From Limibacter armeniacum (GTDB lineage: Bacteria > Bacteroidota > Bacteroidia > Cytophagales > Flammeovirgaceae), in assembly GCF_036880985.1 (NCBI RefSeq), contig NZ_JBAJNO010000001.1, positions 310,001 through 374,000 on the forward strand: a DNA stretch of 64,000 bases, in the 5' to 3' direction. The notes beneath the pieces were generated by a model. The model did no database searches, was not told the origin of the DNA, and saw nothing but the letters and a program-made list of their open reading frames with translations. Below, piece by piece: positions 1 through 64,000 of this stretch (positions are counted from its first letter, which is position 1; each line of letters starts with the position of its first letter). The position numbers and the translations under genes are program-made.

Positions 1-1586
1 CGCTGACCCGTTTTCCTTCTGATGGGGAGCGTAGTTTTGATGTAGAGGATTTCAGTGGTCGATTTACTGTGGATTTCACGCCTGATTCTACCAACAACTT
101 CTCATTGGGTTTTTATGGAGGCATCAAGAACAAGGACCGTTTGGCAGATATTGTTTACTATGATAACCACGCGTCTGTGGTAGGGGAAGATAATAACAGG
201 TTGTATACCATTCAGTATTTTAACCACAACCTGAGAACTCGAACCAGTGATTTTGCCTTGGGAAGCCTTGACTACAGCCATATCTTCGGCAACAGCTCAA
301 AACTGTCAACCTCGTTTCTGTATGAATATACCCTTTTGGGAGGACCTACTGTGAACCAGAATTTGGGTTATCCGAATGCAAATATTCTTTACCAGGATGA
401 GTACAATACCAACGACAATCCGCTGAATGGTATCCGATTCCAATTGGATTATACTTGGCAACCGTTTTCTTTCGGAAAACTGCAAACAGGCTATCAATAC
501 AGAAAACTATTGCATGTCGGTGACTTTGTTTATCAGCGCAGAAATGACTTCAACAGCGAATTCCAATTGGTACCGGACTTCTCCAGTGAAGTGGATCTGG
601 AGCGAACTATCCATGCAGGATACGGACAGCTGACAGGTAAAAAAGGGCGTTGGGATTATTCGTTAGGGGCAAGAATGGAAGTGATGGACAGGGCTTTGGA
701 CCTGAAAGATAAAGCCGGCACTATCGACACGACCTATGTCTATAATTTTGTGAAACTGTATCCTTCGGCATCTGTTCAGTATGGAGTGGATAATGATTGG
801 GCTTTGAAAGCGGCTTATAGTAAGCGGGTAGACAGAACCACTACTTTCAAGATGAATCCATTCCCTGAAAGGGAGCATTCCGAAACGTTGGAGCAGGGAG
901 ATCCGGAACTGTTGCCGGAGTTTATTGATCTGTTTGAATTGGGTTTCAATAAGTATTTCCAAAATGACCAATCCGTATATGCAACGGCTTATTTCAGGAA
1001 TGTAGAGAATCTGGTCAACCGTGTGAATACCGTTTACAATGATTCTATTCTGAACCGAATCTACACCAATGTCGGGACGGCAAAAGTTGTCGGTTTGGAA
1101 GTGGGGGCAGAGTTTAAGCCGCATAAACGATGGACCAACTTTGTTGGTGGTAATATTTATCGTTATGCGATTGATGGAACTTTTGATAATCGGGAAGTGA
1201 ACACCACAGCGACGGTTTATTCCTTCAATGTCAATTCAACCCTACAATTCTGGAAAACAGCTTCGGTTCAGTTTACCCTTAACTACCTGTCAGACCGCAA
1301 TACGGCACAGGGAGAAGATTCACGCTATTACTCGCCTAACCTGACATTGCGCAAGACCTTTATGGATCGCAAGTTGGCAGTAACCCTGCAATGGCTCAAC
1401 ATGGATATGGGCTTGCTGGATACAAACGAGCAGCGGATTTCCACTTGGAGAGATGGCGAATTCTATACGACTACCAACTATGTGTATGAGGTTGATATGT
1501 TTGTGCTGAACCTTTCCTATACCTTCAGGAATGGTAAGAACAGATCCAAGTTTATCAAGAGTGAATTTGGTGAAAGGGAATTCTAA
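1..1586 (+). CDS. Outer-membrane beta-barrel / TonB-dependent receptor, C-terminal part (5' end outside window)
   Basis: The reading frame is open from the left edge to a TAA at 1584-1586, so this is the C-terminal ~527 residues of a larger protein. It is rich in alternating aromatic and polar beta-strands and closes on an aromatic residue, as outer-membrane barrels do. The block with ELLPEF, FELGFNKYF and TNVGTAKVVGLEVGAEF resembles the OMP_b-brl_3 (PF14905) barrel of the TonB-dependent receptor superfamily rather than a classical SusC. The plug domain and signal peptide would lie upstream. Its role is probably uptake across the outer membrane, perhaps of galactan oligosaccharides given its neighbours, but no SusD-like lipoprotein follows it. 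It ends at a strong bidirectional terminator and converges on the GH29 gene. Confidence 0.85.
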   Translation, partial: LTRFPSDGERSFDVEDFSGRFTVDFTPDSTNNFSLGFYGGIKNKDRLADIVYYDNHASVVGEDNNRLYTIQYFNHNLRTRTSDFALGSLDYSHIFGNSSKLSTSFLYEYTLLGGPTVNQNLGYPNANILYQDEYNTNDNPLNGIRFQLDYTWQPFSFGKLQTGYQYRKLLHVGDFVYQRRNDFNSEFQLVPDFSSEVDLERTIHAGYGQLTGKKGRWDYSLGARMEVMDRALDLKDKAGTIDTTYVYNFVKLYPSASVQYGVDNDWALKAAYSKRVDRTTTFKMNPFPEREHSETLEQGDPELLPEFIDLFELGFNKYFQNDQSVYATAYFRNVENLVNRVNTVYNDSILNRIYTNVGTAKVVGLEVGAEFKPHKRWTNFVGGNIYRYAIDGTFDNREVNTTATVYSFNVNSTLQFWKTASVQFTLNYLSDRNTAQGEDSRYYSPNLTLRKTFMDRKLAVTLQWLNMDMGLLDTNEQRISTWRDGEFYTTTNYVYEVDMFVLNLSYTFRNGKNRSKFIKSEFGEREF

Positions 1587-1605
1587 TCATTGCTGATAAA
1601 TAAAA

Positions 1606-1640
1606 AAGAAGCGTTGAAATACTGTATTTCAACGCTTCTT
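1606..1640. terminator. Bidirectional intrinsic terminator
   Basis: A perfect 16-bp stem (1606-1621 with 1625-1640) encloses a 3-nt CTG loop. It is flanked by an A-tract on the left and a T-tract on the right, so it can stop transcription from both the receptor gene and the converging GH29 gene. Confidence 0.9.
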
Positions 1641-1660
1641 CTTTTTGAGAAAGGGGAGTG

Positions 1661-3151
1661 TTAGATCCCTTTTTTCAAACTCAACTTAAAGGTATAGGCA
1701 AAAGCTTCTGCCACCTCTTCGGGCATTTCTATCTCCAACCCATTTTTGGTCTGTTCCCATTTTAAAGACCCGCCATACCCTAGCAGGAATACTTCTTTCA
1801 CCTTATCTTTCTTCGAAACTGATTTCAACAGCAATTTGCCTTGTGGGCGATCGAGCACAATGCCGAAAACGACTTTCTCATCCTTGGTGCGCGTATAGCG
1901 AATGTCTTTAGAGGTATAGGCGAGGTTCTTTTTGATAAAGCTGCCTTCTTTTTCCAGTACCGTAGGACCTTCTGCAGCAATTTTCCAAGGGCGGGTGTTG
2001 TAGATGCCTTCGCCATTTACTTTAAGCCATGCACCGATTTGCTTCAGCATTTCTTTTTCATTCTCAGGAATGTTGCCGTCACTGTCTGGACCTACATTAA
2101 GCAGCAGACAGCCGTTCTTGCTGACGATATCAACCAAAGCGTCTATAATATCATTGGCATCTTTGGTTGACTTTCTGCTTGAATGGAACCAAGCTGGTGT
2201 CATGGTATCATCGGTCAGCCATGCTTTTTCCTGTACGTCTTTGACCCTTCCTTTTTCGTAGTCAACGATAGCGCCTGGCAAATAAGGAGAATAGTTCTTT
2301 ACCGTGGTTGCGACTTCCTTATTATTGGCAACACCATAATTGTAATAATCCGCTAGGAATGGATACATCAAGTCGTTCGGGATGATTCGGGTGCCCATAT
2401 CTAGCCAAACCATATCAGGGTTGTACTTTGTTATGTATTCATCCAAAAGCCCTCTCCACCATTTTCTGAATTGTGGAGACAGTGGATCATCTCCTTTGTG
2501 AGGCTTAAAATACAGATCTTCAAATGCAGGATTCGCCCCGTCATATTGATAGGAAGGCACAAAATAGCGCCATGTATGGCTGTGGTGGAAAGAGGCGATG
2601 TATTTCATGCCACGTTTACGGATTTCCTTTTCAAGTTCGGCAGAAGGATCGATGCCTGCCATGTTGATGGCATTCCAACGGGTAACGTCACTGTTCCACA
2701 TGGCATATCCGTCGTGGTGAATGGCTACAGGTCCGGCAAAGCGTGCACCGGCTTCCTGAAACAGTTCCGCCCATGCTGCAGCGTCAAACGACTTGGGTTG
2801 AAATGTCTTGATAACATCCTTCCAGCCAAATTCTTTCTGATCACCAAATTTCTCTTTGTGTACATTATAAGCCCAATGTGCGCCCTTGTTGAGCGAGTCC
2901 GGCATTGGTTGACCAGTACGGTCCCAGCTGCGATCAGCATACATATAGTAAGGATACCATCCGACTCCGGCAAGTTCATTACCTACGGTTGTGGGTGTCC
3001 AGTGTGTATAGATGCCGAACTTGGCATCTTGAAACCATTCAGGCATCTGGTGGGTATCAAGGGATTTATAAGTAGCCTGAAATTGTGCTTTAGCAGTCTG
3101 CAACCCAAACAGCAACGCAACTGACAGGATACTGAATTTTAATTTATTCAT
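1661..3151 (-). CDS. GH29 alpha-L-fucosidase-type glycoside hydrolase (alpha-L-fucosidase or alpha-L-galactosidase)
   Basis: This 496-residue secreted enzyme starts at the ATG that gives a good signal peptide ending QTAKAQ; an ATG 13 codons upstream would spoil it. The mature N-terminus carries the GH29 signature [17 protein letters not shown], and the barrel has the [10 protein letters not shown] and VWLDMG motifs, with D251 as the expected retaining nucleophile. A short beta-sandwich domain follows. GH29 enzymes release alpha-L-fucose; some members also take L-galactose, which differs from fucose only by a C6 hydroxyl. In a red-algal galactan locus an alpha-L-galactosidase is a plausible alternative. 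It is downstream of a sulfatase on the same strand (153-bp gap), suggesting desulfation followed by L-sugar removal. Confidence 0.88.
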
Positions 3152-3235
3152 CAGTATTGGATTTTTTAATAAAGGGTAAATGTCATCCAACGGTTATTAG
3201 GAGGTTGGAAAAGAAGGGAGCATAGTTGCCTTGTC

Positions 3236-3273
3236 CTGAAGTAAGTCAACACATAAGGGTCAACTTACTTCAG
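3236..3273 (-). other. Intercistronic stem-loop between sulfatase and GH29
   Basis: An 11-bp inverted repeat (3236-3246 with 3263-3273) has a 16-nt loop. There is no T-run on either side, so it is not a canonical terminator. It could be an mRNA processing or stabilising hairpin between the two minus-strand genes. Confidence 0.4.
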
Positions 3274-3303
3274 AGCAAAACAGGTTTATAGAAATCTTCA
3301 GGA

Positions 3304-4863
3304 TTAGTGCAATGTCAATTCATTGAAGCTTTTTGGCTCAAAACCTTTTACTTCCTTGAGGTAATCCTTCTTCATTTTTGCCAAAATCTCAGGGTGTTTT
3401 TCGCTCAGGTTTTGTTCCTGAGCAGGGTCTTCTTTCAGGTTGTAAAGCTGAAAATGTTTAGCACGTCCAAGCTCAATACCCACTTGTGCATTGACAGGGT
3501 TACCCTCATACGGCGGAATCATTAGCCAGTCACCGGAACGGTAAGCAAGGCTACGTCCTGCTTCTACCACATACGTTTCTCTTCCTTTCTGAGAAGTTCC
3601 CATAAAGGCATCCAACGTATTTTTACTGTCTGTTGCTTCCTGATCCAATTTCAGTAGGGCGTTGACAGAATTGAAGATATCCAGTTGAGAGACCAACGCA
3701 TCAGATTCCATTGGCTTGATCGTGCCTTTCCACATGCAAAGGAACGGCACGTGAGTTCCGGCATCATATAGGCTATACTTGCCCCCTCTCAAACCGCCAG
3801 TCGGTGTATGCAGTCCATTTCGGATATCGGATTGGTCGAAGTAACCGTCATTCAGCACCGGACCGTTGTCACTTGAGAAGAAGATCAGGGTATTTTCAAG
3901 CAGTCCTTCTTCCTTCAGAGTTTTCATAAACTGACCGATAGTCCAGTCTGCTTCCACGATTACATCACCTCTTGGTCCAAGATCAGTGCTGCCTACAAAT
4001 TTCGGGTTCGGTACACGTGGCACGTGCGGCTGATGCAGGGCATAGTATAGGAAGAAAGGTTTTTCCTTGTTCTGTTTTACAAAATCCTGTGCAATGTTCA
4101 GGAAATGCTCCGACATATTTTCATCATCCCAATGGGCACTCTTGCCACCTTTCATATAGCCGATTCTCGGAATGCCGTTGACAATGGACTGGTTGTGCCC
4201 GTGGTGCCATTTCATTTTCAGCAGTTCAGGGTTGTCCAGTCCTGTCGGTTCTCCCTCAAAGTTCTTTTTGTAACTTACCTCAATCGGGTCATTGAGGTCA
4301 AGTCCCACCACGTTGCCGTCTTCCAAATAGACAGTCGGTACCCTGTCATTGGTAGCACCCATAATGTACGCATACTCAAAACCTACCTCATTTGGGCCCG
4401 GGCTTACACGCTCATTCCAGTTCACCTGTCCGTTTCCGACACCCAAATGCCACTTGCCTACTACCGCTGTCGTATAGCCATTGGCTTTCAGTTTTTTAGG
4501 CAAAGTCATTTTTTCAGTGCCGATCAGCAGAGGAGCATCACCGCTAAGGATTTGCGCATCCTTGTTCTTCCAAGGATACTCTCCAGTCAAAAGCGCATAA
4601 CGGCTAGGAGTGCACGTAGATGAGGTCGCATAACCATTGGTAAAACGAATACCCTGTTTGGCGATCTTGTCGATATTGGGTGTCTTGATAGCTTTTGAGC
4701 CATAGCAGCTCAAATCCCCAAAACCAAGGTCATCCATATAGAGAATGATGACATTGGGCTTATCTGAAATGTTCTTACCCTTTTGTGCCATGCTTTGTTG
4801 AGTAGAGAACATCCCTCCCACAAGCATGGATAAAAGCAGTAGAATATTAGTGTGTTTTTTCAT
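3304..4863 (-). CDS. S1-family sulfatase, secreted (CTPSR)
   Basis: This 519-residue arylsulfatase-type enzyme has a signal peptide ending SMAQ, using the second ATG; the first, 10 codons upstream, adds a non-signal extension. The metal-binding start NVIILYMDDLGFGDLSCYG and the formylglycine motif C84-T-P-S-R are intact, followed by VVGKWHLG and FSSDNGP, which complete the calcium and sulfate pocket. It hydrolyses a sulfate ester on a carbohydrate, probably in the periplasm. It needs a formylglycine-generating enzyme that is not encoded in this window. It is followed by GH29 and diverges from a second sulfatase at 5294. A conserved promoter element lies 62 bp upstream. Which position on which galactose it desulfates cannot be read from the sequence. 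Confidence 0.9.
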   Translation of the reverse strand: MKKHTNILLLLSMLVGGMFSTQQSMAQKGKNISDKPNVIILYMDDLGFGDLSCYGSKAIKTPNIDKIAKQGIRFTNGYATSSTCTPSRYALLTGEYPWKNKDAQILSGDAPLLIGTEKMTLPKKLKANGYTTAVVGKWHLGVGNGQVNWNERVSPGPNEVGFEYAYIMGATNDRVPTVYLEDGNVVGLDLNDPIEVSYKKNFEGEPTGLDNPELLKMKWHHGHNQSIVNGIPRIGYMKGGKSAHWDDENMSEHFLNIAQDFVKQNKEKPFFLYYALHQPHVPRVPNPKFVGSTDLGPRGDVIVEADWTIGQFMKTLKEEGLLENTLIFFSSDNGPVLNDGYFDQSDIRNGLHTPTGGLRGGKYSLYDAGTHVPFLCMWKGTIKPMESDALVSQLDIFNSVNALLKLDQEATDSKNTLDAFMGTSQKGRETYVVEAGRSLAYRSGDWLMIPPYEGNPVNAQVGIELGRAKHFQLYNLKEDPAQEQNLSEKHPEILAKMKKDYLKEVKGFEPKSFNELTLH

Positions 4864-4924
4864 ATTGGAACTAAAAATTGTGATACGAATCAAGGGATAA
4901 TCTTACTGAATTCTTCAAGGATAT

Positions 4925-4952
4925 AGGTGAATTATCCATCGAAAGAAAGGGG
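4925..4952 (-). promoter_or_regulatory. Shared CCCCTT...TTCACCT element, sulfatase 3304-4863
   Basis: Read on the minus strand, CCCCTTTCTTTC is followed by GATGGATAATTCACCT, 62 bp before the start codon. The same pattern lies upstream of the sulfatases at 5294, 11123 and 30010. Nothing shows directly what binds it; an activator site just upstream of the promoter is the simplest reading. Confidence 0.45.
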
Positions 4953-5028
4953 CTATTCTGATGAATACATTATATCCTGCCTTTTAAAGCGACTTCTTGA
5001 CCTGATTAAGTGTTGATCATTCGCTAAT

Positions 5029-5057
5029 CCCCTTTTTTTCTGCCTTATTTTTCACCT
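5029..5057 (+). promoter_or_regulatory. Shared CCCCTT...TTCACCT element, sulfatase 5294-6802
   Basis: CCCCTTTTTTTCTG continues into CCTTATTTTTCACCT. It matches the divergent copy at 4925-4952 in the first 12 bases (one difference) and in the terminal TTCACCT. It lies 236 bp before the start codon, farther than in the other genes. Confidence 0.4.
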
Positions 5058-5293
5058 CCTCCCTCAGATCTTTCTTGTTTCTTGCAACAGATAAGTAAAG
5101 GAACAATTGAAAACAGAAGTTTTATTCTTCTCACTTACCCATAAATAGCCTTCATTTCGCCTATTTATGCAAAAAGGACTGACACTAAAATTTCCTATTT
5201 CAATTGCATATCTGCTTAAAATAGGATGAAAGAATAGGAGGCGTATAACGCCAAAAGCATTATCAAAAAACCAAACACAAGCTACTTACACAA

Positions 5294-6802
5294 ATGCAAG
5301 CAAACAGATGCCTAAGTCTTTTTATGGTCTTCCTGCTATGCGGGTTTACTGCCATAGGACAAACCCCCAATGTGGTTGTGGTTTTGGCTGATGATATTGG
5401 GTTAGGGGACATTGCCCAATACAGGAGGGTTCACTCCCAGAACATTCAGGTGGAAACGCCTGAACTCGATAAGTTGATGACTCAGGGTATTGCCTTCAGT
5501 GATGCCCATTCTCCTACTGCGCTTTGCGCGCCGTCAAGGTACAGCATCATGACGGGCAACAACAGCTACCACAGTTATGCGCCTTGGGGTGTTTGGGGTG
5601 CTTATCAGGAAAGCCCGATTAAGGAAACTGATATGACCTTGGGCAAACTGATGAAGCAGGCAGGCTATTCGACCGCCTTTTTCGGAAAATGGCATATGGG
5701 AGGAGATTGGTTGAGAAAAGACAGCGAGGAGATTTACCGTGGTGCAAGAGGAAAGGCAGAACTTGATGTGGACATCTCCAAAATCGTAGGCTCCGGTCCT
5801 TTGCAGCAAGGCTTCGATTACAGCTTTGCTTTCCCTTCAGGCATTCAGGATGTGCCGTATTCAGTATATGAAAACAACGAATGGTACCCGCTTCACAAGG
5901 ATTCCAAGATCATGGAGATTACCCAAGCGTACATGAACAGCATACATGTAAAACTGGATAAATCAGAAGGTTGGGGAGACTCACATTGGAATCCGTTTGA
6001 AATGGGACCACTGCTTGCCGAAAAGGCAGTCGCTTTTATCGAGCGTCAGGATAAGCAGCAACCGTTTTTTATGTATTACTGTACGCAAGCTGTCCATAAG
6101 CCACATACGCCATCTGAAGTGTTGGACGGTAAGAAAATTAGGGGCAGTACGCCTTCCAGCCATATGGATATGATACTGGAACTGGATGCCCAAATCGGCA
6201 TGCTGGTCAAGGCTTTGAAAGCGAAAGGGGTATATGAGAACACGATTTTCATTTTTACTTCGGATAATGGTGGCTTACAAGTTCCTGAAACCATCAAGAC
6301 AGGTCACCAATCAAGTGATATCTACAAAGGCAGCAAGAACCAGATTTTTGAAGGTGGTCACCGAGTTCCGTTTGTGGTGACATGGCCTGAAAGGATCGCA
6401 CAAAACCGAACTTCAGATGCATTGATCTCAGGTACTGATATCATGGCAACACTGGCTGACCTCACAAGTCAAAACCTTGAAAAGCATCAGGGAATGGATT
6501 CCTTCAGTTTTCTGCCTGTTCTAATGGGAGAAAAAGAAGACAGCAGGAAACAGCTAATGATTCAAGCTGGAACAGATAGAAAAGTGGCTTTCAGGGAGGG
6601 CAATTGGAAACTGATTTTACAGTGCGATAAGAAAGGCAACAACCCTGAACCATTTGCCTTGTATGACCTGAAAAAGGATGAGGAAGAGAGAATCAACTTG
6701 ATTAAAAAGGAAAAATATCAGGCGAAGGTAACCGATATGCAAAAAGCCTATCTCGAGATCCGAAACCAGAAGATCAGAACAGGTAGCAATCCTTCTTTTT
6801 GA
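5294..6802 (+). CDS. S1-family sulfatase, secreted (CAPSR)
   Basis: This 502-residue enzyme has a signal peptide ending TAIGQ. NVVVVLADDIGLGDI binds the metal and C78-A-P-S-R is the formylglycine motif; FFGKWHMGG and FTSDNGG follow in the usual places. The sequence between the motifs differs clearly from the divergent sulfatase at 3304, so the two probably act on different sulfate positions. It is followed after 31 bp by a GH3 enzyme, making a two-gene operon that ends at the hairpin at 9172. Periplasmic location is inferred from the signal peptide and lack of a T9SS tail. Confidence 0.9.
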   Translation: MQANRCLSLFMVFLLCGFTAIGQTPNVVVVLADDIGLGDIAQYRRVHSQNIQVETPELDKLMTQGIAFSDAHSPTALCAPSRYSIMTGNNSYHSYAPWGVWGAYQESPIKETDMTLGKLMKQAGYSTAFFGKWHMGGDWLRKDSEEIYRGARGKAELDVDISKIVGSGPLQQGFDYSFAFPSGIQDVPYSVYENNEWYPLHKDSKIMEITQAYMNSIHVKLDKSEGWGDSHWNPFEMGPLLAEKAVAFIERQDKQQPFFMYYCTQAVHKPHTPSEVLDGKKIRGSTPSSHMDMILELDAQIGMLVKALKAKGVYENTIFIFTSDNGGLQVPETIKTGHQSSDIYKGSKNQIFEGGHRVPFVVTWPERIAQNRTSDALISGTDIMATLADLTSQNLEKHQGMDSFSFLPVLMGEKEDSRKQLMIQAGTDRKVAFREGNWKLILQCDKKGNNPEPFALYDLKKDEEERINLIKKEKYQAKVTDMQKAYLEIRNQKIRTGSNPSF

Positions 6803-6833
6803 TGAGAGGAGAAATGAAATAACAACAAACAAG

Positions 6834-9092
6834 ATGAAACGACCATTCACATATTCAATTATTAATAGACTAAACAGAAAGCTACGCGCTGCTATTATTG
6901 GCTTTTGCGGTTCCGTTTGCCTGACGCTTTTGATGCCACAGGTGGGCATGTCGCAGGCAACAGAGGAAGTGGATTTTTCTTTTATGGACACAGCCCTTCC
7001 GTTGGAGGAAAGAGCAGACCGTTTGGTCAGACAAATGACAATAGAGGAAAAAATCGGTCAGTTGGTTAATTCCGCTCCTGCCATTCCAAGGTTAAGCGTT
7101 CCGGAATACGATTGGTGGAATGAAGCCTTGCACGGTGTGGCAAGAAATGGGAAAGCGACCATTTTCCCACAAGGGATTGCAATCGGAGCCAGTTTTGATC
7201 CTGATCTTGCCAAGCGAGTGGCTTCTGCCATTTCAACTGAAGCAAGAGCGAAGTATGAGATTTCCCAGAAAATGGGTAACCGGAGCAAATATGCAGGACT
7301 GACATTCTGGACACCCAACGTCAATATTTTCCGTGATCCAAGATGGGGACGTGGACAGGAAACTTATGGGGAAGACCCTTACCTGACTTCCCGAATTGGG
7401 GTGGCTTTTGTACAGGGACTTCAGGGAGAGGATGACCGTTACCTGAAGACGGCGGCTTGTGCCAAGCATTTTGCCGTGCATTCAGGTCCGGAAGAACTCC
7501 GTCACGAGTTCAATGCCGAACCCTCGAAAAAAGATTTGTACGAAACCTATCTTCCTGCTTTTGAAGCTTTGGTCACGGAAGGAAAAGTGGAAGGTGTGAT
7601 GGGCGCCTACAATGCCGTTTATGGAGAGCCTGCCTGTGCCAATCCATTTCTTTTGCAGGAGCTGTTGAGAGACCAATGGGGTTTTGATGGTTATGTGACA
7701 TCTGATTGTGGTGCCATTGGCGGTATTTCATGGAAAATGCATTATACCAAAACAGCAGAAGAAGCAGTAGCAGTAGCCTTAAAAAGTGGCACTAACCTGA
7801 ATTGTGGCGGCACTTACCTGAAACTGAAAAAAGCCTTGGAAAAAGGATTGGTAACAGAAGAATTGATTCATGAGCGTACGGTGCAGCTGTTCAAAACCCG
7901 ATTCAGATTGGGCATGTTTGACCAAGCTTCTTCCAACCCGTTTGAGAAAACAAGTTCGGAGCATATTCACAGTGAGACACATGTGCAGCTTGCCCGTGAG
8001 GCGGCTCGCAAGTCTATCGTCTTGCTGAAAAACAAGAACAATATTCTGCCATTGTCTAAGGAAATAAAGGTGCCTTATGTGACGGGACCGTTTGCCAATT
8101 CCTCCGATATGTTGATGGGTAGTTACTACGGTATCAGCCCCAATTTGGTAACGATTTTAGAAGGCATCAGTGATGCGGTATCCTTGGGTACATCACTGAA
8201 TTACAGAAGTGGTGCCTTGCCATTCCAAAAGAACATCAACCCTAAAAACTGGGCGCCGCATGTGGCAGCTGAGTCGGATGTGACCATCTGTGTTGTGGGC
8301 ATTACAGCGGATATGGAAGGGGAAGAAGTGGATGCGATTGCTTCAGCCAATATTGGTGATAGAAAAGACCTGAAGTTGCCGCAGAATCAGATTGACTATA
8401 TCCATCAGTTGGTGGAGTACAAAAAGGGACCACTTATTTTGGTCGTGGCAAGTGGAAGCCCTGTCTCACTGGAAGGAATTGAAGAGCATTGCGATGCGGT
8501 GATGCAGATTTGGTATCCTGGAGAGCAAGGAGGAAATGCTGTGGCAGATGTCCTGTTTGGGGATGTGGCGCCATCTGGTAAGCTGCCTATCACGTTCCCG
8601 AAAAATGTGGCGCAGCTGCCTGCCTATGAGGATTACTCGATGAAGGGAAGAACCTACAAGTACATGGAGAAAGAGCCGCTTTTCCCATTCGGTTTCGGAC
8701 TGTCTTACACTGAATTTGAATACAGTAATATCCAAGTCAGCAAGCAGACACTGAAAGGAAAAGAAGACGTGACCGTTACCTGTACGCTCAAGAATGTAGG
8801 AAACCGAGAGGCAGATGATGTGGCGCAGCTTTACTTGATTCCGGTTGATGAAAATGCGGATACACCTAAATACCTGTTGAAACGCTTTCAACGGATAAAC
8901 CTGAAGGCTGCAGAAAGCAAGCAACTTTCTTTTACACTCAGTCCTGATGATTTTAAGCTGTTTGATGCGGAAGGAGTAAAGCAATGGATGAAAGGGAAAT
9001 ATAAGCTGGTGATCGGAAATGCTTTGCCATCAGAACGAAGTAGGGAACTGGGAGCATCTGCACCGGTGGAAGCATTAGTTCTCTTAAAATGA
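6834..9092 (+). CDS. GH3 beta-glycosidase (beta-xylosidase/beta-glucosidase type)
   Basis: This 752-residue protein has an N-terminal signal or anchor segment (about residues 22-41, ending GMSQ). It has the three-domain GH3 build: an (alpha/beta)8 domain with DWWNEALHGVARNG and FTPNVNIFRDPRWGRGQE-like blocks, nucleophile D291 in TSDCGAI, an alpha/beta sandwich domain, and a C-terminal fibronectin-III-like domain beginning near FPFGFGLSYTEF. The block order resembles xylan 1,4-beta-xylosidases. It likely removes terminal beta-xylosyl or beta-glucosyl residues; in red-algal galactans xylose branches are a reasonable target. It is a close paralogue of the GH3 at 44965-47163, with long identical stretches throughout. 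The second gene of the sulfatase operon. Confidence 0.9.
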   Translation: MKRPFTYSIINRLNRKLRAAIIGFCGSVCLTLLMPQVGMSQATEEVDFSFMDTALPLEERADRLVRQMTIEEKIGQLVNSAPAIPRLSVPEYDWWNEALHGVARNGKATIFPQGIAIGASFDPDLAKRVASAISTEARAKYEISQKMGNRSKYAGLTFWTPNVNIFRDPRWGRGQETYGEDPYLTSRIGVAFVQGLQGEDDRYLKTAACAKHFAVHSGPEELRHEFNAEPSKKDLYETYLPAFEALVTEGKVEGVMGAYNAVYGEPACANPFLLQELLRDQWGFDGYVTSDCGAIGGISWKMHYTKTAEEAVAVALKSGTNLNCGGTYLKLKKALEKGLVTEELIHERTVQLFKTRFRLGMFDQASSNPFEKTSSEHIHSETHVQLAREAARKSIVLLKNKNNILPLSKEIKVPYVTGPFANSSDMLMGSYYGISPNLVTILEGISDAVSLGTSLNYRSGALPFQKNINPKNWAPHVAAESDVTICVVGITADMEGEEVDAIASANIGDRKDLKLPQNQIDYIHQLVEYKKGPLILVVASGSPVSLEGIEEHCDAVMQIWYPGEQGGNAVADVLFGDVAPSGKLPITFPKNVAQLPAYEDYSMKGRTYKYMEKEPLFPFGFGLSYTEFEYSNIQVSKQTLKGKEDVTVTCTLKNVGNREADDVAQLYLIPVDENADTPKYLLKRFQRINLKAAESKQLSFTLSPDDFKLFDAEGVKQWMKGKYKLVIGNALPSERSRELGASAPVEALVLLK

Positions 9093-9171
9093 GTTGTTGG
9101 AGTTTTAAATAAGACAGATTAACAAATCTAGAAGCATTTGTAGTAGCCTTTAAAGGCATAGTTAAAGTAAT

Positions 9172-9200
9172 AGTCCTCGATTTATTTTAGATCGAGGACT
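9172..9200. terminator. Bidirectional intrinsic terminator
   Basis: A 10-bp perfect stem (AGTCCTCGAT, 9172-9181, with 9191-9200) has a 9-nt loop and is followed by TTCTTTT. It separates the GH3 gene from the converging sulfatase at 9255. Confidence 0.75.
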
Positions 9201-9254
9201 TTCTTTTAGCTGAAGAAATAATGAGACAGAACTAGAACTTCATTATAAGTTATT

Positions 9255-11123
9255 TTAGATTACTTGTAGATATGTTAATCGACGTTTCACTTGGATATCT
9301 TCCTGAACTTTTTGGGACAACTTGCTATACTCGATATCAAACTCATAACCATACAGTTTTGATTGCATTAAGACGATTGTATTTAAAATCAACAATGCTT
9401 CAGCGGGCTTTTGGGATTGATAAAGTGTATTGGTCATCACTTCCTCTGGGTTTTCTAGTCCTGTGATTGCTAGAAACTCTGCAGCTCGGACACGGTTCAT
9501 ATGTTCAAAATCATTGATTGCAATCGTTCTGACTAACTTTTCCAAATCCTTTGCCTCTTTACCCAAACAGCAGCAAGTAATCAATGCCCAGTTTCTTTCC
9601 AAAGGGTCTTCTGCTAATAAGGAACTTGTTAGTTTATCTTTGACCTTACTGAAATCTTTAAGACTTAGGTCAGCCACTTGCTTATATTTTAAAATATCTT
9701 GTTTATGTTTTTGTCCAAACAATGATGGATTTTTGAAAGCATGTTCCATCAAATAGAACTCAGGAAAGAAAGATAGGTCAGGCATATCTGTTTGCCATTT
9801 ATCCAGCTTTTCACGCATTAGTTTCAAGACTTTTTTGTAAGTGGGGTCTTTAGCCAAATTTGTGGTCTCGAAAGGATCTGCTTCAATGTCAAAGAGCATT
9901 TCAGGTGATCGTTTTTCAAAGAATGCTGATTGTAGGTTGTTGAGTTTTCTTTGTTCATAAAGCAATTGCCATTCTTTGTAAGCCAGCTGATTGAAACGAT
10001 AATTATTCATTAAACCGTCTATATTAAAAGGTTCGTAGCTTCTAATGTACTTGTACTTGCCTTTGCGCACAGCCCTTACCAAATCATATTTTTCATCAAA
10101 ACGATCTGCATAGCTGAAAACTTCATCCCGTTTGTTGACTTCTGATGCACTAACACCCTTTCCTAGAAATGGTTTACCATCCATTCCTTCTGGTACTTTG
10201 ATACCTGCCAGATTGAGTACTGTTGGAGCTAGGTCAATAAAACTGATAAAACCGTTTACAGTACTACCTGCTTTCATATCAATAAGGTGTTTATATTTTT
10301 CTGGAATGTGAACAACCATTGGAACATGTAATCCTGTTTCGTAGAGGTAACCTTTACTACCAGGTAACACACCACCATGATCCCCGAAATAAAAAATAAA
10401 TGTATTTTCCAGCAGACCATCTTTTTTCAATTCTGAAACTATTTGCCCCACCTTTGTGTCCATTTCTACAATCTTGTCACGATAATAGGCATTGGTATAG
10501 CGAAAAATCTTAGTATCAGGATGATTGGGTTGTACTTTAAAGGAGTTCTCATGGGTTTTTGTACCTTTTTGCATCATTTCTTCTTCAGAGAAGTGCATGC
10601 TTCCTTCGTGAGAAATACCAATATTGGAAACATGGAAAAATGGTTGTCCTTCTTTTCTGTTTTTCCAGCTAGCTTTTTTGGACGATTCATTCCACACTTC
10701 ATCCCCTTTTATAAAGTTATAATCTTCTTTACTGTTATTAGTGGTATAATAACCTGCTTTTTGTAGGTATGCTGGAAACATATTGTGAGAATCAGGCATT
10801 GGGACTTTCTCTAGCTTTCTGTGATACTGCGTTCCTAACCTGGGTGCATAGCTACCTGAAATCATAGTGGATCGGGCAACACTACAGACAGGACTATTGG
10901 AAAATGCCCGATTGAAAATTAGTCCATGAGCAGCTAATGACTCGATATGAGGTGTTGAAACACCATTCTCATCAAAAAGCTTCATATAATGTTTTGAATT
11001 ATCTTCAGATGTGATCCAGACAATATTGGGTTGCATTGGTTTCTTCTCTGCGTTCCTGATAAAAGATAGGAGTAATAAGGCAAGTGGGACTACAATCAGT
11101 CCTAATAAGTATCTTCTTTTCAT
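9255..11123 (-). CDS. S1-family sulfatase with C-terminal helical-repeat extension (CSVAR)
   Basis: At 622 residues this is about 100 longer than the other sulfatases here. The N-terminus has one hydrophobic segment (residues 5-21) and no clear cleavage site, so it may stay anchored in the membrane. PNIVWITSEDNS is the metal-binding start. The formylglycine motif reads C80-S-V-A-R, with valine where proline or alanine is usual. FYFGDHGGVLPGSKG and LYETGLHVPMVV give the rest of the pocket. After about residue 470 a helical region with ERNWALI, RVRAAEFLAI and PAEALLIL repeats looks HEAT-like. By eye the gene is more AT-rich than its neighbours, a possible sign of separate acquisition. It is transcribed alone, divergent from the propeller operon. 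Confidence 0.85.
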   Translation of the reverse strand: MKRRYLLGLIVVPLALLLLSFIRNAEKKPMQPNIVWITSEDNSKHYMKLFDENGVSTPHIESLAAHGLIFNRAFSNSPVCSVARSTMISGSYAPRLGTQYHRKLEKVPMPDSHNMFPAYLQKAGYYTTNNSKEDYNFIKGDEVWNESSKKASWKNRKEGQPFFHVSNIGISHEGSMHFSEEEMMQKGTKTHENSFKVQPNHPDTKIFRYTNAYYRDKIVEMDTKVGQIVSELKKDGLLENTFIFYFGDHGGVLPGSKGYLYETGLHVPMVVHIPEKYKHLIDMKAGSTVNGFISFIDLAPTVLNLAGIKVPEGMDGKPFLGKGVSASEVNKRDEVFSYADRFDEKYDLVRAVRKGKYKYIRSYEPFNIDGLMNNYRFNQLAYKEWQLLYEQRKLNNLQSAFFEKRSPEMLFDIEADPFETTNLAKDPTYKKVLKLMREKLDKWQTDMPDLSFFPEFYLMEHAFKNPSLFGQKHKQDILKYKQVADLSLKDFSKVKDKLTSSLLAEDPLERNWALITCCCLGKEAKDLEKLVRTIAINDFEHMNRVRAAEFLAITGLENPEEVMTNTLYQSQKPAEALLILNTIVLMQSKLYGYEFDIEYSKLSQKVQEDIQVKRRLTYLQVI

Positions 11124-11200
11124 CTGTTTGATGTTTAAATACCAGTGTGAATTCAGGTAAAAGGTCTATTAGCAAGATCAGACATATAATCTATTTTCGT

Positions 11201-11227
11201 AGGTGGGTTATCCTTTAGATAAGGGGG
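11201..11227 (-). promoter_or_regulatory. Shared CCCCTT...CACCT element, sulfatase 9255-11123
   Basis: On the minus strand CCCCCTTATCTAAA leads into GGATAACCCACCT, 78 bp before the start codon. GGATAA-NN-CACCT is shared base for base with the element at 4925-4952. A TATGTCTG word 14 nt downstream is one mismatch from the Bacteroidota -7 consensus TAnnTTTG. Confidence 0.4.
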
Positions 11228-11343
11228 ATTATTAGATACTATTGGTTTTTGTATTAAGCGAGTAAAATAATCATGTACTTCTGATATAAATACTTCTTCA
11301 TTCTTGACTAGAAATTTGTTTAATGGTGAGTCTGAAACAGGGG

Positions 11344-11396
11344 ATAATTATGGGTAAAATGAGGGAGAGATTTTTAGCCTATTAATAATTATGGGT
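11344..11396 (+). promoter_or_regulatory. Paired 12-bp direct repeat, candidate operator
   Basis: ATAATTATGGGT occurs at 11344-11355 and again, unchanged, at 11385-11396. The 41-bp period is about four helical turns, placing both on one face of the DNA. They lie about 95 and 55 bp upstream of the predicted transcription start of the propeller operon, where an activator would sit. Confidence 0.45.
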
Positions 11397-11436
11397 TTGT
11401 TCCTGATATCAGATATATAATAGTATAGGTTACACT

Positions 11437-11444
11437 TAAGTTTG
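11437..11444 (+). promoter_or_regulatory. Predicted -7 promoter box, propeller operon
   Basis: TAAGTTTG is an exact match to the Bacteroidota -7 consensus TAnnTTTG and lies 51 bp before the GTG start at 11496. No clear -33 TTTG is seen at the expected distance, consistent with activator dependence. Confidence 0.4.
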
Positions 11445-11495
11445 ACGCATGAAGGATAATTCTAGGGAAATCTGTACAGTAAAATTCAATATATC

Positions 11496-14078
11496 GTGAA
11501 GAAGATAGCTATTGCCTTAACTCTGTTATTGTGTCCATTTTGGGGAAATGCTCAATCAGGAAAAAAATATTTTAAGCAACTTAAAAATGAAAGGGTCGAA
11601 TCAGATTCTTCTGTAGCATGGCGCAACTTTGGTCCGGGTATGTCTGGGTATTGTGAGGAATTTTGGTGTCACCAAACGGATACAAGTGTCATGTTTCTGG
11701 GACCTGACATGCATGTAGCTTTTGGTACATGGGACAATGGCAGGTCATGGCATACCATAAAAGACAGTGATGGAGATGGGAAGGATTTGGAAAGGGTACA
11801 TGACATTCAGTTTTCATTGGTCAATCCTGATTATGGAGTTGCATTGGAAAGGTCAGGATTGGTATTTGAAACCAAAGACCGCGGGCGCTCATGGCAATTT
11901 GTTAATGATATCGGGAATGCACATACCAAGATTGCCATACATCCTAAAAACGATAACATCTGGCTGATCGGGGCAGGTGATTTCTGGAATGTCAAGAACA
12001 ACCACCGATCAATAAATAAACCGCATGGAATCACGCACAAGAGAGCAGACTATGGTTATGTGAAAATGACAACCGACAAGGGTAGAAGTTGGAAGAAGGT
12101 AGCCACCAATATTGCGGAGGATTTGGATGTGGGTAGAATTGTTTACAATCCTAATCACCCTGACAGTGTAGTTATGGTAACCAACCATGGTATGTACTTG
12201 AGTGCTGATGGGGGTAATAACTGGCAACAAAGTGCAGACGGACTACCAATGAACCTTCCACGTGACCTGACTTCTTATTATAATACAGATACAAAAGAGT
12301 GGGTGCTTTATATGGTGGAGCAGACGGTTTACGAACCAAATGGAAAATCGATCAATGCTAAAGGAGGAGTTTATAAGAGTATTGACGGCGGTGTAAGCTG
12401 GATAAACGTAACTGGCAATTTGGGATTTGACCTTTCAATAATCAATGATGGGGTTATCCGTGACGGTTACCATAAAGCTGTTTCCCATTGGTTGGGTATG
12501 TCAAAAGTGGAATTCAAACAACAATACCCTGAGTTGCCAAGCCAAACAATATCCGTTTACAACAGGATTGCGGTAAATCCACTGAATAAAAACGAAATCT
12601 ACCTAGTTCATAACAAGAAACACGATAAGGCATTTGGTCCGGGTGATGTATGGAAAACAGAAGATGGAGGAAAGACTTGGTTTGCTTGTGCCCGAAACGG
12701 GAAATACTGGTTGAGTGGCAAAAACAAGGAATATTGGGAAGCCAAAGGAAATCCGGCAGATGCCAATGTCAACTTTGCCCATCTCCAAACTTATATGGAT
12801 AACCAGAACGAGACTTCAGGGACTCGAATGATTGCCATCAACGCAGTAGGAGAAATATTGATTGGCATTGACCAACAGACTTTGCGCTCCCACAATGGAG
12901 GCAAGAGCTGGGATCAGGTAGACGACTATGAAACCGCTCCTGGCAGTAACAAGTGGGTAGGCCGTGGAGGAAGCAACTTGCCGGGTAGGTTTATGCTTTT
13001 GGAGACAGGCATCAAGGACCGATACCTGCTGTGCAGTGGAGAACATGGCTTATGGCAAACAACTAGTTTAGGAGACTATCCTGACAAGAAAGCCATTGCA
13101 GTGGAACAGATAGAAGGGCAGGTGCATGATCACAGTGGAAATCATGGGGCACACTCAATTTCTACAGTGGCTGTTCATCCCAAAGACCCGCAAACAATCT
13201 ATACATTAAGCTGGAGACAGGAGCATAGAGGCAAACTTCGCCGCACAACTGATGGGGGTAAAACATGGGAAAATATCGCCACCCTTTTTGACGCAGACAA
13301 TCCAAGTTGGAGAGGGGTAGCCTATCAGAATTCTTTGACGATTGACCCTGTTAATCCAAAGAATATGTATTTCTGTGCCACACATATTGGCATTGCGGAA
13401 ATAAGTGGAGGAAAAGGTCCTGAACTGACGAAAGGGGAATATGGCTTCTACCGCTCAACAGATGGCGGACACACTTGGGAAGTGAGCAACAATGGTTTTC
13501 ATAAAGGTATCAGTATCAGAAGGATTGCTATGTATCCGGAAAATCCGAAGGAAATTTATGCAGCTGCTAACGATAACAATGGTGGCTTGTACAGAAGCAC
13601 AAATCAGGGGAGGAAATGGCAGAAAGTGGCTTTGCCCGCCGAGATCAAGGCAGTCAACAACATCTTTATTGACCGCCATAACAAGAACTTGCTGATCAGT
13701 ACAGGACGCAGAACGGGTACCTTTGAAGAAGGAGGCGTTTGGAGAAGTTCGGACAATGGTGCCACTTGGAAGAAAATCTTCAAGGCACCTTATGTATGGC
13801 AGGCTGAGACCTCACCAATCAATTCGGATATCATAGTCATCAGTGTGGCAGGACAGGCAGGTGAACAAACCCATCAGTTTATGAATCCGGGTGTGTATCT
13901 CTCAAAAGATGGCGGGAAGTCATGGAAGAAAATCAACCAAAACCTTGGACAACCTGATAAGATTGTGGACGTAAAACCGGACCCCTACAATGAAAACCTG
14001 ATCTGGTGTGCCTCATGGGGATGTGGCTGGTTTGTGGCAGAAATTGATGCAGTAAAGGAAGGTTGGACTTCTAAGTAA
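11496..14078 (+). CDS. Asp-box double beta-propeller protein (sortilin/GH74-like), core-only paralogue
   Basis: This 860-residue secreted protein begins with GTG (no in-frame ATG gives a signal peptide), with signal MKKIAIALTLLLCPFWGNAQ. It contains about twelve Asp-box (BNR) motifs of the form S/T-x-D-x-G-x-x-W, for example KTEDGGKTW, RTTDGGKTW and RSSDNGATW, spread along its whole length. That number and length fit two seven-bladed propellers, as in GH74 or sortilin/Vps10-type folds. The core is shared with the two proteins at 17429 and 21362, but this one lacks their GLUG and T9SS domains and so is probably periplasmic. No known activity can be assigned; it may be a glycosidase, a lyase or a binding protein for the galactan. 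First gene of a three-gene operon with a GH43-like and a GH140-like enzyme. Confidence 0.82.
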   Translation: MKKIAIALTLLLCPFWGNAQSGKKYFKQLKNERVESDSSVAWRNFGPGMSGYCEEFWCHQTDTSVMFLGPDMHVAFGTWDNGRSWHTIKDSDGDGKDLERVHDIQFSLVNPDYGVALERSGLVFETKDRGRSWQFVNDIGNAHTKIAIHPKNDNIWLIGAGDFWNVKNNHRSINKPHGITHKRADYGYVKMTTDKGRSWKKVATNIAEDLDVGRIVYNPNHPDSVVMVTNHGMYLSADGGNNWQQSADGLPMNLPRDLTSYYNTDTKEWVLYMVEQTVYEPNGKSINAKGGVYKSIDGGVSWINVTGNLGFDLSIINDGVIRDGYHKAVSHWLGMSKVEFKQQYPELPSQTISVYNRIAVNPLNKNEIYLVHNKKHDKAFGPGDVWKTEDGGKTWFACARNGKYWLSGKNKEYWEAKGNPADANVNFAHLQTYMDNQNETSGTRMIAINAVGEILIGIDQQTLRSHNGGKSWDQVDDYETAPGSNKWVGRGGSNLPGRFMLLETGIKDRYLLCSGEHGLWQTTSLGDYPDKKAIAVEQIEGQVHDHSGNHGAHSISTVAVHPKDPQTIYTLSWRQEHRGKLRRTTDGGKTWENIATLFDADNPSWRGVAYQNSLTIDPVNPKNMYFCATHIGIAEISGGKGPELTKGEYGFYRSTDGGHTWEVSNNGFHKGISIRRIAMYPENPKEIYAAANDNNGGLYRSTNQGRKWQKVALPAEIKAVNNIFIDRHNKNLLISTGRRTGTFEEGGVWRSSDNGATWKKIFKAPYVWQAETSPINSDIIVISVAGQAGEQTHQFMNPGVYLSKDGGKSWKKINQNLGQPDKIVDVKPDPYNENLIWCASWGCGWFVAEIDAVKEGWTSK

Positions 14079-14114
14079 CTATAGAAGCTGACGACAAACA
14101 AACCCAGTGAAAAA

Positions 14115-15491
14115 ATGAGAATGAAACCACTGTTAGTAATAGCCATAATGGGCGTATTAGGAAGCTGTTCTTTAACAGAAAATAAATCAGTAAGGGTAGC
14201 GGCAGCCCATTTGAATGAGGCAGTAAAAGTGGATGTGATTGTACCCGAACATGGCATGGCTGATCCGCATGCCTGGGTACAGAATGACACTGTCTTCATC
14301 ATCTGTGGACATGATGAGTCTTGGGAAGGGAAAGGCTCTTTCAGGATGGATCGTTGGGAAGTGTGGTCTTCTACAGACCTGAAAAATTGGGAACATCACC
14401 GGAATATCCTTCCTTCACAGACGTATATCGGCGACAAGCCCAACTGCTGGGCTGGAGATGTTTGTGAAAGGGATGGCAAATACTACTGGTTCTTTTCAAA
14501 CAGGAACATCAATACCGGTGTGATGGTGGCTGACCAGATCACAGGAGAATACAGGGATCTGTTGGGTAAACCTCTGCTGCCGGAAGGCATCGTCCCTGTT
14601 CATCCTTATGATCCTGAAATCTATATTGAAGATGGTGTATATACCATTTGTTTTGGAGCGGGTACTTATTATATGGCAACCCTTTCCGAGGATATGAAAT
14701 CGCTGGCTACTGAGCCGAAGAAGATCCTTGTTCAGGATGAAAATGGAAATCCCGTTAAGGCAGATGACAAGTCGACACTGTTCAAACGCAACGGATGGTA
14801 CTATCTGGTGTATGGCAGCAGGTATGCCATGGCTGAAAACCTTTATGGTCCTTATACATTCAAAGGAGCCTTTCTGGAAGGAGGGCACACGAGTTTCTTT
14901 GACTGGCACGGTCAGTTGTATGTCTTGCAGGAAAACCATGATATCAGTGCCTTTTACCGTGGGGCAAGCCTGAAACCTGTATTCTTCAATGACGATCAGA
15001 CAATCTACATTCCGGAAGATGACCGCATGTATCCGGCACCCGGCAGACCTTGGGAATTTAAAAGTACGACGATGGGTTGGCAGGCTTTGAAAGGCACCGA
15101 TATAGCCTATCATAAGGGAGTGATTGCCGGTCAGTTGACTGAAAAGGAGGCGACTGTAGTCAGTGCTCCTTGGCTCTACACCGATACCCGTGAATGTTCC
15201 GAGATCACCATCAGAATGAAAAACAGCAGCGTTGCCAAGGCATTGAAGTTTTCCATATTTTCCCGTGACAGGGGAAATGGTTTCTGGACTTCCTTTACCG
15301 AACCGGTAGACTGGAGCAAGCAGGATTGGGTCACCATTCCAATCAAAGCTAATGACACCGACTTTCATACTTACACCATTCCAATTTCCCAATTCAAAGA
15401 TCTGAAGGAAAGACTGATGCAGGTCGCTGTTCAGCCTGCCGCTGATGCGGTGAGCGGCAATTGGGAGATTGATGAAATCATCGTGAAATAA
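14115..15491 (+). CDS. GH43-like five-bladed propeller glycosidase, lipoprotein
   Basis: This 458-residue protein has a lipobox, LGSC (C18), so it is anchored to a membrane. The propeller carries a GH43-type triad pattern: D50 in MADPHAW, D166 in HPYDPEIY, and E255 in FLEGGHTS as candidate general acid. GH43 enzymes are inverting exo- or endo-enzymes for beta-xylose, alpha-L-arabinose or beta-galactose. A beta-sandwich domain of about 130 residues at the C-terminus looks like a carbohydrate-binding module. The gene follows the Asp-box propeller by 36 bp and precedes the GH140-like gene by 9 bp, so the three are likely co-transcribed. The substrate cannot be read from sequence. Confidence 0.75.
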   Translation: MRMKPLLVIAIMGVLGSCSLTENKSVRVAAAHLNEAVKVDVIVPEHGMADPHAWVQNDTVFIICGHDESWEGKGSFRMDRWEVWSSTDLKNWEHHRNILPSQTYIGDKPNCWAGDVCERDGKYYWFFSNRNINTGVMVADQITGEYRDLLGKPLLPEGIVPVHPYDPEIYIEDGVYTICFGAGTYYMATLSEDMKSLATEPKKILVQDENGNPVKADDKSTLFKRNGWYYLVYGSRYAMAENLYGPYTFKGAFLEGGHTSFFDWHGQLYVLQENHDISAFYRGASLKPVFFNDDQTIYIPEDDRMYPAPGRPWEFKSTTMGWQALKGTDIAYHKGVIAGQLTEKEATVVSAPWLYTDTRECSEITIRMKNSSVAKALKFSIFSRDRGNGFWTSFTEPVDWSKQDWVTIPIKANDTDFHTYTIPISQFKDLKERLMQVAVQPAADAVSGNWEIDEIIVK

Positions 15492-15500
15492 ATAGAAGCC

Positions 15501-17153
15501 ATGAGAAAAATATATTGTACCGCTTTTCTAATGCTTATCCTGCTGCAGGTAGGATTGGCTCAGGTAAAAACTTGGCAATCACCTAAAGCCAACAAACCTA
15601 TCACCCTTGCGCAATGGGAAGTGAACGATGTAGTGTTTAAGGCTAAGAAAACCGTAAGCCAACCATTTGAAAAAGAGGTTTTTGCTTTAGTTCAAAGCGA
15701 AGAGGGAAATCAGAAAATACCGCTGTTCTACAATGGAAACAGCGAATGGGTTTTCCGCTATTCAAGCGCATCGGTTGGCGAGAAATCATTTACCATTTCA
15801 TCCGAAATAAAGGAGCTGAATGGAGAGAATGGGAAGTTCATTATTACGGAAAATCAAAAGGAAAACCGCCATGGAGGGGTAGTCCTGAATAAGGAAAATC
15901 CACAGCACCTGTTCTATGAGGATGGCTCACATTATTTCAATCTGGCTTTTGAATGCGATTGGTTATTTGCCTTGGACTATGGACAGCAGGATATCCCAAA
16001 GACGAAACACCTGCTTTCGCTATTGAATCAGAATGGATTCAATCAGGTCGTAATGAACGTGTATTCTTATGACGTCAAATGGCAGAAGGACAAAAAGCTG
16101 GAAGCACATCCCGAACATGAGTACGGAGGGCGTGAAGATATTTACCCTTTCCTCGGCTCCAACGCCAACCCTGATTACAGCGCTCTGAACATCGATTTTT
16201 TCAAGCATTTCGATAAGGTCATTGCCGAAATGCATGATCAGGAATTGGTCAGCCACCTGATGATCTATGTCTGGAACAAGCTGGTCTCATGGCCTGACAT
16301 GAACACGGAAGCCGATAACCGTTACTATGATTATGTCATCAAGCGCTATCAGGCATTTCCCAATATTGTGTGGGATGTTTCCAAGGAAGCATTGCTTTAC
16401 GGAAGGGCGACCAATGAATATATTCTGGAGCGGATTGAGCGTGCCAAAAAGCTGGATGCTTATGGTCGCTTGATCTCCGTTCACGATTTTGGCTTCTGCA
16501 AGAACAACCCTGAGCAGGTGGATTTTATCTCCATGCAAAACTGGCAGCACACGCTTTATCAGAATATGTTGGAAGCAAGAAAAGCATTCCCACATAAACC
16601 CATTTTCAATATTGAGCATGGCGGTTATGAGGAGTCTCCTTATGTGGTGTTCCCCGGCGCCTATGTCAATGCGGAAGCCTGTTTGAGAAGAAATTACCAG
16701 TGTCTTTTTGCGGGCGGCTACACGACCTATTATTGGCAAGGCGCTGCATGGAATGTGGTGATCCATAACCCGTTTGAGCAGTCGGAAAGTTTCAGCAAAC
16801 CGCATTTTGAGTATTTCAAGCATATGAGAAAGCTGTTTGAGACAGTGCATTTCGAAAATTGTGAGCCTATATCATGGCACAATTCAAGTGGCTTTAACCT
16901 GACCAACAAGAAGGACGGGATTATGCTGATGTACACGCCAAAAGAAAATCAGTGGATAGGCACCAAGAATGCCATCAAAAAGAATTTCACTTATGAGCAG
17001 GCGACACAGCAGTGGTTCAATACGCTGACGGGTGAACTGACCGATGAGGTAAAATATGATGATGCACCTTTTGACTTCTGGAGCGATCGCCCATGGAAAG
17101 GAGAAGCAGATGCTATCCTGATTATCAAGAACCTGACGCCAACAGATCTATGA
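15501..17153 (+). CDS. Putative glycoside hydrolase, DUF5060 + DUF4038 (GH140-like TIM barrel)
   Basis: This 550-residue secreted protein has a signal peptide ending VGLAQ. Residues about 22-115 form an immunoglobulin-like DUF5060 domain, and residues 120-470 form a TIM barrel with GGVVLNKENPQHLFYEDG at its entry. Two glutamates in clan-A positions are visible: E296 in WDVSKE and E372 in FNIEHGG. A small beta domain ends the protein. Relatives of this fold include the GH140 apiosidases and many uncharacterised enzymes of algal-polysaccharide loci. Location is likely periplasmic. Last gene of the operon that starts at 11496; no terminator hairpin is seen directly after it. Confidence 0.72.
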   Translation: MRKIYCTAFLMLILLQVGLAQVKTWQSPKANKPITLAQWEVNDVVFKAKKTVSQPFEKEVFALVQSEEGNQKIPLFYNGNSEWVFRYSSASVGEKSFTISSEIKELNGENGKFIITENQKENRHGGVVLNKENPQHLFYEDGSHYFNLAFECDWLFALDYGQQDIPKTKHLLSLLNQNGFNQVVMNVYSYDVKWQKDKKLEAHPEHEYGGREDIYPFLGSNANPDYSALNIDFFKHFDKVIAEMHDQELVSHLMIYVWNKLVSWPDMNTEADNRYYDYVIKRYQAFPNIVWDVSKEALLYGRATNEYILERIERAKKLDAYGRLISVHDFGFCKNNPEQVDFISMQNWQHTLYQNMLEARKAFPHKPIFNIEHGGYEESPYVVFPGAYVNAEACLRRNYQCLFAGGYTTYYWQGAAWNVVIHNPFEQSESFSKPHFEYFKHMRKLFETVHFENCEPISWHNSSGFNLTNKKDGIMLMYTPKENQWIGTKNAIKKNFTYEQATQQWFNTLTGELTDEVKYDDAPFDFWSDRPWKGEADAILIIKNLTPTDL

Positions 17154-17428
17154 AACAATGCCGTTTAGCTTAATAACTTGAGCTGTATGATATCTATCGA
17201 TTGACGACTATTTACACATCAAATAAAATCACGGATAGTTTATGATGAGCAACTGACTTGATCATGATAAATTATTCGTGATCACTACTCTGAGTTGTAA
17301 TTTTCACACTCCCCCCAACTGAGCTTAGAATAGACAGAAACCTACCTTACTGAACAGTATTGTTACATGATGTCATCACTTAAATAACCCTAACTGGGAA
17401 CTATTCACTATTTAACAACACGTTTAAT

Positions 17429-20400
17429 ATGTTTGATTCAAAACAAATCACACTCTTTGTGCTATTTGTATTGTGGCAGTTCCACGCAGCTGCACAATAT
17501 GGAGGAGGAAGTGGCACAAGCCAAAACCCTTACTTGATAAAAACGGCGAACCATCTTGTAACACTGAATACAACGCCTAGTGATTGGACTGGTAAATACT
17601 TCAAGCTGTCTAATGATATCAACATGGCGGGTAAGACATTTACACCAATAGGTAATGCTGCTCAGCTGTTTAATGGCACTTTTGACGGGAATCATAAGGT
17701 AATCACTAATCTTACGGTTACTGCAGGCACTTCAGCAGACGGAACGGGTTTATTTGGTACGTTCAAAGGATATGTCAACAACCTCGGAATTGAAAATATC
17801 AGTATCAATGCCTTCGGTATATCCAAGGTGGGAGGAATTGTAGGGTACATGACAGGTGGCACCGTAACAGACTGTTATACAAAAGGAGGAAGCATTGATG
17901 TAGGCAATGGTGGTTGGGCAGGCGGTATTGTGGGCGTTATGTGGAATGCCGATGTCTCGTATGTCAAAGACTGTTACAGTTCTGTCGCCATTACGGCAAG
18001 TTGGGGTTCGGGCGGAATTGTTGGTGCAACACGTGGACCAAATATCATCAAACGAGTAGTTTTTTATGGAACAATTACCAACAACCCTGCGATCACCACG
18101 GTTCAGAATGACCCTGCTGATAACAATAAAAATGGTATTGTTCCTACAAAGGCTTATTTCGCTGTTTCTACAGGCGCTTCTGATACAAATGCAACTTCAC
18201 TGAACACCACAAATTTGGCTGTTGAAGGCAGTTATTCAACCTTTGATTTCACCAATGACTGGATGATTCAACCTGAATTGGAATATGCGGTTTTGAAAGG
18301 ATTCCTACCTGACTTGAATTCCCAATTTTTCGACAATATAGAAAATCAACGGGTGGTCTCTGACCAAAACATAGAATGGAAGAATTTCGGTCCGGGTATG
18401 TCGGGTTATTGTGAGGAAGTCTGGTGCCACCCAACGGATAAAAATATTATGTTTTTAGGTCCGGATATGCATGTGACTTATGGCACTTGGGATGGAGGAG
18501 CAACCTGGCAAACCATTAAGGATAGTGATGGAAATGGTATGGACATGCGTCGTGTGCTGGACATAGAGTTTTCGTTGCAGAACCTGGATTATGCAGTGGC
18601 ATTGGATTGGGAAGGACAACTCTATGAATCAAATGATAGAGGAAAAACATGGAGTTTCTTGACAGATGTGGGAGGAAGGCATACTGAGTTGGCAATACAT
18701 CCCAACAATGACAATATCTGGTTTGTAGGAGCGGGAGACTTTTGGAATGTTAAAGACAATCACAAAACATTGGCTCAACCCCATGGAATTAAACATTCGA
18801 CTGCTGATTATGGCTATGTCTGGAAAACAACCAATAAGGGAACTTCGTGGACAAAAGTAGCAACCAATATTTCACCTGATTTGGATGTAGCCAAAATCCT
18901 GTTCAATCCACATAATCCAGATAGTATGGCAATGGCAACCAGTCATGGCATCTATGTAAGCAGCAATGGGGGAAATAACTGGGTAGCTGGAGGAAACGGA
19001 TTGCCCAATAACTTGCCTAGGGATATGACCTCTTTTTATAATTCGAACACACAAAAGTATAAGTTGTATGCAGTGGAACAGACGGTATATGAACCAAATG
19101 GAACTAGCATAATATCCAAAGGTGGGGTGTACAGAAGTGATGATGGGGGGCTAAACTGGATTAATATCACAGGTAATTTAGGGATTGATCTTTCAGTTAT
19201 CACTAACTACAATGTGAGGGATCGATATCATAAGACCGTTTCACATTGGTTGGGTATCTCTAAATCCACATCTACTAGTACCTATACCACCTATCCTAGT
19301 CAGGCACTTTCTGTCTATAATCGAATAGTGATTAACCCATACAACAGGAATGAAATTTATATCTCCCATAACAAGAAACACGATAAGGGTTTTGGACCTG
19401 GAGATGTGTGGAAAACTTTAGATGGAGGTAATACATGGACGGCCTGTGCCCGAAACGGTGCTTATTGGATAAATGAGACGGATAAAGCTTACTGGCAGGC
19501 AAAAGGGAATGATATCGGAACCAATATGGAGTTTGCCCATTTGCAGGACTATATGGATGAAGAAAGTGAAGGATCTGGAACCCGTATGATGGAAATCAAT
19601 GCCGGCGGAGAACTGATTATTGGCGTAGACCAGCAAACATTACGATCAACTGACAAGGGCGTAAGCTGGCAACAGATTGATGACGACGAAACGGCATTAG
19701 GTAGTAACAGGTGGATAGGACGTGGAGATAGTAACCTTCCAGGCAGGTTTATGCTTTTGGAGACCGGTGTTACCGGACGGAAACTGTTCTGTAGTGGGGA
19801 GCACGGACTATGGCAATCGGCAAGTTTGGGAAGTTATCCTGATCCGAATGCTATGGCTGTTGAACAGATAGAAGGACAGGTACATGACAATAGCGGTAAT
19901 GTTGCAGCACATTCTGTTTCGACAGTGGCAGTACATCCCAACAATCCCAACAAAATCTATATGCTCAGCTGGAGACAGGAGCATAGAGGGAAACTTCGTC
20001 GAACGACAGATGGTGGACAGACCTGGCAAAACATTGCCACCATTTTTGAAGCCAATAACAATGAATGGGAAGGATTGGCTCCTCAATATTCCTTAACTAT
20101 CGATCCTGTCACGCCTAACAATATGTACTTCTGTTCCATTTATAAAACTATTTCGGAAATAAGCGGAGGAACAAGCCCTGCATTGACCAAAGGAGCTTAT
20201 GGGGTGTACCGCTCATCGGACGGTGGATTCACTTGGAATGTTAGTACAACAGGATTTCCACAAAATGCCAGCGTTAGAAGAATCGCCATGCATCCTGATA
20301 ACCCTAGTGTTTTTTATGCTGCACTCAATCAGTTTGGAAACAATGACCCTGGAGGATTGTATATCTCTACTGATAAAACCGTGACTTGGAGTCAAGTAAT

Positions 20401-21118
20401 GATACCTTCAGAAATCAAGTCAGTAAACAATGTGTTTATAGACCGGAATACCAAATACCTCTACATTTCTTGCGGAGCAAGATCTGGTGCATTATATGAC
20501 GGAGGGGTGTGGAGAAGTAAGGATGATGGCGTCTCATGGGAGAAAATTTTTAGGGCGCCTTACGTATGGCAGACGGAAGTTTCACCAGCGAATCCAAATA
20601 TTATTGTTATTTCGGTGCCAGCCCAGACCCCTAATTATATAGACAATTTTAAAAATCCGGGTATATATCTTTCCCAAGATGGGGGTGTCAGCTGGGCAAA
20701 GATTAACAAAGGAATTGGTCAGCCCGATAAGATGGTGGATGCCAAGCCTGACCCTGAGGATGAAAACCTGCTTTGGTGTGCTGGATGGGGAAGCGGATGG
20801 TTCAAGACTGCTATTCAGAATTTAGGTGGTGCCTCAAGCCGAATTGCGGGCAGTCAGGATTTGGTGCTGAATAAAGAAGTTGATCTGGTCAATAAAGTAC
20901 AGCTATATCCTAATCCAATAACTGATGGTAATTTGAAAGTGGTGGGACTTGAGCCTGATGCTCACTATACCATTCTCAATATCAATGGACAAGTTGTGGC
21001 ATCTGGTACAATTACCGCATCGCAAATAGAAGTGAATCAACTTATTTCAGGATTCTATATTATTCATATATCAGATAGTCAAAAATCTATTTCTCAAAAG
21101 GTATTAATTAAGAAGTAA
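17429..21118 (+). CDS. GLUG + Asp-box double propeller + T9SS tail protein, copy 1
   Basis: This 1229-residue protein is exported by T9SS. Order: signal peptide 1-23; a GLUG-repeat region about 24-285 with glycine-rich GGIVG motifs; the Asp-box double propeller from about residue 313 (NFGPGMSGYCEE) to 1130; and a T9SS type A sorting domain from 1155 (LYPNPITDGN) ending in KVLIKK. Copy 2 at 21362 has exactly the same length and order. The core is homologous to the 860-residue protein at 11496, including WCHPTDK, GPDMHVTYGTWDGG and SWRQEHRGKLRRTTDGG. It is probably released or bound at the cell surface and acts on the polymer before import. No catalytic family can be named with confidence. Transcribed alone and ended by the hairpin at 21146. 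Confidence 0.85.
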   Translation: MFDSKQITLFVLFVLWQFHAAAQYGGGSGTSQNPYLIKTANHLVTLNTTPSDWTGKYFKLSNDINMAGKTFTPIGNAAQLFNGTFDGNHKVITNLTVTAGTSADGTGLFGTFKGYVNNLGIENISINAFGISKVGGIVGYMTGGTVTDCYTKGGSIDVGNGGWAGGIVGVMWNADVSYVKDCYSSVAITASWGSGGIVGATRGPNIIKRVVFYGTITNNPAITTVQNDPADNNKNGIVPTKAYFAVSTGASDTNATSLNTTNLAVEGSYSTFDFTNDWMIQPELEYAVLKGFLPDLNSQFFDNIENQRVVSDQNIEWKNFGPGMSGYCEEVWCHPTDKNIMFLGPDMHVTYGTWDGGATWQTIKDSDGNGMDMRRVLDIEFSLQNLDYAVALDWEGQLYESNDRGKTWSFLTDVGGRHTELAIHPNNDNIWFVGAGDFWNVKDNHKTLAQPHGIKHSTADYGYVWKTTNKGTSWTKVATNISPDLDVAKILFNPHNPDSMAMATSHGIYVSSNGGNNWVAGGNGLPNNLPRDMTSFYNSNTQKYKLYAVEQTVYEPNGTSIISKGGVYRSDDGGLNWINITGNLGIDLSVITNYNVRDRYHKTVSHWLGISKSTSTSTYTTYPSQALSVYNRIVINPYNRNEIYISHNKKHDKGFGPGDVWKTLDGGNTWTACARNGAYWINETDKAYWQAKGNDIGTNMEFAHLQDYMDEESEGSGTRMMEINAGGELIIGVDQQTLRSTDKGVSWQQIDDDETALGSNRWIGRGDSNLPGRFMLLETGVTGRKLFCSGEHGLWQSASLGSYPDPNAMAVEQIEGQVHDNSGNVAAHSVSTVAVHPNNPNKIYMLSWRQEHRGKLRRTTDGGQTWQNIATIFEANNNEWEGLAPQYSLTIDPVTPNNMYFCSIYKTISEISGGTSPALTKGAYGVYRSSDGGFTWNVSTTGFPQNASVRRIAMHPDNPSVFYAALNQFGNNDPGGLYISTDKTVTWSQVMIPSEIKSVNNVFIDRNTKYLYISCGARSGALYDGGVWRSKDDGVSWEKIFRAPYVWQTEVSPANPNIIVISVPAQTPNYIDNFKNPGIYLSQDGGVSWAKINKGIGQPDKMVDAKPDPEDENLLWCAGWGSGWFKTAIQNLGGASSRIAGSQDLVLNKEVDLVNKVQLYPNPITDGNLKVVGLEPDAHYTILNINGQVVASGTITASQIEVNQLISGFYIIHISDSQKSISQKVLIKK

Positions 21119-21145
21119 CAGGAACTTCTAGTCTGATATTTTAAG

Positions 21146-21177
21146 ACCCTCTTTTATAGCAACCTATAAAAGAGGGT
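21146..21177 (+). terminator. Intrinsic terminator after propeller copy 1
   Basis: A perfect 13-bp stem (21146-21158 with 21165-21177) with a 6-nt GCAACC loop is followed by TTTGTCTTTT. Confidence 0.85.
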
Positions 21178-21361
21178 TTGTCTTTTAGTGTTTACATGCA
21201 TGAATACAGTACTTAAAAGGGTAGTAATTATTAAAAATAGAGGGGTGGTATTTTAGCTTTAATTTATAACCGTAAAATCAACACCTTTTTGTCAGGTAAA
21301 GCTTTGGTAGAAGTTAGTATTACACTGAAAATGAATGTCTCATACTTCTACTAATAACTTT

Positions 21362-24300
21362 ATGCAAAAGAGAATTACCTTCTTGCTTCTGCTCATATTG
21401 GTACAGCTGAAAGCTGTAGCACAATACGGAGGAGGCGATGGGTCAGGTGCAAACCCGTACCTGATCACCGAACCAGAACATCTGGTGGCGCTGAGTAACA
21501 CATCTGCTGACTGGTCTGGCAAATATTTTAGGCTGATGAATGACCTCGATATGACGGGTCACACATTGCTCCCAATTGGTACTATCAGCACGCTTTTTAC
21601 AGGTGTTTTTGATGGTAACAATAAGGTAATCAATAACTTGGCAGTGACAGCAAGAGCAGCCAATGATGGTGTGGGGCTTTTCGGATCGTTCAAAGGCACT
21701 GTCAATAACCTTGGCATTGAGAATATCAATATCACTGTGCCTGGTATTCCGAGAGTAGGTGGATTTGCTGGTTACATGGCCGGTGGCGCAATCACAAGTT
21801 GCTATACCAAAGGAGGTTCGATTGATGTAGGAGCAGCTGGTTGGGCTGGAGGTATTGTAGGCGTTATTTGGAATGCGGAAACCTCTTTCGTACAAGACTG
21901 TTTCAGTTCCGTGGATATCAATGCTTCTTGGGGATCAGGTGGTATTGTAGGAACAACAAGAGGACCGAACATTATTGATCGGGTTGTTTTTTATGGTACC
22001 ATTACTAACGGTAACCCTGCTATTGTAACGGTACTGAATGACCCTAATAACAACGCTAAAAACGGAATACCACCCACCAATGCCTATTATGCTTTGGCGA
22101 CAGGTGCTTCGGATGAGTATGCAACAGGATTGGATGAAGCAGCCTTGGCAGAAGCGAGCAGTTACGCCACTTTTGATTTTGGATTAAAATGGGTAATGGA
22201 ACCAACATTGGGTTATGCCATCCTGAAAAACCATTTGTTGGGTGAAATAACCAGGTTTTTTGATACCATTGAGAGGGAAAGAATGGAATCTGATCCAAGT
22301 GTAGCATGGAAAAACTTTGGTCCAGGAATGTCAGGCTATTGTGAAGAAATCTGGTGTCACCCGACAGATAAGGATGTAATGTTCTTGGGACCGGATATGC
22401 ATGTCACTTATGGCACATGGGATGGAGGCGCAACTTGGCAAACCGTTAAGGACAGTGACGGTAACGGTTTGGATATGCGCCGTGTATTGGATATTGAATT
22501 TTCATTGCAGGATTTGGACTATGCCGTGGCATTGGATTGGGAAGGTCAATTGTATGAATCGCACGACAGGGGCAGATCATGGTCATACCTGATGGATGTA
22601 GGAGGCAGACATGCTGAATTGGCGATTCACCCCACCAATGACAACATTTGGTTTGTAGGAGCCGGTGATTTCTGGAATGTCAAATTCAACCATAAGACAT
22701 TGGCACAACCACATGGTATCAAGCACCCGACAGGTGATTATGGTTACGTATGGAAAACAACGGACAAAGGAGCCACATGGACAAAAGTAGCCACTAATAT
22801 TTCTCCTGATTTGGATGTGGCGAAAATTATCTTTGATCCTAACAATCCAGACAATATGGCTATGGCAACCAGTCACGGTATGTTCGTTAGCTCCGATGGA
22901 GGAGAAAATTGGACAACTGGGGGTAATGGGCTTCCAAATAATTTGCCACGCGACCTGACTTCTTTTTATAATGAAAAGAACAAGAAGTTTATCCTGTACA
23001 CAGTTGATCAGACAGTTTATGAGCCAAATGGCGCTGGCATTATCTCCAAAGGTGGGGTATTCAGAAGTGAAGATGGCGGTCAGAACTGGACCAGTATCAC
23101 AGGAAATCTAGGCATTGACCTGACCGTGATTGCGGATTACTTTGTAAGGGATGGTTATCAGAGAGCGGTATCACATTGGTTGGGTATGTCCAAGTCAGCA
23201 TTCAAAAGTACTTATTCTGAATTTCCATCACAGGCGCTGTCGGTCTATAACCGAATCATGGTCAATCCGAAAAACAGCAATGAGATCTATATCTCCCATA
23301 ACAAGAAACACGATAGGGGTTTCGGACCGGGAGAGGTTTGGAAAACAACGGATGGAGGAGAGACTTGGACGGCATGTGCCCGAAATGGTGCTTACTGGCT
23401 TGCTGAAAAAGACAAAGCCTATTGGGAATCAAAAGGTAATCCTACAGGAACAAATATGCAGTTTTCGCATATGCAAGTCTACATGGATAATCAGAATGAG
23501 CTTTCAGGTACTCGTATCATGGCGGTCAATGCAGCAGGTGAGTTAATTATTGGGGTAGATCAGCAAACATTCCATTCAACAGATAAGGGAGAAAGCTGGC
23601 AGCAGATTGATGATGATGAAACTGCACCCGGTAGCAATGCATGGGTTGGAAGAGGCAATAGCAACTTACCAGGTAGGTTTATGCTATTGGAAACAGGTAT
23701 TTCAGGTCGTAAGCTGTTCTGTAGCGGAGAGCACGGTTTGTGGCAATCAGCTGAACTAGGAAGCTATTCTGACCAAGGAGCAATGGCAGTAAAACAGATT
23801 GAAGGACAGGTACATGACCATAGTGGAAACCATGCAGCACACTCGGTGTCTACTGTTGCTGTACATCCTAATGACCCTAATACAATTTATATATTAAGCT
23901 GGAGACAGGAGCACAGAGGCAAACTTCGCCGGACAACAGATGGCGGACAGACTTGGGAAAATATTGCGACCATTTTTGAGGCTGCAAACAATAGCTGGGA
24001 AAATCTGGCACCTCAGAACTCTCTGACCATTGACCCTGAAAATCCTGAGAACATGTACTTCTGTTCCACTTACAGAACCATTTCAGAGGTAAGTGGTGGC
24101 ACTAGTCAGCCATTGACCAAAGGTGAGTATGGTGTATACCGTTCATCAGACGGTGGTTATACTTGGCAGGTAAGCACGACAGGAATGCCGGAGAAAGCAA
24201 GTGTAAGACGAATAGCCATGCATCCTGATGATCCAAGTGTATTTTATGCAGCACTGAATCAGTTTGGTAACAATGATCCGGGAGGTTTGTATATCTCTAC

Positions 24301-25051
24301 AGATAAAACGGTTACCTGGAGTCAGGTTACGATTCCTTCTGAGATCAAATCTGTCAATAATGTATTTATAGACCGTAATACCAAGCATATCTATATTTCC
24401 TGTGGCTCAAGGGCGGGAGCGTCTTTTGCTGGAGGTGTATGGAGAAGTAGAGATAATGGCATTTCATGGGAAAAAATATTCAAGGCACCATACGTATGGC
24501 AAACGGAGGTTTCACCTGTCAATCCGGATATTATAGTGCTATCAGTACCAGCTCAAGTCCCTACAATGGTCGATAACTTCAAGAACCCAGGTATTTATCT
24601 GTCTCAGGATGGTGGTGAAAGCTGGATAAAAGTCAATAATGGATTAGGGCAGCCCGACAAGATAGTGGATGTAAAGCCTGATCCAGAAGATGAAAAAGTG
24701 CTTTGTTGTGCCGGATGGGGCAGTGGCTGGTTCAGAGCTGAAATCACAACTGATGATACTGGTTCAACAGATCCTGATTGGGATAAAAAAGATATTTTAG
24801 GGATTAAGCCTAATAATAAAAAGACGGGTGTTCTATTGTATCCAAATCCTGTAACAGAAGGTTATATCAATGTTTCGGGAGTTACTCCGGATGCTAGTTT
24901 TAGAATTTATAGCATACATGGAGAACCAGTGATATCAGGCAATATTACACAACCTCAAATAGATGTTTCAGCCCTCCATGGTGGTGTTTATATCATCAAT
25001 ATTATTGATGGTGAATATATGACCAGAAAGACCATTCTGATTAAAGAATAG
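21362..25051 (+). CDS. GLUG + Asp-box double propeller + T9SS tail protein, copy 2
   Basis: The start at 21362 gives the signal peptide MQKRITFLLLLILVQLKAVAQ and a protein of 1229 residues, exactly the length of copy 1; the ATG nine codons upstream adds a polar leader and is less likely. GLUG region about 22-285, propeller core from about 313, T9SS tail from about 1155 (LLYPNPVTEGY) ending TILIKE. Identity with copy 1 is high in the propeller core and lower in the linker (about 1125-1150) and tail, as expected for an older tandem duplication. One visible difference near the end is CCAGWGSGWF here against WCAGWGSGWF in copy 1. Function unassigned, as for copy 1; surface location inferred. Confidence 0.85.
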   Translation: MQKRITFLLLLILVQLKAVAQYGGGDGSGANPYLITEPEHLVALSNTSADWSGKYFRLMNDLDMTGHTLLPIGTISTLFTGVFDGNNKVINNLAVTARAANDGVGLFGSFKGTVNNLGIENINITVPGIPRVGGFAGYMAGGAITSCYTKGGSIDVGAAGWAGGIVGVIWNAETSFVQDCFSSVDINASWGSGGIVGTTRGPNIIDRVVFYGTITNGNPAIVTVLNDPNNNAKNGIPPTNAYYALATGASDEYATGLDEAALAEASSYATFDFGLKWVMEPTLGYAILKNHLLGEITRFFDTIERERMESDPSVAWKNFGPGMSGYCEEIWCHPTDKDVMFLGPDMHVTYGTWDGGATWQTVKDSDGNGLDMRRVLDIEFSLQDLDYAVALDWEGQLYESHDRGRSWSYLMDVGGRHAELAIHPTNDNIWFVGAGDFWNVKFNHKTLAQPHGIKHPTGDYGYVWKTTDKGATWTKVATNISPDLDVAKIIFDPNNPDNMAMATSHGMFVSSDGGENWTTGGNGLPNNLPRDLTSFYNEKNKKFILYTVDQTVYEPNGAGIISKGGVFRSEDGGQNWTSITGNLGIDLTVIADYFVRDGYQRAVSHWLGMSKSAFKSTYSEFPSQALSVYNRIMVNPKNSNEIYISHNKKHDRGFGPGEVWKTTDGGETWTACARNGAYWLAEKDKAYWESKGNPTGTNMQFSHMQVYMDNQNELSGTRIMAVNAAGELIIGVDQQTFHSTDKGESWQQIDDDETAPGSNAWVGRGNSNLPGRFMLLETGISGRKLFCSGEHGLWQSAELGSYSDQGAMAVKQIEGQVHDHSGNHAAHSVSTVAVHPNDPNTIYILSWRQEHRGKLRRTTDGGQTWENIATIFEAANNSWENLAPQNSLTIDPENPENMYFCSTYRTISEVSGGTSQPLTKGEYGVYRSSDGGYTWQVSTTGMPEKASVRRIAMHPDDPSVFYAALNQFGNNDPGGLYISTDKTVTWSQVTIPSEIKSVNNVFIDRNTKHIYISCGSRAGASFAGGVWRSRDNGISWEKIFKAPYVWQTEVSPVNPDIIVLSVPAQVPTMVDNFKNPGIYLSQDGGESWIKVNNGLGQPDKIVDVKPDPEDEKVLCCAGWGSGWFRAEITTDDTGSTDPDWDKKDILGIKPNNKKTGVLLYPNPVTEGYINVSGVTPDASFRIYSIHGEPVISGNITQPQIDVSALHGGVYIINIIDGEYMTRKTILIKE

Positions 25052-25086
25052 GTTTCCATAGGGTACTTTTATTTACCTAAAAAGAG

Positions 25087-25120
25087 GGTGTAAAATGGAT
25101 ATGACCATTCATTTTACACC
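25087..25120 (+). terminator. Intrinsic terminator after propeller copy 2
   Basis: An 11-bp perfect stem (GGTGTAAAATG, 25087-25097, with 25110-25120) has a 12-nt loop and is followed by TTTCACTATT. The T-run is short, so efficiency is uncertain. Confidence 0.6.
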
Positions 25121-25277
25121 TTTCACTATTGGATACTTGACAATGGATATCTTTTTTTAACATTATCATCTCTTTCGATCATCTGTTTTACAGATTAGAA
25201 TATTCTTTTAGTCATTTTAAATCAATGACCTTATTGCTAGCACTATCTTCCATATTTCTCAGTCTTTTAAATTTACT

Positions 25278-26756
25278 ATGTGCAAGTTTATTCACTTATC
25301 ATTTCTCGTTGCAGTTTTTGTATTGTTGATACCAGTTGTATGCATGGAAAATTGTATAGCTCAGTCAGAACTTTCTCTGGATGAAATTATCATGCTTGCT
25401 CGTGATAACTCATTGTCTGCTCAACAGGCAGAAAACAGGAAAGACAATAGGCTAGGAAACTACATGAAGTTTAAATCCAATTTTTATCCTCAGCTTTCAC
25501 TCAATGGAGCACTGCCTGACTTTAGTAGATCTATAGACCCTGTTACACAGCCAGATGGAACCCAGAAATTTATAGCTCGTAAATATGCTAATTCCTTTCT
25601 AAGACTAAGTCTTAACCAAACCATTGCTGCAACAGGAGGTCAAATTTATTTGGAATCCAGAATCAATAGGATTGATAACATGTCTGATGAAACAAATGGG
25701 GGAACTACTTCTTATTCGGGACAGCCGTTGAGTATTGGGTTTAACCAGCCTATATTCACTTATAACTGGCTGAAATGGAGTAAGAAAATAGAACCTATTC
25801 GTCTGGAGGAAGCCAAGAAGTCTTATTATGAAGAAATGGAGTGGGTAGCTTGGAAAGCAACCGATCTTTACTTCAATCTGATGATTCAACAAATCAACTA
25901 CCGAATTGCAGATAAAAACCTTAAAAACAGTCAGAATATTAGAGATAAGAAGGCGAAAAAACAACGGCTTTCTGAGAGTGACCAGCTTCAGATGGAACTC
26001 AATATAATGAAAGCACAACGAGATGTGGCCTCAGCCAGACTGAATGCGGATAATGCCATGCTAAACCTGAAAACATTTATAGGACTGCCTGAATCTGAAG
26101 ATGATTTTAAACTATCAATCCCAGAATCGATTCCTGAGTTTGAAATCAATTCTGGTCAAGCAGTTAAGTATGCTAAGCGGAATAGACAACGGTTTTTGAG
26201 TTTTAAGCGCCGTAAGATTGAAGCGGAAAGAGATGTGGCAAAAGCAAAAGCTGAGAGCAACTTGGATCTTTACTTATCGGCTAGCTTTGGACTTACACAA
26301 CAGTCGGATTATCTTGAAGGTATATATCAGGATCCACAAGATCAGCAGCGATTAAAACTAGGGTTTAAGATTCCAGTAGCTGATTTTGGAAGAAGAAAAG
26401 CCAATCTTCAGACCGCAATTGCTAATCAAAAATTGGTAGAGAGTAGTGTGGAGCAGGATCGAATAAAGTTTGAGCAGGAAATTGTAGTGCTAGTCAGTCA
26501 GTTTCCAGTGTTGATTAGTAAGGTTAAGATTACTAAAAAAGCCAATGAGATAGCTTCTAAAAGGTTTCGAATTGCTAAATGGCAGTATGTAAACCAAAAA
26601 ATTTCCTCTACAGATTACGATATGGCCTTACAGGAAAAAGATATGGCCACAAGAGAGTATGTCAAGGCACTAAAAGGTTATTGGATGGCCTACTATGACC
26701 TTCGTATGAAAACCCTGTATGATTTTGAAGCCAATAGGGATATGACCAGTCTGTAA
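25278..26756 (+). CDS. TolC-family outer-membrane efflux protein
   Basis: This 492-residue protein has a signal peptide ending ENCIAQ. Two long helical halves with alternating strand segments, the LSLDEIIMLARDNSLSAQQAENR opening repeat (residues about 32-54) and a second repeat with VEQDRIKFEQEI, fit the OEP/TolC fold. TolC proteins form the outer-membrane duct of tripartite exporters. No membrane-fusion protein or inner-membrane pump is next to it, so it must work with partners elsewhere. By eye it is more AT-rich than the neighbouring glycosidase genes. It converges on the GH16 gene at 26821 and shares a terminator with it. A role in the galactan pathway is not indicated by anything other than position. 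Confidence 0.85.
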   Translation: MCKFIHLSFLVAVFVLLIPVVCMENCIAQSELSLDEIIMLARDNSLSAQQAENRKDNRLGNYMKFKSNFYPQLSLNGALPDFSRSIDPVTQPDGTQKFIARKYANSFLRLSLNQTIAATGGQIYLESRINRIDNMSDETNGGTTSYSGQPLSIGFNQPIFTYNWLKWSKKIEPIRLEEAKKSYYEEMEWVAWKATDLYFNLMIQQINYRIADKNLKNSQNIRDKKAKKQRLSESDQLQMELNIMKAQRDVASARLNADNAMLNLKTFIGLPESEDDFKLSIPESIPEFEINSGQAVKYAKRNRQRFLSFKRRKIEAERDVAKAKAESNLDLYLSASFGLTQQSDYLEGIYQDPQDQQRLKLGFKIPVADFGRRKANLQTAIANQKLVESSVEQDRIKFEQEIVVLVSQFPVLISKVKITKKANEIASKRFRIAKWQYVNQKISSTDYDMALQEKDMATREYVKALKGYWMAYYDLRMKTLYDFEANRDMTSL

Positions 26757-26782
26757 TTTATACTTCCTATAAAATAACAATG

Positions 26783-26815
26783 AAAGGCAGCCTCCAATCG
26801 ATGGAAGCTGCCTTT
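26783..26815. terminator. Bidirectional terminator, TolC / GH16 lipoprotein
   Basis: A 9-bp stem (AAAGGCAGC, 26783-26791, with 26807-26815) is extended by 4 further pairs after one mismatch, with a 5-nt loop. It sits only 5 bp from the stop codon of the minus-strand GH16 gene. Confidence 0.65.
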
Positions 26816-26820
26816 AGGAC

Positions 26821-28104
26821 TTACTTGTCTTCCAGTTTCCAAGTTCTAACCCAGTCCACAAGCATGGTACTGTTGATGGCATTACTCAATTCAGTTTTTT
26901 CTGGTAATCCACCCAACCAGTTTGCCTCATTGGTCCATAGGTCAAAGATGATTTCCAAATCTCTGGTAAAGTAACGGTTTTCGTACGTTTGCCCAGAACG
27001 GTCATGCCCGACTTCCACACTGCCAGCAGGCTCGCCATCCAGGTAAAACTGAATATGTTTCTCATCTTTCCACCAGACGCCAAAAGTATGGTAATCATCA
27101 TTCCATTTGACACCTTTCAAAGGATTAGCATCCGATAAGTTGGTATTCATGTAATTATCCTCATCTCTGATCACAACAGGTTGTTCATTGGCATCAGCAT
27201 GAAAATACTGTGAATTCATACGCAATGGAAAATCAGGTTGGCAATCGCAGGATGGTTTCGGATTGTTTTCAATAATATCAATCTCATCTCTGTCTGTTGA
27301 ATTGCCATTGTTCAGCCAATAGGTTGTAAATGCAGAAATATAAGCGGCTTTCACCCTAGCCTCTGTGTACATAGGATAACTTGTTTTGGTACGGGAATGG
27401 ATGCGGGCTGTCTGAAACCATCTGTCTTCCACATTGCTTTCATTCAGGGTAGCCCTGATCCAAAGGTGCCCATCCGTTACACCTGAATTATCAGCTGATT
27501 TTGACATGAATACAGGTGCCGGATAATTCCAAGTTGACTTAAACCATTTTGTCCCATCCCAAGTCTCAAACTCATCTGACATCTCTTCAAATTTCACCCA
27601 TTTTTTTCCTTCCGGTGTGGTATTATCCAAAGATACAAATGAAGGTAGGGTAGGGTCAATATTTTCAAAGTCTTCAGCAGTCAAACCATCCTCAACAGGA
27701 GTTACTGTCACACTTACTTTGGCATTATCCTGATCACCATCTTTATCCGATAAAGTATAGGTGAAACTATCTGAACCACTGAAATCAGCATTCGGAATGT
27801 ATTCAAATATGCCGTCCTTGATCTCAGTTACGATACCATTGAGAGCAATTGTTGCTAGGTTGTAGTTGTCTTCTGCTCCGCCATCATTCCCGATTTTGTC
27901 ATTTTCGGATACATCAATCTGATTGTCAGAACCAGCATTACTGTTTTCCAGTACTGTCAAGGTATTGTCAGAAGCTTTTGGCTGATCGTTAGGTTGTGCC
28001 GTCTCATCGCTTTCTCTTCCACAACTCATAAAACTTATGGTCAAGGCTAAAAAAACTAGCCTAAAAGAGCTTTTAGGTAAAACTCGTTTGATTTTCTTCA
28101 TCAT
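26821..28104 (-). CDS. GH16 endo-hydrolase, lipoprotein with Ig-like N-terminal domain (agarase/porphyranase type)
   Basis: The 427-residue protein starts at one of two adjacent ATGs; the lipobox SFMSC places C28 at the mature N-terminus. After a Ser/Asp-rich linker, residues about 55-135 form a bacterial Ig/cadherin-like domain (SFTYTLSDKDGDQDNA). The GH16 jelly-roll follows, with the retaining motif E274-I-D-I-I-E279 in RDEIDIIEN. GH16 enzymes cut internal beta-1,3 or beta-1,4 bonds; in this setting beta-agarase or beta-porphyranase is most likely. Lipid anchoring together with the spacer domain suggests it faces outward from the outer membrane. It is monocistronic, with its promoter in 28105-28321. 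Confidence 0.88.
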   Translation of the reverse strand: MMKKIKRVLPKSSFRLVFLALTISFMSCGRESDETAQPNDQPKASDNTLTVLENSNAGSDNQIDVSENDKIGNDGGAEDNYNLATIALNGIVTEIKDGIFEYIPNADFSGSDSFTYTLSDKDGDQDNAKVSVTVTPVEDGLTAEDFENIDPTLPSFVSLDNTTPEGKKWVKFEEMSDEFETWDGTKWFKSTWNYPAPVFMSKSADNSGVTDGHLWIRATLNESNVEDRWFQTARIHSRTKTSYPMYTEARVKAAYISAFTTYWLNNGNSTDRDEIDIIENNPKPSCDCQPDFPLRMNSQYFHADANEQPVVIRDEDNYMNTNLSDANPLKGVKWNDDYHTFGVWWKDEKHIQFYLDGEPAGSVEVGHDRSGQTYENRYFTRDLEIIFDLWTNEANWLGGLPEKTELSNAINSTMLVDWVRTWKLEDK

Positions 28105-28321
28105 TTCTATTCTCTTTTCCAATTATTTATTGGTATATAACTCATATTGAATTGGAGTAAAACAATCACTATTATGACAGATAGTGGAGATAAAATTCAT
28201 GCTAATAAGAGGGGTAAATACTCTCCCAATAGAAATACCCAAAATTTGTATCGCTCAGGAATTTATCCTCTGAAAATCTATTTGTGATAAACATGATTAT
28301 CTATGAATAGCTGATAAGAGA

Positions 28322-28356
28322 AAAGGCATGAACCATCTTAAATGATCCATGCCTTT
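28322..28356 (-). terminator. Intrinsic terminator of sulfatase 28376-30010
   Basis: A 9-bp stem (AAAGGCATG, 28322-28330, with 28348-28356) with a 17-nt loop lies 20 bp beyond the stop codon. On the minus strand it is followed by a T-rich run, TTCTCTTAT. Confidence 0.6.
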
Positions 28357-28375
28357 AATAGAAGAAATTGGGTTG

Positions 28376-30010
28376 CTATTGTTTTTCCACTTGCTTAAGT
28401 TTTTTCATTCTTCCAATTCCGCTAGCTGGTGCATCATGTTCTGTTGCATGAAGGTCAAACTGTGGCATAATGGCTTCCAGCATTTTCTTTTCTTTCCTGT
28501 GCGCTTCTGACACTTTGCTCCAATCTGTGATTTTCGGGTAGGAGATCAGGTCCTTAGGTGTTTTGGCGGTATTGTAATAATTGCCTTTTCCGTCTATCAT
28601 CACATTTTTGCCCCTGATCAACTGCTTCTCCTGATGATAGGAGTAGATCCACTCACGGTGTTCTTTCTGATCGGTTGTCAGGTAAGTCAGTAGGCTTTCA
28701 CCATTCAGCTCATAACTTTCAGGCACCTTTATCCCCACTATATCCACGATAGTAGGTAGTACATCAGAGATATTGGCTAGAATATCCTGCTCACCTTGCT
28801 TGCTCATATTCAGGCATGGCGCATAGATAATCAGCGGAACATGCACTCCTTTCTGTGAAACAGGGACATTCTTTCCATAGCCGCTGGTACCGTTGTCTGC
28901 ACAGAAAATCAGAATGGTGTTGTCCTCAATACCCAGTTCTTTCAGTTTCTTCATGTATTGCCATACTTGATAATCAAGATAATTAATATGGTTATGGATA
29001 CCACCTTCTGTTACTGTTCCATGCGTATCGTATTGTCCTGCATCACCTGTGATATGAGGTTGAGTTTTGGTGTATTGTCCATTTTCCCATTTGATCTTAG
29101 GAGTGCCAGGCCATTTTTCCCTTTTATCCTTGTCAGTTTCGGAACTGAAGAAATCCCAGCCGTCGTGACCTAGGTGTGTGGTATGGTAGATGAAGAATGG
29201 CTGTTCATCTTTCTGCTTTCTTTTCATAAAGTCAAAGATGAAATCTAGTTCCACATCAGGACCGTAAGTGTTCAAGCCATACGATTGACGGGATTCAGGG
29301 GTGTTCGGCCACCATTCAAACTGTTGCTTGGCATCTGGATGGTTCATTAGCTGTACATGAGGTTGCCAGTACCACCCGTATTGCTGGTAGTAATCCACTT
29401 TATCGCCTGTATCTTCATTGATCAGTACCTTCTTACCATTTTGCTTTTTTGAGATGATCTTAAAGTCGGTGTATGGATTTTCATCACTTTTGGATTGTAT
29501 TTCCCCAGGTGTGAAAACTGCTTCATCAAATCCGAAGTTTTCGACACCAGACATCTGTGTTTTACCTGCCCAATAAGTAGCGTATCCACCTGCTTTCGCT
29601 ATATGGGCAATGGTGTACGGAGAGCTTTCATACAAAGGCCAAGTTTCTTTTCTTCCTTTTTCGTTGGTCCATTTTCCCTTGTCCTTGTTGTGCCACCATT
29701 TATGAAGATGTGCATAACGACCTGTCATCATCATGGCACGGCTAGGCGAACAGATGGTGGATGCCCAAGTGTTTTTGACCCAAACACCCTCATTTGCAAG
29801 CTTGTCCAAGACAGGCGTTTGTGCTCTGTATTTCGGGTCTGAAGTATCACCACCTTGTGGTGCAGGTGACCATTGGGAGGCGCCGTAAATTGGCAATTCT
29901 CTGGCACTGATATCATCTGCATAAATCAGGATAATATTGGGCTTTTGTGCATGCCCCAATGATAATCCAATGATACACCACAGCACAAGGCTGCTCAATA
30001 TAGTCTTCAT
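28376..30010 (-). CDS. S1-family sulfatase, secreted (CSPSR)
   Basis: This 544-residue enzyme starts at the ATG before KTILSSLVLW, giving a signal peptide ending LGHAQ; the frame stays open 48 codons upstream but that part has no signal character. PNIILIYADDIS binds the metal, C87-S-P-S-R is the formylglycine motif, and YWAGKTQMSG and FCADNGTSG complete the active site. It is a distinct subtype from the other four sulfatases (large insert about residues 125-250). It stands alone, divergent from the ten-gene operon beginning at 30299, with which it shares a 288-bp control region. Desulfation of an agar- or porphyran-type oligosaccharide is inferred from context. Confidence 0.9.
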   Translation of the reverse strand: MKTILSSLVLWCIIGLSLGHAQKPNIILIYADDISARELPIYGASQWSPAPQGGDTSDPKYRAQTPVLDKLANEGVWVKNTWASTICSPSRAMMMTGRYAHLHKWWHNKDKGKWTNEKGRKETWPLYESSPYTIAHIAKAGGYATYWAGKTQMSGVENFGFDEAVFTPGEIQSKSDENPYTDFKIISKKQNGKKVLINEDTGDKVDYYQQYGWYWQPHVQLMNHPDAKQQFEWWPNTPESRQSYGLNTYGPDVELDFIFDFMKRKQKDEQPFFIYHTTHLGHDGWDFFSSETDKDKREKWPGTPKIKWENGQYTKTQPHITGDAGQYDTHGTVTEGGIHNHINYLDYQVWQYMKKLKELGIEDNTILIFCADNGTSGYGKNVPVSQKGVHVPLIIYAPCLNMSKQGEQDILANISDVLPTIVDIVGIKVPESYELNGESLLTYLTTDQKEHREWIYSYHQEKQLIRGKNVMIDGKGNYYNTAKTPKDLISYPKITDWSKVSEAHRKEKKMLEAIMPQFDLHATEHDAPASGIGRMKKLKQVEKQ

Positions 30011-30046
30011 ATTTACCAAGCGTTGTTTGTTTTCATGTTTATGTGA

Positions 30047-30075
30047 TAAAGGTAAACACATTTGCAGGGTAGCAA
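30047..30075 (-). promoter_or_regulatory. Predicted promoter of sulfatase 28376-30010
   Basis: On the minus strand TTGC (30072-30075) is separated by 17 nt from TACCTTTA (30047-30054), one mismatch from the Bacteroidota -7 box TAnnTTTG. The implied start of transcription is about 30 bp before the ATG. Confidence 0.4.
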
Positions 30076-30101
30076 GGTGATAATTCCCTCCAATTAAGGG
30101 G
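30075..30101 (-). promoter_or_regulatory. Shared CCCCTT...TCACCT element, sulfatase 28376-30010
   Basis: On the minus strand CCCCTTAATTGGAGGG leads into AATTATCACCT, which abuts the -33 TTGC. It resembles the elements at 4925 and 11201. The plus-strand core TCCCTCCAATTAAGGGGA matches 15 of 18 positions of the one at 60161-60178. Confidence 0.45.
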
Positions 30102-30145
30102 AGTAAACTGTACTTTTTACACATTTTATCTTGGTGATAAAATGC

Positions 30146-30174
30146 CCCCTTCATTTTATCTATTCTATTCAGGG
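30146..30174 (+). promoter_or_regulatory. Related CCCCTT element, ten-gene operon
   Basis: CCCCTTCATTTTATC continues into TATTCTATTCAGGG, 125 bp upstream of the GTG of the first gene. It keeps the CCCCTT head and the TTCA near the far end, but not the final CCT, so it is a weaker match than the sulfatase copies. Confidence 0.3.
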
Positions 30175-30298
30175 AGGTCTATGATGAAGACCTATCTTTA
30201 AAATCAATCGAATTGTTGATTATCAGGTGAGTAATGATGTTTTGCTGCATGTACTCACTCACAAAATGAACTGACCAACCTTTTAAAAAATAAATAAA

Positions 30299-31588
30299 GT
30301 GAACAAGCAAATTTTAAAAACCCCTATGCTCATTTTTTTATTGTTGAGCACATTTCACTTCTCTAATGCCCAAAAACTAGTTGAAAAGCCTTTTCAACCT
30401 AAAGATAGCCATGCCCCAAAAGAATATGCACTGGCTTGGGCAGATGAATTCAATGCGTTTCAATTAGATACAACGGAGTGGTTTTATAGAGATGGTATCG
30501 ACCGTCAGATGACGATTATGGCACAGGAGAATGTGATTCTTGATCATGATAATCTGAATATTGTGTGTCAGGCAGGTCAGTTTAGGGCACACCCGGAAGT
30601 GTATAGAGTCAAGGAAGGGAAAGACTTTTTTAATCAGAAAGGGGGAGGTGTGATCAGCGAGTGGCGTTTCCGTGAGGGCTACTTCGAGGCGAGATGCAAG
30701 ATGTTGAACGCTCCCCTGTGGCATCCGGCGTTTTGGCTGGAGCGAGCCAACTCCAATCCGGAAAACAACAGCCTGAAAACTTTTACAACCTATTCGGAAA
30801 TTGACATTATGGAAACGGAACCGAATCATGCCACTTGGCAGAGTATCCGAGTGCACGATTGGGTTTCGGGAGGAGAGCACCGCAAGATTCCGATCAAGGT
30901 AAAGGAAAATGACTGGGGAAGAACCTACTGCACCGACCAGCATGGAGAGTGGTTCGTGTGGGGCATGAAGCTGACACACGAGAAAGCCATGTTTTACGAG
31001 AATGATTCTCTGGTGGCTACAGTCGAGATCCCGGAAGACTATGTGCGTGACGCCAGAAATATTATCCTGTCTTGCTTAAGCATCAAATCACCCAAAGAGA
31101 GCGGCATTCAGAAGTTTGACTGGGTAAGGTTCTATGAGCCGGAAACCATGAGAGCAAGCACGACAAAGGAATGCGAAAACCTGATTCAGCATACAAGTAT
31201 TGTGGGCAAAGACATTTTTGACACCAAAGTTGAAAAGGCTTCAGGCGGGTATTGCCAAAACATTGTCAATGCGAAAAAAGGAGACTTTATACGTTACCGT
31301 GTCTATATCTCCGAAAAAGGAAAATACAATATCAAGCTAGGCTACTTGCCGCAGAAGCAAGCCCAAGGAACCTGGAACTTAAGCATTGACGGAGTTGCCC
31401 AGGGTGAGGAAATAGACCAGAAGGGGAAAGCCAAATTCAAGTCGTTTGACTTAGGCGAAAAAACGTTTGACCGGGTAGGTTTCCATGAGTTCAAGTTTGA
31501 GATGGATGTAGCGAACGGCACGACAGGTTCAGGAACATTTGATTACCTGGAAGTAACCAAGTTGGATCCCGAAATCACCAAGAAATAA
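30299..31588 (+). CDS. GH16 endo-hydrolase with C-terminal carbohydrate-binding-like domain
   Basis: This 429-residue secreted protein appears to start with GTG at 30299; that start gives a full signal peptide ending HFSNAQ, while the next ATG (codon 10) truncates its positive N-region. The GH16 domain (about 40-285) has E167-I-D-I-M-E172 in TYSEIDIMET. A C-terminal beta-sandwich of about 130 residues (about 295-425; GDFIRYRVYISEKGKYNI) is of a CBM6/golvesin-like kind. Expected role: endo-cleavage of beta-linked galactan in the periplasm or at the surface. It heads the operon 30299-47163; the next gene follows after 35 bp. Confidence 0.87.
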   Translation: MNKQILKTPMLIFLLLSTFHFSNAQKLVEKPFQPKDSHAPKEYALAWADEFNAFQLDTTEWFYRDGIDRQMTIMAQENVILDHDNLNIVCQAGQFRAHPEVYRVKEGKDFFNQKGGGVISEWRFREGYFEARCKMLNAPLWHPAFWLERANSNPENNSLKTFTTYSEIDIMETEPNHATWQSIRVHDWVSGGEHRKIPIKVKENDWGRTYCTDQHGEWFVWGMKLTHEKAMFYENDSLVATVEIPEDYVRDARNIILSCLSIKSPKESGIQKFDWVRFYEPETMRASTTKECENLIQHTSIVGKDIFDTKVEKASGGYCQNIVNAKKGDFIRYRVYISEKGKYNIKLGYLPQKQAQGTWNLSIDGVAQGEEIDQKGKAKFKSFDLGEKTFDRVGFHEFKFEMDVANGTTGSGTFDYLEVTKLDPEITKK

Positions 31589-31623
31589 TTGAGTGACTTT
31601 TTAAAATAGATATACAAGATATT

Positions 31624-33303
31624 ATGAATGCGATAGATATAACGGTCATTTTTGTCTTTACCCTGTTGGTTTTCCTCTGCGGGATGAGCTTCTCCCGCTC
31701 AGGCAAAAACATGAAATCCTTTTTTGCGGCAGGCGGTAATCTACCGTGGTGGATGAGCGGTTTATCCCTTTTTATGAGCTTCTTTTCCGCAGGTACTTTT
31801 GTGGTTTGGGGATCGGTGGCCTATCAAAGCGGTTGGGTCGCGATTGCCATCCAATGGACCATGTGTATTTCAGGATTGATCATCGGTTTTGTGATTGCGC
31901 CCAAATGGCAAAAAACCGGAGCGCTGACCGCTGCCGAGTACATCACAGATCGGTTGGGCTACGGAACGCAAAAGATTTATACCTACCTGTTCCTGATGAT
32001 CTCCGTGTTTACTACGGGTGCTTTTCTATATCCGGTGGCTAAGATTGTGGAAGTGTCCACAGGAGTGCCAATTTATGCGAGTATCATTTGTTTGGGAATC
32101 CTGATTTTGGCTTACACCGCTGCTGGAGGACTGTGGGCAGTGATCGTGACGGATGTACTCCAATTTGTAGTGCTGACCGCTGCAGTGCTGATTGTCGTTC
32201 CTTTATCCTTAAGTAAGGTGGGTGGTGTAAGCGGTTTTGTAGCGAACGCACCGGAGAACTTCTTCAACTTCGTCAACGAAGAGTACTCTCCCTATTTCCT
32301 GTTGGCTTTTGGGCTGTACAATCTCTTCTTTATCGCTGGAAACTGGGCGTATGTACAGCGTTACACAAGTGTTTCAACTGCCAAAGATGCCAAAAAAGTA
32401 GGTTGGTTATTTGGCGGACTGTATGCGGTAAGTCCCGTGATTTGGATGCTGCCGCCTATGATTTACCGAGTGCTCAATCCTGACTTGCAAGGCTTGGCGG
32501 ATGAGGGCGCTTACCTGCTCATGTGCAAGGAAGTATTGCCTGTTGGGATGCTGGGATTGATGTTGGGAGGGATGATCTTCGCAACGTCTAGCTCGGTAAA
32601 CACCACGCTGAATATCTCCGCTGGCGTTTTGACCAATGATATCTTTAAGCATTTCAGACCTCAGACCAGCGATCAAGGACTGGTCTATGTCGGAAAAATA
32701 GCCACTGTGGTTTTGGGTGTCATTACGATTATTGTTGCGCTTTTGGTTCCCAAACTCGGTGGTATCGTGGAAGTGGTAATGAGCTTAGCGGCACTTACGG
32801 GCGGAGCCATGTTTTTACCGCCTATCTGGGCACTTTTTTCTAAAAAACAGACAGGGCAATCTGTGCTAGCGGTGACCTTGGTTTCGTTAGCCGTAAATGC
32901 CTTCTTCAAGTTTTTAGCTCCTTCACTGATCGAAGTTTCCCTAAGCCGTGCAGCAGAAATGGCATTGGGAGTGACGTTGCCAATCGTCTTATTGACGATT
33001 ACCGAAATCCTGTTTCAGGTAAAAAATACTTCATCAAGTCAGTATGAAAATTACTTGTCTCTCCAAAATGAAAAAGAAAGAGAGGAACAGGAAAATGCCG
33101 ATGGCAACAGGAAGGGGGCACGTGTAATCGGAGTAGGTGTGCTTTCGACCGGAGGACTGATCCTGATACTTTCCGCACTAGCTGAAACCGGCGCTTTGCT
33201 GGTTGGCGGTATGGGCGTCGTGGTGCTTGCACTCGGAGCGATCATTATTTACAAAAACCAATCAGTGAGTCAGCCTCAAGAAGCTGAAAAAATCTATCAA
33301 TAA
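31624..33303 (+). CDS. Sodium:solute symporter (SSS family), sugar uptake
   Basis: This 559-residue inner-membrane protein has about 13-14 hydrophobic segments. FFAAGGNLPWWMSGLSLFMS and YTAAGGLWAVIVTDVLQF are signature stretches of the SSS family. It imports a small solute with Na+. With GH117, GH2 and GH16 genes downstream, galactose, 3,6-anhydro-L-galactose or a neoagarobiose-type disaccharide are the likely cargoes. It is the only sugar permease in the window. It sits between the GH16 and the FAD enzyme genes with gaps of 35 and 11 bp. A hydrophilic cytoplasmic segment rich in Glu and Arg lies near residues 475-500. Confidence 0.92.
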   Translation: MNAIDITVIFVFTLLVFLCGMSFSRSGKNMKSFFAAGGNLPWWMSGLSLFMSFFSAGTFVVWGSVAYQSGWVAIAIQWTMCISGLIIGFVIAPKWQKTGALTAAEYITDRLGYGTQKIYTYLFLMISVFTTGAFLYPVAKIVEVSTGVPIYASIICLGILILAYTAAGGLWAVIVTDVLQFVVLTAAVLIVVPLSLSKVGGVSGFVANAPENFFNFVNEEYSPYFLLAFGLYNLFFIAGNWAYVQRYTSVSTAKDAKKVGWLFGGLYAVSPVIWMLPPMIYRVLNPDLQGLADEGAYLLMCKEVLPVGMLGLMLGGMIFATSSSVNTTLNISAGVLTNDIFKHFRPQTSDQGLVYVGKIATVVLGVITIIVALLVPKLGGIVEVVMSLAALTGGAMFLPPIWALFSKKQTGQSVLAVTLVSLAVNAFFKFLAPSLIEVSLSRAAEMALGVTLPIVLLTITEILFQVKNTSSSQYENYLSLQNEKEREEQENADGNRKGARVIGVGVLSTGGLILILSALAETGALLVGGMGVVVLALGAIIIYKNQSVSQPQEAEKIYQ

Positions 33304-33314
33304 GACTTTCAACT

Positions 33315-35594
33315 ATGATTATAGAAAATTTCTCAAGCGAAAAGCGTGAAAATAAACTCAACCAACTTTCTGCCGAATTTGTAGTGGCAGGTGGTGGTAT
33401 AGCAGGTGTTTGTGCCGCTATTACAGCCGCACGAAAAGGTGTAAAAACGATCCTGATACAGGACAGGCCTGTATTGGGTGGCAACGCTTCCTCAGAAGTG
33501 AGGCTGTGGGTATTGGGTGCCACTTCCCACATGGGTAACAACAACCGTTGGTCCAGAGAAGGAGGTGTGATGGACGAAATCCTGATCGAAAACCTTTACA
33601 AAAACAGGGAAGGGAATGCTGTGATCTTTGATACCATTCTTTTGGATAAGGTGATGCAGGAGGAAAACATCACCCTGATGCTGAACACCGCTGTATCTGC
33701 CGTCCAAAAGGCAGACGAGAAAAGTATCGAAGCAGTTTGGGCTTTCAATTCGCAAAACTCGACCCACTACAAGATCGATGCGCCACTTTTCTGTGATGCG
33801 ACAGGGGACGGACTCGTCGCTTTTCAGGCGGGTGCTCCTTTCCGTATTGGGGCTGAGGCAAAAGAGGAGTTTGGTGAATTGTTTGCGCCGGATGAGGCGT
33901 ACGGTCATTTGCTGGGGCACTCCATGTATTTTTATAGCAAAAAGACAGACGAGCCGGTGAAGTACAAGGCACCTTCGTATGCGCTGAAAGAAATTGAAAA
34001 AATACCTCGATTCAGGGTCATCCGAAAAGAACACAAAGGGTGTAACTTTTGGTGGTTTGAGTATGGAGGCAGACGAGATACAATCCACGAAACCGAGGAG
34101 ATCAAGTACGAGCTTTGGAAAGTGATCTATGGCGTTTGGGACTACATCAAAAACTCAGGAAACTTCGAGGATGTAGACAACATGACGCTGGAGTGGGTCG
34201 GAAATGTGCCAGGCAAGCGGGAAAGTCGTCGCTTTGAAGGGCTGTACATGATGAAGCAGCAGGATGTGATAGGTCAAACGGAGTTTGAAGATGCAGTGGC
34301 ACATGGTGGTTGGGCGCTGGACTTGCACCCTGCAGATGGGGTTTACAGCGAACTTTCGGGCTGTACACAATGGCACTCAAAAGGGGTGTATCATATCCCT
34401 TACCGCAGCTTTGTCAGCAAGGGGATCGACAACCTGCTTTTGGCGGGACGTATCATTAGTGCTTCTCACGTCGCTTTCGGTTCTACTCGGGTGATGGCGA
34501 CTTGTGGCGTTGGGGCACAAGCGGTCGGGATGGCTGCAGCCGTTTGTAAAGAACTAGGGGTACAACCTGCCGATTTGATGGAAGTGACCAACCTCAAGAA
34601 GCTTCAGAATGAGCTTAACCTGACGGGGCAAAGCATTCCAAATATTCCTATCCGACCGGAAAGCAATCTGCTGACACAAGCAAGAGTAACCGCTTCTTCA
34701 GCACTTACACTTTCTACCATTCCTTTTGATGGAAAATGGAAAAAGCTGAACGTCTCATCCGCTCAATTGCTTCCTTTCGAGGCAAATACAGCTTACGCAT
34801 TTAAAGTACAGGTCAATGCTTCGGAGAAAACAACATTGGAAGTTCAGCTTCGAAAATCGCATAACGATAAAAACTACTCGCCTGAAGTCATTTTGGAATC
34901 TCAGGTGATCGAAGTGGGAGCGGGAGAGCAAACGGTGGATTTCAAATTTGAAAGCTCAGTAGCGGATCAGCAGTATGCATTTGTGACGTTTATGGCAAAT
35001 CCTGCCCTTGAAATCAAATGCAGTGAAAAGAGAATCACGGGAGTGCTGTCCGTATTCAACGGAGAAAACGATAAGGTGTCCAACAAAGGAAAGCAAACAC
35101 CACCTCAGGGAATCGGTGTGGATGAGTTCGAGTTCTGGATTCCGGAGCGCCGCCCTGAAGGGGAAAATATAGCCATGGAGATCAGTCCGGCGATTGAAGC
35201 ATTTGATGTCTCCAACATCGGAAATGGCTTTGTCCGTCCGTGGGGAACAGCCAATGCTTGGGTAGCTGATCTTTCTGATACAAAACCAACCCTGAAAATG
35301 GAATGGGACAGCGAACAACCACTCTCTGAAATTCGCCTGTTTTTGGACACTGACTACGACCACGCACTGGAGTCTGTACAGTTTGGGCATCCGGAAGAAG
35401 TGATTCCTTTCTGTTTGCAAAACTATACGATCAAGGATCTGAACGGTCAGGTTCTTTTTCAGCAATCAGATAACTATCAGACGATTAACGCCTTCAAGTT
35501 TGAAGAAGGTTTTAGCACAAAAGGACTTTTGATTGAAACGGAACATCCTTCCTCAGACGTTCCGGCGGCCATCTTTGAGGTTGTGTGCTTGTAA
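33315..35594 (+). CDS. FAD-dependent oxidoreductase (FAD_oxidored family), cytoplasmic
   Basis: This 759-residue protein has no signal peptide. Residues 22-45 form a Rossmann FAD-binding motif, VVAGGGIAGVCAA, and PVLGGNASSEVRLWVLGA is typical of the PF12831 family. A second flavin-contact region (LLLAGRIISASHVAFGSTRV, then MATCGVGAQAVGMAAA) lies about residues 375-410. The last 300 residues form a beta-rich domain of unknown role. Members are often mislabelled xanthan lyase. Placed directly after the sugar symporter (11 bp) and before GH117, it most likely oxidises an imported sugar or oligosaccharide inside the cell, but no substrate is known. The cytoplasmic location contrasts with every other enzyme of the operon, all of which carry export signals. 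Confidence 0.85.
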   Translation: MIIENFSSEKRENKLNQLSAEFVVAGGGIAGVCAAITAARKGVKTILIQDRPVLGGNASSEVRLWVLGATSHMGNNNRWSREGGVMDEILIENLYKNREGNAVIFDTILLDKVMQEENITLMLNTAVSAVQKADEKSIEAVWAFNSQNSTHYKIDAPLFCDATGDGLVAFQAGAPFRIGAEAKEEFGELFAPDEAYGHLLGHSMYFYSKKTDEPVKYKAPSYALKEIEKIPRFRVIRKEHKGCNFWWFEYGGRRDTIHETEEIKYELWKVIYGVWDYIKNSGNFEDVDNMTLEWVGNVPGKRESRRFEGLYMMKQQDVIGQTEFEDAVAHGGWALDLHPADGVYSELSGCTQWHSKGVYHIPYRSFVSKGIDNLLLAGRIISASHVAFGSTRVMATCGVGAQAVGMAAAVCKELGVQPADLMEVTNLKKLQNELNLTGQSIPNIPIRPESNLLTQARVTASSALTLSTIPFDGKWKKLNVSSAQLLPFEANTAYAFKVQVNASEKTTLEVQLRKSHNDKNYSPEVILESQVIEVGAGEQTVDFKFESSVADQQYAFVTFMANPALEIKCSEKRITGVLSVFNGENDKVSNKGKQTPPQGIGVDEFEFWIPERRPEGENIAMEISPAIEAFDVSNIGNGFVRPWGTANAWVADLSDTKPTLKMEWDSEQPLSEIRLFLDTDYDHALESVQFGHPEEVIPFCLQNYTIKDLNGQVLFQQSDNYQTINAFKFEEGFSTKGLLIETEHPSSDVPAAIFEVVCL

Positions 35595-35631
35595 TAGGTT
35601 GAACATCATTATTAATAGAAATAAAAAGAGC

Positions 35632-36948
35632 ATGTCATATTGTAATAACTTAAGCGTAAAGTTGATACTGGCTTTACTCACTTTGAACATTTTTTCTTGT
35701 TCTGAAACCACAACGAACACAGGATCAGAAAACGAAAACCAGACAGAAATAGCGAAAGCAACAACAGTTTTTCCTCATAAGTTACCTGAAGAAAAGCCGG
35801 ATTTTCCGATGAGTGCTGCCACTGAACGAATGTTTAGCTACCCTGCACCCCGTGCTCAGGATAATGACTTGTATACATTGTTTAAGTATACCAGACTAAA
35901 AGGTTTTGATTATAACAATGGAGATGGGACGATTACACGTAGAGACCCGTCAAGACCAATATATGTAGATGGTAAATACTATATCTGGTACACCAAAAGG
36001 GACACTAAGTTTGTACCTATCGGAGCAAAGCGGGCTAAAGAAGCGACTGATGAAATTCCTTCAACAGATTGGGATTTAAGTGATATTTGGTATGCGACAA
36101 GTGCCGATGGCATTACTTGGGAAGAACAAGGCGTAGCTGTTTCACGACCTGCCAAACCCAATCAGGGCTGGCGTTCTGTGGCTACGCCCGATATCTTGGT
36201 TTGGGAAGGAAAGTATTATCTCTATTATCAGGCATTTAATGAGCCTAGTGGCTTGAGAGGAGATTGGTGTCCTATCTCTATGTCTTATGCTGACTCACCA
36301 AATGGACCTTGGAAAGCAGGAGGGAATGAGATGATTCCTTTAGGTAAAAAAGGGGAATGGGATCAGGACCAAACACAAGATCCACATCCAATTGTATACA
36401 AAGGTAAGATTTATATGTACTACAAGGCTGCTTATAACAAATGGGTAGATAAATGGAATACCTATGCCGTTGGTCATGGGGTAGCCATCGCGGATAGTCC
36501 TTTTGGTCCATTCAAAAAGCACCCATTAAACCCAGTGATGCAGTCAGGTCATGAAACGACTTACTTCCCTTACAAAGAAGGTGTAGCCACTTTGGTACTC
36601 AAAGATGGCAATGAACGTGAAACAATTCAGTATGCAAAAGATGGGGTCAACTTTGAGGTTGCCTCTTCTGTATCCCTTCCTCCAATTGCAGCTGCTCCTT
36701 TTGTACCTGATGCATTTACAAATACCAAATATGGTAAAGGAATCACGTGGGGAATGTGTCATTTTACCAATGCAGGTACACCAAAACAAAGATATTCTAT
36801 TCTGGCTCGCTTTGATTGTGATTTGAGCTTAGACTACGATGAGCCTTTCTTTAAAACAACACACCTGTTTCACAGCCCTGATGTATATTTCAAGCAGGGT
36901 GTAGGAAAGCATAGAATTAAGCAAAACCCGCAACCAGAGATTCAGTAA
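35632..36948 (+). CDS. GH117 alpha-1,3-(3,6-anhydro)-L-galactosidase-type enzyme, lipoprotein
   Basis: The 438-residue product starts at 35632, where the ATG gives a lipoprotein signal ending IFSC (C23); the frame stays open upstream into the preceding gene without a signal. It matches the GH117 five-bladed propeller. FKYTRLKGFDYNNGDGT leads to D105 in RRDPS (general base position), D250 in QDPHP, and H307-E308 in SGHET. WYATSADGITWEEQGVAV and WRSVATPDIL are family blocks. GH117 releases 3,6-anhydro-L-galactose from the non-reducing end of neoagaro-oligosaccharides. That makes it the main evidence for an agar-type substrate. Lipid-anchored, probably facing the periplasm. The GH2 gene follows after 4 bp. 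A second, broken copy is at 43659. Confidence 0.92.
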   Translation: MSYCNNLSVKLILALLTLNIFSCSETTTNTGSENENQTEIAKATTVFPHKLPEEKPDFPMSAATERMFSYPAPRAQDNDLYTLFKYTRLKGFDYNNGDGTITRRDPSRPIYVDGKYYIWYTKRDTKFVPIGAKRAKEATDEIPSTDWDLSDIWYATSADGITWEEQGVAVSRPAKPNQGWRSVATPDILVWEGKYYLYYQAFNEPSGLRGDWCPISMSYADSPNGPWKAGGNEMIPLGKKGEWDQDQTQDPHPIVYKGKIYMYYKAAYNKWVDKWNTYAVGHGVAIADSPFGPFKKHPLNPVMQSGHETTYFPYKEGVATLVLKDGNERETIQYAKDGVNFEVASSVSLPPIAAAPFVPDAFTNTKYGKGITWGMCHFTNAGTPKQRYSILARFDCDLSLDYDEPFFKTTHLFHSPDVYFKQGVGKHRIKQNPQPEIQ

Positions 36949-36952
36949 AAAT

Positions 36953-39900
36953 ATGAAAAGGATAAATACTACGATCATACTGCTACTGGTAGGCCTTACT
37001 GTTTTTGCTCAATCTGGAGCAGATACGGTAAGCCTCAACGGAACCTGGAAGTTCAAAACACTTTTGGGAGAAGGCTCCAATTATTTACAGATCAAACCAA
37101 AGGAAACCGATATTATCATCGATAATAGCCAACACGATTTGGTGGAGGTAAACGGTAAATGGAAGGTGGATTCGGTGGCTACTCGCATGTCCAATGCTTG
37201 GGGAGCTGATTACCTGTCTCATTTCTTTGCTGAAGGAGATACCACCACTAATGTCCGTTTCAATACGCAAGTACCTGAGTCGGGCTACTATGAGCATTTT
37301 ATTTACTATCCATTTGGTCATCATTTGACCACACAAATCAATATAAAGCATCAGGAAGGGCTCACACGGAAATACAATAGCCTGAGAAACCGCTGTAGCA
37401 AGTGGGTGAGTCTGGGTGTCTACAAGCTGGAAAAAGGGAACCAAAACCATGTAGAGTTTACCGCTATTTCTGGAGGGGGAGTCGTGGTTGATGCCATCAT
37501 GCTTCGTCCCGTACCTAAGGAGAAATACGATCATGCACAAGTGCAAAAGAGCAAGGTAGTTCGATCTGATTTTATGGATGCCAATTGGAAAACGTTGCCT
37601 GTACCGGGACATTGGGGAATGCTCAACGAGTACAGTAATTACACAGGTAAAGGCTGGTACAGAAAGGAAATCAAACTTCCAGAAACATGGACAAGTAGTA
37701 GCCGTGAGCGTGTTCGCTTAAAGTTTGAGGGAGTGTATCATATCGCAAAGATTTACTTGAACGGACAGTATGTAGGTGAGCATCAGGGAGGTTTTACACC
37801 CTTCGAGTTTGATGTAACGGAATACCTCAATTTCGATGGAAAAAATGTATTGGCAGTGGAAGCCGATAACAGTTCCATCGTAGGTGCCACATGGAATTGG
37901 GGTGGTATTAATCGAGAGGTGTATTTGGTGAAAAATAATGACCTGCGAATTCCTTATCAGTATATGCATGCCGATCCGAATCTAAAAACTGGTGAAGCAC
38001 ATTTGACCAATAAAATTCGCATCGAAAATAATGCAAATGCAGATAGAGAAGTTGATTTGATCGTCAAGGTTATTAAAGAGGATACATTACTTTCTTTAGA
38101 GAAAAGAGTGGTAGCCAAAGCCAATGCTGTAACCGAAGTGGAATTGGCGGGAATGCTAAGTGCCGAACAGGTAAAGCTTTGGCATTTTGATATGCCTGAA
38201 CTTTACGAAGTACAATCTTCAGTCATCGAAAAAGGAAATGTTTTAGATGTCAGAAAGGAGAACTTCGGTATTCGGAAGTTTGAAATAACCAATACTCAGA
38301 TGTTATTGAACGGCGAGCCAGTACGGTTGGCGGGTTTCAATCGGGTGAGTGACCACCGTTTTTGGGGGAGTTCGGAACCGCAGGAAATCATTGATCTGGA
38401 TATCAAATTGATGAAAGATGCCGGAGCCAATTTTATGCGTATCATGCATGGTACGCAAAATAAGAAACTGATCGAAGCCTGTGACCGGGAAGGTATTTTG
38501 CTTTTTGAGGAAGTCAATGTCAGAGAGCTTACCAACCCTGAGTTTGTTACAGCCGATTATCAACCGGACTATACGCTGATCAAGCAATGGTTGACCGAAA
38601 TGATCGAGCGTGATGTCAACCATGCTTCTATTGTCGGTTGGAGTGTAGGCAACGAACTCAGTCACCATTATGACTACGTAAAAACGATTATCCCTTGGGT
38701 TAAAGAAAACCTTGATGCTTACCGGGCGGTGACTTGTGTAAGCAATACCGGTCACCGAAAGCATGACAACAGAGAAAATGACCCGATGGAATTCGGCGAT
38801 ATCAACATGCTAAATATCTATCACAATAAACCGACTATGGTGATGGATTCTGTACACGCCCGTTGGCCCGAAAAAGCGACGTTTTTCTCTGAGTTTGGGG
38901 CGGGACGCTTCACAACTCCCGACCTTGACAACGATATAGCCGAAACATTGCCTGCCTGGTATGCCCATATCCGAGATCAACGCCTTTATACCACGGGCGC
39001 CTCTATGTGGACATTCAATGATTACAAAAGTGGATACAGCCAAACATTGGAGTCCGAGAACAGGGCGTGGGGTGTTGTGAATGCATGGCGAACAAAAAGA
39101 AGAAGCTATACCACTTTTCAACAGGAGAATAGTCCAGTAAAAGACATTCGGGTCGAAAAACTGGATTTGAAAAGACGGAAGACTTCCGTAGTGATTCCAA
39201 TCCGTTCTGCTACTGACTTCCCTTCCTATACCATGAAAGGTTATCAACTGAAGGTGATCTTCAAAGATCAATCAGGGAAGGTGCTTTCAACGATGGAAAA
39301 GGAGTTGCCTGTACTGCTCCCTAATGATGGAGAGTGGAAAGGAGATTTGAAGTGGTCAAAATTTAAAGGGGAAGTATTCGACATTCAGTTGACGTTGGTT
39401 TCCACCAATGGCTATACCCGATTTGACAAAACGATCGCAATTGAAGCCCCACAGGCGCCAGTCATTGAGGAGGTGATCGCAGGAGAAAAATCTATCCGGG
39501 TGGTTTTCAATAAAGCATACGGCATGCAGGAGCATTTCGTTCGGTACTCGGTTGATGGTAAGACCATGGAATCTGCTAAAACCATCGCCAATTACATTGA
39601 TATTGATAGCCTTGAGACACAGCAAAAAATTCAGGTTGAGCTTTTTGCTGTCAATGACAAAGGAATAAGTCAAGCTTCAAAAGTGGTCAACACGAAACTG
39701 ACAAATAAACTGTTACCACCTATCGTTTGGGATGGATTTATCCGCCACAATATGTTGGTGGCAGGTTACTCAGGTGAAGCTGATGATGTACGATATGTTG
39801 TCCGCTATGGCACTTCAAAAGATGAGCTGAAACAAATCGCGAAAACCATCAGCCGAGGGATGATTACCATTCCGCTTAACGGGGAAAAATCCCTCTTCTT

Positions 39901-39988
39901 TCAGATCAAGAGAGTGACGGAAACAGGAAAAAGCGGTTGGTCCAATATCGTGGAAGCCAAAGACAAGGCATTTAGAATTTACCAATAA
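36953..39988 (+). CDS. GH2 beta-galactosidase-type enzyme with inserted N-terminal domain
   Basis: This 1011-residue protein has a signal peptide ending TVFAQ. The GH2 jelly-roll begins SLNGTWKFK (about 26) but is interrupted at about residues 50-195 by a beta-sandwich domain of the golvesin-like type, resuming at NWKTLPVPGHWG (about 207). The TIM barrel has the acid/base E568 in WSVGNE and nucleophile E647 in FFSEFGAG, both intact. Two fibronectin-III-like domains end the protein (about 830-1005). GH2 enzymes of agarolytic and porphyranolytic loci release galactose from agaro- or porphyra-oligosaccharides after GH117 or sulfatase action; that is the expected role. Genes on both sides are within 13 bp. 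Confidence 0.9.
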   Translation: MKRINTTIILLLVGLTVFAQSGADTVSLNGTWKFKTLLGEGSNYLQIKPKETDIIIDNSQHDLVEVNGKWKVDSVATRMSNAWGADYLSHFFAEGDTTTNVRFNTQVPESGYYEHFIYYPFGHHLTTQINIKHQEGLTRKYNSLRNRCSKWVSLGVYKLEKGNQNHVEFTAISGGGVVVDAIMLRPVPKEKYDHAQVQKSKVVRSDFMDANWKTLPVPGHWGMLNEYSNYTGKGWYRKEIKLPETWTSSSRERVRLKFEGVYHIAKIYLNGQYVGEHQGGFTPFEFDVTEYLNFDGKNVLAVEADNSSIVGATWNWGGINREVYLVKNNDLRIPYQYMHADPNLKTGEAHLTNKIRIENNANADREVDLIVKVIKEDTLLSLEKRVVAKANAVTEVELAGMLSAEQVKLWHFDMPELYEVQSSVIEKGNVLDVRKENFGIRKFEITNTQMLLNGEPVRLAGFNRVSDHRFWGSSEPQEIIDLDIKLMKDAGANFMRIMHGTQNKKLIEACDREGILLFEEVNVRELTNPEFVTADYQPDYTLIKQWLTEMIERDVNHASIVGWSVGNELSHHYDYVKTIIPWVKENLDAYRAVTCVSNTGHRKHDNRENDPMEFGDINMLNIYHNKPTMVMDSVHARWPEKATFFSEFGAGRFTTPDLDNDIAETLPAWYAHIRDQRLYTTGASMWTFNDYKSGYSQTLESENRAWGVVNAWRTKRRSYTTFQQENSPVKDIRVEKLDLKRRKTSVVIPIRSATDFPSYTMKGYQLKVIFKDQSGKVLSTMEKELPVLLPNDGEWKGDLKWSKFKGEVFDIQLTLVSTNGYTRFDKTIAIEAPQAPVIEEVIAGEKSIRVVFNKAYGMQEHFVRYSVDGKTMESAKTIANYIDIDSLETQQKIQVELFAVNDKGISQASKVVNTKLTNKLLPPIVWDGFIRHNMLVAGYSGEADDVRYVVRYGTSKDELKQIAKTISRGMITIPLNGEKSLFFQIKRVTETGKSGWSNIVEAKDKAFRIYQ

Positions 39989-40000
39989 GCAGCCATAAGG

Positions 40001-41059
40001 ATGAGAAAATTAACGATACTCAATAGCATATTATTCCTATTCGGAATCCTGCCGTTTGCCTCAGCGCAAACAGCGATGCAACTGCCCAAAAAGGTAAGCA
40101 AACACTATGTGGATTATCTCGACAATAGCATCTCAGATGAGTTTGATGGGGCTAAGTTGGATACCGAAAAGTGGACTAGAAGAGATACAGGAGGTCCTGT
40201 GATTACCAATTTTTCCAAAGATGAATCTTTGGTGAAAATGGAATCAGAAAAGTCAGACAATGGAAAAGAAACGCATTACGTGTCGATCAAAGGAGTGGCA
40301 AGTGACGGTCCGTTGAGGACGGCAGGCATTGTCAGCAAAGCGTCTGGTTACTATGGTTTTTATGTGGTACGCTTCCGATACCGGGGATTTGATACGCCGG
40401 ACGTAAAAGAGAAAGGAAGTGTTTGGCATCCTTCGGTATGGAGTGCATTGACAAATCACAATGATGATTTGAAAAAAACCGCTTCACCAAAAAACTGGTT
40501 GGAGATCGATTTTATGGAGTGGGAAAATGGTGCCAACGGCTGGAGTAGCGATGCCCCTGCTCGATTGGTAGACAGCAAAGGAGTAAAGCGTAAAGTGGTC
40601 ACACACGGTCAAGGTGCTGAGAAAGGCATCATGAAAGGCGTGACCCAGAAATACGACAGCGAGTGGCAGACTATCGGCTTGGAATACGCACCTGAACATC
40701 TGAAGCTATGGCAATGGGCTGATGGAAAATGGACACATATTGGTGACCGAGTAGTAGCTTTTGTGGAGGAAGATACAGCGAACCCTGAAAGCAGCTACAC
40801 CCTGAATACCATTGGTGATAAAGCTCGTCAGCCGTCCTTTTGGGTACTTGGAAATATCATTGCAAGATATATTCAGAAGAGGATCGATGAAGGGACGAAC
40901 ACTCACACGATCAATGACCTTGCTCTTGACTTTGACTTCTTCAGGTATTATCGACACAAAAGTGCAGAGCATTTGGATTGGGCATGGGAAAATGAGAAGC
41001 CCAATGGTGGCGGAAAGATCAAAAAAGATTTCTCAGAAAAGGAATCGGTTGATATGTAG
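40001..41059 (+). CDS. GH16 endo-hydrolase, single domain
   Basis: This 352-residue secreted protein has a signal peptide ending PFASAQ. The GH16 motif is E168-I-D-F-M-E173 in NWLEIDFMEWE, with both glutamates and the aspartate present. SDEFDGAKLDTEKW is the usual start of the jelly-roll. The loop with WGSDAP-like residues and KVVTHG after the motif is not typical of laminarinases, and an agar- or porphyran-type subfamily is likely. The C-terminus ends in a charged tail of 25 residues with no sorting signal, so it is expected in the periplasm. The next gene starts 37 bp downstream. Confidence 0.85.
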   Translation: MRKLTILNSILFLFGILPFASAQTAMQLPKKVSKHYVDYLDNSISDEFDGAKLDTEKWTRRDTGGPVITNFSKDESLVKMESEKSDNGKETHYVSIKGVASDGPLRTAGIVSKASGYYGFYVVRFRYRGFDTPDVKEKGSVWHPSVWSALTNHNDDLKKTASPKNWLEIDFMEWENGANGWSSDAPARLVDSKGVKRKVVTHGQGAEKGIMKGVTQKYDSEWQTIGLEYAPEHLKLWQWADGKWTHIGDRVVAFVEEDTANPESSYTLNTIGDKARQPSFWVLGNIIARYIQKRIDEGTNTHTINDLALDFDFFRYYRHKSAEHLDWAWENEKPNGGGKIKKDFSEKESVDM

Positions 41060-41096
41060 AACATGAAAATAAGAATTCAATTTTTTTAATATAATA

Positions 41097-42203
41097 ATGA
41101 AGAAACTAATCATCATCGCCGCTCTTGCTTGCCTTGCTATAAGCTGTACAAAAAAGACAGAAGAGACACCGGATTACAAGATTTCCTTGGGGAAAGTATC
41201 CACCCAATCCGTGTTTTCCGGAGCCGATAGTCTTTCCCATTGGGGAGGTTCAGTCGTCAAAGGAGAGGATGGGTTGTACCATATGTTTTATTCTCGTTGG
41301 CCTAAGCAGATTGGTTGGGAGTGGTTGACTTATTCGGAAATAGCCCATGCTGTTTCAGCGTCTCCGTTTGGACCATTTGAATTTAAAGATGTGGCCTTGG
41401 GAGATCGAGGTGGTGAATATTGGGACGGCTTATGTACACACAATCCCACTATCCACAAATTTGACGGAAAATACTATCTGTACTATATGGGGAATACGGG
41501 CGATAAAAAAATTGTAAGTATCCCCGGAAAACCTAAACTGAATTGGCTGCACCGCAACAATCAGCGGATTGGCGTGGCGGTGGCAGATAATCCGAATGGA
41601 CCATGGAAAAGGTTCGACACCCCTGTTTTGGATATTTCTTCGGAAGACGCTGCCCCGGATGCCCTGATGACTTCCAACCCATCGGTTTGTCAGATGAAGG
41701 ATGGGAAGATTCTGATGGTGTACAAGGCTGTAGGCAAAAAATACAAGTTACCAGGCGGTGGTCCTGTGGTACATATGGTAGCCATTGCTGACTCGCCAAC
41801 GGGCCCATTCAAGAAGTATCCGAATCCAGTCTTTTTGGAAGAAGGTGTCCGCTTTCCTGCCGAAGACCCTTATATCTGGTATCAGGAAGGGAAGTACCGT
41901 GCGATCGTCAAATACATCAAACATGAGGGGAAAAAGAGAGACTTTTCTTTAGTGCATTACGAGTCACAGGATGGGATCGATTGGGTGAAAGCGAAAAATT
42001 TTATGATTTCAGATAGGTCTTTGACTTGGGAAAATGGAAGAACCCAACAGCTCGATCATTTGGAACGCCCACAAGTTTATATCGAGGATGGAAAGCCAGT
42101 GGCTCTGCTTTGTGCAGCTGATTCCATTGATGAAAACAATGTACGTCATGCTTTCAACGTACAGATCCCATTGACGATTGAGAAAGAATACAATTCTATA
42201 TGA
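41097..42203 (+). CDS. GH43/GH117-like five-bladed propeller lipoprotein, specificity unknown
   Basis: This 368-residue lipoprotein (lipobox LAISC, C17) is made of five repeated segments with YHMFYSRW, YYLYYMGNTGD, KILMVYKAVG and YRAIVKYI, as in five-bladed propeller glycosidases. HWGGSVV, THNPTIHKFDG, SNPSVCQMKDG and PAEDPYIWYQEG are candidate active-site edges. It is not a close copy of the GH117 genes or of the GH43-like gene at 14115. Exo-action on a modified galactose or a side-chain sugar is inferred only from the fold and operon. Its stop codon overlaps the start of the next sulfatase by 4 bp (ATGA), suggesting translational coupling and a linked step. Confidence 0.7.
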   Translation: MKKLIIIAALACLAISCTKKTEETPDYKISLGKVSTQSVFSGADSLSHWGGSVVKGEDGLYHMFYSRWPKQIGWEWLTYSEIAHAVSASPFGPFEFKDVALGDRGGEYWDGLCTHNPTIHKFDGKYYLYYMGNTGDKKIVSIPGKPKLNWLHRNNQRIGVAVADNPNGPWKRFDTPVLDISSEDAAPDALMTSNPSVCQMKDGKILMVYKAVGKKYKLPGGGPVVHMVAIADSPTGPFKKYPNPVFLEEGVRFPAEDPYIWYQEGKYRAIVKYIKHEGKKRDFSLVHYESQDGIDWVKAKNFMISDRSLTWENGRTQQLDHLERPQVYIEDGKPVALLCAADSIDENNVRHAFNVQIPLTIEKEYNSI

Positions 42204-43648
42204 AACAGAAGTTGAGGATTACTATAAGTGGGACTTTAATTCTTTTCCTTCTCAAATTACCGTTCCTGAGTAATGCTCAGGAACGTCCCAATATTCTTTG
42301 GATTAACTGTGATGACTTGGGAAGGGAGATAAGCTGTTATGGAAATACGGATGTGCATACGCCTCATATGGATCAATTGGCATCGGAAGGAGTAATGTTT
42401 TTAAATGCATATGCCAATGCCCCTGTATGTTCGTCCAGTCGATCTTCCCAAATTACGGGGATGTACCCCACTGCGATCAACAGTCTAAACCACAGGACGA
42501 TTGAAAAGCAACCTTTGCCAGAGGGGATTGTACCCATCATGGAAATATTTCAACAGCAGGGATATTTCTGTACCAATGATTGGGCGCACAATATGAACAA
42601 AGAGGGAAAGCAAGATTACAACTTCTTGGGCGATAACTTTTTTGATGGAACAGATTGGAAACAAAGGGCTGAAGGGCAACCTTTTTTCGCTCAAGTACAA
42701 ATACACGAGCCTCATCGTGTATTTAAAAAGGATCATGAACGTCCCATAAATCCTGATCATGTACAGTTGCCCGACTGTTATCCTGATCATCCTATTATAC
42801 GAAAGGATTGGTCGATGTATCTTGAAAGTGTGCAGATCGCAGATAAGAGAGTGGGGGAAATCATCGAGAGACTGGAAAAGGAAAACCTACTCGAAAATAC
42901 AATCATTATCCTGTTTGGCGATCACGGTCGTCCACATTTAAGAGATAAGCAATGGCTTTATGAAGGAGGTTTGGCAATTCCTCTGATTGTTCGTTATCCT
43001 AAAAAATTTGAACCGAAAACAAAGCGTAAAGACTTGATCAGCCTTGTAGATGTGACGGCAAGTACTTTGGCTTTAGCAGGGATTGAAGTACCTGCGTATA
43101 TGCACGGAAAAGAAGTGCTTTTAGGAGAAACACGAATGTATATGTATGGTTTTAAGCAGCGATGTGGAGATGCGGTAGATGACATTCGCTCCATTACAGA
43201 TGGACGATATAAGCTGATTTGGAACCGTATGCCGGACAGACCTTATATGCAGTTGAGTTCTTATAAAAAACTACAGTATCCTGCTTTCACAGTGTATAAC
43301 GTCATGTATGAAGAAGGTGTATTGAAAGCACCTTTTGACCAAATGATGAGAGAAGTACGCCCAGCATTTGAGCTTTTTGACTTACAAAATGATCCCAATG
43401 AATTGGTAAATCTTACTGAGGATAAGAAATACAATCATGTCAAAAATAGACTAAAGAAGAAGCTTGTGAGTACCCTTGCTGAAGTGGAGAAAAACATGCA
43501 GGAAGAGTCATCTGAAGCCATTCAAAAGGCTATCGAAGGATCGCAGGAATACTATAAAAAAGCAATGCAAAAAAGACAGCTTTCAGAAAATGCTACAGAC
43601 AAACAAATCTTAGAGTATTGGGAAAACACTTTGTTGGAATCAAATTGA
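42200..43648 (+). CDS. S1-family sulfatase, secreted (CSSSR variant)
   Basis: This 482-residue protein has a signal peptide ending FLSNAQ. PNILWINCDDLGREISCYG binds the metal; the formylglycine site reads C77-S-S-S-R, with serine in place of the usual proline or alanine. LFGDHGRPHLRDK and LYEGGLAIPLIVRYP follow. It resembles the heparan-sulfatase-like branch of S1 sulfatases. Translation is probably coupled to the preceding propeller lipoprotein through the ATGA overlap, and the broken GH117 gene follows after 10 bp. Exo-acting desulfation of a galactose or anhydrogalactose unit is inferred. Confidence 0.87.
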   Translation: MKQKLRITISGTLILFLLKLPFLSNAQERPNILWINCDDLGREISCYGNTDVHTPHMDQLASEGVMFLNAYANAPVCSSSRSSQITGMYPTAINSLNHRTIEKQPLPEGIVPIMEIFQQQGYFCTNDWAHNMNKEGKQDYNFLGDNFFDGTDWKQRAEGQPFFAQVQIHEPHRVFKKDHERPINPDHVQLPDCYPDHPIIRKDWSMYLESVQIADKRVGEIIERLEKENLLENTIIILFGDHGRPHLRDKQWLYEGGLAIPLIVRYPKKFEPKTKRKDLISLVDVTASTLALAGIEVPAYMHGKEVLLGETRMYMYGFKQRCGDAVDDIRSITDGRYKLIWNRMPDRPYMQLSSYKKLQYPAFTVYNVMYEEGVLKAPFDQMMREVRPAFELFDLQNDPNELVNLTEDKKYNHVKNRLKKKLVSTLAEVEKNMQEESSEAIQKAIEGSQEYYKKAMQKRQLSENATDKQILEYWENTLLESN

Positions 43649-43658
43649 TTTTTTGACT

Positions 43659-44929
43659 ATGAAGAAATATATCTATTTAATCGCATTATGGACGATCAGT
43701 GCTTGTTCAACTCCACAAGTAAAAGTGGGTAGTACGCAAGAGGCTGAAGTAGGCTACCCGTGGGACATTCCACAAACGAAACCCGACCGACCGTTGAGTG
43801 CAGCGATGGAAAGGCTTTACGACAACTACCTGACTCCAAGACCGGAGGACAATGAACTGTTTTCAAGTTTCAAATACACCAAAATAAAAGGGTTGGACTA
43901 CAACGATGGAGATGGTACTATCTCCCGTCGGGATCCTTCCAAAATCATCAAGGAAAATGGAAAATACTATGTGTGGTATACCCGAAGAGCCACTTCTACA
44001 CCCCCAAGAGGAGGTAAATTAGCCAATGACACCATCCCTTCGACAGATTGGGACCTGAGTGAGATCTGGTATGCGACAAGCGAAGATGGCTTTACTTGGG
44101 AAGAGCAAGGTGTGGCCGTGACGCGCCCCGAGAAGCCAAATGCCGGTTACCGCTCGGTGTCTACACCGGATATTTTGAAATGGAAAGGGAAGTACTATCT
44201 GTTCTACCAAGGATTTTATGATGCAAGCGGTAGTAAGGGAGGTAAAAAAGGTGGAGATAACTGTCCTGTTGCCGCTTCTTATGCTGACTCGCCGGACGGA
44301 CCGTGGACACACGCCAACAAGGAAATCATCCCAAATGGAAAGTCAGGTACGTGGGATCAGTTTTCCATTCATGATCCATACCCGTTGGTTCGGGATGGAA
44401 AAATCCATGTGTACTTTAAGGCAGCTTATGGAGATAGACCTGAGTACTTGGTGGGGAATGGCTTAGCAATAGCAGATAATCCGTTAGGTCCTTATGAGAA
44501 ACATCCATTGAATCCGCTTTTCAACTCAGGACACGAAACCTGTCTTTTCCCTTTCAAGGAAGGAATTGCTGCGTTAACCATCCGTAATGGAAATGAGGCA
44601 AACACTATTCAATATGCTCCTGATGGGGTCAATTTCAATATCGCTTCGGTGACTTCTTTGATGCCTACGGCAGCTGGTCCGTATGTGCCCGATGCATTCA
44701 CCGATACCAAAGACGGAAGAGGAATTTCCTGGGGCTTTGCCACTTTACCAACTACGGAAAAGACAAGTCGAAAAGCTACAGCATTTTGGCACGTTTTGAT
44801 TGTGACTTGAGTCAGGATATGGATGACAAAGGCATGAAAAATACGCAAGTGTATTTAGATCCTGAGGTGTACTTCTCTCAAGGGTTGAATAAAAGACAGA
44901 GAGCTGAAAGGGAGAAGCAAGTGAATTAG
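43659..44929 (+). pseudogene. GH117 enzyme, second copy, with single frameshift near 44741
   Basis: The ATG at 43659 gives a lipoprotein signal (lipobox ISAC, C16). D92 in RRDPS, D239 in HDPYP and H292-E293 in SGHET are all present, so the catalytic part is intact. At about 44740-44741 the frame breaks and translation stops at 44810 after the unrelated tail TAFWHVLIVT. In the next frame from 44741 the sequence continues HFTNYGKDKSKSYSILARFD, the exact counterpart of the intact GH117 gene, to a TAG at 44927-44929. Loss of one C (GCCCAC to GCCAC) explains it. The repaired protein would have 423 residues. The short product lacks the last strands that close the propeller. It may be a recent mutation or a sequencing error. 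Confidence 0.85.
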
Positions 44930-44964
44930 GCAGGCTTCATTTTCTGAACAAAAGACATTTAATA

Positions 44965-47163
44965 ATGAAATCATTGAATAAAGTGGTTGGCGTACTGCTG
45001 ATCCTGTTTTGTACCATAAATACCTATGCCCAGGATGAAGATTTTTCTTTTCTGGATAAAAACTTATTGCTCGAGGAGCGTGTAGAAGCACTGGTTGCTC
45101 AGATGACATTAGAAGAGAAAATCAGTCAACTTAAGAATCATTCGCCTGCGATTCCTCGTCTAAATGTACCGGATTACGATTGGTGGAATGAGGCATTGCA
45201 TGGCGTTGCCCGAAACGGAAAAGCGACTATTTTTCCCCAAGGCATCGGTATTGGGGCCACGTTTGATCCCGAGTTGGCGGAAAGGGTAGCTTCAGCCATT
45301 TCCACAGAAGCGAGAGCCAAGTTTAGCATTTCCCAAAAAATGGGTAACCACAGCAAATACGCCGGCTTAACTTTCTGGACACCGAATGTCAATATCTTCA
45401 GGGACCCAAGATGGGGAAGAGGGCAGGAGACTTTTGGAGAAGATCCTTTCCTGATGTCAAAAATGGGTGTAGCATTTGTAAAAGGTTTGCAAGGAGATGA
45501 CCCAAAATATTTGAAATCGGCTGCCTGTGCCAAACACTACGCAGTACATTCAGGGCCCGAGAGTTTGAGGTTGGAATTTGATGTGCATCCGTCAAAGCAA
45601 GACCTATTTGAAACCTATTTGCCAGCATTTGAAGCGTTGGTAAAAGAGGCGAATGTAGAAGGCGTGATGCCTGCTCACAATGCTGTTTTTGGAAAACCGA
45701 TGGCTGCCAATGATTATTTTTTGAAAGATATCCTGCGTGACCAATGGAAGTTTGATGGGTATACGGTAACCGATTGTGGCGCCGTGAAATGTATTTACAA
45801 TACACATAAGTATGTAGAAACACCTGTTCAGGCCGCTGCTGTAGCCATCAAGGGAGGAACCAACCTCAACTGTGGCGGGACTTTTTCGGAGTTGAAAAAA
45901 GCCGTGGTAGAAGGGCTCGTATCTGAAGAACTGATTCACGCAACCACCAAGCAGCTTTTCAAAACTCGATTCAGGCTGGGGATGTTTGACGGAGAAAACA
46001 CAGACAATCCTTATGCGCAAATCGGTCCTGAAGTGATTCATTCGCAGGAGCATATCGCTTTGGCTCGGGAAGCCGCCCAAAAGTCTATTGTATTGTTGAA
46101 AAACAAAGACAACGTATTGCCGCTTTCCAAAGATATCAAAGTACCGTATTTGACGGGGCCTTTCGCCAACTCCACCGATATGCTGATGGGCAGCTACTAC
46201 GGGGTGAGTTCTGGTCTGGTCACGATTTTGGAAGGTGTAACTGATGCGGTTTCCTTAGGGACTTCGCTCAATTACCGAAGCGGCGCTTTGCCATTCCACG
46301 AAAATATCAATCCCAAAAACTGGGCGCCGAATGTAGCCAAAGAGTCGGACGTAACGATTTGTGTGGTTGGCTTGACTGCCGACAGAGAAGGAGAGGGCGT
46401 GGATGCGATTGCCTCCAACCACAAAGGGGACCGGATAGATATGAAATTGCCTGAAAACCAGATCAACTATGTCAAGCAGTTGGCAGAATACAAGAAAGGC
46501 CCTTTGGTTTTGGTGATTGCCAGCGGTAGCCCTGTTTCTTTGGAAGGAATTGAGGAACATTGTGATGCGATTTTACAGATTTGGTACCCAGGTGAGCAAG
46601 GTGGAAATGCTGTGGCAGATGTCCTGTTCGGGAATATTTCTCCATCCGGTCACCTGCCGATGACATTCCCGAAAAACATTGACCAACTGCCTCCTTATGA
46701 GGACTACTCGATGCAAGGGCGTACCTACAAGTACATGACCAAAGAGCCGATGTTTCCGTTTGGATTTGGGTTGACCTACTCTGAAACGCAATTCAGTAAC
46801 TTGGCTTTGAACTCAACCAAATTAAAGAAAAATGATTCGCTTGAAGTCAAGATTGAGGTGGCCAATACAGGTGATTTTGATATTGAGGAAGTAGTGCAGT
46901 TGTATGTTTGTCCAGTGGAAGCAACGGATGGCATTCCATTGAAAAGCCTGAAATCATTTCAGCGGGTGGCTTTGAAAAAAGGCGAAAAGCAGGCGCTGAC
47001 GTTTGCCTTAGATGCTGAAAACTTTAAAGTGGTCAATCAGGAAGGCGAAAAAGTTTGGAGGAAAGGCGCTTATAAAGTTGTGGTAGGCAACGCTTCTCCA
47101 GGTGAATTGAGCCTGAAGCTTGGGGCTGCTACTCCTCAGGAGGCTACAATACAGTTGAGATAA
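44965..47163 (+). CDS. GH3 beta-glycosidase, paralogue of 6834-9092
   Basis: This 732-residue secreted enzyme has a signal peptide ending NTYAQ. It shares long blocks with the GH3 at 6834, such as YDWWNEALHGVARNGKATIF and WYPGEQGGNAVADVLFG. The nucleophile is D270 in VTDCGAV (SDCGAI in the paralogue); the catalytic surroundings differ enough (KCIYNTHKY against GGISWKMHY) to allow a different linkage or sugar. The C-terminal fibronectin-III-like domain is present. It is the last gene of the operon beginning at 30299. Removal of a beta-xylosyl or beta-glucosyl branch is the best guess. No strong terminator hairpin is seen in the 149 bp after it. Confidence 0.9.
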   Translation: MKSLNKVVGVLLILFCTINTYAQDEDFSFLDKNLLLEERVEALVAQMTLEEKISQLKNHSPAIPRLNVPDYDWWNEALHGVARNGKATIFPQGIGIGATFDPELAERVASAISTEARAKFSISQKMGNHSKYAGLTFWTPNVNIFRDPRWGRGQETFGEDPFLMSKMGVAFVKGLQGDDPKYLKSAACAKHYAVHSGPESLRLEFDVHPSKQDLFETYLPAFEALVKEANVEGVMPAHNAVFGKPMAANDYFLKDILRDQWKFDGYTVTDCGAVKCIYNTHKYVETPVQAAAVAIKGGTNLNCGGTFSELKKAVVEGLVSEELIHATTKQLFKTRFRLGMFDGENTDNPYAQIGPEVIHSQEHIALAREAAQKSIVLLKNKDNVLPLSKDIKVPYLTGPFANSTDMLMGSYYGVSSGLVTILEGVTDAVSLGTSLNYRSGALPFHENINPKNWAPNVAKESDVTICVVGLTADREGEGVDAIASNHKGDRIDMKLPENQINYVKQLAEYKKGPLVLVIASGSPVSLEGIEEHCDAILQIWYPGEQGGNAVADVLFGNISPSGHLPMTFPKNIDQLPPYEDYSMQGRTYKYMTKEPMFPFGFGLTYSETQFSNLALNSTKLKKNDSLEVKIEVANTGDFDIEEVVQLYVCPVEATDGIPLKSLKSFQRVALKKGEKQALTFALDAENFKVVNQEGEKVWRKGAYKVVVGNASPGELSLKLGAATPQEATIQLR

Positions 47164-47312
47164 TGATGACTTGAGTACAAGAATTTTGTATATGATATAT
47201 TCGTTGTCTAGCTCATTTCAATAAAGTGTAATAAGTTGAAAGTGAGTTAGACACGACTTATGCTGACAAAAGATTTAATTTTACCATGAACCTAAAAAAG
47301 ATCGGATATACC

Positions 47313-47732
47313 TTATATAGCTCCGAGTTGCATTAACAGGCTCAAATTATCTACAATCCCCTTTTCCTTTATTACCAATCCGTTTTTAATTTCTAAAATC
47401 GTGATTCCGGATACTGATATTTTTTTACCTGAAGACTCAACCCCAAACAGGTTTCCATTTTTGTGAGTTCCATCATATTTCCATTCTACCGTTATCTTTT
47501 GTTCAGCTTCGTCAGGAAGCAAATTCTCGATCGTAATTTTCAAGTCAGGAAAAAAGTTATAAGTCATTTCAAGCACAGATTTGTAATCTGCAATTCCCCT
47601 GTATGACTTCTCAAAATGTGTATAGTCTGCAATGATGTCTGAATCAGCATATTTATAAAGTAAATCAGCATTTCCTGCATTCCATATCTTCATATATTCC
47701 ATTGCAGTCGCTTGCAGTTTCTCCTTGTCCAT
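47313..47732 (-). CDS. SnoaL-like / NTF2-fold ester cyclase family protein
   Basis: The 139-residue product starts at MDKEKLQATAMEYMKIWNAG. The frame is open 56 codons further upstream, but those residues are not typical of the family. EYMKIWNAGNADLLYKYADSD, DFFPD-like and GKKISVSGITILEIKNGLV segments fit a SnoaL-like cone-shaped NTF2 fold. Such small proteins bind or isomerise small hydrophobic molecules; the substrate is unknown. It converges on the galactan operon and has no evident link to it. Confidence 0.7.
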   Translation of the reverse strand: MDKEKLQATAMEYMKIWNAGNADLLYKYADSDIIADYTHFEKSYRGIADYKSVLEMTYNFFPDLKITIENLLPDEAEQKITVEWKYDGTHKNGNLFGVESSGKKISVSGITILEIKNGLVIKEKGIVDNLSLLMQLGAI

Positions 47733-48041
47733 ATTTTCCTGTTTTTGTATAAGGTAATCACTTTTGAAGGTCTTATAACTGAATTCAATAAAAAGGTCCT
47801 TGGCTCCGCTTAGCAACCTGAAATTGGTAGCTATAACGGAGTCAAAGCCCAGAATGCAGGTTTTTTTAGATAGAGAATACTCAGTAATAGCCCTTATCAC
47901 TTATAGCTGTACATGTAAAGGATTTCGAAACTTGACGTGCAAAACTATTTTTCTGCTCTTCATTCTTCTTAGACTCTTTTGAGCAGGTGTATAGACTATT
48001 TTATTATCAAATCAAGCAACGAGTAATGCTATAATCTACCT
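47733..48041. other. Intergenic stretch (309 bp)
   Basis: I see no gene, tRNA or strong hairpin here. It holds the promoter side of the SnoaL-like gene and the 3' flank of the monooxygenase gene, both on the minus strand. A frame continuous with the SnoaL-like gene extends to 47900 but lacks family similarity. Confidence 0.5.
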
Positions 48042-48416
48042 TTATAAACCAACCTTATAAATAGCAGCTGGATCTGGGAAAATATTCATCGCTGCAAATT
48101 TGTCTAAAGGTATACTGCCTTCATACTTTGTACCTTTACGGGCATTTGGTCCTAAGTGCTGTAGCAAAATAGTCGGCGATGCCCATTTTTCGGTAAGCCA
48201 AAAATCGTTTGGGTTTTGCCAATCTCTGTGAAAACTATAATCTAAGCAACCTTCTTCCTCTAACACATAAGGAGAATAATCTTTTAGAAGTGCTACAAAT
48301 TCGTCTACATATTCATCTGCAACCCTAAAACGGGCAGTAACGCCTATTGCTCCCGAATAATCTGTAGTTTTCATCCAGGTAAGGGTCTCTTCGAAAGTGA
48401 GTTTTTTATCTGACAT
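48042..48416 (-). CDS. Antibiotic biosynthesis monooxygenase (ABM) domain protein
   Basis: This 124-residue cytoplasmic protein has a ferredoxin-like ABM fold. FRVADEYVDEFVALLKDYSP, then EEGCLDYSFHRDWQNPNDFW and TEKWASPTILLQHL are the standard segments of YgiN/quinol-monooxygenase-like proteins. These dimers oxidise quinols or small aromatic and reactive compounds without a cofactor. It lies 18 bp downstream of the acetolactate decarboxylase gene, so the two are probably co-transcribed. The functional link is unclear. Confidence 0.75.
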   Translation of the reverse strand: MSDKKLTFEETLTWMKTTDYSGAIGVTARFRVADEYVDEFVALLKDYSPYVLEEEGCLDYSFHRDWQNPNDFWLTEKWASPTILLQHLGPNARKGTKYEGSIPLDKFAAMNIFPDPAAIYKVGL

Positions 48417-48434
48417 AATTTTATTTTTTGGTTT

Positions 48435-49142
48435 CTACGGTACTGCAGGCGGTAAGAAAGCTGAATTCATATCAGCAACTTTGATGGCTTCTACTTCAGG
48501 TAGGGTAAATACAAGCGTATCTACTTTTTGGATCTCTACATCTATCTGGTCAAAAGCAATATCTTCTAGATGCCCTCCCAATTTTAAATCGTCCGAAATA
48601 AAATGAAAGTGCATGCCAGGAAAACAGGTGGCTGCTGCATGATTGGGCGTAAAATGCCCCACCATTATCCCACTGACATCGTGGTTGGTATATAATACAC
48701 GACGCTCCCTATTTTCGATAAGTGTTTCGTTGTTTTTATATTCTATAGCCGAACCCATTTCCAAAAAAGAAAACTGTCCTTTCATCTTGTAGGTATAGAA
48801 ACTGTTTTCAGATTCCATTTCTGCCTTGAGTGCTGTATCCAATTCCTTGTATGATTTTATATTTTTTAAGGTGACGGTTTTCTCCGGCTTAAAATCCCAC
48901 ATAGTCATATAAGAAGCCTTACTGTTAGGAGTTGCCTTGTCGACCTTACCAACAGCATCGATAGTGTATATTTCGTTGTTTACCACTATAAATTCACTCT
49001 TAATGTTGTTTTCAAGACCTAGACCGTAGTTGCCATGCTCTAACATCTTGTTAGACGTTAAATCTCCATTGATAACCATCCCAAACAGCGTTAAAGTTGA
49101 ACCATATTGATAAATAGCGGCAGCACTCTTTGTCTGTTTCAT
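48435..49142 (-). CDS. budA: Alpha-acetolactate decarboxylase
   Basis: This 235-residue enzyme converts alpha-acetolactate to acetoin, diverting excess pyruvate. The metal-binding signature is complete: H178 and H180 in FPGMHFHFISDD and H191 in LGGHLED. VGHFTPNHAA precedes it, and the N-terminal YQYGSTLTLFGMVINGDLT is also typical of the family. No signal peptide is seen. No acetolactate synthase or butanediol dehydrogenase gene is nearby; its only partner is the ABM-domain gene 18 bp downstream. Confidence 0.9.
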   Translation of the reverse strand: MKQTKSAAAIYQYGSTLTLFGMVINGDLTSNKMLEHGNYGLGLENNIKSEFIVVNNEIYTIDAVGKVDKATPNSKASYMTMWDFKPEKTVTLKNIKSYKELDTALKAEMESENSFYTYKMKGQFSFLEMGSAIEYKNNETLIENRERRVLYTNHDVSGIMVGHFTPNHAAATCFPGMHFHFISDDLKLGGHLEDIAFDQIDVEIQKVDTLVFTLPEVEAIKVADMNSAFLPPAVP

Positions 49143-49511
49143 TTCTTATTTGGGTTTAAATTTTACATTACTGTTTTGTCATATGCTTCTATCGGGAATA
49201 GTTTGAGTAATATCCCGGTACGACACCCCTCACATAAATTACCATAACCATAAAATGAATTATCATGCGTTGCATTAGAGCAGCGAAATATGACTGAAAA
49301 ACAGTGTAAGGCAGATCGTAGCTTGGCTAAAGTATCAACAATTATGTGTTGAGATACTAAAGTGTAGGTAACGAATGTGGCAGGCGAGGTGGTCTTCTCA
49401 CATAACAAGGGAATACATTAAATCATTCGTGCAATTAGGTTTTCTATGCTGATTAGTCCCTGTCACGGAGAAATTTGTTGTTTAGAAAGTTTTGAGGCTC
49501 AATAAAGGCTA
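49143..49511. other. Intergenic stretch (369 bp)
   Basis: It separates two minus-strand genes. An 81-codon open frame on the minus strand (49163-49408) shows no signal, domain or family likeness and I do not call it. An imperfect repeat with AGTATCAACA and TGTTGAGATACT lies near 49330-49356 and could be a weak hairpin. Confidence 0.5.
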
Positions 49512-51182
49512 TCATGACTGAAAATGATCAGCATGTTTTGTTGTCATGACATCCGCAATGTAATTGCTCAAATTCACATCACGTTCCAGTCCCATTTTTT
49601 TTCTGATGCGATGGCGGGAAATATGCACACTGTTTAGTGAAATATGTAAAAGAGAGGCCATTTCCTTACTGTCAAAATTGAGCTTGATAAGCGCACAATG
49701 CTTCTGTTCGGTAGGCGTCAAGTCAGGGTGTTTCTCTCTTAACTTGTCATAAAAATCAGCATTCACCTCCGTAAATCGTTTGTTAAACTGCTCCCACATA
49801 TCCTTATTTCCTTTCGAAACTTTGACCTTCATAAGCTTGTAGCTTGCAGGCGAACCTTCTTTTAGCTTTTGCATCAGCTCATCTATGGTTTGATCTTTTT
49901 CAATCATCTGGAGGGTGTTAGCTGTCAGCTCCCGACTTTTGATATTAATAATTTCATCCGCTTTTTCTCTATCATAGTGGGCTTGCATTTTTATTTGGCT
50001 TTTTTCCATACTCGCTTTCCGAAGCTTGTATCTCATCTTCACCATAACTGCAATGACGAAAATACCCACCAATAAAAAGGCAATGGAAACTTTAAATCTT
50101 GACTGGATAATGTCATTCCGTTCAATGGTCAGGTTTTGATTGCGAATAAACTTATCCTTCTCTTTGATGGTTTCTTCATATTTGTTCTTAATCTGAAATA
50201 GCGCATTGTTAATGGCTGATTTGGCATTGAAAAGACTATCGGTGATGGCCATTGACTTATCCAAATAAGTGAATGCTTCATTGACATGGCCTAGTTTCTT
50301 ATAGGCATGAGCCAGCTTTTTCAAAATTTCTACCTTTACGTCACTATGAATCTTTGTGCTTTCTATGGTTTGCAGACTGTTGAAATAGAATTGTGAGGCT
50401 TTTCTCCAGTTAGCTTGTTTAGCATATAAATCACCTAAAAACAAGCTGGTCATAACGTAGTAGGGGAGGTTATTTTTTTCAAAATACTGATGAGCGCTGT
50501 CAAGGTACTTTAGGGATTCAGTAAGCAGGTTGGTCTTTAAGTAAATATACCCTCTCTGTGCATCTACATATGCCGTGTTGGAAGGACTTAAATTAAACTT
50601 TTGTTTAGTGATGGAGCAGGAGTCCAAATAATCAAGAGCTGTTTGATATTGTTTTCTTTTTAGGTGATTGATGGCAATGGCGTAGTATACTTTAGTCAGG
50701 TTAGCATGACCTGTATTGTGAGCCGTTATGAAAGATTTTGTAAATCCTAATGAGGTCTTTAAATGTGCCAATGCATCATCATATTTTTCATAAATGGTGT
50801 AGAGACCTCCCAAGTCTTTATGCACATCTACCAAAGAGAGCGTGTCTTTTACCTCTTCAGCCATAAGTAAAGCGTCCCACAAATGATTATAGGCAATGCT
50901 GTATTGTCCTTTGTTTTTATAAATATCGGAAAGCCCGATATGGCATTTTATGATATGGGTAGTGTCGTCAATTTCCTTAAAAATTGGAAATACCTGATTG
51001 TATAAAATGAATGCACTGTCCCGATCAGTGACAATCATATTGTTTGCTTGCTGTAGAGTTTGAACATGCTTAACTAAAGTGTCTTGTAAAGTTGGATGAC
51101 TCTTTCCTAAAGACAAAGAATGGATAGCGGTCATTATTGCCAGCCATAAAAAAATACGTATCCCTTTCGTTTTTTTGCTCAT
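49512..51182 (-). CDS. TPR-repeat membrane protein with C-terminal LuxR-type HTH (transcription regulator)
   Basis: The 556-residue product has an N-terminal signal or anchor segment, about six tetratricopeptide repeats (about residues 55-330; DVHKDLGGLYTIYEKYDDAL and similar), a coiled-coil segment, one membrane helix (about 365-385, SIAFLLVGIFVIAVMV), another coiled region, and a C-terminal helix-turn-helix (LTPTEQKHCALIKLNFDSKE, then SLNSVHISRHRIRKKMGL). This Bacteroidota type senses a signal on the periplasmic TPR side and binds DNA in the cytoplasm. It is divergent from the operon 51421-56688, so it is the best local candidate for controlling the galactan genes. It is the only transcription factor in the window. 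Confidence 0.85.
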   Translation of the reverse strand: MSKKTKGIRIFLWLAIMTAIHSLSLGKSHPTLQDTLVKHVQTLQQANNMIVTDRDSAFILYNQVFPIFKEIDDTTHIIKCHIGLSDIYKNKGQYSIAYNHLWDALLMAEEVKDTLSLVDVHKDLGGLYTIYEKYDDALAHLKTSLGFTKSFITAHNTGHANLTKVYYAIAINHLKRKQYQTALDYLDSCSITKQKFNLSPSNTAYVDAQRGYIYLKTNLLTESLKYLDSAHQYFEKNNLPYYVMTSLFLGDLYAKQANWRKASQFYFNSLQTIESTKIHSDVKVEILKKLAHAYKKLGHVNEAFTYLDKSMAITDSLFNAKSAINNALFQIKNKYEETIKEKDKFIRNQNLTIERNDIIQSRFKVSIAFLLVGIFVIAVMVKMRYKLRKASMEKSQIKMQAHYDREKADEIINIKSRELTANTLQMIEKDQTIDELMQKLKEGSPASYKLMKVKVSKGNKDMWEQFNKRFTEVNADFYDKLREKHPDLTPTEQKHCALIKLNFDSKEMASLLHISLNSVHISRHRIRKKMGLERDVNLSNYIADVMTTKHADHFQS

Positions 51183-51321
51183 TGCTCCAGTTCTCATTCA
51201 CTATTTCATAAATGACAATAATAATAAATTCAAGCAAGAGTAAAGTTATTGTATAAGTCCGATTTGAAGGCAGTAAAGTTATTGTAAAGTGGCTGAAACA
51301 CCTGTTGAAAGGCATTTTGAA

Positions 51322-51329
51322 TAGGTTTG
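51322..51329 (+). promoter_or_regulatory. Predicted -7 promoter box, operon 51421-56688
   Basis: TAGGTTTG is an exact match to TAnnTTTG, 92 bp before the ATG. The nearest upstream TTG (51305-51307) leaves a 14-nt spacer, shorter than usual. Confidence 0.35.
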
Positions 51330-51420
51330 TAGTATGCTCAAATTCAAAGACGCTAAGAGTTTGTAAAAGCAGAAATCGACCATAAACACACCATTTAAAT
51401 AAAAGAAACAGGGCTAGAAA

Positions 51421-52299
51421 ATGAAAAGAGTAGCTTTACTCGTCTCGATACTGTCTTGTATTGTGACGCATGCTTTTTCCCAGTCACCGGGATATGACAA
51501 GAACCGTATTGCCATCAGTGCAGATGGCAACAACCAACCCGATAATCATGCAGAAGCACAATGGCCCAGAGCTGACCCCGACGACTGGGGAGGTACACCT
51601 GCAGCGCTAGCGATGATTGCAAAGTCAGGATTGAAAAATCAGTTGGTACATTTTTCTTTTAACAATTTTATGGAAGCGCCAGCCCACACCACAGAGACCA
51701 ATTACATGGCAGAGGGGGTAAATGGAGCCATCCAGCGGTGGGGATTTGATGCTTCCCGTTTTTTTGATGTACCGGAAGACCCGTCTACAGCCATTACTCA
51801 CTTGGCTGATGAGCTCAAAAAGTCCACAGAAGCTGACCCTTTATACTTTATACATATGGGACCTTCCGAGTTTTTCTATCAGGCGGTAAAGCAGGTAGTG
51901 GATGGAGGTGATATAGCATCGTTAGCCAATGTACGAGTGATATCCCACAGTGGCTATAACGACAATCATTTGCGTCGTACGGCACATCATACGATGACTC
52001 AGGCGATTGAATTGAGTGGCAGCCGTATCAAATACAAAAAAATAGTTGACCAGAATGCCTGCGGTAATATTCATAAACTTTGGTGTTCAGGCACAGACTT
52101 TTCGCCTTTTCATTGGATGCGTGACCATGCAGACCTAAATATTCAATGGCTTTACGGTAGGTTACAATTTCATCCACAAGGGAAAGGAGCTGACATTTCA
52201 GATGCAGGAATGGTTTATTACCTGCTGAAAGGGGATGAATATGGTAATCTGTCAAAATTAAAGGTGCTGATAGGGGATGGTATTTCACTTCAGAACTAA
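51421..52299 (+). CDS. Secreted protein, nucleoside-hydrolase-like fold (uncharacterised)
   Basis: This 292-residue protein has a signal peptide ending HAFSQ. The start RIAISADGNNQPDNHAEA, followed by WGGTPAALAMIAKSG and a strand-helix pattern, resembles the nucleoside-hydrolase-like Rossmann fold (DUF1593-type proteins), with Asp/Asn-rich loops able to hold calcium and a ribose-like sugar. SDAGMVYYLL near residue 260 fits the usual late motif. I cannot name its substrate. It opens an operon with a GH2 (61-bp gap) and a GH30, and diverges from the TPR regulator, so a role in processing a side group or an unusual sugar is plausible. Confidence 0.5.
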   Translation: MKRVALLVSILSCIVTHAFSQSPGYDKNRIAISADGNNQPDNHAEAQWPRADPDDWGGTPAALAMIAKSGLKNQLVHFSFNNFMEAPAHTTETNYMAEGVNGAIQRWGFDASRFFDVPEDPSTAITHLADELKKSTEADPLYFIHMGPSEFFYQAVKQVVDGGDIASLANVRVISHSGYNDNHLRRTAHHTMTQAIELSGSRIKYKKIVDQNACGNIHKLWCSGTDFSPFHWMRDHADLNIQWLYGRLQFHPQGKGADISDAGMVYYLLKGDEYGNLSKLKVLIGDGISLQN

Positions 52300-52360
52300 C
52301 ATAAAGTAAGCCTTCAGTAGCACGCTTATCCTACGATTTTTTTAAACAAACGATTGACAA

Positions 52361-55249
52361 ATGAAAAAGATATTCAGTCTGATATTTACTGTGCTGCTTG
52401 CCTATCACCTACAAGCACAGCTACCTGCAGGCTATCCGAAAACCAATAGGGTAAAAGAAAACATCAACCTTGACTGGAAGTTTTCCAAAATGCTCAAAGG
52501 TGAAAAGCCTTCCGAAGAAAACTTTGATGATAGGGCTTGGGAGAAGGTCAATTTACCACATAATCCTGATCCGCTAGCTTTAGACCTGGACAGTGTCACG
52601 GAGCATTGGAGACAAGAGACTTTTCTGAGAGATCAGAACTGGTACCGTAAAAAAATGCGAATTGATTTGACAGAAAACGAGAAAGCTTTTATCGAATTTG
52701 AAGGAGTCCACAATGCGACAGAGTTATACGTAAATGGAAATTTTGTCGGTCGTTTTGCCGTGAACGGGTATGTCTCGCATCATTTTGATATTACGGATTT
52801 TGTAAAGTCAGGGGAGGTAAACACCATTGTGGTCAATGCGGATAACAGTTATGACCCTATGATTGCCCCTGACCCGGATGAGACGGATTATGTGAAATGG
52901 GCAGGTATCTATCGAGATGTTTATCTGGTCAAAACCAATAGACTTCACGTCAACTTCAATTGGGAAGATGCGTTTGCGGGAGTTCACATTACGACTCCAA
53001 CCGTAAAAAAACGGAATGGAACAGTATCGGTAAGAACAACCGTTGTCAACGAATATTCGGAAGCATCAGATTGTCGAATCGAGACAATGATCGTGGATGC
53101 GGATGGAGCCGTTGTGAAAAAAATGACTGCTAGGTCTAACGTTGGACAAGGACAGCACAAAGTCTTCCGACAGACGACGGATATTGTGGATAACTACCAT
53201 CTTTGGTCACCTGATCACCCGTATCTGTACCGTGCCGTTTCTGTCGTTTACCTAAATGATAAGCCTGTAGATTTTATAGAAAATACCTTTGGTTTCCGTT
53301 CGATCGAGCTGGTCGATGGACAAGGGTTGCTGCTGAATGGAGAGCCCTTTTTTATGATTGGTATCAACCGTCATCAAAACTATCCACATATCGGTGATGC
53401 AGTACCCAACAGTATGCATTTTGAAGCGGCTTTGGCGTATAAGAAAGCGGGGGTAAATGCGATTCGTCTTTCACATTATCCACAAGACAATGCCTTTATC
53501 GAGGCTTGTGACAAGTTGGGAATTGTGCTTTACGAAGAGCCATCCACTTGGATTCTATGGGATCAAGGAGAATGGATGGACAAGTTGGAGCAGTCCATGC
53601 GTATGATGGTTCGTAATCACCGCAATCATCCATCGATCATCATTTGGGGAGCAGGTATCAATCACAGAGGTCCTGTACCGCAGCTCAACAGTGCGGCTAA
53701 AGAAGAAGACCCTTTCCGACTAACGGCAAGTGCATCTAGTCCGTGGTGTGGAGTGAAAAATGCAGGAGGAGCTGATATCTATGCGACGATGGATTACCGC
53801 AGAACGGATTGGCCAGAGGGAGACTTCTGTCTGGTGATGGAGCATGGAGAGTCCAATGATGGACTAGCACAGCAGTTCCATATTTCTCGTTATAAAAAGC
53901 GTAAAAATAATATTGGTGCGCTGCTTTGGGTTGGCGCTGATTATAATCGTCTTCGCCCGAATCCAAAGGAGCATGATATGTATACAGAATACGGAATGCA
54001 AACCATTTACCGTGTGCCTCGTCCTGCCTACTATTGGTATCAATCTGAAAATTCAAAAGTTCCTTTCGTACACATTGCAGATGAATCTGTTTATAAAAAT
54101 GAAAAAATACATGTGTACAGCAATGCGCCAAAAGTAGCTTTGTATGCAAACGATAAATTGGTAGCCATCCAAAGTGCCGATAACGATCCACTGCGTATTA
54201 TGAACAAGTTTCCGTCTTTTACATTCCGATATCAGTGGACGAATGAAAAACTGACAGCCAAAGCACTATATGAGTATGAAAATATTCCTTTGGCTACGCA
54301 CACCCGTACCAAAGCAGGGGAACCATACGCATTGAAATTAGCGGTTGATAATCCAAGTCTTCAATTGACTGCAGGAGGATCAGACTTAAAGATGATTAGG
54401 GCGTATGTAGTAGATAAAAATGGGGAAGTAGTCATTAATGCAGATAACAAAGTACATTTTGAAACAAAAGGGGCAGGTACCGTTGTGTATGAAAAGGAAG
54501 CATTTGTGGAAAATATGCAAGTCTACCATGGAGTGGCAACTGTATACTTGAGTGGAACGGCTAAGGCAGGTGAAGTTGAAATTAAAGCTACTTCCGGAAA
54601 GCTGAAATCGGCTACAATAGAACTAACAACTGTCCCTTTTATAGCGGATGAATTAGCTAAAAATGCCCAACCTATTTATGATAATCCTATCTACAAAATT
54701 GACATTCAGACAGAAGGACAATTGTCACAGTTTGGTTGGGAAGTTGCCAATGGTGGAGACAGTGATGCTTTTACATTTCAACTTGGGGAGAGCACTTTCT
54801 CTGTTACAGCGGATGAAGGATTGAAATGGCGGAAAGGAACTTACACCATACTCGGTGATTTGGCATTTATGGGGTGTGATGGGGTGTACACAGATGCGGG
54901 TGATTTGAAATTGACTATTACTGGATTATCAAAAGGCAAATACGAATTGAAAACCTACCATCATTCTTTTGAAAATAGGAATAAGCTTTTCCCTTACAAT
55001 ATGGCAGTGACCAGAAGAGATGCAAGAGATGTGTTTTCTTATATCTCTGACGATGAGCCTGTAGGTATTTTTAATGCGAAAGATATAGGGGAGCGTAAAC
55101 CAATCTCAGTGACGAATATTATTGAAAGCAATGGTACCGATCCGGTAGAGATTTATTTCAGAACAGATAAGGAAAGTGCGGCTACATGGCTCAATGGATT
55201 GGAGTTCAAAAGAGTCCATAATAGCATAGTAGAGAAGAGAGGGATATAA
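52361..55249 (+). CDS. GH2-family protein with atypical catalytic site
   Basis: This 962-residue protein has a signal peptide ending YHLQAQ. The GH2 sugar-binding domain (NLDWKFSKM to about 215), the immunoglobulin-like middle domain and the TIM barrel (LLNGEPFFMIGINRHQN) are all present. The strand that normally reads WSLGNE reads WGAGINH here, so the acid/base glutamate position is N434. The nucleophile region VMEHGE keeps E494 (or E497). The C-terminal half adds beta-domains of unknown type. It may use another acid or water, act on a good leaving group, or only bind. The nucleotide sequence is clean through this part, so it is not a frameshift effect. The GH30 gene follows after 20 bp. Confidence 0.8.
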   Translation: MKKIFSLIFTVLLAYHLQAQLPAGYPKTNRVKENINLDWKFSKMLKGEKPSEENFDDRAWEKVNLPHNPDPLALDLDSVTEHWRQETFLRDQNWYRKKMRIDLTENEKAFIEFEGVHNATELYVNGNFVGRFAVNGYVSHHFDITDFVKSGEVNTIVVNADNSYDPMIAPDPDETDYVKWAGIYRDVYLVKTNRLHVNFNWEDAFAGVHITTPTVKKRNGTVSVRTTVVNEYSEASDCRIETMIVDADGAVVKKMTARSNVGQGQHKVFRQTTDIVDNYHLWSPDHPYLYRAVSVVYLNDKPVDFIENTFGFRSIELVDGQGLLLNGEPFFMIGINRHQNYPHIGDAVPNSMHFEAALAYKKAGVNAIRLSHYPQDNAFIEACDKLGIVLYEEPSTWILWDQGEWMDKLEQSMRMMVRNHRNHPSIIIWGAGINHRGPVPQLNSAAKEEDPFRLTASASSPWCGVKNAGGADIYATMDYRRTDWPEGDFCLVMEHGESNDGLAQQFHISRYKKRKNNIGALLWVGADYNRLRPNPKEHDMYTEYGMQTIYRVPRPAYYWYQSENSKVPFVHIADESVYKNEKIHVYSNAPKVALYANDKLVAIQSADNDPLRIMNKFPSFTFRYQWTNEKLTAKALYEYENIPLATHTRTKAGEPYALKLAVDNPSLQLTAGGSDLKMIRAYVVDKNGEVVINADNKVHFETKGAGTVVYEKEAFVENMQVYHGVATVYLSGTAKAGEVEIKATSGKLKSATIELTTVPFIADELAKNAQPIYDNPIYKIDIQTEGQLSQFGWEVANGGDSDAFTFQLGESTFSVTADEGLKWRKGTYTILGDLAFMGCDGVYTDAGDLKLTITGLSKGKYELKTYHHSFENRNKLFPYNMAVTRRDARDVFSYISDDEPVGIFNAKDIGERKPISVTNIIESNGTDPVEIYFRTDKESAATWLNGLEFKRVHNSIVEKRGI

Positions 55250-55269
55250 CTTTAAATGATCAGTAAAAG

Positions 55270-56688
55270 ATGAATAATATACAATACATACTTAACCCAA
55301 TATTGGGGATTTGTCTGCTTTTTTTAAGTAATGGCATTTTTGCGCAAAGCAACCTTGATGTAAAAACTTGGTTTGTACAGTTTGAAAGGGGAGAGGCATC
55401 TCCTTTACAGGAAGTCAACAATAAAGATGTTAAAGGAAATGCTGGCTGGAAGAATAGAATTTATATCCAACCTGAAGTAGTATTTCAAGAGATAGAAGGA
55501 ATTGGGGGAGCTTTCAATGAAATAGGCGGGGAAGCATTGCATTCGCTTCCTCAAGATGTACAACAGCAAATATTGCAAAATCTTTTTTCGGAAGAAGGAG
55601 CTGGATTTACTTTCTGTCGTACAGCTATTGGCGCTAGCGATTTTGGGCTCGATGCCTATAGTTATTCAATGGTACCGGATGACTATAATATGAAACACTT
55701 TTCTATAGAAAGGGATCAAAAATATGTCTTGCCCTACATCAAAGGGGCGTTGGCGGTAAACCCCAATATGACCTTATTTGCTTCTCCTTGGAGTCCTCCA
55801 GGTTGGATGAAAGAAAGTGGAGAAATGGAAGGGTTAAAAGTGGATGGAAATGAGCTGAAGAACAACCCTAAAGTGTATAAAGCCTACGCTGACTATTTTG
55901 TGAAGTACGTTCGGGCTTATCATGAAAACGGAGTGGACATTGATCGTATCTGTATTCAGAATGAAAATGATGCAGATACCAAGTATCCGAGTTGTATTTT
56001 TCCTGCGAAGGAAATGGTGAGTTTTGCAAATGATTACCTGATTCCTGCTTTTAAGAAAAACAAAATAAAGGCGAAGGTTTATGCAGGTACTTTCAGAGTC
56101 GTTAATCAAATGGATCTGATGGATTTTGTGGCAATCAAAGAACTGGGTGAAATAGATGGAGTAGGGATTCAATATACAGATGCTCGCTTTATTTCAGATG
56201 CCCAAACTTTCAAGCCTGATTTGAAAATTTTCCATACGGAAGGGCATTGCTATAATGGCGAAAATTCTGTTGAACAAGCTGCACATCGTTTAGAAGAAGT
56301 GGCCAATTATATTAACAGTGGTAGTACCACTTTTACATATTGGAATATGATTCTGAATGAAACGACCAAAAGCGGTTGGGGATGGACACAAAACTCTCTG
56401 ATCAATATTAATAGAGAAACAGGAGAGGTCTACTACAATCCTGACTACAATGCCATGTATATCATCAGCAAGTTTATCAAGCCAGGAGACAAACGCATTG
56501 CATCAGTTTGTCGAGGAAAATACCCAATGATATCGGTGAAATCTCCTGACGGAACCATTAAAGTATTAATTGTAAATGGTAATACAGCTAATGATACTTT
56601 TGAGTTGGTAGTGAATGATAAAGTGTTAAAGGTCAATATACCTGCTAACAGATTAACGGCTGTAACCATTTTGCAGAAAGACATTTAA
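55270..56688 (+). CDS. GH30 beta-glycosidase
   Basis: This 472-residue secreted enzyme has a signal peptide ending NGIFAQ. EIEGIGGAFNEIGGEAL opens the barrel, and FASPWSPPGWMK is a GH30 hallmark. Acid/base E232 lies in IQNEND and nucleophile E324 in FHTEGH. The C-terminal beta-sandwich typical of GH30 is present (about 400-470). GH30 members are beta-glucosidases, beta-xylosidases, beta-fucosidases or endo-beta-1,6-galactanases; in this setting beta-1,6-galactose or xylose side chains are possible targets. Last gene of the operon beginning at 51421, ended by the strong hairpin at 56707. Confidence 0.9.
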   Translation: MNNIQYILNPILGICLLFLSNGIFAQSNLDVKTWFVQFERGEASPLQEVNNKDVKGNAGWKNRIYIQPEVVFQEIEGIGGAFNEIGGEALHSLPQDVQQQILQNLFSEEGAGFTFCRTAIGASDFGLDAYSYSMVPDDYNMKHFSIERDQKYVLPYIKGALAVNPNMTLFASPWSPPGWMKESGEMEGLKVDGNELKNNPKVYKAYADYFVKYVRAYHENGVDIDRICIQNENDADTKYPSCIFPAKEMVSFANDYLIPAFKKNKIKAKVYAGTFRVVNQMDLMDFVAIKELGEIDGVGIQYTDARFISDAQTFKPDLKIFHTEGHCYNGENSVEQAAHRLEEVANYINSGSTTFTYWNMILNETTKSGWGWTQNSLININRETGEVYYNPDYNAMYIISKFIKPGDKRIASVCRGKYPMISVKSPDGTIKVLIVNGNTANDTFELVVNDKVLKVNIPANRLTAVTILQKDI

Positions 56689-56706
56689 TCCCCTTATAAA
56701 TTCATC

Positions 56707-56753
56707 ATAAAAAAGAGTCATCCTGAATAGCATTCAGGATGACTCTTTTTTAT
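56707..56753. terminator. Bidirectional intrinsic terminator, GH30 / GH3
   Basis: A perfect 22-bp inverted repeat (56707-56728 with 56732-56753) with a 3-nt AGC loop is flanked by runs of A and T. It is the strongest terminator in the window and serves both converging operons. Confidence 0.92.
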
Positions 56754-56777
56754 TAGCCTTGGGTTGTTTGATTAGTC

Positions 56778-59015
56778 TTATTTAATCATTGTCTCACTAA
56801 AGAAAATATCCTGCTGATCAAGTGTCAGCTTTTCTCCCTTTACCGTAATTGAGGCAGTCAGTTTCATGTTTGTAGATGATGCACCGATCGAAAACTTATA
56901 GGTACCTGGCTCAATAACCAGTTTCATGTCCTTATCATAAAAAGCAAGTTGCTGAGGAGACACATAGAAAGTGACTGTCTTTCTTTGCCCTTTTTCCAGT
57001 TCTACTCTAGAAAAACCTTCCAGAACAATTGGAGGCCTTGGCATGGAAAGTCCTTTGGCAGAGACATACAGCTGTGCAATCTCAGCTCCCTTACGATCAC
57101 CTGTGTTTTCCAGTTCAAAAGAAAGTGGTATCCATTGGTCTGTAGTGGATGCTTCATTGGATACCTTAAGGTTGCTATATGTAAAAGTGGTATAGGACAA
57201 ACCATGTCCGAAAGGATAAAGTGGCATATCATCAGGATTATATCCTTTACTGTACCAAATTGGGCACTGTTTATTACTGCGTGGAACGGTTACCGTCATT
57301 TTTCCTGAAGGATTGATATTGCCGAGCAGCATATCCGCTACGGCATTACCGCCTTCCTCACCCGGATACCATGCCTGTACAATTGCCTGACAGCCCTTTT
57401 CAATATCAGTCAGAACATGGGGTCTGCCTCCGAATACGATTAGTACAACGGGTTTGCCTATTGCAATCAATTCTTTAACAAACGCTTCTTGCTGACCAGC
57501 AAGCCTGATATTGGAACGGTTACGTCCTTCACCACACAGGTAGCGGTTTTCTCCCATAGCGGCAATGATGACATCACTTTCCTGTGCATACTGAAGTGCT
57601 TTTTCAGGATCAGGAATACCGAAGTCCTTGGAAGTAATCTCCACCACATTTTTTTCTCGCTCATCACCTACATTTTTGTTGAGGCTGGCGATGGAGCTGT
57701 TGTAGGAATCTGTCCAGTCACAACCCCGCTCATACAGGATTTCTACCTGATCGTTTACCTTGGATTGCAAGCCTTCAAGTAGTGTGATTAGTTTTGGATT
57801 TAAACCGTCGAGTGGTTGTTTTCCCCAGTAAAGAGATAAAGTCTGATGGGTATAATCTCCTAATAGGGATTCTACGGCATCCGCATTAGGACCCACCAAA
57901 GCTATTTTTTTTATGTCGTCACTCAAGGGAAGAATGCCCTTGTTTTTCAGTAATACCAATGATTGAGCGGCAGAAATGTAGGCTCTTTCACGGTAGTCTA
58001 CAGGGTCTAATTCCACATTCTTTTGAGGGACTGGAGGCATATCCAAAAGCCCTAGTCTTCCTTTCAGAGTGAGGATATGTCGGACAGCATTGTCAATGTC
58101 TTCCATTGAGATCATGCCTTTTTCAAGGGCTCCAGGAAGTTGTTTGTAATAATCGCCGTTGGGTAACTCAAGATGTATCCCATTTTTCAGTGCCATTGCG
58201 ACAGCTTCAAGGGTATCCTTGGCGTAGTGGTAGGAATTATGAATCTGCTTGATGGCAAAATAGTCGGAAACCACCACACCATCATATCCCCATTGGTTGC
58301 GGAGTACGTCCTGTAGCAGAAATGCTGAAGCATGTGCCGGAACTCCCTGATAGGAATGGTATCCTGGCATCAGGGATTGGGAATTGCCCAGGCGGATGGC
58401 AACCTCATGGGGCATTAGTATTTCCTCATAAAATACACGAAGGTTGTCATTTTTGCCACCGTATCCGGCAAAGTGCTTGGTAGTGGTGGCTACCCCTTTG
58501 CTCAGGTCATCAGTTTGCATTCCTTTTACAAAAGCCAGTCCCATGCGGGACGTTAGATATTCTGACTCCCCAAAGCTTTCCTCCATTCTGCCCCAATGGG
58601 CATTTCTGCTTACATCCAGCATTGGAGACAGCGCTAGAGTGGTACCCAATGAGCGCATCAGTCTAGATGTGTATCCGGTATTGATACGCAGCAACTCAGG
58701 GTTCCAGCTGCAGGAAATACCTATCTGTTGTGGTAAGGTAGTCGCCCCTTCAATATTATAGCCCGAAATAGCTTCTCCTCTAGCAAGTTTTGGTTGGTCA
58801 GCTTCTCCCATCAGTTGCAATACTTTCTGTTCCAGCGAAAGGGTGTCCATTATGGCAGACACTTTTTGCTGTATAGTTTTTTCCCTTTGGGCAGTAATTC
58901 CTGCATTCTGTACCTGATTCGGGCTGTTGCCAAATTGGTGAGCGGATGGTTTACAGGAAAAGAGGCTTAGGCATAACAATGTGCTGAGCAGTCTGTTCTT
59001 TATGTTTGCATGCAT
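56778..59015 (-). CDS. GH3 beta-glycosidase, lipoprotein (different subgroup)
   Basis: The 745-residue product starts at the ATG that gives a lipobox LFSC; 11 upstream codons to another ATG are less likely. MDTLSLEQKVLQLMGEADQP begins the barrel, the nucleophile is D251 in VVSDYFA, and WYPGEEGGNAVADMLLG and LYPFGHGLSYTTF mark the second and fibronectin-III-like domains. It is only distantly related to the two GH3 genes at 6834 and 44965 and looks like the broad beta-glucosidase group. Lipid-anchored, so periplasm- or surface-facing. Co-transcribed with the upstream GH16 gene (74-bp gap). Confidence 0.9.
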   Translation of the reverse strand: MHANIKNRLLSTLLCLSLFSCKPSAHQFGNSPNQVQNAGITAQREKTIQQKVSAIMDTLSLEQKVLQLMGEADQPKLARGEAISGYNIEGATTLPQQIGISCSWNPELLRINTGYTSRLMRSLGTTLALSPMLDVSRNAHWGRMEESFGESEYLTSRMGLAFVKGMQTDDLSKGVATTTKHFAGYGGKNDNLRVFYEEILMPHEVAIRLGNSQSLMPGYHSYQGVPAHASAFLLQDVLRNQWGYDGVVVSDYFAIKQIHNSYHYAKDTLEAVAMALKNGIHLELPNGDYYKQLPGALEKGMISMEDIDNAVRHILTLKGRLGLLDMPPVPQKNVELDPVDYRERAYISAAQSLVLLKNKGILPLSDDIKKIALVGPNADAVESLLGDYTHQTLSLYWGKQPLDGLNPKLITLLEGLQSKVNDQVEILYERGCDWTDSYNSSIASLNKNVGDEREKNVVEITSKDFGIPDPEKALQYAQESDVIIAAMGENRYLCGEGRNRSNIRLAGQQEAFVKELIAIGKPVVLIVFGGRPHVLTDIEKGCQAIVQAWYPGEEGGNAVADMLLGNINPSGKMTVTVPRSNKQCPIWYSKGYNPDDMPLYPFGHGLSYTTFTYSNLKVSNEASTTDQWIPLSFELENTGDRKGAEIAQLYVSAKGLSMPRPPIVLEGFSRVELEKGQRKTVTFYVSPQQLAFYDKDMKLVIEPGTYKFSIGASSTNMKLTASITVKGEKLTLDQQDIFFSETMIK

Positions 59016-59089
59016 TTTATTGTATGTTTGGCTGTTGTTCATTAGCATAAAAAAAAGAGGAGATATATGCCCTTCTCAATTCATCAATA

Positions 59090-59962
59090 TTAGTTGGCTT
59101 CCCAAGCTCTGAAGTACTTCACATTAAATTGCCCATCAAGTCGCTGATCGTCCGGAAGTGCACCAAACCATTTGTTGGATTCGTTATTGAAATTGACTTC
59201 CAATGGCTGGTGCCAGTGGGTATTCTTAGCTTCCCTGAACAGGATGCCGTCAATGTAGAAGCGGATGTATTCAGGTGTCCATTCAAGTCCCCATACATGG
59301 TAATCTTGTTGCAGTTCTGAAGGGATATAGTACTTTTTGGTTCTGGAAAAATGCTTCTGAATATCCCCTTTATCCTTAGGTGTCCTGAAAACATGGATGT
59401 TGGAATTCAGGTCATTCCGGTTATAACTTACACCGGGGGCATTCTCGCAGATATCAATCTCAGTCCACCAGTCCTTGCTTACGTTAGTCATCCAGAAACC
59501 CGATACCCAAGGAGCATCCATCAGTTTCATCTCTGCCTCAAAATAGCCGTAGAGAAATTTCTTCTTACTTTTGATAAATCCAGAAGTATGAGTAAAACCT
59601 TCCGGGAGTGAATCATTCTGGTGTTTGTTAACACTGAAAATGAGTTCACCATTTTCCAACCTGACATTGGATGGATGGAAGAAAGTAGGTTGTCTGCCTT
59701 TCCATTTCGGGTTGTTGGGATACCATCGACTTTCGTTGACACTTTTTCCATCAAATTCATCGGAGTGTTTTTTCAGCAATTTCCACTTACCGTTATTGCC
59801 TTGATCTGAAAGCGGATAACGGTCGTTTTGTCTTACCACTCTCATTTCAATATTGACGGTGTCTACATAGTGTTTTGGGGGGATGGTTAAGTCTTGTGCT
59901 AATACGACAGTATTGCCTGCTGCAAACAAAAAGATTCCCGCTAGAAATTGTTGTACATTCAT
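59090..59962 (-). CDS. GH16 endo-hydrolase, single domain
   Basis: The 290-residue secreted protein starts at 59962, which gives a signal peptide ending NTVVLAQ. The GH16 motif is E168-I-D-I-C-E173 in WWTEIDICEN. HSDEFDGKSVNESRWYPNNP and GYFEAEMKLMDAPWVSGFW are typical GH16 strands. The form of the start and the tryptophan-rich substrate loop suggest a galactan-active (agarase, porphyranase or carrageenase-like) enzyme, but the subfamily cannot be fixed by eye. First gene of a two-gene minus-strand operon with the GH3 lipoprotein; no sorting domain. Confidence 0.87.
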   Translation of the reverse strand: MNVQQFLAGIFLFAAGNTVVLAQDLTIPPKHYVDTVNIEMRVVRQNDRYPLSDQGNNGKWKLLKKHSDEFDGKSVNESRWYPNNPKWKGRQPTFFHPSNVRLENGELIFSVNKHQNDSLPEGFTHTSGFIKSKKKFLYGYFEAEMKLMDAPWVSGFWMTNVSKDWWTEIDICENAPGVSYNRNDLNSNIHVFRTPKDKGDIQKHFSRTKKYYIPSELQQDYHVWGLEWTPEYIRFYIDGILFREAKNTHWHQPLEVNFNNESNKWFGALPDDQRLDGQFNVKYFRAWEAN

Positions 59963-60150
59963 ATTGCTGCCATTAAAAAAATGAGTATTCAATATTTTAC
60001 AAAACCCAATTTATCAGTGTAGGCAAGAATCATTGCGGAAAAAATAGGGCAACTAAAGGGGTGATTCTTTAAGGCATGAATAATACTGTTCGAATCAAAA
60101 GTGTTTCACTTATTAATAATCTATTGTTATGATTGCCCCAATGAAGTAAA

Positions 60151-60177
60151 TGAAAAAAAGTCCCCCATATTAAGGGG
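60151..60177 (-). promoter_or_regulatory. Related CCCCTT element, GH16-GH3 operon
   Basis: On the minus strand CCCCTTAATATGGGGGAC leads into a T-run ending TTTTTCA, 188 bp upstream of the GH16 start. Its plus-strand core TCCCCCATATTAAGGGGA is a near-palindrome matching the element at 30084-30101 at 15 of 18 positions. Confidence 0.4.
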
Positions 60178-60219
60178 AATTTTTAATATGTCTGAGTTCG
60201 TGAAATTCGGTAAAAAAGA

Positions 60220-60253
60220 ACCCCATTGAAAGCCGATCTACTTCCAATGGGGT
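60220..60253 (-). terminator. Intrinsic terminator of the NTF2/quinone reductase operon
   Basis: A 9-bp stem (ACCCCATTG, 60220-60228, with 60245-60253) and a 16-nt loop lie 23 bp past the stop codon. On the minus strand it is followed by TCTTTTTTACC; T-runs flank both sides. Confidence 0.75.
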
Positions 60254-60276
60254 ACTTTTTCATTTTAAAAAATGAA

Positions 60277-60654
60277 TTAAAACATCCCGTTCTGGTGCGC
60301 CTGCTTTTCAGGAACTTGCTGAATAGCATCCCAATGCTCGCAGATCTTGCCTTTTTCATCAAAGCGGAAAAAGTCCATGGTTACATATTGGTCATTACCG
60401 GGCCAAACCTGATGGGTATGCAAGGCGACGAGATCACCTTCCGCTACACTTCTTACAAATCGGATTGACTTTTCAGGGTATTCTCTCTGCATCTTTTCAA
60501 AATAATCAATAAAGCCCTGAGTTCCATCTGGTACATCCGGATTATGCTGGATATATTCTTTGCCAACATAAAGCTCAATAGCTTTTTGAGGGTTACCTTC
60601 GTAAGCCATTCGGTAAAAGGCAATCGCATTTTCTTTATTTTTTTCCAGATTCAT
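60277..60654 (-). CDS. NTF2/SnoaL-like protein
   Basis: This 125-residue cytoplasmic protein has the SnoaL-like fold: YIQHNPDVPDGTQGFIDYF, then LVALHTHQVW and FFRFDEKGKICEHWDAIQQV. The QHNP-VP-G and EHWD motifs are shared with both halves of the lipoprotein at 62678. The function of this subgroup is not known; proteins of this type often accompany oxidoreductases. It follows the quinone reductase gene by 34 bp. Confidence 0.8.
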   Translation of the reverse strand: MNLEKNKENAIAFYRMAYEGNPQKAIELYVGKEYIQHNPDVPDGTQGFIDYFEKMQREYPEKSIRFVRSVAEGDLVALHTHQVWPGNDQYVTMDFFRFDEKGKICEHWDAIQQVPEKQAHQNGMF

Positions 60655-60688
60655 ATTGAAGATTCTTTTAGTTGATAATCAGCTGATT

Positions 60689-61630
60689 TTAAAGGGTGAC
60701 GATTATTTTGCCTACTGTTCTTCCGGCTTCCACCTCCTTATGGGCTTCCTGCATCTCGTCAAAAGGAAATGTTTTAAAGATGGTAGGTTCTAAGGTACCG
60801 TCCGCTAGAAATTGACTTAAGGTAACCATCCCCGCTCTATCAGAATGTACCAACAGTGGAATGGTATGAATCTTTTTCTCCGTTTTTGCTTCCATCTCTT
60901 CCAACACTTTTTTTGATGTAGGTAGAGAAATAATGGTTCCACCTTCTTTTAGCACCTTGATAGAATCTTCTAATACTTTGCCGCCTATGCCATCCAAGAC
61001 AAAATCGATATCTGACAAAATATCCACAAAGTTTTGTTTCTGATAATCAATATGTTCATCAGCCCCCAATGACATCACAAATTCCCTGTTATTGCCTGAT
61101 GCGGTTGTAATCACGTAGGCGCCATAGTATTTGGCAATCTGAATGGCAAAATGTCCTACTCCCCCTGATCCCGCTTGAATCAGGACACGATCGCCTTTCT
61201 TTACCCTGTTTTCCAATACTTGAAGAGCTGTCAGAGCTGCAAGGGTAGTGGCTGCGGCCTCCTCAAAAGAGACATTGTCAGGTATTTTTGCCATTTGATT
61301 TTCAGGAGCTGCCACATATTCGGCATAGGCATTTCCCTGACCGGGGAAGTTCACCATACCGAAGACTTTGTCGCCTTTCTTAAAGTGAGTGACACCTGAA
61401 CCTACTTCCTCGACTGTACCAGCAATATCCCACCCGAGGATAATGTTTTCAGCACCTGCATACATGGACTTGATACCTTCCTCTGCTGCCCTGATTTTTA
61501 CGTCAGCTGGATTGATGCTAATAGCTTTTACAGCTACCAAAATTTCACCCTCTTTTAGGGGTGGTTTGTCTATTTCTTTGATTTTCAGGTTTTCTGCTGG
61601 TCCTGCTTTTTCCAATACGAATGCTTTCAT
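60689..61630 (-). CDS. NADP-dependent quinone oxidoreductase (zinc-free MDR family)
   Basis: This 313-residue cytoplasmic enzyme starts at the second of two adjacent ATGs (MKAFVLEKAG). The GroES-like domain has SINPADVKIRAAEEG and GWDIAGTVEEVGSGV; the Rossmann domain has LIQAGSGGVGHFAIQIAK (about 148-165), where NADP(H) binds. No catalytic or structural zinc cysteines are present, which fits quinone or enone reductases. It probably reduces quinones or alpha,beta-unsaturated carbonyls. Co-transcribed with the NTF2-like gene. Confidence 0.88.
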   Translation of the reverse strand: MKAFVLEKAGPAENLKIKEIDKPPLKEGEILVAVKAISINPADVKIRAAEEGIKSMYAGAENIILGWDIAGTVEEVGSGVTHFKKGDKVFGMVNFPGQGNAYAEYVAAPENQMAKIPDNVSFEEAAATTLAALTALQVLENRVKKGDRVLIQAGSGGVGHFAIQIAKYYGAYVITTASGNNREFVMSLGADEHIDYQKQNFVDILSDIDFVLDGIGGKVLEDSIKVLKEGGTIISLPTSKKVLEEMEAKTEKKIHTIPLLVHSDRAGMVTLSQFLADGTLEPTIFKTFPFDEMQEAHKEVEAGRTVGKIIVTL

Positions 61631-61896
61631 CATTATTTTGGGTTTAAGAGTTACTGTAAGAATCGAATACTGTATAGAGTTGGTTGATTGTAATTTGTAG
61701 TGTGCTTACAAATGGGAAGTGTCGGGGAAAGCACATCAGTGATAAAACACTTATTTTTAAGGTGTCATTCAATGGACGTGCCCATTATAATGGATTTGTC
61801 GAAAATAAGAGAATCGAAAGGTAATCCTGAATGAGAAATCTTCCATAGATTGACCTTCCGATCTCTGCTTTGAGATTGATATATCGTTATTTACAG

Positions 61897-62553
61897 TTAC
61901 GAAAGCACTGTAAAGATTTCTTCTTCAGGAAGTCTGGACTTTGGCAAAATGGCATTGAAATCAGAATCCTTACGGTAGCCAATTGAAACAACTGCTAGTG
62001 CTGTAAATCCTTTTTCTCTCAATCCGAATTCCTCGTCCAATACCTTCAGGTCAACCCCTTCCATAGGTAGGGCATCGATACCCATTGCCGCTACGCCTAA
62101 CAGGAAATTACCCATATTGAGGTATACCTGCTTTTCTATCCAATGCTGAAAATCCTTGTAATCGTAGTGGTGCATGTCTGCAAATATCTTTCTGCCTCCA
62201 TACATCATCTCCTTGAATTTTGGATCTGCAAAACGACCATCCTTATCTTCTTTGTCTAGTAATCGGTGCATATATTCTTCATCAGCACTTGTTCTCGCAC
62301 AGAAAACAACACTATATGAAGCATCCATTATTTTTGGTTCATTGAACTGGTAAAAACCATGTGCTGACTTGGCGATACGTGCCTTACCTTCTTGCGTATC
62401 AGCAATCACGAAATGCCAAGGTTGAATATTGGTGCTGGAAGGGCTCAGACGTAATAATGCTTTTACTACTTCAAAATCCTTTTCTGAAATTTTCTTATTC
62501 GGATCAAATTCTTTTGTTGAATAACGCCAGTTCAATGTTTCTAAAATATTCAT
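61897..62553 (-). CDS. Nitroreductase family protein (NfsB-like)
   Basis: This 218-residue flavoprotein has the nitroreductase fold: LNWRYSTKEFDPNKKI with the FMN-contacting RYSTK, then LRLSPSSTNIQPWHFVIAD and GIDALPMEGVD. Such enzymes form FMN dimers that reduce nitroaromatics, quinones or dihydropteridines with NAD(P)H. It stands in a small cluster of oxidoreductases at the right side of the window, apart from the galactan genes. An inverted repeat just upstream (62600-62659) may regulate it. Confidence 0.9.
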   Translation of the reverse strand: MNILETLNWRYSTKEFDPNKKISEKDFEVVKALLRLSPSSTNIQPWHFVIADTQEGKARIAKSAHGFYQFNEPKIMDASYSVVFCARTSADEEYMHRLLDKEDKDGRFADPKFKEMMYGGRKIFADMHHYDYKDFQHWIEKQVYLNMGNFLLGVAAMGIDALPMEGVDLKVLDEEFGLREKGFTALAVVSIGYRKDSDFNAILPKSRLPEEEIFTVLS

Positions 62554-62599
62554 GTTCTGATCGATTATTGATTTAGTCTGATTGAAATATCAAATGTGA

Positions 62600-62659
62600 A
62601 TCACGAATAGTCTTGTATGATGGATCCTAAAACCTTATACACACAACCCTATTCGTGAT
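62600..62659 (-). promoter_or_regulatory. 11-bp inverted repeat upstream of the nitroreductase gene
   Basis: ATCACGAATAG (62600-62610) and its exact complement CTATTCGTGAT (62649-62659) are separated by 38 bp. The arms are 47 bp upstream of the nitroreductase ATG. They could be a paired operator, or the stem of a hairpin ending the lipoprotein gene at 62678, but no T-run follows. Confidence 0.4.
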
Positions 62660-62677
62660 AGTTTAACTGATTGAAAA

Positions 62678-63553
62678 TTAAAATTTTCCGTTTTCGTGTG
62701 CCATTTCAGCTGGAATTTCTGAAATCACATCCCAATGCTCGACAATCTTGCCATTTTCAATACGGAAGAGGTCAAAAAATGCATGAGGCTTTCCATGCCA
62801 ATCTCCTTCACTCATGGAAAAAACGAAATTACCTTCACCTAATACCTTGTGTAGTGTGCGGTAGGTAAACATGTCATTTTGAGATACCAGATAATCGATG
62901 GCTTTTCCCAGTCCATCCAGACCATCTTCAATAGCGACATTGTGTTGATAGTATTTTTCTGTGCTGATATAGTCTGTAATTTTATTGGGATCATGTCCCA
63001 TCAGGATATCGTTCACAAAGTTGCTCACCAGTTCCTTGTTCTCTGCTGTTTTTTCTTTATCTGTGATCTCGGTTGGACCGTCAAACTGTGAACGACCGCT
63101 TGCAGTCTCTTCTACAATCGGAGAGATATTATCCCAATGCTCCGCTACTTTGCCTTCTTCTACACGATATACATCAAATGTGACAATTTCCTTTGCTCCA
63201 AATGCTTCTGCATTGTTATAAGTATTGTGCATCACCACCAAATTGCCATCCTGTAAGATACGATGTGTTGTGGCAGTAGTACCTGCTTGCTGTAAGGCAG
63301 GAAGAAAATCGATAACAGTCTGTCGTCCTGTTGGTACATAAGGATTGTGCTGAATGTAATTTTCGGCAAAGTAAGTCTCAACGCCTTCAGTACTATAATC
63401 TTTAAAGAACGCATCTTGTGCCTTCAGTGCGATTACTTTCGGATTGTCCTTTTCCATGTTTTCAGAGTCAATGTTATTATCGTCAGATGAGTTACAACTC
63501 CCCAAAAACAATGAGGAAGCAATAGCTGATGCTAGAAATAATTTGTGATTCAT
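62678..63553 (-). CDS. Lipoprotein with two tandem NTF2/SnoaL-like domains
   Basis: The 291-residue product starts at the ATG that gives a lipoprotein signal with lipobox LGSC. Two SnoaL-like domains follow, about 35-150 and 165-290. Each has a QHN motif (YIQHNPYVPTG; YYQHNVAIEDG) and an EHWD motif (VAEHWDNIS; VEHWDVIS), so the protein arose by internal duplication. The second half ends AEMAHENGKF, close to the end of the single-domain protein at 60277 (KQAHQNGMF). Exported and anchored; function unknown. Confidence 0.8.
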   Translation of the reverse strand: MNHKLFLASAIASSLFLGSCNSSDDNNIDSENMEKDNPKVIALKAQDAFFKDYSTEGVETYFAENYIQHNPYVPTGRQTVIDFLPALQQAGTTATTHRILQDGNLVVMHNTYNNAEAFGAKEIVTFDVYRVEEGKVAEHWDNISPIVEETASGRSQFDGPTEITDKEKTAENKELVSNFVNDILMGHDPNKITDYISTEKYYQHNVAIEDGLDGLGKAIDYLVSQNDMFTYRTLHKVLGEGNFVFSMSEGDWHGKPHAFFDLFRIENGKIVEHWDVISEIPAEMAHENGKF

Positions 63554-63753
63554 ACCTTGTTGATTATTAATAAATTGATAATACAAATGTAGGCGGAATA
63601 CCAATTCGGTTAGCTATACAAAATTGACTTAAGACTGTAAAAATGGGAATGTTTACTCTATAGACTCTATTTCATTTGAATCTGAAAACTATATAAGTGT
63701 GGCAGGTACTTGAAAGTATATGAGTGGCTTTATATGCAAGTAAAAAGGATAGG

Positions 63754-63792
63754 AAAAGCCCGCTTATAAATTGATTATATAAGAGGGCTTTT
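63754..63792 (-). terminator. Intrinsic terminator of the aldo-keto reductase gene
   Basis: A stem of 8 pairs, one mismatch, then 6 pairs (63754-63768 with 63778-63792) has a 9-nt loop and lies 31 bp past the stop codon. On the minus strand four T residues close the stem. Confidence 0.7.
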
Positions 63793-63823
63793 TGTTGTTA
63801 GGTTGTTTTCAATCAATGTTTAT

Positions 63824-64000
63824 TTATTTACTTGCTTTATCCAACATGTCTAGGTCACCTTGATCCAATGCTATTTTAGGTGCAGCAAAAAGTGTTTCTA
63901 GCTGTGATTGGCTTGTAGCACTTACAATAGGAGCGCCAATGTGTGGCTGCGCTAATAACCAAGCCAGTGCTACCGTTGCCGGTTTAGTATTATGCTTGAC
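63824..64000 (-). CDS. Aldo-keto reductase, C-terminal 58 residues (5' part outside window)
   Basis: Translating the minus strand from the right edge to a TAA at 63824-63826 gives 58 residues. TPATVALAWLLAQP-like sequence (KPATVALAWLLAQP), then IGAPIVSATSQSQLETLF and LDMLDKAS, is the standard C-terminus of NADP-dependent aldo-keto reductases, including the GAPIVSATS nucleotide-binding loop. The catalytic tetrad is outside the window. It joins the quinone reductase and nitroreductase as part of an oxidoreductase cluster. Confidence 0.85.
   Translation of the reverse strand, partial: VKHNTKPATVALAWLLAQPHIGAPIVSATSQSQLETLFAAPKIALDQGDLDMLDKASK

Follow-up and report, generated by a model that had tools for sequence, protein, structure and literature searches.

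Three GH74-like double-propeller proteins of Limibacter armeniacum, candidate glycoside hydrolases of porphyran-type agaran

Three intact paralogues in one carbohydrate cluster

Three large Asp-box proteins, encoded close together on a contig (C1) of Limibacter armeniacum, raise the question of what they do within a carbohydrate cluster that appeared to be directed at sulfated galactan. The window, which is the whole 64,000 bp stretch of DNA analysed here (C1:310001-374000), contained their genes, designated P1, P2 and P3, all with intact open reading frames.

P1, 11496..14078, + strand: 860 aa, GTG start; signal peptide (approximately residues 1-20) and double-propeller core
P2, 17429..21118, + strand: 1229 aa; signal peptide, GLUG beta-helix, double-propeller core and T9SS type A tail
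P2 N-terminal GLUG-type beta-helix, 17498-18319, + strand: P2 counterpart of the P3 domain
P3, 21335..25051, + strand: 1238 aa from 21335; architecture as P2
P3 N-terminal GLUG-type beta-helix, 21425..22252, + strand: best fold match 3n6z

Neither the GLUG beta-helix nor the T9SS tail was found on P1. The N-terminal domain of P2 and P3 is approximately 275 residues long and was predicted with a pLDDT of 89; its match 3n6z is a Bacteroides ovatus protein named as a putative IgA1 protease, which agrees with a GLUG-type beta-helix. The ATG at 21362 is Met10 of the mechanical P3 ORF (21335) and gives a more natural signal peptide (MQKRITFLLLLILVQLKAVAQ); it is probably the true start of P3, rather than 21335.

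The core of P1 showed 63.5% amino acid identity to that of P2 (over 832 aa) and 63.9% to that of P3 (over 839 aa), and P2 and P3 were 72% identical over 1230 aa. The Asp-box pattern [ST]x[DN]xGxx[WFY] matched 12 times in P1, 12 times in P2 and 13 times in P3, whereas 2000 shuffles gave on average 0.15-0.34 matches and at most 2-3; chance probably accounts for one match in P2 and two in P3. Those of P1 were split 7 + 5 between the two halves of the core. The core identities of 63-64% and the shuffle-tested counts confirmed the original observation of three paralogues with a common core (about 830 residues, about twelve Asp-boxes). Beyond the window, the contig encoded two further copies, at C1:225922-228474 (54% identical) and C1:302802-305333 (35% identical), such that the genome has five copies of the family, all on one contig. 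In the tree P2 and P3 were sisters, and P1 branched just outside the larger group that contains them.

The core is predicted to have a GH74-like fold

An AlphaFold2 model built on an alignment of 49 proteins showed two tandem propellers (pLDDT 91.8, pTM 0.90). When this model was compared with the PDB using Foldseek, hits 1 to 24 were all GH74 xyloglucanases (best E 1.5e-32), with a target TM of 0.66-0.75 for most of them; hits ranked after these had ≤0.63. VIA-align gave Z scores of 26-29 for GH74 over 620-665 aligned residues, the best (Z 28.9) covering 621 residues end to end; in other rows of similar Z only approximately 290-310 residues, equivalent to a single propeller, were aligned. A profile search of PDB sequences also returned GH74 enzymes as 14 of the best 15 matches (best E 7e-21). 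As Foldseek and the sequence profiles placed GH74 first and VIA-align matched it over both propellers, the core is predicted with high confidence to have a GH74-like fold, and the model and its end-to-end structural matches agree with the earlier proposal of a GH74-type double propeller.

The likeness to GH74 xyloglucanases (e.g. 6p2m, 6p2l, 2cn3 and 7kn8) consists of tandem seven-bladed Asp-box propellers that correspond end to end and of a conserved position for the first catalytic Asp. The sequence similarity was significant but blade-wise only, with 13-19% identity in the structural alignments, and the second acid of the P1-P3 family is probably a Glu. The C-terminal NDDxH motif, which is invariant in three aligned GH74 proteins and present in PDB GH74 alignments, was absent from the family; P1 has KINQNLGQPD at this place and the family consensus is KINKGLGQPD. 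As this signature is absent, P1-P3 were filed as GH74-like and not as members of GH74.

The NCBIfam model NF045728 (F510_1955 family glycosylhydrolase) scored 129.3 bits with P1, 118.3 with P2 and 136.6 with P3, below its curated cut-off of 175; it describes an Asp-box propeller of the same superfamily but spans 246 positions only. The placement of the core outside named families, as originally predicted, holds for the families that were tested. No description of the family was found in the open-access library searched; an assignment in CAZy or in subscription papers may already exist. P1-P3 probably represent an uncharacterised family with the GH74 fold.

Distribution of the family

A pattern scan of bacterial genomes revealed 46 loci encoding relatives, in Bacteroidota (mostly marine genera) and on one Kiritimatiellales contig. 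In a sample drawn evenly from the phylum at least 3 of 395 genomes were positive at E ≤ 1e-60, a lower bound as few candidates per genome were scored. A search of PLSDB identified an unannotated relative on a Persicobacter plasmid. Genomes bearing the family encoded several paralogues each.

Gene neighbourhood and the probable substrate

The window also encodes the following.

GH29, 1661..3190, - strand: best PDB matches, with equal scores, 7snk (alpha-L-fucosidase) and 7ljj (exo-alpha-L-galactosidase)
Sulf1 sulfatase, 3304..4893, - strand: PDB matches include S1_15A/S1_15B entries; relatives of approximately 60% in several family loci
GH43-like enzyme, 14115..15491, + strand: located between P1 and P2; closely related copies (65-83%) encoded in 6 relative loci
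DUF5060/apiosidase-like enzyme, 15501..17153, + strand: closely related copies (60-75%) encoded in 10 relative loci
Sulf4 sulfatase, 28376..30154, - strand: CSPSR motif
GH16, 59090..59992, - strand: closest to BpGH16C (8EP4), an endo-6O-methyl-beta-porphyranase

Orthologues of Sulf4 (≥50% identity) were encoded in 14 of the 46 relative loci and in 11 of these 14 lay directly beside a family gene. A distance of 45 kb separates the GH16 porphyranase from P1. A Pfam scan of the other neighbour proteins gave no clear substrate signal. Between C1:302000 and 374000 there were no SusD genes, compared to 46 SusD matches in the genome; this is a carbohydrate cluster without a classical SusC/SusD pair nearby.

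Several other ORFs of the window were noted. Those at 30299-31588 and 40001-41059 resembled divergent GH16 enzymes by eye (ADEFN...EIDIME and SDEFD...EIDFME, respectively) and had no significant Pfam hits; the former also has a weakly CBM35-like C-terminus. On visual inspection, the protein encoded at 35533-36948 resembled a glycosidase with a five-bladed propeller and is possibly GH117-like (anhydro-L-galactosidase); its only NCBIfam match was weak and of the beta-mannobiose-phosphorylase type. The signature pattern applied to the other sulfatases failed to match Sulf3 (9255-11123) and Sulf5 (42200-43648); it may be too strict. At the level of the contig, an identical 301-base stretch was present at 45400-45700 of the window (C1:355400-355700) and at C1:62-362, and identical GH16 copies were present at C1:13755 and C1:369093. 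As both repeat at one offset (355338), the ends of C1 probably overlap, and C1 may be a circular replicon of approximately 355 kb.

Among 38 related genomes, the double-propeller family was present in exactly the ten that encoded a BpGH16C-type GH16 (68-100% identity). Within the window's bacterial family the corresponding table was 10/0/0/8 (Fisher 2.3e-5, uncorrected for relatedness), and the co-occurrence lies mostly inside this one bacterial family. GH86 and alginate lyase were also tried as co-occurrence markers and neither tracked the double-propeller family exactly.

A further connection was found on a Saprospiraceae contig (L035), where a single ORF of 1071 aa encoded a GH16 domain and the double propeller; this fusion is known from a single metagenome-assembled contig. 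Its GH16 domain was closest to porphyranase B (PorB; 3juu, E 4e-81). In three Wenyingzhuangia genomes (L007, L011 and L013) a related GH16 was encoded next to the family gene: in L007 and L011 a gene 52% identical to the L035 domain ended 36 bases upstream, and in L013 one of 55% identity was the next gene upstream. GH86-type genes, with porphyranase domains, were present in eight other loci.

Based on the GH16, GH29 and sulfatase context, the co-occurrence, the PorB-like fusion, the GH86 genes and the adjacency of Sulf4, a porphyran-type sulfated agaran is the most likely substrate. The sulfated-galactan setting that had been proposed originally was borne out by the BpGH16C-type GH16, the GH29, the S1_15-like sulfatase and the PorB-like fusion and neighbours. 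This context sets the family, linked to red-algal galactan, apart from GH74, which acts on xyloglucan. What P1-P3 share with the PorB-like and BpGH16C-like GH16 and the GH86 porphyranases is a probable substrate, gene neighbourhoods and one fusion, whereas fold and catalytic machinery are unrelated.

The same neighbourhood could instead indicate that a GH74-like enzyme in a galactan context targets not the main porphyran chain but its side chains, some rare motif (galactan that is methylated, xylosylated or branched in another way) or oligosaccharides already released. The family loci carry numerous sulfatase genes alongside those for GH43, GH3, GH2 and apiosidase-like enzymes, paralogues are multiple in each genome, and P1, having no T9SS tail, may be periplasmic, all of which would fit such a role. 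P2 and P3, however, carry the T9SS tail expected of polymer-acting enzymes, and the GH16 enzymes fused to or neighbouring the family are of the endo-porphyranase type. We consider this reading unlikely, while regarding it as the most serious competitor to action on the polymer.

Candidate active-site residues

Comparison with GH74 identified the following residues.

P1 D71, 11706..11708, + strand: in GPDMHVAFGTW; falls without gaps on the first catalytic Asp of GH74 (RTDVGGAYRW)
P1 E516, 13041..13043, + strand: in LLCSGEHGLWQT (SGEHGLW); invariant in 87/87 relatives
P2 D346 and E791: counterparts of P1 D71 and E516
P3 D354 and E799 (1238-aa numbering): counterparts of P1 D71 and E516

D71 fell on the GH74 Asp in a comparison of the N-terminal halves and also in 6/6 MAFFT runs, and the spacing from the preceding conserved Trp was equal (29 residues) for both. 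The full-length HHalign alignment with GH74 slipped by one blade and was therefore left out of the residue mapping. The sequences of 2cn2 and 2cn3 differ exactly at the Asp aligned to D71 (RADIGG and RAAIGG), which is consistent with a known catalytic-residue mutant. E516 fell on the second GH74 catalytic Asp (the GDxxGF position) in 2/6 MAFFT runs. In the model D71 and E516 each sit between two strands, D71 where propeller 1 starts and E516 close to the beginning of propeller 2; moreover, the query's propeller 2 aligned, from the next blade onward, with GH74 propeller 1. As it is invariant and placed like D71, and as propeller 2 aligns with GH74 propeller 1, E516 is the strongest candidate for a second catalytic acid and would replace the GH74 Asp. 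Conserved acidic residues, for which a search in the cleft had originally been proposed, are present at the first GH74 catalytic position (D71) and probably at the second (E516). Also invariant in the 87 proteins were R574, Q575, W405, W414, N424, Y625, F626 and N797.

At position 71, 77 of the 87 relatives had D, nine had N and one row was gapped. The nine form one divergent clade, with Asn at both D71 and H517 (L076, L077, L080-L083, L088, L030 of 1201 aa and L051 of 1152 aa, some of them neighbouring copies), which is possibly inactive or mechanistically different. The co-variation of D71 and H517 (77 D/H, 9 N/N) was considered as a sign of contact and dropped, as N/N is confined to one clade and eight columns change at once on that branch.

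The Asn clade, together with a beta-helix and T9SS tail that fit surface display and with a second acid placed on the GH74 Asp in a minority of the MAFFT runs, would be consistent with non-catalytic proteins that bind or present polymer at the surface on a GH74 fold. Against this, every ungapped member outside that clade retained D71, E516 was retained without exception, and there were further invariant residues, charged and aromatic, that are not part of the Asp-boxes; we judge a non-catalytic role improbable, and more so than action on side chains or oligosaccharides.

Lyase and sortilin-like readings

Lyases with a propeller fold exist, and a lyase had been among the functions first suggested for P1-P3. 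The best fold matches across both propellers were, however, all GH74, and no uronic acid backbone that could undergo beta-elimination is known from porphyran-type agarans; as the inferred substrate lacks uronic acids, we regard a polysaccharide lyase as very improbable. Slighter still is the chance of a sortilin-like receptor (a sortilin-like propeller was another of the early suggestions) or of a T9SS accessory protein comparable to PorZ or BamI: Pfam PF15902 scored above its cut-off and the PorZ and BamI models matched weakly, but the latter scores were far under their cut-offs, the best PF15902 stretch covered only positions 3-114 of 446, and occurrence in so few of the sampled genomes is unlike that of a core secretion component. 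Sortilin/Vps10 domains share Asp-box blades with P1-P3 but consist of one 10-bladed propeller and the 10CC domains behind it, not two tandem GH74-type propellers, and membership was rejected on the grounds that PF15902 matched blade-sized pieces only and that the fold has two propellers.

Proposed function

The explanation that we favour, at even chances, is that P1-P3 are glycoside hydrolases acting on the polymer (endo), with porphyran-type sulfated agaran as substrate, and belong to an uncharacterised GH74-fold family of marine Bacteroidota and Kiritimatiellales. The fuller proposal, of a new glycoside hydrolase family with a GH74-related fold and an Asp/Glu pair instead of the Asp/Asp of GH74 that cuts porphyran or another sulfated, methylated agaran together with a dedicated S1 sulfatase, is put forward more tentatively, at slightly under even chances. 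The polysaccharide chain would lie in the groove between the two propellers, where E516 would donate a proton and D71 would activate water, and cleavage would be single-step (inverting), as in GH74. Given their beta-helix and T9SS tail, P2 and P3 would act outside the cell or on its surface; P1, in which the tail is absent, would act in the periplasm or be released by another route. The S1 sulfatases, Sulf4 above all, may expose or trim the cleavage sites.

If correct, this would add a missing class of polymer-cutting enzyme to the degradation of red seaweed and would extend the GH74 fold beyond the xyloglucan of land plants to marine sulfated galactan. The three proteins, the natural porphyranase fusion and the partner sulfatase would then be the targets for testing it.
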